A DNA stretch of 64,000 nt from positions 3,346,830 to 3,410,829 of the forward strand of contig NC_087389.1 in NCBI RefSeq assembly GCF_963675165.1, written 5' to 3'. The DNA is from Halichondria panicea (Eukaryota > Porifera > Demospongiae > Suberitida > Halichondriidae). Shown here piece by piece: positions 1-64,000 of the stretch. Position 1 is the first letter of the stretch. Each line of letters begins with the position of its first letter. The translations under genes were made by a program, and so were the position numbers. The notes beneath the pieces were generated by a model, which searched no databases, was not told the origin of the DNA, and saw nothing but the letters and a program-made list of their open reading frames with translations.

Positions 1-73
1 TGTATAATACAGCTTATTTGCTACATAATTATATCAACCAATCAATGCTGCATGTATACTGTTTTATTTGCAG

Positions 74-1625
74 TGCCTTTAGTGAGTACAACACAGAGCA
101 GTTTACTCCTGCCAAAGTTGGCGATGACTTGGTAAGGCTTGAGCTCTATATCATTGTTGTTTTACTAATGCTGGCAGAATCTGTTTAATTTGTTGTGTAT
201 CAGTACCACAGTACGTTAGTAATTAATATTATCGCTTGAATGTCATGAATGTAACTCGTTGTCATTGTTCTAGATTCTTGTGACAGCTGCTGGAAAGTTG
301 GAAGGATCACGGTTTATCGATCCTAGAGGCAAGAGGTCTTTCAAGTACGATCACCTCCGAAAGGTCTGGTTGCTACATTGCTGACACAAAAGTTGTGTGT
401 GTCAGATCCAAGTATATTCCTTTCTATTTTTATTTGTGTATACCGTAATACTATAGTGGGAAATCTTCATGAGGTGCAAAATTTCACGTTTTTCAAGGGC
501 AGTTCAGTTAGCGCAAAAATTATAACTGCATGCACACCAGTATTTCACATGCAAAGCTATTGATGAGTGTGGTTTCCTAGCATTGGAACACGAATATTAG
601 AACCCCCAAAAATGTATGCTGAGAGCTAGCAATTACCTACCTACATTACACGTGCAAAGGCGTGTTTCTACCATGTGCTTACATTATGTTGTTCCTCCTA
701 CTGCAGGAAGCTAGTGATCCACAACCAGCATCTACAGACAGCAAGGCTGAATCATACAGAGCTAATCTGGACAAGGCAATGCAGGCTTACGTGAAACAGC
801 ACTACCCAGAGGGTGTTGTTACTGTATGTGAATTTAACATTTAAATACTTTTTTTATTATGTAATCTTATATGTTTGTATAGGTGTATGGTACCTCATCT
901 GGTGCTAACATCAAGTTAACTGTGTGTATAGAGGACCACAAGTTCAGCCCAAGGAATTTCTGGTGAGTCAGTATTGTCATTGACCTTGTGGTGAAAAGTT
1001 GTGAATGCATAGGAATGGGCGCTGGAGGTCTGAGTGGTCTGTAAACTTCACACCTGGCGGTTCTGGGGAAGTTAAAGGCATCCTCAGGGTTCAAGTGAGT
1101 AATAATGGTGTTAACCGATCAATTGTTTGCACTCCATTGCTTAATCAACTTGTGCTGTAGGTTCATTACTATGAAGACGGCAATGTGCAACTAGTTTCCA
1201 ATAAAGAAGTGAAAGAATCTCTGAAAACAGGCGTGAGTACTACACTAAACTACGCCTTTAACCACAGTCACGTAGTATAGGTATTTGTGAGTAGTGTGTT
1301 TCCGTAAGTGGTTAGATATAGGTATTTGTGAAATAGTAGTGTGTTTCGAGCTAAATCTCTTTCTATGTAGAGTGAAGACTCCACAAGCAAAGACTTTGTG
1401 AAATTAATTGAACAAGCAGAAAATGAGTACCAGGTATAGTACTTACGCTATAAACAATGTTATTTGATGTTGTGTATCATGCAGACTGCTTTGGGAGAGA
1501 ACTACAAGACGATGAGCCAAACCACGTTCAAAGCACTGCGTCGACAACTTCCTGTCACACGTACCAAGGTTGACTGGAATAAAATTGCTGCTTATAACAT
1601 TGGCACCGAACTGAAAACGAAGTAA
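74..1625 (+). CDS. CAPZA: F-actin-capping protein subunit alpha (5' end outside window)
   Basis: Partial gene of eight visible exons: 74-131, 274-363, 707-823, 883-962, 1013-1094, 1161-1232, 1371-1433 and 1485-1625 (TAA). All junctions are GT-AG and in phase. The spliced protein carries the hallmarks of the alpha subunit of CapZ, which caps actin filament barbed ends as a heterodimer with CAPZB: the block [20 protein letters not shown], then [23 protein letters not shown], and the C-terminal [20 protein letters not shown] with a short basic tail (the C-terminal tentacle contacts actin). The N-terminal exons (about the first 70-80 residues in relatives) lie upstream of base 1. Introns are 50-345 bp. 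Identity is very secure; CAPZA1, 2 and 3 are vertebrate duplicates, so no number is assigned. Confidence 0.95.
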
Positions 1626-3880
1626 AAACTACTTATTTGAATGACATGCAGGATTGTAGCGTAGTTTTCCTATAGACATTTTGAGTGTGTTTGAACTTAT
1701 TTTAGGTGAGAGTGATTTGCTGTCGATTAGAGTGTTTCTTGTGCAGTCTAGGGTTTTCAAATAGTTTCTTCAATAATTTATTATGCCTCAGTGCACGTCT
1801 TCAATAATTATTATGCCTCTCAGTGCGCATGCATAATTATAATTATGTGTGGTAATGTGTGTTCAATAATTATTATGCCTCACATCACCTATAATTATAG
1901 ACATTTTGAATGTGTTTGAACTTACTTTAGGTGAGAGTGATTAGAGTTAGTGTTTCTGTACTGGGTTTCATATATAATTATGTGAAACAGAGTTTCTTCA
2001 ATAATTATGCCTCGGTGTGCATGTGGTATAGCTACTGCATGCATGTGTGTTCAATCATTACTATGCCTCAGTGCGCATATGCAAGTGCAGTATACGTAGT
2101 GTGGATGCATGTGTCTAGCTATACTATAGTACTCTACCGTTGCTTCTAATTATACATGCAGGTGCTAAGTATAGCAACTTAATTGTGTAATGGCTAACTA
2201 AAGCTTTGTTCTCGAGCACATTGCAGTCACTACCACATTGCATGCAGTCTTTAGACTTGTATACGAGCATATCCTTGTTCCCAGGCCAATCCGTCTCCAA
2301 TTGAACGCCTAGGAGTCGACCTATAGCATTCAATTGGGAACGAGGCTAATACGAATCTGCATGTAACTTAAAGCTAGTTATGCACTATAACGCTTAGGCT
2401 GCTGGAATACAAAAGCAATTAAGAAGTTAGGATAGAGCTGGAAAGCTCTAATTGTACGTGCTGTTTCATAGATAGATAGATACAGGGTTTTGCAGAATTC
2501 TTGCAACAGGGCTAAACAGACACAGCAATGACTTCCATATATGGAAGTCAACTGCTGACTTATAATAATAATATTATTATGCAATGGTCATCCTGAAATG
2601 TTGATGCATGTGAGACAGGAGCTAGCTGACAAAAGAAATTGCCAGAGGAGATTTGGTTACAATAATTATAACGCCTAAGGGGCAGGCCTTCTGTCTTCAC
2701 GCTTATATCAATATCAGCCAAGTTTGGAGGGTGTTTCGTTTATGAATGCTTACAACCTTATGAGCTGATCTATATGCTCTCTGGATATCTTTCAATTCAA
2801 ATAATTATACACATACCAGGGTATAAATTATGTCTGTCATACAGGATTTTGAAAAGTCACCAGAACACAAAAAAAAAGGTCAACAGTTATTTCAATACCC
2901 TGCCGGCTATGGACACTCAGTCGGAAGACTGAGTACCTGAATGCAAATTTTAGGGAGGGGGGGGGGCCGGGGATTGGAGCCAGAGGGGGATAATCATATC
3001 CCTGTATGCTGCATATACAATACATGTACAGTGCATCCAGCTTAGAGAGTAGACTACCACAAATTTGTGAGTAGCTGTACTTAAATGTAAATATCTTTCA
3101 ATTGGAACATTTCTAAGAAATTGTGCTGATACCATGCATGTACCAATGTGTAGGTGAATGACCAAGCTACAACATACTCAAATGGGTTTGTGGCGATTAA
3201 TAGAACAACAACAAATTGTTATAGTGGGTAATCGGTTTGAGTAATAAAACAGTAATCTTGTACAGCTAAGGTCCTAGACTTTATCACATAATTGTGCATG
3301 GAGTCTCAGAATATATGTACTGTAATGCATCTATCAATGCAAAGCCCCCCTTGTCCCGGGAGGGGCCGGGGGGGGGGTAGTGGGGCTTTGCATTGATAGG
3401 TGCATAACATGTAAACACCTTAAAGAATAATTTATAAACAACACTATAGCTATGGCACGGATTGAAAATCACTATCTAAGTACACAGAAACATATGCACA
3501 GACCAACCAGTGCAAAACTGCCGTCTTCGGGGATAAACAGGAAACCACACCCATATTTTATGTCCAATATGGTAAAGGTTGTTTGCAATGTTATTGCTAA
3601 TCGTTAATCATACTGCCATCATCTGGCTTGTACATCTTGCTTTCAGCAAGTTCCTTAGTTTCTTGAACTAAAAATATAGGGTGTTCATACAGACAATAAA
3701 TGAACAATACATGAACATACTATCTATATATAATTCCTTGATATAGCTATAAATAGTAATTTGAATTTGAATGAACCTCCCACCAGAGGACAACCTCCGA
3801 AAAGAGGACAAAAGCTCTGCTCCCAAAGTGTCCTTTATTCGGAGGTTCCACTGTATGCACGCCATGCATGGTGCTCAATT
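1626..3880. other. CAPZA-KLHL18 convergent intergenic region with degenerate repeats
   Basis: No gene seen. Holds an imperfect duplication (about 1672-1745 and 1896-1955, both containing TTTTAGGTGAGAGTGATT), several copies of a TTCAATAATTATTATGCCTC-type motif between about 1770 and 2070, an F1-related AT-rich stretch, a fragment at about 2277-2346 matching the end of the element at 36835, a G-run near 2955 and a short palindromic MITE at 3326-3404. Confidence 0.6.
3326..3404. repeat. Short foldback MITE
   Basis: A 79-bp palindrome. The left arm TGCATCTATCAATGCAAAGC is matched by the inverted right arm ending at 3404 with one mismatch, and the centre is G/C-rich homopolymer. It lies between the 3' ends of CAPZA and KLHL18. 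Confidence 0.7.
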
Positions 3881-6800
3881 TTAATCCCTCAGTAACACGG
3901 CTACTCCTACACCACCTTGATGAGTTTGCATTGCTGGTGCTGCAGACCAAACTTCACTGTCAGTGTTGAAAACTTCCACAGAATTTAGATTTGACAAACC
4001 GTTATAGCCGCCAATAGCGTAAATATTCTTAGCTATTGCAGCTACACCAACACGACCTGCATTCATAATAACAACTATAAACGTGAAAATATTTTAACGT
4101 ATTACTTACTTCGACTGCACGCCATTGGAGGCAGCATAAACCACTGATTGCTGTCGGGATCATAATACTCGGCAGTATTTAAAAATGTTTGCCCATCATA
4201 TCCACCAACACTAGAGATAAATTATACAATAATTATGACTATTAGGTGTGACAATTTGTACCTGTAAAGAAACTTGTTGTTCGATGTCACTCCAACTCGA
4301 CACCTCCGTGTATTCATAGGAGTTACCATTGTCCACACTGCTGATACCGGATCATATTGTTCAACGGTATTGAATATTGACAAGCCATCATGTCCACCTG
4401 TAAAATCACAACGTAACATTCAAAGTTTCGGAGAAAGCAAGGGTTACTCCTCATGAAATTAGCTATATATAGATGGTGCTGTGCACATGTGGATATATGG
4501 GGCTATAATTATAGAGCTATATAGACAGTAATTTGTACAGTAACAGTAATTTGGTACGCACAGTACAGTAATTTGGTAGGCAATGTGATTTTTGAGATGA
4601 ATCTCAGAGCACAAATATTTTATAAGCAACTTTGATCACCTTTACCTGTAGTGCAAGCAGCCCCGAAAATAATATCCACGAACTGACTACACCACGAATG
4701 GTTTGACCCCTGGAACACTACTAGCTAAAGTCTATTTGTGTTGAGTTGACCTTCATAAAGTTGTCATAACTTAATTGTCATACTTTACTGAAATTCAAAG
4801 TTTCATATACCATTGGATTTCTTGTTAAAAAGCGTTTCTATCTATATGCTGTAGAGCTGGTAAGCTCAAACTAGTTAAAAGTTAGCATTTTCCATGTAGA
4901 TGTCCCAGGCATACTTGTCCACCACACAAAGCGTAAATGAAGCCATAATTTACCACATAACTTTCGGGGTCGACTCAACGCAAATAGACTTTAGTACGCT
5001 AAAATTGCTTGTTATACTCATAATATGGGATTAATAGCATAATTATTTCTCATATTGTACTCTTAACTATAGTAGTAATTATGCCTCGGTGCGCATGTGC
5101 AAGCGAGATATACGGTAGTGTGTGTGTGTGTGTGTGTGTGTAGACTACTTACAGCTGCTCAAGGATCAATGATCAATAAAGTGCAAAGTAAGAGTTTCCA
5201 TATAATTATAGGCTTCTAGTCATGGATATTAATTCGTGGATTTGCAAATTCGTTCTCTATAGTATTGCTTACTTGGAATGCGCCTTTTCAGAAGAGTGCG
5301 TAGAAAAACTTGTCCATGGAGTGTTGCTACTCTACTTAGTAATTTGCTCTGCACTAAAACGCTGGCTATTGGTAGCTGCAAGAGTGAGAAGAGAGCTGCA
5401 AGGCTCTGCTGATAATTTATGATGCAACCATTCATATAAACGTGGACTTTTGGCATCGATCGTTTTTAACAATAATCATGGCCGATCATTACCCACTCCA
5501 TGTTTTTCTCTGTGTGGTTCTGGATTCTGCCGCATGCAGCAACATTTATTAATGCAAAAATGTTCATCATGATATAATGTGTGTTATTGCTATGTTATGT
5601 AGCTTTGACACCTCCACCGCGGTGCTTTCATTAATAACTATTATTGCTGATCATGTGACCTACAGCCAATAACATCCAGTCATGTGACTGTACTATAAAC
5701 TTTTATTAGTGTGCAGTAACAACTTATTGCATGCATACTTCTTTATTGCACACTTTTTTCTAATACTCGTGATTCATCACCATTCAAGTCATCTCAAAAG
5801 TGCAGCTTGAAGTTAGGTAGCCTTTTCTAGTCTGAAACTAGCTTGAACAGGGTTTTCAGCTTCGTGAAGAAATAATCAGCAATAAATGAAACCTTTATTA
5901 TAACACACTTAGCTAGCCGACATGTTTTAATGCTGGTGCACTCAGATAAATGCAATAATGTTCGAGGTTACGTAATGTTCGAGCGTACATCCTCGTGCAC
6001 ACATTAAAACACTTAATGCTAGCTAATTAAGTTTGATATAAATATTACTTATACTGATTAAATTATAGTCACGCAACAACTTACCTACTACATAAATGTG
6101 CTTCCCTAAAACACTAGCTCCAGCTGCACTTCGGCAAGTATGCATGGACGGCTCCTTATGCCATTGATCAATGTTCACGTCATACCTGCATGCACATCCC
6201 AAATTAATTATGCCATACAGCTAGACACAATTTAGCATTTTTCTCTCACACTATTATAATACTGAAAACTTCACCTCTCCATGGTACTGAGTGAGTTATT
6301 GCCATCATACCCGCCAACGACATAAACACTGCTACCCATAACTGCAATGCTTAGAGCACTTCGTCTGGAAGTCATTGAAGACTTAACTTTCCATTCATCT
6401 ACCTACATGAATTATAGGAGCATCTAACTGTGTAGAAGAGCTGTTGTATACAGTATTCAGTATTACTAGAATGTTTTGCGAGCATCAAACATTTGCGAAC
6501 TTTGCGAGGGTTGATCAATGTGCAACAATAAAATCCGCAAAACACGATCCTTGTCAAAACGCAATAGTTAGATCGCAAAGGGTTAACTTTTTTGCTGATT
6601 TGGTTCATTCGCAAAGGTTTTTCACCAGCAAAATATTTTAGTAATATGTTAGTTAAGTGGTTTGACAAAATATCTCCATAATTAACATGATCAGACAAGG
6701 TAACAGCTAGCATGCCCAAAGAGTCCTTCCAGATGGATATCACCAGCTATATAGCTATCATGCACTGTACAAGCTAACTAGCTCAATAGATAAACAAAAT

Positions 6801-9800
6801 TAGCTCTCTAATAACCTTTGCATAATTGGAAAAGCGCTTCAATTCGAGTATAAAAAGCCTGCAGTTGAGCATACGCTTATAGTCAAGTAAGCGCTAATAA
6901 TCCAGTTTCTACGGTACTACACCTTAGAGATAACAGCTATTCTGAGTAACTTTAGGAAGTCATATGCTCCTTCCCTTTACGTGCTCCTGATATAATATCT
7001 GCATAATAGCAAGCAACCTTACATACCTTTGAGTCATAGCACTCAACGGTAGCAAGTCGAGAAGTACCGTCATAGCCTCCAAATGCAAATAACTTATCAT
7101 CAACAACAGCAACCCCCACGCGACTCCTTAGAGTACCCATTGGTGTAATAGATTCCCAGGTCTCTGAAGACGAATCAAACCTGTAGTATTACAATATAGG
7201 AACAATTGATGAGGATCTACTGTGCACTCAATGTGTCAGCATATAAAGTACTTGTACCATGATGTGTATGAACGTGCAACAAAGGAAAACAACCAAAGTG
7301 TCCATACAAATCCCATACACACTAGCCAGCCAGCAGGGTCTATGGAGGATAGGCCCCTGTCGACTGTGCTGAATTTGATCCTAATCATACATGTACATGC
7401 AGATAGAAGAGAGAGAGAGATTGGAAACAGAGCACCCTCGTGGTACATACATGCATACTTTCCGTGTTTCCGTTTCCCCGCAGTTTAAATGTGAAAGCTA
7501 ATTAAAACATGACTAAAATTGTTTTTTGCCTGTAAAAATCTACGGGCCGTTCTGTCGTCATATTATGGGACACAGGATACTACTTTATTTACGCTATAAT
7601 CATAAATACTATATAATTATAGGTACATGTACACAAGATTGAAGCATGAACTCTTCATGCAATGTACCTCTAGATACTTGCACAACTATTTTCTCAATTT
7701 CACACCATCATGGGGCATTAATGTTCAGGGTTTCTGACAACAAGTTTCCCGGGTTTTTGCGGGAGTTTTAGAAGCGTAACACAGCATGCAGAGCCACTAC
7801 GTAGACTTCAATACATCAACCATCACGTGAACCGCTTCCGTTGCCAATTATAATCTCTCTCGATCCTTTCTATCTATGGAATTACAGTAGACTCTCTCGT
7901 TAATCCGACCACCCTTGGGACAGTACAGCTAGCTTGGTAGGAACAGCGAGGCCGGTGCCCGCATTTCAGAAAATAGCTGCCGCTAAAAAACTACCCTACC
8001 TCGAATCTAATGACTAATTTTGCGGTTCTGTCTCGAGGTCTATTTATGTGTAATTCAATTTTATCTGCCAAATCACAAATGCCGTAAAAAACACACAAAA
8101 TTACATTCAACCTAGCCAGTATATAGAATAGCGAGTGGCCGTATTTCAGGCGAGTTTTTTGTAGTAAACATCTACTACTATACCAATCCTTACCAAACCA
8201 AATTTCCGGTACTTCAGAGAGCCGGTATAGCGAGAGTCTACTATATTAAACCGAGGCGCGTGGGCAGCTACGGGTTATAATCAGAGGAGGTCCGACAACC
8301 GTGCGCCTAATATTTTTTGCTGAATCAGCATTTTCATATAACTTTCCTGGAGGTACATGTTGCACTCCTCCTAGACTTACTTCTCTATCTTGTAGTTTTA
8401 GTGCTAATCGCATGATGTGCTACATGTATTAGTGACTGGAGAGTGTACAGAAATTAATCCCGTATCACATCCGGTCAAGCACTGGAGTTTGCAGAATGTT
8501 TGCAACACACCAGTAAAAAGCGTTAAGCGTTACGCGTTCCTTATATGGAATATGTGTACACAATGTGGTTTCTTTTACTTAGCCTCCTTCGCAGCCTTTC
8601 CTTTTTCTGTTCTTTGTCACACAGGTAAGAATTGGAGGAACAATGAAAGAAAGAACGAACCGTCCAAGAAAAAGGAGAGCCTGCCCCGTTAAGTCTGATG
8701 ATCTGCTACTGACATAGCCAAGCGTGGGCAAGAGTAAACTGCAATATCTGTCCTCCCACACACTGTGACACAATACTTGGAGCGTATTTACCAGGAACTA
8801 GAGGCAAAGTAGTGTGTGAAGCTAGCTACAGAACTAGAACAGTATAATGTAGACTTTTACTAAGTTAGCTCTACAAGATAAAGCATGAAAGGCTAGAGTA
8901 CTGATAATAGCCCTGTCAAAGGACCTGGGCAAAGAAGGAACCTATCCCAGATCCCGGACAACTCACAGCAACAGGCCCGGATTAAGGGGGTGGGTTTCAG
9001 GGGTTGCAACCCCCCCAAACACTCACAAAAACTAGCTCAACCTACACTTGTGTTGCTTGTGGCTAAATGAGAGCAATGTGGTTACTTACAAGCTGTGAAC
9101 TATGAAGTATTAGTATGAGTACAAGTCCACAGCAGTGAATACACAATAATTGTCATTCCACACATACCGTTCACGTATACATGACAAGGCACCTAGCTGT
9201 AGTAGACTGTAGTAGATTTGTAAGTACCCGTGTACTTTGATGTCAATTACAATTAAGGGGGCGTGGTCAAACATTTTGTGCGCTCGCTAACACGCACTTT
9301 TGTTTCATAACCCCCCTATAAATTTTTGGCTGGATCCGCCCCTGCAGCAATACTTCTAACATGCCAAAATTGAACAGATCCTCCCTTCATGTCATCAGAA
9401 GGAATGTTTTAGTCCAATTAAGAAGAAGCTATAGATCGCCCTGGTAAAATCACACTATCCAGGGCAAGGGCAACCAATTTTATCCTCGGATAATTACAGC
9501 AGAACTACAGACTACAAGACTCGCCTTATCAAACTCAATATGCTCCCACTCTCTCTATTGTTTGAGCTTCAAGACCTCACATTCGATAACGTTCCTAGTC
9601 GAGTGTCTCAAATTACAGCAGACAATGTAGACCCTGAGTGCTTATCTTGCAGGTATTATTTCCGCATCCACTATAGAGCTGGTTCTACTGCCATGAAGTT
9701 TCCAAAAGGAGCAGAACCTCTAAAACTACTACAATAGGATTGCACGACAATTGGACCCTATCGATCTAACATCATCAATACAATCTATTACATGTATCGA

Positions 9801-12800
9801 ACTAAGGGAACATTCGACATTAGTGCTCGTGCCCCTGTGGAAACTGTCTCATGCACACAAATTAGTCTCACTCTGTCAGTATTCGTGAGATCACAACCTT
9901 GCAACATTGTCATGTCATTCTCACAAAGACTAGACTACTGCTCAATAATAATATACTCAAGCCTCAAGGATAGGCTCAAGGATAGATGTTTAGTCTTTAT
10001 TATGCTAGCTAGGTAAGCCATCGTCTATGATATGTCCAGACTGGCTACAGCTTTTACATGTACATGTTTTATAAGTGAGTCTGCAATGCGTAGGCATCCT
10101 GTGGCTTTGTTTCCTGTAAGGCTCCGCCTATCCACTTAAAGCCCACGCTCATTTTCACTGTGCCACCACTGTGCCACCGTCACGCGACTTAGCGAGGCAG
10201 GTTCTTCTTTTTCTTGGGCGGTTCATTCTTTCTTTCTTTGTTCCTCCAGTTCTTACCGTATTTTATCTTATTGACCTGTGTGACAAAGAACAGAAAAAGG
10301 AGAGGCTGCGAAGGAGGCTATCCTTTACTACTTACATGTAAGTGTAGGAGCATTTTCCATACAAGGACTCACAACTCTCAACACTTTATTCATGTGTTTC
10401 AAAGATTCTGTAAATTGCACATCGTCATTGACAGCGTGCAATTACCTGTCAAGTAATTGCACGCTGTCAATGACGTATTGTTTTCAAATAACGGCTGCGT
10501 GGCTGAAAATGTTAAGAAAACTGCAGAGAACTTCATAATACGTATAATGGTTACTCGTGCAATATGGGATTAATAGCACGAGTAACAAGCAATGGCAAGG
10601 CTACTAATTGCGCGAGGCGTAGTACCCATACTATTAACGAGTGTTGCAAGTGCGCGCTTGCTAATGCCTCTCGCCATGTTTTTGCTTTCGCTCAGTGTTA
10701 TAGAAGAGGTAAATAATTTGCACAGAGTAAGAGAGAATGTAAGCACAGACAGTAGTATAGCACAGACAGTACAGTATATAAACAACTAATACTGAGAAGA
10801 AAAGACTTGTGTACATGTATCTATTGTTACCAGACTTGTGTACATGAATCTATTGTTATCTAGTCTATAATTATTGTATCATTTATTTTGTGGCTTACCG
10901 CTACCAGGCCTCAAGAAAAAGAACATGAAGAAGTAAGTTGATTCTGCCACTGGATTCTCAAACATGTGGGGAGGAGCTCGCATGCCCATTGCATCCACAG
11001 GAATAATTAAAGGGTGTGTCCAAAGAGATCAAGTTCTACTATCAGAGGAGGAACGCCAGGGTCAATAGGGTCACGTTTAATGAAGGGTTAAGCATTCTTG
11101 TTCTGGGTTCTTGACCTTTGCTGCATATAGCAGCTTAGCGCTTCTGTTCTTTATTTGCTTGCTTGGAAAGCTTACTATACCTAGATCTATCCAGTGCAGT
11201 AAGCCAGTACATCAAAATTTATACCCTAGCCACGGAAGGCTAATTTCCATATCTTGTGGTTTCGAAGAATGCAATAAAAGGTCAAAGGTTGCAATTAAAT
11301 CCTGGATCTCCTCTCTCAAGCTGATTCCTCTGGGGCGCGATAGCTCAACCAATTTCTGTTGTGATTATAAAGAGGATCAAGCTATTGGTGGTGTATAAAC
11401 TCAGGGGCGCGAGGGTAAACTCAGTTTTACATGTAAAACATAGGGCCATGTGGTGTTTTAATTAGTGATCGACCTTTTGACACTGGCATTCCTCCTCTGG
11501 GCTGCTACTATAGCTAGCTGTTTTAACAGATCTTTTCTAACTCTTGTAGCTAATAAAAGCTAGCGCTTTAGTGCAAGGCTAACTCATGTGTTGAATAGAA
11601 AGTTTGTGCAAACAGATGATGCCATATGAAGGATTCTGAAGAGACTGCAACAGCCTTCAATGTGAGTCAAACTAGCCATAACTCAAAAAAGAAGCTTTAG
11701 TTTGCTAATCCACGAATCAAAATCCAAGAGAACGTGGCTAGAAGCCTATAAAGAAGCTATTATTTTTCGTCGCATTGCAACCGTTGAGCAGTTACAGTTG
11801 GAACAGACACACACACACACACACAGTCAGCATTTACCGTATCCCTCGTGCGGCTACGCCTCGAGGCATAATTATTACCCGAGGCACACATGGGCGGCCA
11901 TGGGTATAGTAGCACGTTGGTTTGTTTGTAATAATTATGTGAGTCTACTCACCTGGATGCCATAGCACTGCGTTTACAGCATAGATATATAGCCTCCAAA
12001 CAATAAGTTAATTAGTTTAAAAGTGGCATATTTCGATGTTAAAGTTTCGTTGTTGTATAAAAGTGAGCAAAAGCTAAGAAGCTTAAACTTGCACGTAGCT
12101 CTACACGCGACCTTTATTCGAGGTGGATCTACATACTTGCAGTTGAAGTGATCTTTACCGGTCTCTATTAAAAGTAACTTCTTTAATCCTCGGTTTCTGT
12201 CAACAGCCGAGGGTTAGCACATCAGTGCTCTAGTACTAATTACATTTGTGGTGTTTTTCATGGCTGTTTTAACCCTTTGCAGTTGTGTGTACTCCCTTGG
12301 GCTCCGCCTTAGAGAATACAATGAACTGATCTTGGGTACAAACCTAATATTATTTATAGCAGTGCACAACTACAATTATTACACACACGTGCATGGCCCA
12401 TTATCATACCTTTCTACAGAGGACAGTGTAGCACCTAGAGAATTTAATCCACCGACAGCATATATTGTGCCAGTATCAATGTAGCATTTTCTAGCACGTC
12501 GTTTCTCAGATGATATGATTCCACTGCGCTCAGGTAGCAAATATATAATAAGAGCTTCATCGAGGAGATCTCGGCATTCCAAGGAATTATTTATGAGCTT
12601 GTTTGATTTCACTTTGTCTACCAATATTTCAGGAGACATCAACGGTAACCTTATCTTACTTAATAATGTTGGTAACAGAGCGCTCCGACTTTGCACATCA
12701 AAGTTAACCCATCGTAAAGCCGAATCGTACACATCTTCCTCTCCGTTCACTCGCAGATCATCCTTGCACAGGAAATTAAGCACCTGGGGCAACGTCAGAG

Positions 12801-13344
12801 TTAGGAACTCTTCACACTTAGACACTTCGACATACTTCGAAATGGCATACCTGCAGGCTGCTCTTTTAAGTGAAGGGCAACCATGAGCTTCAGCAAAATT
12901 AATGATACCTAAACAATTTTCAGGTTGAAGCTGGCTTTCGAGAAATTCAGAACATGCAAGCTTGACTTGCTCTACTTGGAACACACTTGCCGTACTTAAG
13001 AGAGCTTGGACATTTGAAGCTGTGATACAAAGCTCCCCTTCATAGAAGAAGTTCAACAATAACTCAAATGATTTGGGATCAATTTCCATCAATTCGATTT
13101 CATCTTGCCGTGACTCAGTCATTCCACTTAGAAACATAGCTTCGAAGTATGGTGAAGAGGCAACTAGTACAGCTTTATGCGCATAAAACGTCTCTTTCAA
13201 AATCCTTAAACAAATATCACACATCTTAACAGCCTTTCTCATATCTGCCAACTTCCTAAAAGCAAGTGAGAAGTGGTGGCTTGGTCTATACCAATACTTT
13301 TGTTGAGAGTTTTCTTTGACAATACTGTCCATTTCGATCGCCAT
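3881..13344 (-). CDS. KLHL18: Kelch-like BTB-BACK-Kelch protein, KLHL18-like CUL3 adaptor
   Basis: Eight exons read on the minus strand: 13344-12410, 7180-7027, 6402-6275, 6185-6085, 4397-4262, 4210-4110 and 4056-3881 (stop TAA at 3881-3883) give seven coding segments and a 576-residue protein, the usual KLHL length. BTB domain is at about 30-140 (FYAHKAVLVASSPYFEAMF), BACK about 145-250 (ALRWVNFDVQSR), then six Kelch blades from about 285 with GGYDG or GGHDG motifs. The blade series (GGYDGTSRLATVE, GGHDGLSIFNTVE, final HQGGVGVAV) follows KLHL18 better than other family members I know. KLHL18 recruits substrates such as Aurora A to CUL3 ubiquitin ligase. The first intron (7181-12409) is stretched by transposons. 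Orthology at the paralogue level is inference; family membership is certain. Confidence 0.85.
5076..5645 (+). mobile_element. F1 family non-autonomous element, full-length-like
   Basis: Starts with the F1 head (TTATGCCTCGGTGCGCATG, then a TG microsatellite) and ends with the F1 tail (ACACCTCCACCGCGGTGCTTTCAT). The body shows the shared blocks GTAAGAGTTTC, GGCTTCTAGTCATG, TTTTCAGAAGAGTGCGTAG and AGTGAGAAGAGAGCTGCAAG seen in all F1 copies. It lies in the KLHL18 intron 4398-6084. The ORFs across it are not conserved between copies, so it is non-coding. Confidence 0.75.
6420..6650. mobile_element. MITE-like insertion with GCAAA/TTTGC-rich ends
   Basis: Sits in the KLHL18 intron 6403-7026. The block TACTAGAATGTTTTGCGAGC recurs inverted at about 62255-62315 (GCTCAAAAATAGCAAACG and ACATTCTAGTAATGCGGTAT). 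The shared sequence marks a dispersed family; exact ends are not resolved. Confidence 0.45.
7401..7878. mobile_element. F4 family MITE (diverged)
   Basis: Left end AGATAGAAGAGAGAGAGATT and right end inverted (CTCTCGATCCTTTCTATCTA) match the F4 terminal repeats at 34292-34810. Interior has no coding signal. It lies in KLHL18 intron 1. Confidence 0.6.
7885..8243. mobile_element. pogo/Tigger-like MITE
   Basis: Begins CAGTAGACTCTCTCGTTAAT right after TA and ends in the inverted form GAGAGTCTACTA followed by TA. It shares its ends and interior (CCACCCTTGGGAC, GTGGCCGTATTTCAG) with the 429-bp copy at 25238-25666. TA target duplication and CAGT termini are the pattern of pogo/Tigger elements. Confidence 0.75.
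8579..10320. repeat. Long inverted-repeat element with about 110-bp arms
   Basis: Arm 8579-8690 (TCGCAGCCTTTCCTTTTTCT ... AAAAGGAGAGCCTGCC) is present inverted at about 10196-10320. The about 1.5-kb interior has no conserved ORF and contains the nested MITE at 8972-9344. Related arm sequence recurs at 14716-14830 and 36975-37045, so the arms belong to a dispersed family. Confidence 0.6.
8972..9344. mobile_element. Short-TIR MITE nested in the 8579-10320 element
   Basis: Imperfect terminal inverted repeats (CAGGCCCGGATTAAGG at left; TGGATCCGCCCCTG at right) flanked on both sides by CAGCAA (8966-8971 and 9345-9350), a probable target-site duplication. Interior is non-coding. Confidence 0.6.
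10424..10474. repeat. Perfect 22-bp hairpin
   Basis: Arms 10424-10445 and 10453-10474 are exact reverse complements (GTCATTGACAGCGTGCAATT...) with a 7-nt loop. A related hairpin with the same GTAATTGCACG core lies near 61900-61938. Confidence 0.8.
11552..11872 (-). mobile_element. F2 family element copy
   Basis: Reverse-strand F2 copy: it ends in GGCTACGCCTCGAGGCATAA, the inverted F2 head, preceded by an AC microsatellite. It shares AAGCTTTAGTTTGCTAATCC and GAACGTGGCTAGAAGCCTAT with the plus-strand copy at 44868-45240. It abuts an F3 fragment. Confidence 0.65.
11877..12236 (+). mobile_element. F3 family element, internally deleted
   Basis: Starts with a variant F3 head (CCCGAGGCACACATGGGCGG) and ends with the F3 tail (GCCGAGGGTTAGCAC ... 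AGTGCTCTAGT). Only about 360 bp remain of the element's 800 or more. It lies in KLHL18 intron 1, shortly downstream of exon 1. Confidence 0.65.
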
Positions 13345-13524
13345 AATTCATAAACAAGATCTAGATACTTGGGCGTGGTCTCACCGACCGAAAATGTTGG
13401 GGTGCTATAATTAAAAAGAATGCAGTACAGTGACTGTGTGCGTGTACGTGTACATGTACATAGTCGAGTCTTGCAAGCGAGCGCGCCAGATCAGACAAGA
13501 CTAGACTAGACCAGCAGAGTCAAA
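13345..13524. promoter_or_regulatory. Shared divergent promoter region KLHL18/NSUN5
   Basis: Only 180 bp separate the two start codons on opposite strands, so both promoters and both 5' UTRs must fit here. A GGGCGTGGTC (GC-box/CACC-like) block lies near 13371. I see no clear TATA box. Bidirectionality is inferred from geometry. Confidence 0.6.
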
Positions 13525-25979
<12,455 letters not shown>

Positions 25980-26003
25980 GTGTTACAGAAACTCTAATCG
26001 TAT

Positions 26004-29000
26004 TTAGCATGCTGAGAAGTCCCACAATTTTACAGTTCGATCATAGGAACCTGAAACAATAACTTTGTCATTGAACTGCAGACATGTGACGCCATCAGTA
26101 TGGGACTTTAAAGTCAGCAGTCGATTGCCCGTGTGAACACTCCATACCTGTGGTTGATGTATAAAATTATAGAAGGCAGTTTAATCATGTAATTCTATAT
26201 CTTGCCTTCATTGTCTTGTCGTCGGCTGCACTAATTATTTTCCAGTTGTCAGCTTGTAAGTGTCTGAAAAAAGTTTAATTGTTGTGTGTGCTCACACGCT
26301 TATTAAATCACCTTATTACTCCTGTATGTCCTTCAGAACGAATCCAATCCATAGTTCGAACACACTACTCAGTGAAATAAAATATACTATTAAATTTTCA
26401 GGAGTAAGGAAATAATTGAACATAACATGCTCGAGTAACTGTATGCTAGCACTATGTTGATACCGTATAGCGGGTAATTTCCCTCATTCGTGGGGAAAAT
26501 ATTCGTGCATGCTCTGGGATTCAAATCTCCCCCCTCCCCGAAAATTATCTGCTGTACATTGGTATAATTAGTTACAGCAGTGCATATACCTGTCCATCGT
26601 TAAAATTCCATATTTTAATCAATGTATCCAGTGCTCCACTAATGATTTTGGTTTTGTCAAACTGCACACAGGTCACAGCTGCTTGATGACCATGTAGTGT
26701 GAGTTTGCATACTCCAGATGATAAAGACCACACCTTTTACTGACATAGTGTTTGGGATTACATTTTGTATGATTACAATACCTTGATTGTCATATCTTTT
26801 GAGCCAGACACAACATTATCCTCAGCAAACTGTAAACATAGCACTGCATCAGTGTGCCCTCTAAAAAGGTAACGGTGTACTTACAGTAAGCAACCTGAAT
26901 GTATAGAGTCACCTAAGAGTCTTTGTGCACTGTCCCGTTATGATATCCCAAACTTTCAACGTTAAGTCATACGACCCGCTAATTACCTTATCATCATCAG
27001 CCTGTAATAAAGTGTGATCGTCTTCCATATTAATACATTCCATTCCAATAATTCTTAGCACCTGTAAACACCGCACTGTGTGTTGATGGCCAACCATGGT
27101 AGCTCGACAAGCTGCACCAACCCAACCAACTTTGTCTGTTGATAAATCCCACACCTGAATTTAAAGCAATAATTATGTCTAATAGTAATCGGTGTCAATA
27201 TCGTTATGATGTTGCAAAGAAGATGCATGTGCTTGTGTTACATTAACACATTGCTCAATGTGATTTTTGAAAAAAAAATAATAATACCTTGATTGTTCTG
27301 TCAGCAGACCCGCTAACCAAGCGGTTGCTGTGAAGATGAAGGCAACGAACTGTTCCAGAATGACCAGCCAATGTTAACGCAGCCCAGGCAGTATTTGTGC
27401 GGCGGTTCCAAACCTGTAATCGAGAATTGTTACTTTGTGCACAGTGTTTGTGCAGAAGTATCAGTAGTTCGACACTCTTCTCGCACTCTTGATATTACTG
27501 TGGCCAGCTGCTAGCTAGAATAGTATTTTATCTCATGGGATCCTACTCCATGCAGGAGCCATACTAGCTTCTCTGAGTCTGAGACTCCAGGCTTCTTTGC
27601 TGTGATCCTAGGCTACAGTGCATATCAGCTAGCTAACTACACAGAGCCTTTATCTTTCTCTCCAATACAGTGAGTCTTGTGAGCTCTCTCTTCGTTTTCT
27701 TTGCAGTGGCCATTGCAATTCAGAGAGAGGTAATGAGCAGTTTATTAATAAGCTGATTTCAGCAAATCAAGTAAGATTGCGCACGCACAATATTCTATTG
27801 ACAGCCCCTCCTCTTTTTCAGTTTGCCATTTTGTCCGGATTTGCGAGGTTTCGGAGTAAAGGGGTCTAGGTTAGCGAGGTTCTACTGTATACACATGTAG
27901 GGTCGGGATGCATGGTTTGCGCTTCAGTCATGAAAATTAAGATAATTACGGAACACAATTATTTAGTAAACTGACTATTACACGGTATAATTTACTAAGG
28001 TTTTACGTTCGTAGTACGATTACCTATATTCTGGGTAATTTGAAGGGCATGCACACTATCACCCATGCAATAGGTCGATAGTCGATAGTCCTCTTTTCGA
28101 CCTAGTGTTCAATTAGAAAAAGTCGGGCCAGGAACGAGGCTAGATGCTTGCAAGATCACGCGTGGTCGACATCGTTTTGAGATTTGTAGTAGTTGTTCAC
28201 TTCATCATACATATTCGAGGGCAAGCAGAACCACATAATTATTAACTTTTTCACCAAACCACTGAGAATTGTGAGACTATTATAATAAACTACAAATGCT
28301 CAAACTCTTCTTTCAATGTGGGTGTATCAATGTGGGGAGTCGTGTAAGAAATTTATAACAGAAGCCTTAGGGAATGGATGTATTTCGCGAGGATATACGG
28401 TGCTATATATATATATGTAAACAGAATGGGGATTTTAGTGTGCCAATAGTACAATAGAGAGAGAGTATAGAACGTGTATATACGCATACTGTACATGTTC
28501 ATCAGATGTATGCGGACACTAACTTGAATTCCTGTACTTGTCATGGGCTTGCAATTTGAACACTCACCAATCCAAGTGCCCGTGACACAATCTTGATAGA
28601 TTACATAATTATCACACACTTGGACTGGTCAGTGTGCAAATTCCAAGCCCATGATAGATACAGGAAGTTACGTTATGCCTACGCTCGATACTCTTCTCTA
28701 TTATACACTCCTGCCGCTACTGTACTATACCTTGATTGTCTTATCCCATGAACCACTAACAATTCTGAAGTCATCAAACTGTATGCAAGAGATTCCTGGG
28801 AGAAATATGAATGGTTGACAAAAGGTTGTTAATAAGAACACATGCACATGTACATGTACCTTGTGTGTGACCTTCAAATGTCCGCACTGTACAGTAACCT
28901 TTGAGCCAATTTCTTTTTAGTCTAAACTTTTCAGCAAACACAGATTTCCACTGTAATTAACGTTGATTCATTTACGGATAAAGAAGATAGTTACACATAC

Positions 29001-30707
29001 ACTACCTGAATAGTGCCATCTTGTGATACATGTGATTTTATCAATAATGATTCTCCAAATGAAGACAGCTGCCATTGATTGAGCCTACAGAAAAAGATCG
29101 CATATGAGTAGGTACAGCATGAGAAAAGCCCACATGCAGCTTACTTGCATAGGTTCATCCACAATTTTTTCTGGGTGGTGATCATCTGATACCACCTACA
29201 ACTGACCTGACTTGCTCTGCAAAGGCTAACTAAATTCGTATATAGATTATAGATAGATATGCATGGGCACAAGAATGAAGAATACCTGGATCTAGGTATC
29301 CTAAGACCTCTTCAGTGATATACGAAGGTAGCCATGACAAAAGATCCTGGCAGTTATGAGGACAACCCATGTGTAAGATGGGCTCCATTTGAAGCGATAA
29401 AAAGTGCATTTGTGCACAATCGCTTCGATCCTAAAAACGTTATCTTGTAAATATCAACACAAACTAAAGAACATACCACCAGCTTGAGAAGGAGCATGTT
29501 GCGCTGTTGATCATTAAATTCCTTAAACCAGGAAACAATTTTCTGTGAGGCAAGAGGTAAGATTACTCAGATATTCATGAGCCAACATCAGACTTACGTC
29601 AGTTTTTTGCTTGAAATCTACACCATCCACACCTTTTATGTAGTTTAAGCGGGGTCTTTCGGAAGATGATGCATATGATTTGTGGCTTTGAACACTAAAT
29701 ACACTTGACTTAGATCCAACAATCTCAGGTTCAGATGTTTTCAAATTACTTGTGAGCAGATCTGCAGGTACAATATTGGCTGGCTCTTGCCTGCACAATT
29801 GGCGGGGACTCATGTTTCTCTGAGCAGAAGTGTATTGACAAAGTCTATCTGGGTGCGCTCGATGTCTAGGCCAACTGTTGTGGTAAGACTGATCATGAGA
29901 AACTCTTAGTAGCGGAGATGACATTATTTTAGAATCATTATGTTGTTCATCGTACAAAATTTGGTTACCATCTGTTCGATTCATCTTCTTACTTTGTGTT
30001 GTATGTACATTGGGTAGGTGTTGGCTATAATCGTTGCCAGCGAAATTACAAGCAGTGCTATTGCAGCAGTCCAATACTTCTATTCGCTCTGAATGACTAC
30101 CGCCACTGCTTAGAGTGGACATACACTCGTGACTGTCGTATCTGAACTGCACGCTCACTGAATCTGGAATTGATGATTGGCTCAAGCTTGAGAGACGGTC
30201 ATACTCGATACGATTTTGACAAAGGTGATTATCACTGCTGGACAAAAAGCGATCATGTGCAAGATGGAGAGGGTGGGGTAACAAAGGCATATTTCCCTCT
30301 TTCCCACACTTTGAATTTATTGTTAAAGAATTCTGATCTGATGAGAACATTGCTCGACGTTTTGAAACACAGCCTCGAAGCGCTCTAAGCTCTTCTTGTG
30401 AAACATGGCTACTGGAGCCAGCTTCGAAAGACATTCTTCTACCTAACTCCTCACCTACACGTAGTTCAGTAGCATGATGACTAATCGCAGAAGATGTTGA
30501 TGGTCGGGGTTTCTTAGAAAACCATGCTATCTTGTTCTTGACTTTAGATACATTTTCAGCACAAATAGATCCGGCAGGGAAGTAATTCGTGAAGTCAGAA
30601 CAGCAATTCTCAGAAAATTCACACATGGCGCTTTGATCAAACAATTCGCTTTTCTCATAAAACGTACTCTGACCCGTCCCTACACGTACCGTGGCGGCAT
30701 GACTCAT
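26004..30707 (-). CDS. F-box/WD40-repeat protein (FBXW type, SCF substrate receptor)
   Basis: Fifteen exons on the minus strand: 30707-29598, 29542-29477, 29430-29286, 29229-29145, 29084-29006, 28950-28860, 28795-28731, 27413-27288, 27154-27062, 27001-26913, 26860-26782, 26733-26590, 26364-26312, 26263-26206, 26147-26004 (TAA). All phases agree, giving 808 residues. Layout: 370-residue Ser/Asn-rich, probably disordered N-terminus in one exon; F-box at about 417-468 (DLLSWLPSYITEEVLGYLDP ... CRASQVSCRWYQMI) for SKP1 binding; then seven WD40 repeats (about 520-808), each with GH and a D-x-T-(I/L/M/V)-K-(V/I/L)-W tail. The propeller should read phosphodegrons. It resembles FBXW7/MET30/beta-TrCP but exact orthology is not settled, so no symbol is given. 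The last intron has a GC donor. Its stop lies 24 bp from that of NSUN5 on the other strand. Confidence 0.9.
26461..26564. mobile_element. Small MITE in FBXW intron
   Basis: Left end TACCGTATAGCGGGTAATTT matches the terminus of the better-preserved palindrome at 60523-60668; right end (CCGAAAATTATCTGC) is a decayed inverted copy. Confidence 0.55.
27490..27889. mobile_element. pogo/Tigger-like MITE with an F3 piece inside
   Basis: The segments 27493-27535 and 27640-27887 match the 42717-43114 MITE in order (TATTACTGTGGCCAG; AGCTCTCTCTTCGTTTTCTT; TTAGCGAGGTTCTACTG then TA). Between them lies an F3-like block (27536-27640, GGCTTCTTTGCTGTGATCC). The left terminus is lost. Confidence 0.6.
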
Positions 30708-31261
30708 GCTCTGACACGCTAAGTTGTGTGCTACTGAAATCTATTTTTAGTACACTGTTCTAAAAATACAATAATATATGCTTCTATATTTATCTGCCAA
30801 TGGAAGCCGAGGTTTTGCGGTAACAACATAAAAGGATTTGGGTGTAACGTGACAGCAAAATTTAGACTGAAAGATACTGAGTTTACTGTGTAAGAAGAGC
30901 CCAAGGCAGAAAGACGTTCATACTTGTGATTCAGCCGTAAGTATTCTGCTTGGTCATTCATAGACCTTCCCTTGTGTACTACAGAAGACTAGATCTAGGC
31001 CATGTATACAACCAGGCAGTAGTCTAGCTATAAAACTCGTGTTCACAGGGCTAAAATCCATTTATAAACTACAGAACCCCCTTAGGTGTTCAACTACAGA
31101 ACAAGATTTACAGTATACCTGCTAAATTAAGATCAGAGATTCCACTATATTTTAATGTCTTTATTTAATAACTGGAATGTCTTGAAGGCTTGCCTTTTAA
31201 GGATATTATGTGGATGTACGTGTACACAACTTTTTGTGCCAATTTACTGTAGGTGTCAAGA
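30708..31261. promoter_or_regulatory. Divergent intergenic region FBXW/RAP1
   Basis: 553 bp between oppositely oriented start codons. A minus-strand ORF (MNDQAEYLRLNHKYERLSAL..., start at 30961) with a possible donor at ACA/GTAAAC might be an alternative first exon of the F-box gene, but no splice phase that I tried leads in frame to its first exon. RAP1's start ATG follows a good acceptor (TTTACTGTAG at about 31251), so a 5' UTR intron is likely there. Confidence 0.4.
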
Positions 31262-32402
31262 ATGCGTGAGTACAAGCTTGTGGTCCTTGGATCTGGGGGT
31301 GTTGGCAAAAGTGCACTGGTACGATTCATGTGTGTATGTGTAGTTGCCATTGTAAAATACGTTTTATTCAATATTAGACTGTACAATTTGTACAAGGGAT
31401 CTTTGTTGAAAAGTACGACCCTACAATTGAAGACTCTTACAGAAAGGTAGGTAGTGGAATGGCTTGATGGTATTTCACAATAATGTATTGTTTTTTTGTT
31501 GTTCAGCAAGTTGAAGTAGATGGGGCACAGTGTATGTTGGAAATACTCGATACTGCTGGAACTGTAAGTTAGCATGAGTCAGGATTTCATCTAGGATAAA
31601 AAATTTGGGCACGCGTAAGCGCGTCGCAAAATGTTTGGCTATGCCCACTTTTATTGATTACGTCATGCTTAACGCATCACAGTAGATCTACCTTGTGGTA
31701 CTAATACTAATTAATGTGATGATGTCATTATTCTACAACATTGTTGGGGGGAGTTTCACCCCTGCCCCCCCCCCCCCCACTAGATGAAACCCTGTGAGTG
31801 TGTTGAATATCTAACTATGAACTGTTATTTATAGGAACAATTTACTGCAATGCGTGACTTGTATATGAAGAATGGCCAGGGCTTTGTTCTTGTATACTCG
31901 ATAACGTCTCAAGCAACCTTCAACGATCTTGCGGACCTCAGAGAACAAATCTTGAGGGTCAAAGACCAAGATGACGTGAGCATCTCGTTGTTAACACAGT
32001 AGTGTACTACGCTGAATGTGTTGTGTTTCATACAGGTGCCTATGGTTCTAGTGGGTAACAAATGTGATTTGGAAGATGAGAGGGTTGTTGGCAGAGACCA
32101 GGGACAAAATCTAGGAAAACAGTGGGGAAACTGGTTAGTGTTAACACTTGTTGTATAGCTCTATTAAAATTGTTTATACTTACAGTTCATTTATGGAGTC
32201 CTCTGCCAAATCAAAGATCAACGTATCTGAGGTGAATGTCTGTTTTAGTCCTACTGTACTCGTTATTGGTAGTCAAGTCCATTTTTACTTTTATGTCAAT
32301 GTTCACTTTTTACAGATTTTCTATGACCTAGTAAGGCAGATCAACAGTAAAACTCCGGAGAAGCCTGAAAAAAAGAAGAAGCGGGGCTGTCTTGTACTGT
32401 AA
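31262..32402 (+). CDS. RAP1: Ras-family small GTPase Rap1
   Basis: Seven exons: 31262-31318, 31378-31446, 31507-31563, 31835-31975, 32036-32133, 32186-32231 and 32316-32402 (TAA). They encode 184 residues, exactly Rap1 length. P-loop GSGGVGKS at 10-17, switch [10 protein letters not shown] at 32-40, and DTAGTEQF with threonine at position 61, which separates Rap from Ras (glutamine). Guanine-binding NKCD at 116-119, SAK at 147-149, and C-terminal [10 protein letters not shown], a CAAX box ending in Leu that predicts geranylgeranylation. Rap1 controls integrin and cadherin adhesion. Introns are 52-84 bp apart from intron 3, enlarged by a MITE. The upstream in-frame GTG at 31253 is not a start. 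An ATTAAA polyadenylation variant lies near 32575. Confidence 0.97.
31580..31794. mobile_element. MITE inserted in RAP1 intron 3
   Basis: 15-bp imperfect terminal inverted repeats: CAGGATTTCATCTAG at left, CTAGATGAAACCCTG at right, with a C-homopolymer near the right end. It accounts for nearly all of the 271-bp intron, the other introns being about 60 bp. Related ends (CAGGGTTTCATACAG) occur at 50250 and 57367. Confidence 0.75.
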
Positions 32403-32618
32403 CTCCTTAAAGTAGCTGTGTTTAACAGATATTTCCAAGCACTAACAAGTGTTAAAAAGCATTTTCTGTTATTATGTATAATTACACCTCTGTAAAAAGA
32501 AACATTTACATGGACTTTTGATTTAGTTTTTGCGAGTGTATATGTTTTAGCTACATAATTATGTACAATTATTACATTAAAATTATGCCAACATGCAGTG
32601 AAAAATCACATAATCACA

Positions 32619-33272
32619 TCATTGGTGACAAAAGCGCATCAAATCTACTAAAACTTCTTGCTCTTGCTTTTTATGGAACTTGTACATTCTGGGAATCGTG
32701 AAACGTTGACCAGCTATGCAAGTTTGTACTTTAATGTTCCAGCCCAACTTCTCCTTCCATTGCTCAGCTATAGTTCCCCAGTGGTGACGTGTAGATGATT
32801 TATGTACCGAGTACACAATATCAGCAAGTTCTAGTGCCTTAACCACAAACTTTTCGTCTACTTTTGGTTGCTTTTTTGTTCCAAAAGGGGGGTTCATGAT
32901 AACCATATCGGAATGTGAAAAATCACTTTTTTCAATGTTTATAACATCGTTGTTCAGAAAAAATATTGTATCGTCATCTAATCCAACATCTTCCTTGTTT
33001 TCAATAGCAATGGATAGTGCTGAATCATCGATATCAACCCCTACAACTTTTGCTGCCGCGAGACGTACACAACCAAATCCTAGAATACCGCAACCACAGC
33101 CTAAGTCTAAAACGGTTTTACCGGCAATACCATCAGTAATATCAATGTAATGTAAAAGTTCAGCAGCAAACCGTGCAGGAGTCTGGTACTGCTCAAGTCT
33201 CACGTCTGGATTGGTGAATGATTTCAAACCTTCAAGATCATGTTCAATTCGTTTCAACCTTACAGTTGCCAT
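32619..33272 (-). CDS. METTL5: 18S rRNA (adenine-N6) methyltransferase METTL5
   Basis: Single-exon gene of 217 residues (vertebrate METTL5 is about 209). EQYQTPARFAAELL at 27-40 is the family N-terminal signature, DLGCGCGILG at 56-65 is the SAM-binding motif I, and NPPFGTKK at 127-134 is the N6-adenine catalytic motif. In animals it works with TRMT112 to make one m6A in 18S rRNA. The absence of introns is unusual next to its intron-rich neighbours and could reflect intron loss by retroposition. It is head-to-head with the Tudor gene, 203 bp between start codons, and converges with RAP1. Confidence 0.96.
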   Translation of the reverse strand: MATVRLKRIEHDLEGLKSFTNPDVRLEQYQTPARFAAELLHYIDITDGIAGKTVLDLGCGCGILGFGCVRLAAAKVVGVDIDDSALSIAIENKEDVGLDDDTIFFLNNDVINIEKSDFSHSDMVIMNPPFGTKKQPKVDEKFVVKALELADIVYSVHKSSTRHHWGTIAEQWKEKLGWNIKVQTCIAGQRFTIPRMYKFHKKQEQEVLVDLMRFCHQ

Positions 33273-33475
33273 TGCGAAGTAGATCTATGTACGTCGCTTG
33301 ATCTTCGTCGAAAAGTCCTGCTTTGCTTATCTCTGAAATGAGATAGTCACGTGGGACTCCGCCAAACTTGCCTGACCACGTGGCCGGTGCATTGGAAACA
33401 AGTTCTCTCATAGCTCAGAGTTGGGTGTCTGGTTCGATCTGACATGAACTGCATGCCGTTGCAGTTTTATCAGCA
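33273..33475. promoter_or_regulatory. Shared divergent promoter METTL5/Tudor gene with two E-boxes
   Basis: 203 bp between start codons. Two palindromic CACGTG E-boxes lie at 33348-33353 and 33377-33382, 29 bp apart. These are canonical USF/MYC-type sites; whether they act is inference. No TATA box is evident. Confidence 0.55.
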
Positions 33476-36400
33476 ATGAGTTCAAGGGTATGTCCAGCAG
33501 CAATAGCAAAGCAAAGATTGGCTGAAAAAGAAGCTGATGTTACAGAGCAACTGGAATTTGTCACCGGTTTAGTGAGGAGATTGAAGACAGATAAGAGCAT
33601 CCTTGTCGCGTCATTTGAAAACCAATATGACAACCTTCACGATCAGTTTGCTGTTGTCCATGATGCACTCATCTTTAAAGAACAAAAACTTCTTCATCAG
33701 TTAAAGAATGACCTGCGGTTCATATCCACAGCAAATGACGAGCTAACTTCGTCTGCAGAAAATCTGATCAAAAAGTCACGACACGTAAGATATTTTTATT
33801 TACGATTGGCAGAGTGTTTGTACCATGTTCGTTCTACTTATAAAACAATTTATAATACGCAGGGTTCTCCCCAGAAAATTTTGTCAGAGTGATGCGAGTT
33901 TCTATAGGCTTCTAGCCATGTTTTCTTGGATTTTAATTCATGGATTTGCAAAATAATGCTTCGTTCTTGAGTTATGCCTACTTGGAATGCCATTGCAGCC
34001 TTTTCAGAAGAGCACGTAGCCAAACTTGTTTACCGAGTGTTGCTACTCAACTTAGTAGTTAGCTCTGCACTAGAACACTAGCTATTGGTAGCTGCAAGAG
34101 TGAGAAGAGAGTTGCAAATCCACAAATACCAAGCCAGGAAAACATGATTAGAAGCCTATAGAAACTCTTACTTGTACTTTATTTTTCCTTGAGCAGCTGT
34201 AGCAGTCTACACACACACAAACACACTACCGTATACGTCGCTTGCGCATGCGTACCGACGCATAACTACAAGTAACTGTGCTTAGTCTGTGCATAGATAG
34301 AGTAGAGAGGGATTGGAAACGGAAGTGATTCACGTGATGTTTTACAATTAAGTCTACGTAGTGGCTCTGGGACCATCCGCATAACTTCCGCAAAAGCCCG
34401 GGATACTTATTGTGTCCAATGCATACATCCTAGCTACCCCCATTACTGAATCACATGCCCCCTGATAGTAGGTATCAATTGGAAACAAAGAAAATATAAT
34501 CTCGATTGTCGTGAAGTAGCTAGAGGTACACAGAGTGCTTTTCATGCCTGTGTTCCTATAGAACCTATGATATAGCTAAGGCTGTGTAACTAAATAGTGT
34601 CCTGTTTCCCAAATGGCCTCGAGTATGAGATGAAAGTCGATGTTTAGCAGCAGAACTGCTCGTGGACTTCTTACAGAGAGCAAAACAATTCTCATGAATT
34701 ATTCCTGTTTAGCCCTCGTGTTAAAAAGTAAGCCTCGATTAAACCGCGGAAATACACGGATGGTACTTCGAGGGTACTTCCGTTTCCAATCCCTCTCTAC
34801 TCTATCTATGGTCTGTGACCCGAGGCGCGTGGGCGGCCACGGGTTATAGTAGTCTGTCTGTTTGTCTGTTTGTTTGTTTGTAACGAGTATATCTACTCAC
34901 CTGGATGCCATAGCACTGCGTTTGCAGCATAGGTAGTCTTCACACAACAATATCTTGGTTTAAATAGTGGCAGATTTTGATGTAAAAGCTTCTTTGTCGA
35001 GTAAAAGCGAGCAAAAGCTAAGAAGCTTAAACTTGCCACGTGGCCTTGAGTCAAGGTACGGGATCACTTCAGCTAAAAATATCTAGTCAAGGCTTGATTA
35101 TGTATTTTCAGCTGAAGTGATCCCGTACCAGGAACAATTGAATACGGTCAAGAAAAAGTAGAATTGTGTGACTAAGGTTGTTGACTGACTCTGGATCCTA
35201 TACGTACTCCAGCCTGGAAGGAGCCATACTTCTCTTAGTCTAAGACTCTAGGCTTCTTTGCTGTGATCCCAGTCCATGTGCACGTTGTTACTTTAGTTTT
35301 GAGTTTAGTTTTATTGCTCCTGAGTTGCTGTGCAAGTCCTACATGATAACAACATCACTATATGCACTGCATTATATTTCTGGTTGCTTTTTAATCATGT
35401 CACCAGCCGAGGGTTTGCACTTTAGTGCTCTAGTATTTCAAGGTCTATACCTATTGTGATAGAATAATTTCATAGTTATAATTTATGGACATATCCACTA
35501 TACAGTACAGTATAGTATGTAAACTGATCTCCATGAAAACGTAGGCATGGTTTACCGGAACACATGCAATGCAGTGCTGGCAATCAAATCGAGGAGGTCG
35601 GACACCACTTGACCTTTCTGCTAATTATGACCTTTAATTAATCCTTTTTCACGCTCTGCTAGATCCGCCCAACTAGTGCGATAGTGGCCGTGGCACCCGA
35701 GGCAACACTAGATCTTGACTCTGTTCCTTTTTTGGTTTACTTCCCAAGCCAAATTTTTTGTTTCTTTGTTTTTCCAAACAATTGTGGCCTGTTGTGTGCT
35801 GTATTCATGTATGTATAAGGGATTATGGGGTGTTATCTGTGTCAAAATGACTATGACAATGTACACACGCGTGCATTCTATGCACATTACAATATGCATG
35901 TCAACATGCATATGCACGTTAAATATGCATGTCAACATGCATATGCACCTTACAATATGCATGTCAAAATGCATATCCTTACAATACGCATGCATGCAAC
36001 ATGCATATGCACCTTACAATATGCATGTCAACATGCATATGCACCTTACAATACGCATGCATGCAACATGCATATGCACCTTACAATGTGCATGCATGCC
36101 ACATGTCAACATAATATATACACATTACAACATGCATATACACGTTAAACAATTATCAAGTCAATAATAATTACATAGTATGCATGTGCATGTATACTTA
36201 CACATTACACAATATGCATGTATCCGGATATTGAGAGTAATTACACTGTAATTTTGTAGGCAGAAAGGGTGGAGTCTAGATTATGTGATCATTGGGTCAA
36301 AGTGCAAGTGCTCATTATATATAATAGGACTAGCACAATAAATTTATATTATCTCGTTGGCGCGAGTAATCTTGTCAGCCATTTATATCACAGCTATAAC

Positions 36401-39400
36401 TATAGCTAGCTAGAGTCTGATATACACTGTCGGTACTTCTTCTTCTTCCTTATTTTTCTCGCCTCCAGATTTGGAGAGTAGCCAACGAGGGCAGATTACA
36501 TTTAGAAGCCCACTCTCCACGTGTCGCCTTCACACTTTTTAGTAAGTTGCCCTGCTCTCTCAGCGCGCAGACATGCTCTCCTGCAGGATGCCCCAACCTG
36601 CGTCAGTGTTCACCTCCCCCACGACCCAAGGGCACTACATGACACCCTCGATCTACAATCTCCTGCAAGGCCTTGTCTGGCTGAAAGCTGCCCACGCGCA
36701 AGAGTGGCTCTTGCTCTTCATCAAAGCAAACCCGCGCTGATCTCCTTCTCACACGCACATTGGTTTAAAGCTCCACCCTCTTGCTGCGTGTTATAATACC
36801 CAATTTCAATATTCTTTTTCGTCTGCTCAATGGGTAGCCTCGACCCCAGGCCGATCCGTCTCCAATTGAACGCTAGGTCGCCTACTAGCCTCGACTCCAG
36901 CCCCTTGAATAGTGGGCCTGGTATTTACTGTTGGCGCGTGGGTGGACAATTAATTTATTATTTATCGTATTTTATCTCATTGAACGTTAAAACGGTATTT
37001 TATTTATTGTGATAAAGAACAGAAAAAAGAAAAAGGAGAGGCTACCTCTCTGTATATACTGTAGACAGAGACAGCTAAGTAAAACATCAGCTCTGTAGAT
37101 TTATTCATTAACTTGAGGCTCGGATCGGATACACACTCAGGCGACAAGTTAATCTCATAAGAAATTAGTTAAACCTGTGGGTAAAATAAATGTGGATAAG
37201 TACAGTGGCTGTGACGTAACATAATGTGAGGACTACTTATTGATTTACACAATAGATTTACCATTAAAAGCACTATCCATTAATATACACACTCAAGCAA
37301 CAAGTCCGGATACACACTCGAGCAACAAGTCCCTCGGATCGGATACACACAAGTCCCTCGGATTGTAAACACATTCAGGCCACACAGTTCTCGGATCAGA
37401 TACCATGTACTTACTCTGTGACCAATTTTCGGCAAATGTCACAACAATACTTCCTTCCATAGAGAATGGCACTGAACGTCGAACAGACACACTAACACTT
37501 TGAAGATGGCTTCACTCAAAGAAAGAAGAGGAGAAATCACCATCACAACACTTCTTTCAGAGAGAGGTGCACTGGTCCTGTCAAGCTTCACATCAATCAA
37601 GAAAGGGAGTGTCTGGAAAGCAGATGGACTTGCTCAGGGACTTGCCGTAGCTGGTCGGTACGGTACCCACATAAACACCAGCGTACAGACACTTTAACGC
37701 CTCCAGCTGCTTGTCTTTCAAGACTAGACCTAGTTTTCCAACACAGGATAACGCGTACGCGAGAGCAGAAGAGAAGGTAGCAGCCATTACATGATATACA
37801 CAACTTGGACTAGATTTCTTTTTTCAATGACATTATTATAAATGAAACGGATATCAATGTTTTACAACTAAATGTGGAATAAGAATACTGATAAATATAC
37901 TACAATTTACGATTACCAAGATTCTGGGTAATTCTGGCGCATGCGTAAACAGTGTATACCAGGCCGCCTTTCTCAGCGGCCTGGAATCGAGGCTAGTCGT
38001 CTACTAGTTATTTTTCAACTTCGTTCTATTAAAAAAAAATCGGCCTGGGACCGAGGCTACTCAATGGGCTACTCTTCATTAATTGGAGGCTACAAAGAAG
38101 AAGAGTCAGTACATGTGGAGGGCTTATAAATTATTTTTACCGCGCATGCACAATCAAGTCAAGATGTCACACCTACTAACAAACTAATTATTGCGGCGTC
38201 TTTTCCAGCTCAAATTGGAGTCTTGTGGAAGAGTGTGTGCCAACCAGTCTACCAATCATTATTATATGGACATGTATATGCATATTATTGGGTGTAAGTG
38301 TATAATTATGCTGCCGGAGGTATAATTATTGACATCCCATGCATGCAGTACAATACTGTAAATGTGTATAATAAGTATATGCATGTTGTAGTATGCATAT
38401 GCATGTTACATGCATGCATATTGTAACGTGCATATGCATGTTGACATGCATGCATGTTGTAATGTTCATATGCATGTTGCACATAATTATTGTAACGTGC
38501 ATATGGATGTTGACATGCATATTGTAAGGTGCATATGCATGTTGACATGCATATTGTAACGTGCATATGCATGTTGACATGCATATTGTAACGTGCATAT
38601 GAATGCACGCGTGTGATGTACATTGTCATAGTCATTTTGACACAGATAACACCCCATAAGGGATACGTTAAAGCTGACTGTGTATGTGCATGCATGTGTC
38701 TGTTCCAGCTATAACTGCTCAACGGTTGCAACCGTTTCTATAGGCTTCTAGCCACGTTCTCTTGGAGTTTGATTCGTGGATTAATAGCAAACTAAAGCTT
38801 CTTTCTTGAGTTATGGCTAGTTTGACTCACAGTGAAGGCTGTTGCAGTCTTTTCAGAATATCTTTCATATAGCATCATCTGTGCGTACAAACTTTCAATT
38901 CAACTTATGAGTTAGCCTTGCACTAAAGCGCTAGCTGTTTGTTAGCTACGAAACTGCATGTACTGTAGTGCCAGAAGCAGCCGTTGTGTACTCTGACCTC
39001 ATTGCAGATCCACCCCAATGCAAATACTGTACTTATTTATAATACAACTTCTACATGCTTCTACCCTGAAGATCATTCATATCAAGCCATCAGATAAACC
39101 CATTAAGCTACTCTCCTATAATGACTGTTGAAATATTCGTTGTCAAAAATTGCAAAGAGCACCGCATGTACTGATGCCTCGGTGGAGGTGCCAAAGCTAT
39201 ACACACATTATAATTGTATCGGCAGAGCCTTGCAACTCTTTTCTGTTCTCACTCTTGCAGCTACCAATAGCCAGCGTTCTAGAGCAGAGCTATCTACTGG
39301 GTAGAGTAACAACACTCGGTGAACAAGTTTTGCTACGCACTCTTCTGAAAAGGCTGTAATGGCATTCCAAGTAGGCATAACTCGAGAAGGAAGCATTATT

Positions 39401-42400
39401 TTGCAATTCCACGAATTAAAATCCATGACTATAGAAGCCTATAGAAACTCTTACTTGAAGTTGCACTTGATTGATCCTTGAGCAGCTGTAGCAGTCTACA
39501 CACACACACACACACAAACACACTACCATATATCTCGCTTGCGCATGCGCACCGGGGCATAATAACATAATACAACGTAACATTACAGTAGGTAGAACCT
39601 CGCAGGGTTCTCCCCAGAACATTTTGTCAGAGTGGTGTTGTTCAGCATGTGTAGCCAAAAGAGATCAACATAATTATGTCAGAGATCACTCCTGATGCAT
39701 TTCAAACAAAATGTTTAATGATCTATTTTTAAATCTTGTTTTAGTTCAGCGTGGCATCGTAGTCTTCTGGGCATTGAAATTCATCTTCTGAGGAGATTAG
39801 GAGGTGCTTCCCTAGTGAAAAGCTGCAGCTTGAACTTGGAAAAAGAACAGTGATAGGAGCTTTGTGTGCTTCTCGATCTAGATTAATAATCTGCCTGATT
39901 AATAATCTGCCTGCACGTGGCATAAGTAGCCCCACCTACAAATTGTAATTGACAGTGTAAGTGGATCCACCGTGTTTGTTAAACATGCATGATTGTATAA
40001 ATTAATGTGATTTGCCTCCTAATCTGACGTACACCGTCTCTCGATCCTGCTTTCTTGCTTCAACGCTCTTTGGTGATTCCTTGGCAAATCCTAACATTGC
40101 AAATGTGTTTTGAAAAGATAATGCACATGGTGATCAAATCCACACTCGTTACTTGTAATAACCAGTGTTAATAAAATAATATATGTTTGTTATTTCGTTG
40201 TGTTGAATTTTACAGAAGGAGACATGCCACAACTTCTCTGTTTCACATTCATATAACTTTTGTTTAGGTTCTTGAAAGCGTAAAAGATATGTTTGAAAAG
40301 ACAGGTGACGCTGAGTTCATTGCAAATTTCAGTTCTACAATCCAGCAATTAGAGGAAGTGTTCATTAATTTGGTCTTACTTCTTAATGAAGGCTCACACA
40401 TTTCAGTTCCAATCGAAAGGAATGTTCGTTTTAATCGTGTGCTCCAGTCTATTGAGGATGTCTGTTTTATTGGTGAGTAGTGGGAAATTAATGTGATACT
40501 GTATAGCGGCAAATGTTCGCTATTTGGCTCGAGAGCCCTCGAAAAAGTGTTCGCAGTTGTAATAATCACTTTTCTATACCAGGAAACCACACCCCACCCA
40601 CCAAGAGCTTTGCATGAGAAATCTGGTGCGTGGGGAGTTTCAACCAGTTTAATTTTCGCGTTAACTGCTCGGCCCTAGAAAAACGCGAAATGTTGCCATT
40701 GTATGGTATGATGATTGATCTATATTTTATAGGAGAAGAAATCCTCCACAGCACTGATGCAAGTGTAACTTCTCAGTGTTCTCTTCCAGTAGCAAATCGA
40801 AAACCAGGTTAGTGTATTGAAATAGTCTTATACATGTGTTTTTTCTCCCAATGACATCTTTGTATAGTTCAATTTCCTCCTATAACTGTCTTCCTTTAGA
40901 TCGCATTAGTTTGACGTGCGGAGAACATCTAGAAGTAGTTGTGACAAATGTTTTAGATCCAGAAAACATATGTGTTCAACCATATGGCAACGACTTGGTG
41001 GAGCTCATGACAAAATTGGGGTAAGCTTCAAATTTTCCGTGTTTTGTTGTCATATGAAAAAGTGTAGCATGTATTACGAAGATTTAGCCAGTTACGGGGA
41101 GTGTGGAGGACTCCAAAAAGCTCCCCAGGTCGGTGACTTCTGCTGTGCAAAGTTTACTCAAGATGACTGTTGGTATCGAGCGGTTGTCAGTGCTGTGGAT
41201 CCCATTTACACAAGAGAAGGAAGAGAAGGTATCGTCTTGGTGGCTCATTGTTATGCCTCAGTGCGCTTACGCAAGCTAGGTATACGGTAGTGTGTCTGTG
41301 TGTAGACTGCTACAGCTGCTTAATGATCAATGAAACTTCTAGTCATGTTTCTTGGATTTCAATTCGTGGATTATGCTTCGTTCTCGAGTTATGCCTAGTT
41401 TTGCTTACTTGGAATGCCGTTGCAGCCTTTTTAGAAAAGTGCGTAGAAAACCTTGTCAGGGGCGTAGCCAGGGGGGTGCTAGGGGTGCTCGAGCACCCCC
41501 AACCAGCCTGAGTCAAGTATACAAATCACAGAGAAATGTATCTGATTATCCAGCTGAGCACCCCTTCTCTTCCAGATCTTGCTGCAGCTAGTATAGCAAG
41601 GAAAACGATTCAGTCTCTAAACTGTGAGCTATTCTGGCTTAAATCTATGAACTAGTTCTCTTTTGTGATCGTGGCCAGCTTCTCTAAAGGTTCAGCCACG
41701 CCCTACTTGGCAGATAAGTTAATTATGACGTCACTAATAAGAGGTGTGGCTTCCGGTGAACCAAATTTTGGCGCTTCGCGCCCTCTTTCATTTATGGTAG
41801 CACCCCTTTCTCCAAAATCCTGGCTACGCCCCTGCTTGTCTATACTCTACTTAGTACAGTAGTTAGCTCTGCACTAGAACGCTAGCCATTAGTAGCTGCA
41901 AGAGTGAGAAGAGAGCTGCAAGGCCTGCAGCGCTGATGCAGCCATTAATTTTAGCCGCATCAATCCTTTTTAACAACAATCATGGTCATTCATTACCCAC
42001 TTATTGAGTTGCTGCGATTCCTGCAAAATTATTAATGCAAAAATGTTCATTATGCATAAAAGCTATTGCTAATAGTTAGTAGCTTTATGGTATGTAGCTT
42101 AGACACCTCCACCTAGCATCAGCACCAGCGGTGCTTTCATTTTTTTATGCCTCGAGGCGTAGCTGTGTGTGTGTGTGTGTGTCTGTCTATTTCAGCTGTA
42201 ACTGCTCAATGATTGCAATGTGACGAAATATAACTGGCTTCTAGCCATGTTCTCATTTCGTGGATTTGCACACTACCGTAGAAACTAGATTATTAGCACT
42301 TACTCGACTATGAGCATATCTTTATTGTAAACGCATGCTCAACTGCAGGCTTTTTATACTCGAATTGAAGCGCTTTTCTAATTATGCGAAGGTTATTAGT

Positions 42401-45400
42401 GAAATTTTAGAATTGATTCACCTAATTTTGTTTATCTATGAGCTAGTTAGCTTGTACAGTGCATGATAGCTATATAGCTGGTGATATTCACCTTGAAGGA
42501 CTCTCTGGGCATGCTGTTACCTTGTCTGATCATGCTGAGAGAATGTGAGACATGGGTGAGGTCCTTTTATTCCAAGTTCCTGGTTAATATGAGAATATAA
42601 ATTTGTGAAATGAACTGCAGCATAATAGTATATGATATAGATCCAGTCAGGGTTGCCTGCTTGCCTTGTTTTCAAGTTATAATATAAATTTGTGAAATGA
42701 ACTGTAACATATAGTACAGTAGAACCTCGCTAATCCGAATAAAGCGGGACCAGACCCCATCCGAATACATTAAATTTCCGGATTAACAGATGTCATTATG
42801 AATATCATTAACGAAGACATTTTTGTACATTGTACATGTATTATGATATTACTGTGGCCAGAAGGGAAGCTGCTAGCTAGAATAGTCATTTCTCTCCAAT
42901 ACAGTGAGCTTGTGAGCTCTCTCTTCGTTTTCTTTGCAGTGGCCATTGTCTTGAGCAGTTTATCAATAAAATTATTGCTGATTCAGCTAACAATTTACAT
43001 TGCGCATGCGCAATACTCTATTCTACTGACAGCCCCTCCTCTTTTCAGTTTGCCATTTTGTCCAGATTTGCGAGGTTTCGGATTAAAGGGGTCCGGATTA
43101 GCGAGGTTCTACTGTATAATGAAAGCACCCCGGGTGCTGATGCCTCGGTGGAGGTGCCAAAGCTACTAAGCTACACACATTGATTATAATTATCATGATA
43201 ATTTACTCCATGCAAAATCCAGGGAAACTCAAGGAGTGGGTAATGATCGACCATGATTGTTGTTAAAAACGATCGATGCCAAAAGTTCATGCCTAAAATT
43301 AATGGCTGCAAGTCAGCAGAGCCTTGCAGTTCTCTTCTCACTCTTGCAGCTACCAATAGCTAGTGTTCTAGTGCAGAGCTAAGTACTAAGTAGAGTAGCA
43401 ACACTCGGTAAACAAGTTTGGCTACCTGCTCTTCTGAAAAGGCTGCAATGGCATTCTAAGTAAGGTAAGCAAAACTAGGCATAACTCGAGAACGAAGCAT
43501 TATTTTGGATTTATTTTGCAAATCCACGAATTAAAATCCAAGTAAACACGACTAGAAGCCTATAGAAACTCTTAATTCATCTTTGAGCAGTGTAGCAGTC
43601 TACACAGACACACACACAAACACACTACCGTATACCTCGCTTGCGCATGCGCACCGAGGCATAATTATGATAATATAGATCCAGTTAGGGTTGCCTGCTT
43701 GCCTTGCTTGCTCACTTTCTAGTCAGCTTGCGAGTCAGCTCTCATCACAGAGACATCTGATTGCTGGGTGGGCTCGAAATGGCTGCATTATACTCGAATA
43801 TAAGCGTATAGAGCTCTGCTATTGACCCCAAAAGCGCGTATGCGCTAATAATCCAGTTTCTACGGTAAAGCGTTTTTGAATTGCGGCTAGTTTTACTTAC
43901 AGTAAAGGCTGTTGCAGTCTCTTCAAAATATTTGTTGGCATCAAATGTTCACACAAACATTCTAGAAGAGCCAGAGATAAGAGATCATCTCATAAATTAT
44001 TATCATCATTCTAGGTATCACACACAATTTTAATTGTAAGTAGATCACGATCATCTATACTGAAAGCGTGTCAACTCTAATGTATAATTATGCCTGACAT
44101 ACCCCTGTGAATTATGACGTACATGTACTCGGTGAATTAAAGACTGTGTCCTTCATTTATTGCTGATTCAGCTAAAACGAAGCTTTGTCCACGCTTTTTA
44201 CCAGCAATTGTGTATAATAATATCTCAAACTGCTTAAATCTTTAGCTCTAATTCCGGAGTCCTAAACGCTCCTTTAAGCACTTACTTTTTAGTGTAGTAG
44301 TTAGTTCTAAGGCCTTCAATTATTGCTGATTCAGCTGACACAGTAATATGCGGAAGGAGCCGTTCCTTCAACTAAAGGTGAGATTTTCTATAAAACATAG
44401 TTTTCTATTACATGTAAAAGTACTCTACGTAGTGCAAATGTCTCCTTCCGCATATTACTGTGTGTACTAGCCTTAGAACTAACTACTACACTAAAAAGTA
44501 AGTGCTTCAAGAAGCGTTTAGGACTCCGGAATTAGAGCTAAAGATTTAAGCAGTTCGAGATCCATCTTTATGCAAAATTACTGATAAAAAGCAGGGGCGT
44601 AGCTACCATTGTTTCCTGGTTGCCCAGAACCCCCCCCAGGAGCTGCCGAGAAAATTGGGCAGGGCTCCCCTATAATTGAAATCATGCAGCCCTGCCCATC
44701 TTTTCATGCACGTGGCTGCAAATCAATCATCAGAGCTAGAGATGGCACCATGAAGCGTTTCACTTTGGCTTTGTCTCAGCTAGCTAGCTACCTCAAATAA
44801 AGAAGACCAAGACTTAAGTTCTAGTATCAATCCCAGTATTCTCAGACTCGGCTCTAAGCACAACTTTATTATGCCTCGAGGCGTAGCCGCACGAGGGATA
44901 CGGTAAAGCTGACTGTGTGTGTGTCTGTCTGTCTGTGTGTGTGTGTGTGTATTCCAGCTATAACTGCTCAACAGTTACAATGCGATGAAAACTAACAGCT
45001 TCTATAGGCTTCTAGCCACGTTCTCTTGGATTTTGATTCGTGGATTAGCAAACTAAAGCTTCTTTCTCGAGTTATGGCTAGTTTGACTCACATTGAAGGC
45101 TGTTGCAGTCTCTTCAGGATCTTTCATAGCATCATCTGTCCTCACAAACTTTCTATTCAACATATGAGTTAGCCTTGCACTCAAGCGCTAGCTTTTTGTT
45201 AGCTACAATACTCAGAAAATATCTGTTAAAACAGCTAGCTAGCAGTAGCCATTATTGGACACACCCTTATATGGATGTAATGCGCATGCGCGCTCATTCC
45301 CCACGTGTGTAGTGTCTTCTTCTGGCTCCCTCAGAATCTCGGGACGCTGCTCTGCGGGTAGGAGTGCCTTCTTTGCCCTGAATTCTGTGGGCGCGAGGTT

Positions 45401-48400
45401 CGGCTGCCTCCACCCAATCACCTCTCACAAGCTTTATTCCTCACTCTGCCTTCCAATTATGCTCTATGGATCAGAACTCTGGTCCCTAACAAAGAGCGAT
45501 CTCAACATGTTGGAGAGAACTCACAGGAAACTACTTCGCACAATTCAAGGCCTGCCTACAAGATGTCCGTCACTCGCCCTCACCAGCCTTATTGGCTCGT
45601 TGGAGATCTCGGCATTGGTGGACTGCAGACAGCTCTGTTTTATTAACTCTATCGGATGCATGTCTTCAGAAGATCTCCCGAAAAAGATTATGGTAGAAAG
45701 ACTTCTCGCCGACTCTCCATCAGGTCTCTTAAAAACATGGTCCACACTAGTCTTATCTCGTTGCTACCCTTCACTCTCGTCTATGATCTCAAACGGGAAA
45801 AACAAAGGGTCTTTTAAGACTGCTGCAAAGAAATCTGCACTAGTCACACAATACGTCAAGATGACGGACACATGCACAAATCTCCCTATCTCATCCCTCC
45901 CCGCCCTTCTAGGTCGCCCTTCGATGCTATGGTCATGCTGTCAGCTGGATCGTTCTATGCATGGCCCCTCAAATTTCAGAATCAGGCTCCTAGTGGGCTG
46001 TGACGGGCTCGAGCTGGATGCGTCCAGGTTTAGATATCGCAACAGAGGAAATATCTCTCCCGGTGATGGATCGTGCAAACTATGCAACACTGAAGAAGAA
46101 TCACCTTCACACTTTTTAGTAAGTTGCCCTGCTCTCTCAATGCGCAGACTTGCTCTCCTGCAGGATGCCCCATCCTGCATCAGTGTTCACCTCCCCCACG
46201 ACCCAAGGGCACTACATGACACCCTCTACAATCTCCTGCAAGGCCTTGTCTGGCTGAAAGCTGCCCATGCGCAAGAGTGGCTCTTGCTCTTCATCAAAGA
46301 TCTAAGGCAAACCCGCGCTGATCTCCTTCTCACAAGCACATTGGTTTAAAGCTCCACCCTCTTACTGCGTGTTATAATAATACCCATTTTCAATATTCTT
46401 TTTCGTCTGCCCAATGGGCTACTCTTCATTATTTGGAGGCTACAAAGAAGAAGAAGAAGAAGTGAGAAAATAATATCCAGATCCAGATCCTCCTGGCAGA
46501 ATCAAGCCACAAAACACTACCATATAACAATATAGATAACAATATGCATGTACACAGGTCTTTTCTTCTTAGATATTATATACACTGAACTACAGATCCT
46601 GGAAGAATCAATTTTCTTCTTTCTTGAGGTCCTGGTAAGCCACATAATACAATAAATAACAACAATAGATGCATGTAAATAAGTCTTTTCTTCTCAGTGA
46701 CTTTATATAGATAAGCTAACTTTAATATAAAATTACTCTAATACTTTAGAGTGAAAGCAAAAACATGGCGAGAGGCATTAGCACAGCGCCAGCTTGAACA
46801 CTAGTTCAGGAAGTATAAGTTTAGAACAATCTCAGCCACATGAAACCTCTCAGGTAAATGACATTTAATTGTGCTCAGCTAGACTAGCAATACACAATTA
46901 ATTAACACCTGCCTTTTAGTATGTCTATAGCTAGCTAGCTAGCTAGCTTCTCACAAACACATGTAAAAAAAGTCAATGAGCAGTAGGTGTGCCCCAATCA
47001 AGAGGGTGTGGCACCGGAAGTGGGCGTGGTCTAAAAATTTCCCGGCGCTACTGCGCCGCTGATTTTTCTAAGGAAACCCTGAAAAGCATGGACAGAGCTT
47101 CGTTTTCACTTGTAGTTCTACAGGTGATTAAAGATAAAGTAGAAGTAACTAACGTGGATCTGATTACTAAATCTAGCACTGTATATCACACTTCTAACAT
47201 GCAGAACAAGTCGACTTCCTTACCATCTGACTTGAATTAATACATGTATGTGTGTTCTTTCAGACGACATAAAAGAGAGAGTAGAAGTACGTAAGTATGT
47301 ATAAGCTCACAACAAACGTGGATCTAAACTAACACGTACTACACACCTCACTTCCAACTGGACAAGTCAACTGTCTGATCCTCTATCGGACGGTTACTAC
47401 ATTTTTGTACCTCTTTCATTTACTTGCAACATAAACAAATCAGAGCTTCCCACCAGGCGCCTGCGTATATTATATACGTATGCCCTAGTTAGGTGTGATT
47501 TTGTGCATTACATAACACTTATTTCATTATTAATCGTTGTCATTGCAGGCACTTCCAGTGTGTGTGTAAAAGTTCAGTATATTGACTATGGAAACCAGGA
47601 GCAAGTGCCTCTTAGTCGTTTAAGGGTACTGGAGGAATCTTTTTATGATCTTCCTTGTCAAGCATTGTCTTGCTTTCTCGCTGGTATAAAGCCTGCTTCC
47701 CACTCGTGGAGAGGACGCTGCAAGATCGAAAAACAGGTGTCCAACCAGTGGTTGCAACATCTTCTGTTAGGGAACAAAGTGGAAATGTGTGTGACTGGCG
47801 ATGATCATGATCAGTATGGAGTCGATATTCTGATAGAAAAAGAGGTGTTGCTGAGTGCAGAAAGGCATGCTAGCTTTCCTGTTTCTGTTCATGCTATCCT
47901 GCAGTTACCGGAGCTTGAGCAACAGGGCTCACTCGTTAGGCTTAGCTCATTTCTTTGCTGTGTTGGGATTGCAGAAACAGTGCCTATTTGTCATCCTATG
48001 GTTATGTCTCCTTGTCTGGAAACAACGGAAGCTGATACAGAAGCAATTAGCAGAACGTCATCTGAATATCTGCTCAGTACTTGTGCTGTTGAAATTACAT
48101 GCTGCATCCCTGAAGAAGACACCAACATAAAATTAATACCCAATGATCATAGCCGCAAAGCTGAAACTCTCCTCTCTCACAAAGAACAGGTTATTGATTG
48201 CAACTCCACGAAAGAAGATGTCGTAGCTGGCAGTGAAGTAGCCTATGATGACAAGAAAGCAAAAGACACCCTTAAAAGCTACGTGGGTCTGCAAAATCCC
48301 AGAAATCTACCGGCTGAAGGGGGACTATCTGCTGATCACAACATCACGAAAGAAGATATCACTGACACGGAGCTAGGCAGTGATCAAAAGAAACTACCTG

Positions 48401-51400
48401 TTGATCTTAACAACGCCAGAGTGTTAGCCGACGCGGAGGTTCTTGAAGAGCCAAGCGATGTTTTGATGGCAGGCAAACTGAAACCACTTTCCGTAAAATT
48501 AGGTGCTATGTCTGATGTTGTTGTACTTGTTTCTCATGTTGTGAGCTCAAAAGAGTTTTATGTACATCCCATCCAGGCAGATGTGGCACTAAGTGTTGCA
48601 CACTTATCAGAGTCGCTCACTAACCATTTGTCTTTTCAAGTGAATCAACGGCGTCTTAAGCATATTGCAAGCATTTCCAATGACGCTGAACCCGTTCTTT
48701 GTTGTGTTCAATGCCCAGAAGACAAACAATGGTATCGTGCAGTGATTTTATCCCCTCTTCAAGATAGTGTATCTTGTTCAGTTCGGTTGCTTGACTTTGG
48801 AGAACGCATCAGCGTACCATATGATTGTTTGTTTGAACTGGATGAAAAATTTTGTTGCTACCCTGCTCAAGCTGTTCACTGCTCAGTGTTCTTTGATGGA
48901 CACCTGTATCCAGATTCTGAATTAGATGAGAGAATCTGCAATTATTTGAAAGAATGTGTCGCAAAAAAGCAGTTAGTGGCTTGTGTTAAGGGTAAGTGTA
49001 CATGTATGCAACAACTGACCACTAATTAATGTCATGTTTATGCGTATAATAATATGATAATAGTGCTCTAACGTTGATGTAGCATCAGAGTTTGTACACC
49101 GCTTTTGCTTAGCAGTTATCCCACCTACATTTCACTCAAAATAGGAAGCAAAAATGATTCCAACGTCGCTGTCGAGTATGGCACAGTCCTCACTGTGGAT
49201 ATTATAGACACCAGTGGCGAAAAAGATGTGCATGTTGCTCATGATCTGCCACAACTGTGCAAGAATGAGTTGGCTGGTATATAGGGATATTGTTTCTTGG
49301 TGAAAACTAATAATATTATTACATTCTTACTAGGACATAAGAAGTTGAGTACTTGGAATCCAATGGAGCGAGATTACCTAGCCTTGAGGAACAACTACAA
49401 AATTGATGATGAAGATGTAGAGTTAACGTTGTCTGGATACAGTAAGAAATTCTATAGACATTACAGACCCACTTTGTACACTTATGTTATTTGTACAGAA
49501 AGTAGAAATCGCCCATGTCGCTTTTTCCATACAAAAAGAGGCTGTGACATGGGAGACAACTGCTCATACCTGCATCTACAAGAAGGTCTGAAGGATGCAT
49601 GCATAAGTCATCTTACCTGTCAATCATGTGTTGGTCTCATCAGGTGTCTCCGACAAGCAGTTGGAAGAAGTATTTACTGCTACTGACCAAATTCATCTTC
49701 CTGTTGTGGATTCAGTAGTGGGTGTCGTAGTCACTGCTATAGTGTCACCTATAAGATTCTTTGTTCAAATGCCAAAGGGATCGAAGTCAGTTTTGAGCAA
49801 ATCCATAGAAGAAGGTGAGTAACGTATATGTTAATTTAGTTTTTTATGGAGTCAGTATAATTATATAGAGGATGGTACTGGAAATTGCTTTGTGAAGTTG
49901 CTTAAAGAAATGAGGTAAAATTCCAGGATTGTCATTAATTTGTAGCATTGATTGTAGGCATGTGTCTGTAGAATATACTACAATCAACATGTGTTCTCTG
50001 AAAGAAGTGTGACATTGCCAGATTTGGGGGAAATTGTGGCTGTTCGTTATGAGTGGGATGAGGATTGGTACAGAGCTAGGGTGGTAAACCCATCTTCTGC
50101 TGGAAAAACTAAGGTGCCGTATGTGACTTTACTGGAATTATTTTTTTCTGGCGCTTATAAAAAGGCTTGTTTGAGACATCAAAACAATCATCCTGCATCT
50201 TTGACTCTTCAAACTTCTAAACAGTTGTGTAACCCATAGCTACAGTCAACAGGGTTTCATACAGAATTTTTAGCTGGGAGGGGAAACGTTTAATTGAGGG
50301 GGGTCTGGGGGTCCTCTCCCGGAAGGAATGGGTATCTGAGGTGCAATTTGAGTTTTTTGTGTGCTTCAAACCATACATTTTACTAGTCTATATTAATATA
50401 GTTTATTGAGGAGATTGTAGACATTTTTATGGAGAAAAGTCAGACATTTTTATTATGACATCATTAATTTTCAGATTTCTAGGGGAGGGGGATTTGGCTG
50501 GGGGTGGGAAATCCCACGGCGCCCCCCCCCCCCTCCCTCTGTATGTAACCCTGGTCAATGAATGCTGTTCACGAGTCAGTCACTCAGCTCTCTCAACAGT
50601 GCAGCTAGCCAGTGAAACTGAGCTAGACCATGCCCATTATTTTTCTCTACAAATTCTATACTAGCTGTAGAACATAAGTGCCAACATAATTTAGGCGCCA
50701 GCTGGACTGGACTGAATGCAATTTTTGGGTTCTAAAAGATGCACAACTCAGAAGTGGAATAAATTTTTTCTAGCGCTGTAATTACATCAATTACGGTACT
50801 ATAAATTAAATGGATATGAAACGACCGTAGTACTTGTATATATACAGTTAGTATGCGGAATTCTGCTGTTTTCTCAGGCGGCATGCCTCGATCCATGCAG
50901 CACCCTAGATATGCTTGGCTCAGAAGAGGGAGGTCACAATTAACCTTGGGCACTGAACTGAACACTTAACGATTCATCCTTTCTATCTTGATTACTCTGT
51001 ATGACACGCCTAGTGCCTAACATATGTGGCATTCCTTAATGAGTAGGTACATGTGTCCAGTAACGGAGTAATAAAAATGAATCTTTCAGGTAATAATTAT
51101 TAGTGACTATGCTAATTGTGTCCTCCCTCCTCTGTGCTTGGCCTTAGCAAAATGCCTGGATCAGAGATGTAGATAGGGTTAGCACCCATCATGGTAACAA
51201 ATGTTATTATGGAAACGACCAACAACCCTGTAGCGTTGTAAGATCGATTAGCTTATGCCCGCTAATGTTTAGAAGGCCACAGAATGTAATTGTTGTTATT
51301 GTTTTTTTTATTGCAGGTTTTCTATGTGGACTACGGTCATTTTGGCTTAGTCCGTGATGAGGACATCAGGAGTATCAAACCTAACTTTCTTGTGGTGCCT

Positions 51401-51825
51401 TTCCAAGCTATTGAATGTTATCTAGTTGGGCTTGATATTCCTCCTGCTGCCAATCGTGTGATTAGGAAAGAAGCAAAGTAAGTGCATTTTATGTTAGTAA
51501 TAATACTTTATATTAAAACAGAGAGTACTTTGAACACTTGGTAACTGGACAAGTTCTTATGGCAAAGGTTGTCATTAGGTGAGTATTATAGTTTATAATT
51601 ATGTGAATATTATAGTTTATAGTTTATAATTATGTTCATGTATGGTTGGGTGTTCAATGACATTCTTTCAATAGATTGGGAGATGTCCTTGGCTTGGAGT
51701 TGTATTCGAATGTTCACATAAATGAAAAACTAGCGAAACAAGGAATTCTGAAGAGAACTTGCACTAGTGTTTCAAGTTTTGAGGATCAGGATAATAACGA
51801 GGAACTGTTACTAACCCCTGGTTAA
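33476..51825 (+). CDS. Multi-Tudor protein with CCCH zinc finger, probable piRNA/germ-granule factor
   Basis: Fourteen exons: 33476-33784, 40268-40472, 40733-40807, 40900-41020, 41068-41228, 47549-48991, 49145-49276, 49334-49585, 49644-49814, 49869-49914, 49972-50113, 51317-51477, 51522-51578, 51675-51825 (TAA). All phases agree, 1141 residues. N-terminal about 200 residues are coiled-coil-like (EKEADVTEQLEFVTGLVRRL). Three extended Tudor domains follow: about 200-430 (core YIDYGN), 600-815 (core RLLDFGERI) and 905-1125 (core FYVDYGHFGLV); each has the W-Y-R-A strand (CWYRAVV, QWYRAVI, DWYRARV) typical of dimethyl-arginine readers that bind PIWI tails. Between Tudor 2 and 3 is a C-x8-C-x5-C-x3-H zinc finger (RPCRFFHTKRGCDMGDNCSYLH). 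RNF17/TDRD1-like, but I see no RING or MYND. The start ATG follows a stop in frame at 33449. Introns 1 and 5 exceed 6 kb and are full of transposons. Confidence 0.88.
33893..34275. mobile_element. F1 family hybrid, inverted halves
   Basis: The left half reads as plus-strand F1 body without its head (GAGTTTCTATAGGCTTCTAG ... AGTGAGAAGAGAG) and switches at about 34113 to reverse-strand F1 body ending in the inverted head (TCGCTTGCGCATGCGTACCG). The centre is thus a foldback of two F1 pieces. Confidence 0.6.
34292..34810. mobile_element. F4 family MITE, 519 bp, with target duplication
   Basis: Long terminal inverted repeats, at least 35 bp (CATAGATAGAGTAGAGAGGG then ATTGGAAACGGAAGT; inverted at the right end). 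Both sides are flanked by GTCTGTG (34285-34291 and 34811-34817). A 7-bp perfect, or 8-bp with one mismatch, duplication would fit an hAT-type element. Interior is non-coding. Confidence 0.8.
34816..35434 (+). mobile_element. F3 family element
   Basis: Head CCCGAGGCGCGTGGGCGGCC, a TCTGTTTGT run, GGATGCCATAGCACTGCG, and the tail GCCGAGGGTTTGCACTTTAG, ending TGCTCTAGT. One of the cleanest copies. It directly abuts the F4 element. Confidence 0.75.
35815..36165 (+). repeat. 32-bp tandem repeat array, plus-oriented
   Basis: About seven to eight units of about 32 bp built on ATATGCATGTCAACATGCAT followed by ATGCACCTTACA, preceded by a unique leader (TGTTATCTGTGTCAAAATGA, at about 35830). The overlapping ORFs are by-products of the repeat. 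The reverse-complement partner is at 38292-38665. Confidence 0.85.
36835..38059 (-). mobile_element. 1225-bp TIR element with 9-bp target duplication and RecQ-like cargo
   Basis: Terminal inverted repeats TAGCCTCGACCCCAGGCCGA and its inverted partner TCGGCCTGGGACCGAGGCTA (21 bp with small mismatches). CTCAATGGG flanks both sides (36826-36834 and 38060-38068), and the LINE target is continuous when the element is removed. A 9-bp duplication is typical of Mutator-like elements. It contains the helicase fragment 37597-37787, a pseudogene, on the minus strand. It is non-autonomous as seen here: no transposase ORF. Confidence 0.8.
37595..37787 (-). pseudogene. RecQ-like helicase N-terminal fragment
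   Basis: 64-codon ORF: after an Ala-rich start it reads LGLVLKDKQLEALKCLYAGV then a degenerate Walker A (PTSYGKSLSKS, family pattern PTGxGKSL). This is the Q-motif plus motif I region of RecQ/DEAD-type DNA helicases; the downstream motifs (DEAH and later) are absent and the reading frame ends at a stop after PDTPFLD. Probably cargo or remnant of an autonomous parent of the surrounding element. Identification rests on a short stretch. Confidence 0.5.
38292..38665 (-). repeat. 32-bp tandem repeat array, inverted partner
   Basis: Units of GTGCATATGCATGTTGACAT followed by GCATATTGTAAC, the reverse complement of the array at 35815, ending with the inverted unique leader (TCATTTTGACACAGATAACA at about 38630). 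Part of the same element family, placed in opposite orientation about 2.1 kb away. Confidence 0.85.
38720..38965 (+). mobile_element. F2 family fragment
   Basis: F2 body without its head (ACTGCTCAACGGTTGCAACC, CTTCTAGCCACGTTCTCTTG, TTAGCCTTGCACTAAAGCGC). It follows the inverted 32-bp array directly. Confidence 0.55.
39148..39562 (-). mobile_element. F1 family element, reverse
   Basis: Begins with the inverted F1 tail (CTGATGCCTCGGTGGAGGTG) and ends with the AC microsatellite plus inverted head (TCGCTTGCGCATGCGCACCG then GGGCATAA). Slightly shortened. It lies in the first intron of the Tudor gene. Confidence 0.7.
41250..42150 (+). mobile_element. F1 family element interrupted by a MITE
   Basis: F1 head at 41250 (TTATGCCTCAGTGCGCTTAC) and tail at about 42128 (CAGCGGTGCTTTCAT). 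The body is split at 41457-41834 by another element. It starts 22 bp inside intron 5 of the Tudor gene. Confidence 0.75.
41457..41834. mobile_element. 378-bp MITE nested in F1
   Basis: Terminal inverted repeats CAGGGGCGTAGCCAGG and CCTGGCTACGCCCCTG, flanked by CTTGT on both sides (41452-41456 and 41835-41839). A fragment with the same end (AGGGGCGTAGCTACC) lies at 44594. No conserved ORF. Confidence 0.8.
42146..42275 (+). mobile_element. F2 family head fragment
   Basis: ATGCCTCGAGGCGTAGCTGT with a TG run, AGCTGTAACTGCTCAATG and CTTCTAGCCATGTTCTC. It immediately follows the F1 tail. Confidence 0.55.
42717..43114. mobile_element. pogo/Tigger-like MITE, 398 bp
   Basis: Ends CAGTAGAACCTCGCTAATCC and inverted (GGATTAGCGAGGTTCTACTG), flanked by TA at 42715-42716 and 43115-43116. 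The left end is typical of Tigger/pogo termini. An F1 copy starts right after its right TA. Confidence 0.85.
43117..43672 (-). mobile_element. F1 family element, reverse, near full length
   Basis: Inverted tail ATGAAAGCACCCCGGGTGCT at left; inverted head TCGCTTGCGCATGCGCACCG then AGGCATAA at right, with the full set of F1 body blocks between. This is the best-preserved copy (about 555 bp), useful as the reference for the family. Confidence 0.8.
44228..44555. mobile_element. Foldback element with arms over 100 bp
   Basis: The left arm from AACTGCTTAAATCTTTAGCT through ACTTACTTTTTAGTGTAGTA to GCGGAAGGAG (about 44228-44360) is repeated inverted from CTCCTTCCGCATATTACTGT to GATTTAAGCAGTT (44443-44555). 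A short unique centre separates them and the left arm has a small extra segment. It would form a very stable stem in RNA. Confidence 0.8.
44868..45240 (+). mobile_element. F2 family element
   Basis: Reference F2 copy: ATGCCTCGAGGCGTAGCCGC head, TG/TCTG microsatellite, AGCTATAACTGCTCAACAG, GGATTAGCAAACTAAAGCTT, CAAGCGCTAGCTTTTTGTTA. It abuts the 5' truncation point of the LINE fragment. Confidence 0.7.
45255..46463 (+). pseudogene. 5'-truncated non-LTR retrotransposon (CR1/L2-like), C-terminal ORF region
   Basis: A 364-codon open frame (to 46349) begins abruptly and lacks the reverse-transcriptase catalytic core, so it is a 5'-truncated LINE copy. Seen: the post-RT segment LYSSLCLPIMLYGSELWSLT ... 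HRKLLRTIQGLPTRCPSLAL, then a C-terminal zinc-knuckle-like CKLCNTEEESPSHFLVSC. The 3' end is a (GAA)n tract (46446-46463), as in CR1/L2-type elements that end in short tandem repeats. Intact reading frame over 1 kb suggests fairly recent insertion. A second 3' copy is at 36487-38112. No restored element is implied. Confidence 0.85.
50250..50553. mobile_element. MITE with CAGGGTTTCATACAG ends
   Basis: Left end CAGGGTTTCATACAG, right end CTGTATGTAACCCTG (15-bp TIR with one or two mismatches). G-rich near the left end, C-run near the right. It lies in the Tudor gene intron 50114-51316. A partial copy sits at 57367-57535. Confidence 0.75.
50640..50805. repeat. Dispersed non-coding repeat
   Basis: TACTAGCTGTAGAAC ... 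AGGCGCCAGCTGGACTGG ... TTCTAAAAGATGCACAACTC ... TTACATCAATTACGGTA is shared with about 62080-62220. Element ends not resolved. The rest of this intron, to 51316, shows no recognisable feature. Confidence 0.45.
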
Positions 51826-52576
51826 ATCTTTGACTGTTTTTAGCTGATAGTTTTTTCTAACTTTCAATGAAATTCACTGTCGTGAGCAGCCAGCTCTGAA
51901 TGGCTGAGGTATTTGCTGAATCACATTATCAATGGTTTATATATGTTTACGCATATTTCCTATCTAGTATAATACAGTTTTGCCATGAAGTCTAGTATCG
52001 TTTAACAGCCCTAAAGTTGGCACCCCAGGGATTTTGCGTATACATACTTGTAAGAGATGAAGAAAGGGCCAAGCATACTCATTGGAAAAAAGGACGTATT
52101 TAGTGAGATTCGTCAGTGTGTCTACTAAAGGAGTTCGAGACAAGCTTTCAGTAGTTTATTTCAGACCGCTATACAGCAGTAGTAAAACTCAATAGGGTTC
52201 CTAAAAACATAGCATACCAATGTACTTCTGTATAAAAACTCTGTTGTAGGGATTATCAAAACAAGCCAGAAATTTGATTTTTCAAGCATCCATGCACCTA
52301 TTACGAGTCACATTAATACCCTGCCGGCATGTGTACACAGGGTGACGTGAGCAATTCGCTCACAAGGCTTTTGGTTCAGGTGGCAGTATAACCATAAAGC
52401 CCTTGCTCTATAGTTTAACATGAATAACTTATAAAAGAATGTAATTATAATAAAAAATAAAATAATTGACTGGCCTTAGCCTCGAATCCAAGCTAATTAT
52501 TAATCGGATTGGTCTCGAAGCTAAGCCTATGAAGCCACCCTCTAAAGGAGGGCGTGGCCAGACCGTATATTAAATA
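51826..52576. other. Intergenic region between Tudor gene and CIAO2B
   Basis: About 750 bp, AT-rich. No ORF of interest. A small palindrome (TAGCCTCGAATCCAAGC ... GTCTCGAAGCTA, 52477-52525) resembles the ends of the 36835-38059 family. A GGGCGTGGCC box lies about 24 bp before the CIAO2B start codon. Confidence 0.5.
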
Positions 52577-55510
52577 ATGGAGAATGTCAACCCTGAGGTG
52601 TTTAAGGCCACTAAGGCCCGTCCAACTGCACCAGAAGATTGTATTGACGATGTTGATGATGAAATAGATGGCAGAGAAATATTTGGTGAGAGTAGATTTA
52701 TTTGTGCAACATTTTTATTAGGACACAATTTTTTTGAGGTTCTAAAAGATGCTATCCTACTTATTCGATTTAAAGCGACCCTCCAAACATGCAACACCTC
52801 GATCTTTTTCAATATTCTGACCTTAGGCTCTAAAAGTAGCGACTGCTACGTTGACAATTATTTTTTATGTCACGTTCTAATAAAATAGAGGTCAAACCAT
52901 AGCCTCGATTCCAGGCCGCAAGAAACAATGTAATTTTAGCAGCCTATAATCAGAGTCCAATTAGATGCGACCCTCTAAATATGCGACACCAGGACTTCAA
53001 CATAATTTTTCAACCTCCAAAAGATAGTTAAGTACGGTAACTATCTATATCTGTTTCTGATATACCAAGGCAGTCGTCTTTACATTTAATAATGTGCATG
53101 TCTAGATGCAGTGTGAAATACATACTCAAAATTGAACAGTAGATCAACCTTTATACATGTGAGATTGCACTTCTAAACTAGACTATCTGTATCACGCCCA
53201 ACTACATAAACACCACCATAATTTAGAGCGAAGCAAGGCTATAGTCGGGTTCACTTTAAACTCAGTACATGGACTCTCTGGACCACTTTAATACACGGTC
53301 TTTATTAAATACACAGGCCCAGCTTTTTTATTTGCTGATCATTACAACAAGTTTAATCCAATTACATAAAAATTAATGATGTCATAAGCCGCGGAATTGG
53401 ACCATAAGCGAGGACCTTGCATCATATGTACCCTAAGGCTATTATTCCTAGCGAAGCGAGGCTATATAATCGGAGATCAATCTTGGTGGTAGTACATTAT
53501 TGCATCATCCTCGTGCACATGCCCATTAAAACACTTATTGCTAGCTATAAAGTGTGATTTATTACGCTTCTTACAATAACGACCCGCCAAAATTTAAGAA
53601 TATGATGCATTACACAAAATTAATAGAGGTCTACATCAACATAGAACACTCTGCATGCATGGACTTGTTTTATTAATGATTACAACATGTAATTACATAT
53701 AATTATAGAGGATTACCTCTTAATTCAGAGCTTTTATAACTACAATTTCATAACTAGAGCACTAAAGTGCAAACCCTCGGCTGGTGACGTGACATGATTA
53801 TAAAGAAACCAAAAGAGTGATATAATGCAGTGCATAATAGTGATGAATATCATGTATATGACTGTCTAGCACAGCAACTCAGGAGCTAAACCAGACTGGA
53901 GGCATGCTGAAACATTTGAGAACAGGATTTTAGTGGTACCGTATATCTTCTAATTTATCGGACAGTAAAAAAAATTATTTTGGAAATTGTCCGGGTATAA
54001 TTGGAACAGATTTTTATAGAGCATGCGAAGTGTCCAGAATAATTAGAACAAGCAAGCAGCTGCATGCGAGCTAGCTAAGTTTAATAGAACAGTGTGCGAC
54101 TGAATAGTTGCTGTGAATGTAAACTCTACTTTTCAAAGTATTGTCCGGATATTTAACAAATGTAATATTAAAGCACTGGAGTGTCCGTTGTATTAGAACA
54201 ACGAAAATTACCCAAAAGAGTGTCCGGGGTAATTAGAAGTGTCCGATAAATTAGAAGATATACGGTACATAGATAGATATATGCACTGTAGACTAGATTA
54301 CAGCAAAGAAGCCTGGAGTCTCATACAGAGAAGTATGGCCGGCTCCTGGAGTAGCAATGAGTAGGATCCTAGAGTCACATTTACCTTTCCGAGATTCTTA
54401 TACAATTTTACGAGACAAACCAGACACAATTCTAGCTTTCTATTGTATCGATCCTTTTCACTAATACACAAAGCAAACAGTAATTATTGGCTTATGTTTC
54501 AAATAATAGCCAAAGACTTCTTTGCAAAATCTGCCAAATTTTAAGCCTTAGTTTTAATGCTACAAGTTTCCCTACCTAAAAATGGTGATGCCTAAATCAC
54601 CAGGTCAGCCAAACTGAGCAGTGACAGACACGCAGACTGACAGACTACTGTAACCGAGGCCGCCTACGCGCCTCGATCGGGTTAATTATTGTGTGGTAAT
54701 TAATTTTGGGGACAGAAAGTCTCATAATTACATGGACTACGTCCCTAATTATTCAGAGGGTATAACTATAATCAGGAGCTACATTAAGTACATTATTATC
54801 TCAATGTACTCCTGCTATAATACTTCATCCTTTCCCTCTAGATCTTATTAGGAATATCAATGATCCAGAACATCCTTTAACTTTGGAGCAGCTAAATGTT
54901 GTACAGCAGGGGCATATTGATGTGAGTGATCTGGAGAGCAAGGTTACCGTTTCTTTCACGCCTACTATTCCGCACTGTAGTATGGCTACCTTAATTGGTT
55001 TATCGATTCGAGTCCGGCTTCTGAGATCACTCCCAACTAGATTTAAGGTATTGACTGTGTGCTTGACATACTATTGTTACAAATTTTGACCAATTTTAGG
55101 TGCATGGATGTTAAAATTAGCCCTGGAAGTCACGCTTATGTATGCTGTTGTTACAAATTTAGGTGGATGTTAAAATTAGCCCTGGAAGTCACGCTTCAGA
55201 AGTAGCAGGTATGATTTAATAATTATTATGAACTCTCAGTATGTCATACATATTAATGATTATAATGGTAAATGTGTAAAATAAAGGGCATACTTATAAG
55301 GGCATATTAATTTTTGTTATTGAAGAATAGCACACTGCTAATTTTGTGTGAATGATCCTCATATTTAGTGTACGCCTCAGAGCCTAACATGATTGGTTTT
55401 CTACCGCAGTGAACAAACAACTGGCAGATAAGGAACGTATTGCTGCTGCTTTGGAGAATAGTCAGCTGTTAGATGTTGTAAATCAGTGCTTATCAGGAAT
55501 GGATCAATGA
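52577..55510 (+). CDS. CIAO2B: Cytosolic iron-sulfur assembly component 2B (MIP18 family)
   Basis: Four exons: 52577-52685, 54842-55047, 55163-55208 and 55410-55510 (TGA); 153 residues (human CIAO2B about 163). It is the adaptor of the CIA targeting complex (with CIAO1 and MMS19) that passes 4Fe-4S clusters to nuclear and cytosolic enzymes. Seen: acidic [42 protein letters not shown] with the conserved reactive Cys82, and the C-terminal [21 protein letters not shown]. The [12 protein letters not shown] block favours CIAO2B over CIAO2A. The 2.15-kb first intron carries F3 with a nested MITE. A dead copy of exon 3 lies just upstream of the real one. Its stop codon is 48 bp from that of AMT. Confidence 0.95.
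53753..54691 (-). mobile_element. F3 family element, reverse, carrying a nested MITE
   Basis: Starts with the inverted F3 tail (ACTAGAGCACTAAAGTGCAA then ACCCTCGGC) and ends with the inverted head (GCGCCTCGATCGGGTTA). The body blocks (TGATATAATGCAGTGCA, GAAGCCTGGAGTC) are in F3 order but split by the 331-bp insertion at 53937-54267. It lies in CIAO2B intron 1. Confidence 0.75.
53937..54267. mobile_element. 331-bp MITE nested in F3
   Basis: 28-bp terminal inverted repeats without mismatch: TACCGTATATCTTCTAATTT then ATCGGACA, with the exact inverse at 54240-54267. Near each end, subterminal phrases AATTGTCCGGGTATAATTGG and GTGTCCGGGGTAATTAGAAG are related to each other. No coding capacity. Confidence 0.9.
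55099..55137 (+). pseudogene. Non-functional duplicate of CIAO2B exon 3
   Basis: GTGCATGGATGTTAAAATTAGCC onward repeats 55163-55195 exactly for more than 30 bp except for four extra bases after GTG, and it has its own acceptor-like CAATTTTAG. The extra bases put TAA in frame at once, so including it would truncate the protein. The flank TTACAAATTT is duplicated too, showing a local tandem duplication of about 64 bp. Confidence 0.85.
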
Positions 55511-55558
55511 AACAATAATGTTTAAGTTCATAAATTAATTATTTATGTGTAGCATCGC

Positions 55559-58500
55559 TCATTGAACATAATACTGAGCAGGGACAAATGGTAACTTAAC
55601 TACTTCTGCTCTCAACGATGCATTTCTAATTTGTAGTTTCAGTTTTGTCCCTTGTTTGCCAAGTGTTCTAGGGACATAAGCCATTGCAACATATGCTTCA
55701 AGTTTAGGACTGGGCCCTCCAGATGTAACGTGTCCTATATTATTGCCATCCATATCCTGAACAATCACACCCTGTCGAATAGGTCGTTTGCTTTTTGATA
55801 TGAGACCGACTCTCCGGTTTTTGGGTTTGTCTTTTAGCTGCCTCTGTATCACATCGCTTCCAATGAAGTCTCCCATCTTTCTGCGTCGCTGGCCTGTAGC
55901 CAAAAAATATTTGTTTAACACTAAAACATACAGTTACATCACTTACTGATGCACCAAGCAAGTCCAGCTTCAATAGGTGTTATGTCCTCAGATATATCGT
56001 TTCCATATAGACAAAGCCCTGCCTCAAGTCTCAGGATATCCCTGGATCCCAAGCCTGCAAGCTTTACTTCACTAAATTTGCTCAATTTGGACACTAATGT
56101 GTTAACTTCACAACTTGGCACAGAAATCTGAGAGAGAAATTTGTTATGACATTGTGTATAATAATTATTATAAAAGCAGTAACTTATCGTCTAATCTAAA
56201 AATGACTTAGACCATAGAGATAGGGATTGGAAACGAAAATGTTTGCGTGAAACGCTCCGCATTATAGGGTGTGGCTAAAACTACTTATTTATAGTCAGCA
56301 TGCTCATTACCTGTCTTGACTGCCCTACAATGTGCTGTACATACATAGTAAGTGAAATTGATCACTTATTATTTAGCTCTAAAAAGTCGAGTAAAGCAGT
56401 TTGAAGGACTATGCTGCAAACGTTTATCCATGGCATGAAGCCATTCTATGTAGCACTTAGATACATAATAACAGGAGTGCATGATAATAACCAAGTCAAG
56501 CAATATCCTTCGACTTCACAGTAGGGAAAGAGACATTAAATCAACAAAAATTGAAACAGAGTAAAGAAAAGGGACTTAGAGCTAGTCAGTGGTATAAACT
56601 TACTTCTCTAGAGTACCTCCCAGCCCCTGAGTCATTGCTAGTGGATAGGAGAGCTATAAAAACAGTTAAATATACAACCTCGGAACGGTTAGCTGCGAAA
56701 ATATTTGCAAGCACGAAATATAACGCAAGAGTGTTTCAACCTTTTACACAGGGAGGCCCGATCGTTTCCAATCCCCTTCCTTTTCAATCTATGCTTAGAC
56801 CCACAATAATTATAATTATGATGTACATGTATCACCTCAACTCCATCTTCACCTGTGTACCCACACCGTGTCACCCTGCACTTTGGTACTCCAAACACTT
56901 CCATCACTGCACTTTCCATAAAGTGCAGTTTTTTAATGTCGTCTTTAAGTCCTTGTGAGAGCACATGTTGCATTTTTGGGCCTGTAGAGTTTTGGTTTAA
57001 ATTCACAACTATTTACCCGTGCGTTTTCTAAATTACACTACCTACCTTGAAGAGCAATTAAAGACATGTCTTCACGTGCTACCAGCTTCACATCCCGCCC
57101 TGAGAACTTACGCTGTATCTGATCCTTTAAAAGTTTAAAACTACCTCAAATTCAGCACACACTAATCAAAGTTAACTGACATTCAAATGTTGCATATCTT
57201 TATCTGCACATCCAGCATTAGCCACAACATAAAACGACTGTGGTCCGGTCCTGGTTATGATGCAATCATCTATTATTCCTCCCTTGTCATTAGTGAACAC
57301 AGAGAGAGCTCCTGAATGTACATAACTACAATGTATGTGCATTCACGATCATAGATAAATATCTGTCAGGGTTTCATACAGGATTTTTAGCCAGGGAGGA
57401 AATGACGACGGCCGTACGGCGCTGAAAATTTGGGGGTCCGGGGGGCAGCTCCCGGAGAAAATTTGGCAGAATGAATGTCTAAGGTGCAATTTGGAGGTTT
57501 TTTGTGCTTAAAACTGGTTCTTAACTGTTCTTACGCAATTGTACACCTTCACCTCACCTGAAGCAGAAAGCTACTACATTGACCTCTAGTGTGTGTACAT
57601 GCAGAGCCTATTGTCTCACTATGTACTAGCCTTCTTCACTGGCCTCCCTTGAGGAGAAGGCCTGCTATTGACTGCTTGCGCATGCGCAAAATTATTGGAT
57701 ATTTGTGACAGGCTCTGGGAAAAGGGACATAATTATTGGAGCAGGCTATAATTTTTGTGATTTAAACACCAGATGATAGAGCAAAGAATTGCCTATGCAT
57801 TGATATGCTTAGTTTGCACATACCTCTTTTCATGCCTGAGTTATGCGCAAAATTATTGGATATTTGTGACAGGCTCTGGGAAAAGGGACATAATTATTGG
57901 AGCAGGCTATAGTTTTTGTGATTTAAACACCAGATGATAGAGCAAAGAATTGCCTATGCATTGATATGCTTAGTTTGCACATACCTCTTTTCATGCCTGA
58001 GTTATGCGCGTTGGAAACTCAAAGCTTTGAAACAGCGGTATTGAGAAATGCCCACTCAGAGGAGGTTGGACACGCGTCATAATGGTTTACAGAGGAAATG
58101 TGTGTACATAGAGAGATATACGGAAACTTGGAGAGAACAACTAGTAGCTATTCAGCCAAGTCAAAAGCCTGCAAGCGATTTTAGCACTCCATACTAGTAG
58201 TAAATGACTCTAAAAATACTGACTCAGCAGGATCGAAAAGGATCGATTTTAAGCGTATTCATGGGATTGACTAACAGATGACTACGGATGACGCGTGTCC
58301 AGCCTCCTCTGACGCCCACTTAAAGATTACTAAATTGGGTAATGGTGGCTGCTTAGACGAAGCTCTTCGGCTGGATTCAGAGCATCAGATTTTGCAAAGA
58401 GGTAGTAGAAAGACTGTAGATAACTATAAGCCAAGAAAAAATATTGTGAGATTATACTCTGTCGTCTATAAATCTGGCTATTGCTCAAAACCAATAATTA

Positions 58501-61198
58501 TCTGCTCCTGTCAATATGTCCCTTTTCCCGAGCCTGTCACACAAAATGTCCTGAATTTATCACGAAAATTTCCGTACAGTTGAGCCCTCGATTATCTGAA
58601 TTCTCGATTATCCGAATGAAGATTCTAATAGCAAACGCCAAACGCTTCAGCTTAGCCTAATAGTATAGTTTGCTACCTTGTTCTGTCCACTGACGCATTA
58701 TGTCCAAGACTAGTACATTTGTAAAGCATTGAAAGTCATACACAGAGCTAGCTAGCTAGAGAGAGCTGTAGTTTGTTGTACAGCTATTTTCTTTCTGGTA
58801 GAGTTGGTAGAGTCAGTAGCAGTAGTATAGTAGACTTTCACCAAAGTTAGTATTAGATGGGCGTGGCCTATCCATTAGGCTATTATGCATGGGGCACATA
58901 TACGGCTTGGCTGCTCACAAAATTAGCTTCAGTAAGCAAAACCTCAATCAAAACGTAAGGTAAACAGAGCTGAGTACCAGCGGGCCACCAAAATATTTTA
59001 CTTTTGATGTCAGCATTCAAGAGTTACTAAGTAAGTACTAATTCAGGCTGAGTACAAACACACTATTAATTGTACATACCTGATCCATCATTCAACCGTT
59101 GCAAGTCAATGGGAGATACAGTTTCTAGAAACTCTCGAGAATCTGCTCCACTGACTTCCATCTGTATGGATGCAACCAGTACCGTTTAGACAGTTAAATA
59201 CAGATGCAAGGGAAAACATGGGACCATTGTAATGTACGTATAACCATAACACACAGTGGAACCTCTATTATAACGGAAACTATTGGGACAGCTTTTTGAC
59301 GTTAATTGAGTTAGGTGGGCGCTTGCACGGTTCAGTAGCCATAAAGTACATGTACATGTACTCTAAGGTCAGATAGAAAAAACTGGAGTCAAGTTGTACC
59401 AGAACACGGTCACTGAAGTAGAAAGCTAGAAATGATTGTGGTGGTTGCTGCATCCTAGAGCATACCTCACAGGAGCCGACTCCAGGCTTCTTTGCTGACG
59501 TTGCTGTGATCCTAGTCCACAGTGCACTACACTAAAACTCCATTCTCCATTCTCACACTACTCTCAAAAGTTTCACTCTAGTCTCTAATTGCTCCCGTAG
59601 GTTACTTGCTGCTTAGCCAGCTTCCCACTACATGTATTGTATAACACTCTTCTGGTTTCTATAATTTATCAACAACCGAGGGTTAGCACTTCAGTGCTCT
59701 AGTTTTGTCTGTTTGTTTGTGACCTGGATGCCATAGCACTGCGTTTACAGCATGGATGCCTCCACACAACAAGTTATTAGTTAAAAGTGGCAGATTTCGA
59801 TGTTAAAGCATCGTTGTCGTATAAAAGCAAGCAAAACATACGAAAGCTAAGAAGCTTGAACTTGCACGTTGTTTTCCAATAATTACACTAATGGCTCAAC
59901 AAAGTGTTTAAGTGACTGTTATTGGCTTTGGACTCCGAGGAGCTGGTGTTGTTGTCTAGATCACCAGTATCGATCATCACATAAGTATGCCTCGGTGCGC
60001 ATCCTCAAGCGAGATATCCGGTTGTGTGTGTGCGTGTGTGTGTAGACTGCTACAGTTGCTCAAGGATCAATGAAGTGCAAGTAAAGGCTTCTAGTCATGT
60101 TTTCTTGGATTTTAATTCGTGGATTTGCAAAATAATACTTTGTTCGTGAGTTAAGCCTAGTTTGCTTACATAATATCAGAACCAGTGGCTGCTCTCTCCA
60201 ACAAAGTGATTTTTACAGATCCGGACACTCTTGATTCTTCTATTTTACTGCTGAGTCTTCTCTGAGGGTCTTTGGAGCAACTTAAAGTCTAGCACAAAAT
60301 TTAATGTGTGTACACCTTGTAACTGAGGCTGGCTTACAGCTCACTATTAATTATTCTAGTACCGATGACGCTAACAGAAAGTGTTATTTTAGTGTGAACA
60401 TGCATCAACTCTAAAAGCATAAAGATTTTCCTTGCACGCATAGCCTGCATCTTTCTTAGTATCTGCATTACAGCTTACTGCAACTCTTCATTTTGCATAA
60501 CACGTCAATCAATAATATTTACTATCGTATAGCGGGTAATTTTCGTGGGGTAAAAAATTGGAAAACGATGGTTTTCGTGAGTTTTAGTCTCGTTGCCTGC
60601 ACTACATTCATACGTTCCGGTAAGCCACGCCTACGTTAAAATCCCACGAAAATTACCCGCTATACGGTATCACTTGTGCAAAAATGATTTTTTTTTCCAC
60701 TCAACGCTGACATAATCCACGTGGGTGTTGACCACGCCCCATGCATAAACCAAAAATAGTGGCAGTTATACACCAATGTCAAAGGTCTTTATGCTAGTAC
60801 CCAGTTTAGGCACACAATGAAGTCCCGCCCCTGCTTCCGGAAGTAATTAAAGGTTGGACGCGATGCCGTTAGATATAGACTGACCTGGAGCATATGAGAG
60901 ACATCGAACAAAGACACACTGTTGCGTGTATGAAGAGCTGAGTCAGTGATGGACAGTTCATACGCCATAGGCATGGACCACCCAGCGTAAGGCACCATTT
61001 TCCCTCCATTAGACACATGGTATTCATGGAGAGCAGTCTTGAACAACTCCTGAAAAAAAATGTATGATCTAGATCTACAACATTGTACACAACTATTACC
61101 ACATTGCTTGAGCTAGTTCTCAATGACTGCAGCAGAAATGGTGCTTGTCTGAAGCGTCTTACCAGCCGCCAGTTCCTCAATATTCCAACAGTCACCAT
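55559..61198 (-). CDS. AMT: Aminomethyltransferase, glycine cleavage system T protein
   Basis: Eight exons on the minus strand: 61198-61100, 61049-60885, 59161-59080, 57311-57181, 57124-57046, 56981-56836, 56127-55947 and 55893-55559 (TGA). 405 residues, matching the family (about 403 in human). It transfers the aminomethyl carbon from the lipoylated H protein to tetrahydrofolate in mitochondria. Exon 1 encodes an Arg-rich, acid-free leader ([20 protein letters not shown]), a typical mitochondrial presequence. Then [55 protein letters not shown] then [18 protein letters not shown] and C-terminal [10 protein letters not shown] and AYVPR. All phases agree. Introns contain F4, a tandem duplication, F3/F1 fragments and a small palindromic MITE. 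Confidence 0.96.
56213..56793. mobile_element. F4 family MITE in AMT intron
   Basis: Left end CATAGAGATAGGGATTGGAA; right end inverted (TTCCAATCCCCTTCC ... TCAATCTATG). Diverged copy, non-coding. Confidence 0.6.
57367..57535. mobile_element. Partial MITE of the 50250 family
   Basis: CAGGGTTTCATACAG at the left end and GGGGGTCCGGGGG / AAGGTGCAATTTGGAGGTTT match the interior of 50250-50553. The right terminus is missing. Confidence 0.6.
57684..58005. repeat. 161-bp tandem duplication, two copies
   Basis: 57684-57844 is repeated at 57845-58005 with a single visible difference (GCTATAATTTTT versus GCTATAGTTTTT). The next bases (GCGC) begin a third unit that diverges at once. It lies in an AMT intron; the near identity implies a very recent event or an assembly artefact. 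Confidence 0.9.
59253..59880 (+). mobile_element. F3 fragments fused end-to-start, preceded by a Tigger-like end
   Basis: At about 59257 CAGTGGAACCTCTATTATAA resembles a Tigger terminus. From about 59390 an F3 rear half runs to its tail (CCGAGGGTTAGCACTTCAGT, near 59700) and is followed at once by F3 front-half sequence (GGATGCCATAGCACTGCGTT) to about 59880, as in the tandem at 16158-17545. Confidence 0.55.
59988..60180 (+). mobile_element. F1 family 5' fragment
   Basis: TATGCCTCGGTGCGCATCCT head, TG run, TCAAGGATCAATGAAGTGCA, TTTTCTTGGATTTTAATTCG, then lost after about 60180. In an AMT intron. Confidence 0.65.
60523..60668. mobile_element. Small palindromic MITE in AMT intron
   Basis: About 146 bp; 24-bp inverted ends CGTATAGCGGGTAATTTTCG then TGGG, exact inverse at the right (60643-60666). 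Decayed relative at 26461-26564. Confidence 0.85.
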
Positions 61199-61397
61199 AA
61201 CTGTACTGAACTGGAGGTTCAGCTCAGATGAAGTCTAAAGCATGCAGCAGATCAGAGTCTAAAGGGAAAAGTCCCACACCCTCTTCCTCTCTGCTGTGAA
61301 AACCACTCCCTTTCTCCCAGGCAGGAGTTGCCATAGAAACACGTGCTTGATCAAAAAGCATAGATCAAGAGAACAATTCAACGTACTTACATTCATA
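61199..61397. promoter_or_regulatory. Divergent promoter AMT/AK9
   Basis: 199 bp between opposed start codons. It holds an RFX-type X-box (61327-61340), an overlapping CACGTG E-box (61340-61345) and a short palindrome TTGATCAAAAAGCATAGATC just after. Function is inferred from motif and position. Confidence 0.55.
61327..61340. promoter_or_regulatory. X-box (RFX binding) motif
   Basis: GTTGCCATAGAAAC fits the RFX consensus of two imperfect half-sites (RYYNYY, 1-3 spacer, RRNRAC) with a 2-bp spacer. It is 58 bp upstream of the AK9 start codon. RFX X-boxes mark ciliary genes in animals. Confidence 0.55.
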
Positions 61398-63965
61398 ATG
61401 GAGAGAGAAGATCAGGTTTGTTTTTGTAGCACCTAGTTTAATATAATTTGGGTGGAGGCCTGGGAGCTGGAAGTGAACTATAAAGCTACATGTACGCGCA
61501 CGCGTACCTACTGTGATAGCTCCATGTTTTTGAGACAACCATTACTATACTTGCAAGTGAAAAACCTTTGCGAGTGATCCACTTTTACAATCTAACCTTT
61601 GCATTCTGGCAAGGGTGGTGTCATAAAGTACTGGTACCGTAATTAGTATAATTATAATAGTAATTAGTATATTTAAATTATAATAGTATGGCTAAGAGTG
61701 CAATATGGCAAGAGTAACAAGAATGGCAAGGATACTAAATGCATGAGGCGTAGCCGAGTGCTATTAACCTTGCCAGTGCTGCACGAGTAGCCATAAAACT
61801 ATTGATTGTTAATCGTTTGTGATGCAGTTATAAGGACATTTTTAGCTGCAGTTTCGGTAAAAAAAATTAGCCGCAGCTGTTATTCGGTCGTCAAGGCAGT
61901 AATTGCACGTCGTTAATGACGACGTGCAATTACTGATACGCGATTAATCACTGTACGAATCACAGTGAATAATAGGACAACATGCGATTACATCAATTAC
62001 AGCGCCACGTCAGCATCAGCATAATTTTTTAGGTCCTAAAATAAACGCCAACCGTTGCTGGAATTATTTTTTCTGGCCCTTTTTACTAGCTGTAGAACGT
62101 AAGCACCACCATAATTTAGACGCCAGCTGGGCTGAACGCAAATTTTTTGTGTTCTAATTTAAAAGATGCACCACTCAGAAAATTAATTTTTTCTGGCGCT
62201 CTTACATCAAATACGGTATACATGTAGATATTTACATGTAGATATTTACGATTCTTTTGTTGCGAAGCGCTCAAAAATAGCAAACGTTTGATGCTCCAAA
62301 ACATTCTAGTAATGCGGTATAAATTACCTAGGCAAGTGCTTCGTGCTGTGAATTAGGCCACCATTAATTATTCACGCTGTTTTTTGTTTTAGACTTCATA
62401 ATAAAAGAGAAAAAGTATCGAATGTGTGCAGACGGTGCATCTCAAAGTAACGTGACTTTCTGTCTGAAACGCGTAATCAATAATGACAATCTGGCACTAA
62501 CATTATTGCTGCCTCGAGGCAAGTGGTGGCTCCAGGCGCTCAGATTGATCAGTTACCAAACAGGAAGTCATGTTACATCTGATGCAAGAAAATGTTGTGG
62601 ACTCTTGATTTCAACTGTTACGGTAAAATGCATTAAGAAGCCTTTTGTGTCGTAAGACATGGACTGGTCATTGTTACTCTAGGTAGATTGGCTGGCAGAA
62701 TGTGCAAGGGTGTTAAGAAATGCAATACTAAATGTACCGTATTTATTCAATTCAAGGCAACACTTTAACGAAACCAGAGGGCGCTACATGTACATGTACT
62801 TTTAGAAATCAGAAATTACCTAAGATGAAGGTGCCGCATAATTGGGGAGGGTCACCTTAAATTGAATAACATGGTACGTACGCTATAGCTTGTCTCAACC
62901 TTGCAGTAAACGTTTAGATACTGGCATGCCTAAAACAGATTTCCATTCACTCACACTATGAACATGGATGTACATGTACGTAGCTCCTAGTAATTCACCT
63001 GCCATGGTTTAGCTTTATGGACGGAGGGTAAAAAAAACATGATGTGTATATTTAAAATATTATAGGCAAAACGCGAAAACGCGAAGAAAACATATCCCTG
63101 CCAATCCTGTTTAATCTATGCTCCAATCCTATGTTACGTGCATAATTCTACATCATAATTGTATGTCATAGGGAGAATTGGACATTCTTTCAAGAAAGCC
63201 TGTGTGCTTTCTTATAGTCGGAAAACCTGTGAGTTGAATGTGTGTATAGTGATTATTTTGTAATGTGTGTATATATAGTGATTATTTTGTAATGTGTGTA
63301 TAGTGATTATTTTGTAATCTGTACACACATTTGGAAATGTCAGACACTCATTCTGTATACCGTAAATCACAATTAAGAGGCTAGCTAGAGATAGAAAAAT
63401 TATATTGTCTAGGTATTTGGAAGGTCAGTCACTCTACTATATAGCCTCGATTCCAGGCCGCATGTGAACATATTTATTTTCAAGCGGCCTGGAAACCGAA
63501 CGTTGGTCAGCTGATACAAAATACGAATTTTAGAATTGAGGTTAGGTGAATGATACGTTTTACAATTAAGGCTTTTGTCTTTTAGAGGTGCATATATACA
63601 CTGTATATTATTTTGGAGGGCCACATAATTTATATGTTAATTCATGTATTTGTCATTTGTAGGGCACAGGAAAAACCACTTTAGCAAGAAATTTGTCTTC
63701 CATTTGGAAATGTCATCATGTAGATGGTCTCACCACTATTGATGAGGCTATTCAACGAAAAACTGCTCTTGGTGAAGAAGTAGGTCATTTCAACACGTTG
63801 CTATAATTATTATTATTTAGCGTCTGCAGATAAAATAATGATTGCATGTTGTGTCTTTTCTTTTCTAGGCAGAACAGGTATTGAGAAGTGGTAAAGAGAT
63901 CAGTGGTAGCAAATTGATCCAATTGATTACTGAAAAGCTCCATTCCCCTGGTGTTGCCCATTACG
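61398..63965 (+). CDS. AK9: Adenylate kinase 9, N-terminal part (3' end outside window)
   Basis: Exons seen: 61398-61415 (MEREDQ), 63172-63228, 63663-63779, 63869-63965, all in phase, continuing past the window. The reading LSRKPVCFLIVGKPGTGKTT holds the Walker A loop GKPGTGKTT, and TLARNLSSIWKCHHVDGLTT then TIDEAIQRKTALGEEAEQVL with SGKEISGSKLIQLITEKLHS follow the N-terminal nucleotide-kinase unit of AK9, a long multi-domain (deoxy)nucleoside monophosphate kinase. KPVCF before the P-loop and SP.V.H.G after it are shared with AK9 rather than with the short adenylate kinases. First-exon assignment rests on phase and spacing only. Intron 1 contains an unassigned open segment (62398-62634). Confidence 0.75.
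61900..61938. repeat. Hairpin with GTAATTGCACG core
   Basis: GTAATTGCACGTCG and its inverse CGACGTGCAATTAC separated by TTAATGA. Related in sequence to the hairpin at 10424-10474. Inside AK9 intron 1. Confidence 0.65.
62398..62634 (+). other. Unassigned exon-like open segment in AK9 intron 1
   Basis: Preceded by a strong polypyrimidine tract and TTTTAG acceptor, open for 79 codons (reading RMCADGASQSNVTFCLKRV ... HVTSDARKCCGLLISTVT) and followed by a donor-like GTAAAA. I recognise no domain. Its phase (two bases then codons) does not join to the AK9 first exon without a stop, so it is not part of the simple AK9 model. It could be an exon of an unseen isoform, a decayed gene piece, or chance. 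Confidence 0.25.
63228..63325. repeat. Short tandem repeat, about 30-bp unit, three copies
   Basis: TGTGTGTATAGTGATTATTTTGTAA is repeated three times; the middle copy has an extra TATA. It starts at the donor site of the AK9 second exon. Confidence 0.75.
63440..63500. mobile_element. Small palindromic MITE in AK9 intron 2
   Basis: TAGCCTCGATTCCAGGCCGC is matched inverted by GCGGCCTGGAAACCG at 63484-63498. A solo left end occurs at 52902 and a similar pair at about 37962-37995. The ends resemble those of the 36835 element. Confidence 0.55.
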
Positions 63966-64000
63966 GTAATGTTGATGCACTGCGGCAATTAGTGCTGAGG

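Follow-up and report, generated by a model that had tools for sequence, protein, structure and literature searches.

The window, as the whole stretch of 64,000 nucleotides analyzed here is called below, holds host genes for a BTB/BACK/Kelch protein (12379-13347, minus strand), a small methyltransferase (32619-33284, minus strand) and a Tudor-domain protein (47305-49029, plus strand). At 36826-38068, the 3' end of a LINE is interrupted by two nested transposable elements, a 1110-bp element lying inside a 106-bp MITE, with the following features:

36524-36825, plus strand: LINE 3' end, the target of the outer MITE; the match picks up again at 38069
36826-36834, no strand: 9-bp target duplication of the outer MITE, left side, CTCAATGGG; the LINE paralogue has this site once, as CCCAATGGG, near 46.4 kb
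36835-36885, plus strand: left half of the outer MITE, with a 21-bp imperfect TIR at 36835-36855; matches elsewhere in the genome
36877-36885, no strand: 9-bp target duplication of the inner element, left side, GTCGCCTAC, within the outer MITE
36886-37995, plus strand: inner non-autonomous transposon of 1110 bp, with ends TAGCCTCGA...TCGAGGCTA; siblings in the genome
37514-37576, minus strand: putative extension of the helicase in a shifted frame, TSAPLSERSVVMVISPLLSLS, which resembles SSPPSERSIVLVVCPLVSLM in the larger relative L007 (by eye, hand-counted, without a score)
37593-37787, minus strand: 64-aa frame predicted, from homologues in the genome and peptide comparison, to be a decayed remnant of the 5' part of a RecQ-like helicase gene
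37996-38004, no strand: 9-bp target duplication of the inner element, right side, GTCGTCTAC, one mismatch
38005-38059, plus strand: right half of the outer MITE, with its TIR at 38039-38059; matches elsewhere in the genome
38060-38068, no strand: 9-bp target duplication of the outer MITE, right side, CTCAATGGG, identical to the left side

The outer boundaries were clearly defined. When joined, the flanks aligned with the LINE 3' end at 46101-46454 over 331 of 358 columns (92.5%), straight through the junction, in line with the proposal of the preliminary description that the LINE reads through once the insert is removed. Since the flanks match this paralogue across the junction, and since the target word is single there, as CCCAATGGG, both the insertion and its target are real. 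The 9-bp duplication that had been described on both sides is indeed present, as are the 21-bp inverted ends, which are imperfect, with two mismatches (counted by reading). The uninterrupted paralogue of the target is a second LINE 3' end at 45249-46454 of the window, and a Pfam search with its ORF at 45249-46346 found no family at E ≤ 0.001. In arrays flanking the insertion region, at 35830-36160 and 38300-38650, ATGCATG-like words yield long spurious reading frames.

The interval 36826-38068 had been taken for one TIR element, a reading that had to be given up. A genome search with 36835-38059, in which 40 matches were scored out of 1634 candidates, gave 39 long matches (query span over 800) besides the window copy, and none of these 39 starts before query position 49 or goes past 1177 of 1225. 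The siblings are so confined because the 106-bp element encloses another, of 1110 bp, that has a 9-bp duplication to itself: TAGCCTCGA at 36886 and TCGAGGCTA at 37995 form a further pair of ends, flanked by GTCGCCTAC and GTCGTCTAC. The outer sequence, used as a 106-bp query after removal of the inner element and one duplication copy, gave 904 candidates, and all of the 40 matches scored lack the insert, covering query positions 1-106 or 4-106 at 87-99% identity. A single element of 1.2 kb would agree with the presence of the outer ends and their duplication, and one short weak match (C8:798033-798138, 71%, E 9e-4) does reach query position 1225, but the extents of the long siblings, the insert-free outer copies and the duplication proper to the inner element make it next to impossible. 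The order of events is thus the LINE, then the 106-bp MITE, then the 1110-bp element.

Both kinds of ends were abundant. A segment of 29 bases from the TIRs of the outer family has 621 matches in the assembly with up to two mismatches, elements with long TIRs being counted twice, and the left 30 bases of the inner element have 181 with up to three mismatches, the window copy included; the control gave 0 for the former, as did the reversed-pattern control for the latter. Within the window, a 19-base TIR word occurs seven times (up to three mismatches) against 0.00 in shuffles, four of the seven sites being the ends of the two nested elements. Recurrence of the ends as solo fragments had been noted at 2277, 20155 and 52902: near the first two there are partial outer-type pieces of 34 and 37 bp (94-95%), whereas the third, at 52900, is an inner-type end of 20 bp, and another inner-type end, at 63442, had escaped notice. 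The latter resembles, by eye, a very short element that has both of its ends. More generally, the sites at 14505, 52900 and 63442 are further TIR-like ends of the same superfamily.

Duplication of the target was a regular property of the inner family. Among the 18 inner copies read with their flanks, 17 have duplications, all exact, 16 of them of 9 bp and one of 10 bp, the sole exception being L016; the 9-bp length, on which the preliminary description had staked its reading, is therefore that of 16 of the 18. Two of these copies, L004 (C1:11.78 Mb) and L012 (C1:13.21 Mb), share flanks and represent one event, so that 16 of 17 independent copies have a duplication; they are the same element with identical near flanks, through segmental duplication or as an assembly duplicate. 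Divergence from the consensus averaged only 0.9% over 21 aligned copies, which indicates a young family, although most of these copies were picked from the matches scoring best against the window copy and the figures thus lean young; the window copy itself diverges by 2.2%.

The 64-aa frame in the inner element comprises what we take to be the Q-motif region and a mutated Walker A, and it had been proposed to derive from a RecQ-like helicase, with a profile search of 37595-37787 as a test. Taken alone, the peptide had no Pfam match up to E 1 and retrieved no helicase from the PDB sequences, which counts against the proposal. By contrast, tblastn with this peptide, scored for 150 genome matches of 289 candidates, found many sibling copies as well as more distant matches that fall in longer frames, and the longer versions match DEAD, Helicase_C and RecQ_Zn_bind in Pfam. 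The helicase identity of the fragment is confirmed only via these relatives, by sequence similarity. As for the degenerate Walker A that had been described, it is particular to the window copy (PTSYGKSL), and TGYGKS is intact in 18 of 20 aligned siblings, L025 and L030 being the others. Among 19 copies, excluding the window copy and L012, the three codon positions showed 9, 11 and 11 differences per 1212 sites each, and the difference rate was 0.0085 in the fragment versus 0.0088 outside. Selection on the fragment was rejected given these near-equal codon-position rates, which, together with the same rate inside and outside, indicate that it is an unconstrained passenger.

Larger relatives of 5.3-5.8 kb contain the corresponding genes. 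Their TIRs start with TAG, and they carry a transposase-like gene that combines a Cys-rich N-terminal ORF with a DUF6589 domain and, convergent to it, a RecQ-type helicase gene that begins close to the other TIR. In the L007 element (5643 bp, 2077-7719, duplication GTGTTTACC), one strand carries the helicase and the opposite one DUF6589 exons and a Cys-rich ORF that resembles zf-AD (E 4e-4, below Pfam's cut-off). A DEAD-box domain occupies 7018-7572 of L007, and the exon that follows matches Helicase_C and RecQ_Zn_bind in Pfam; this second helicase exon has WRN as its best PDB match (E 4e-29). L007 also holds an EGF-repeat ORF, which, like the three host genes of the window, is indicative of an animal genome. 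Other bounded copies include L034 (5349 bp, CTATGATAT), L035 (5821 bp, TGCCGGCCT), L037 and L038 (5600 and 5605 bp, with different TIRs, CACTGAACA and CCTTCGAAC), and L008 and L009 (2060 and 1451 bp, GTTCCAATG and CCGTATTAC), which have a TIR type in common with the outer MITE. Exact 9-bp duplications were thus found in seven of the eight bounded larger copies; the eighth, L033, has none and is 99.9% identical to L034 over the same 5349 bp. Six loci have the same DUF6589 score and nearly equal helicase scores (103.2-103.9 bits), and this, with the near-identical 5349-bp copies, suggests recent amplification. A transposase together with a complete helicase, which the preliminary description had proposed to look for in the longest copies, may be present in the larger relatives, as DUF6589 and helicase. 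For the inner family itself, the genome search with the helicase peptide revealed no complete autonomous copy among the 150 of 289 candidates scored. The nearest long relative seen, L027, is about 70% identical at one end, in an alignment of 547 columns. In L027 the helicase match breaks off at residue 142 (of 185) and passes into the DUF6589 gene.

The origin of the helicase fragment could be weighed on this basis. Duplications of 9 bp are a mark of Mutator-like elements, and the preliminary description had accordingly considered a Pack-MULE-like capture, in which a Mutator-like element took an exon of a host RECQ gene. Besides the 9-bp duplications, this would agree with the partial and decayed state of the 64-aa piece and with the fact that the inner element has no match, over its left 600 bp, in the larger relatives compared (L007-L011, L027). 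The helicase gene start, however, adjoins the same kind of TIR in the larger relatives, and pairwise BLASTP, which was the form given to the proposed comparison with host RECQ genes, favoured transposon helicases: all eight transposon-type helicases matched the sibling peptide (E 5e-22 to 0.006) and seven of them the window peptide (E ≤ 0.012, L050 being missed at E 1.4), whereas host RECQ1 gave no significant match with either (E 0.5 and 0.98, respectively), all these E-values referring to a set of only nine sequences. For five of the eight (L007, L009, L034, L035 and L037) the ends of the source element are mapped, and L011, L027 and L050 were called transposon-type by sequence and context only. 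Host genes were named by best PDB match (L049 as RECQ1, L048 as BLM), and the N-terminal comparison concerned RECQ1 only, the BLM exon being C-terminal. In line with this, the RECQ1-like (C13:1.508 Mb) and BLM-like (C7:0.229 Mb) loci are absent from the 150 scored tblastn matches of 289 candidates.

Nor did the relatives show a Mutator transposase. In Pfam searches, no MULE or Transposase_mut domain was found at E ≤ 1 in six ORFs of L007, nor, at E ≤ 0.1, in nine more ORFs, which belong to L034, L037, L039 and L040; the scanned ORFs of the relatives show DUF6589 instead, and Mutator membership was rejected on the transposase. The "Mutator-like" assignment is not supported, given these ORFs and given that 9-bp duplications are also made by AcademH, according to PMC10045372. 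We consider capture from the host to be very improbable; the helicase scrap is most likely, from the sequence comparisons, the transposon's own, as in the other origin that had been envisaged, a remnant of a family encoding its own RecQ-like helicase, which the larger relatives, the peptide matches and the following linkage support.

Across the genome, a RecQ-like match lies within 3 kb of 46 of the 63 DUF6589 loci, each of the 46 being convergent, while random placement gave a mean of 0.6 and a maximum of 5 in 500 runs, the length of contig C16 being assumed; at the other 17 loci there is no helicase match within 3 kb. This count used 121 helicase-search rows and 41 of 150 tblastn rows, hand-picked to omit most inner-family copies, and an earlier one, with hand-cut helicase rows and 16 tblastn rows, gave 45 of 63. 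One of the 46 linked loci (C3:3629098, a 1617-aa frame) is of the L039 type described below and may be linked only incidentally. The DUF6589 proteins of L007, L034, L035 and L037 have acidic residues in common within GDN, GD(Q/H) and LH-x-EH-x-N, motifs that recur in four families; this fits a DDE-type enzyme without being proof of one.

DUF6589 was also found in loci of another type. In L039 (1443-7093) it lies in one 1732-aa frame, and L040, L046 and L047 have the same arrangement over several frames; the downstream region resembles XPG nucleases by eye, and there is a Cys-rich CXC tail, weakly Tesmin/TSO1-like (E 0.015 in Pfam, 0.005 in PDB). The nuclease-like region found no support in Pfam, PDB sequence search or structure prediction, and hhalign against two host XPG-family ORFs gave no match; AlphaFold models of the nuclease-like and DUF6589 regions had low pLDDT (35 and 39, respectively). 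Copies on C3 and C14 match L039 past its inverted repeats. A search for AcademX with the XPG_I family gave nine matches, none of them near a DUF6589 match. Six XPG_I frames of 588-601 aa lie within about 114 kb on C13, at L055 (3751500-3754000) and its repeats up to 3.87 Mb. The L039-type loci are possible AcademX elements.

Taken together, these data very probably reflect a LINE hit by a 106-bp MITE and then by a 1110-bp non-autonomous transposon, both of AcademH type and moved by larger relatives. From a mechanistic point of view, the MITE would have inserted in the LINE 3' end and the 1110-bp element later in the MITE, both short elements having presumably arisen by internal deletion. Such derivatives, having kept their ends, may be mobilized in trans, by cut and paste, by the proteins of the larger relatives. 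The DUF6589 protein, a candidate DDE-type transposase, would bind ends of the TAGCCTCGA type and catalyze integration with a 9-bp stagger, and the RecQ-type helicase may assist transposition by unwinding. A broader proposal, which we put forward tentatively and consider rather doubtful, is that the convergent pairing of the DUF6589 protein with the RecQ-type helicase is both ancient and obligate and has been kept in families with helicases only about 30% identical to one another. In this pair, the helicase would unwind the target or the ends and set the 9-bp stagger, the ancestral DUF6589 transposase having partnered alternatively, in the same genome, with a helicase (9 bp) or with an XPG-like nuclease.

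These results correct a plausible misreading, the Pack-MULE capture of a RECQ exon, and tie DUF6589, a Pfam domain of unknown function on which a full-text search found no paper in the collection covered, to helicase-bearing transposons by genome-wide linkage. A literature search on RecQ and transposons in sponge genomes likewise found nothing on point by title. The near-identity of L033 and L034 suggests a recently active system, in which a role of RecQ-type helicases in DNA transposition is testable.

Comparison with known systems places the two elements as non-autonomous additions to a known transposon class, a tidy case of a known kind. MuDR/Mutator elements and Pack-MULEs share TIRs and 9-bp duplications with them, but the scanned ORFs of the relatives have no MULE domain and the helicase is not like host RECQ1. 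KolobokH duplications are TTAA, unlike the 9 bp observed here. PMC10799480 names KolobokH, along with AcademH and Helitron, among the sources of helicase domains. AcademX, to which a nuclease and 3-4-bp duplications are ascribed in PMC10045372, has a likeness in the presence of DUF6589 in L039, L040, L046 and L047 with a CXC tail and an XPG-like region seen by eye, but the elements studied here carry a helicase and not a nuclease. A separate, undescribed superfamily, with DUF6589, a RecQ helicase and 9-bp duplications, outside Academ, would accord with the function-unknown status of DUF6589, with the by-eye basis of the sister-lineage nuclease, and with a placement in Academ that is made from descriptions. 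We hold it to be improbable, since a helicase with 9- or 10-bp duplications is what PMC10045372 describes for AcademH, a lineage reported from animals and fungi according to the title of its defining paper (Kojima, 2020, Mob DNA 11:15), as cited in PMC12210899. The numerous short non-autonomous derivatives found here (181 and 621 end matches) differ from AcademH in fungi, which PMC10799480 describes as low-copy. Both window elements are, by description, most likely of AcademH type: TIRs are present, 9- or 10-bp duplications occur in 17 of 18 inner copies and in seven of eight larger bounded ones, and an element-encoded helicase is present within the mapped ends of L007, of which the window elements keep only a decayed fragment.
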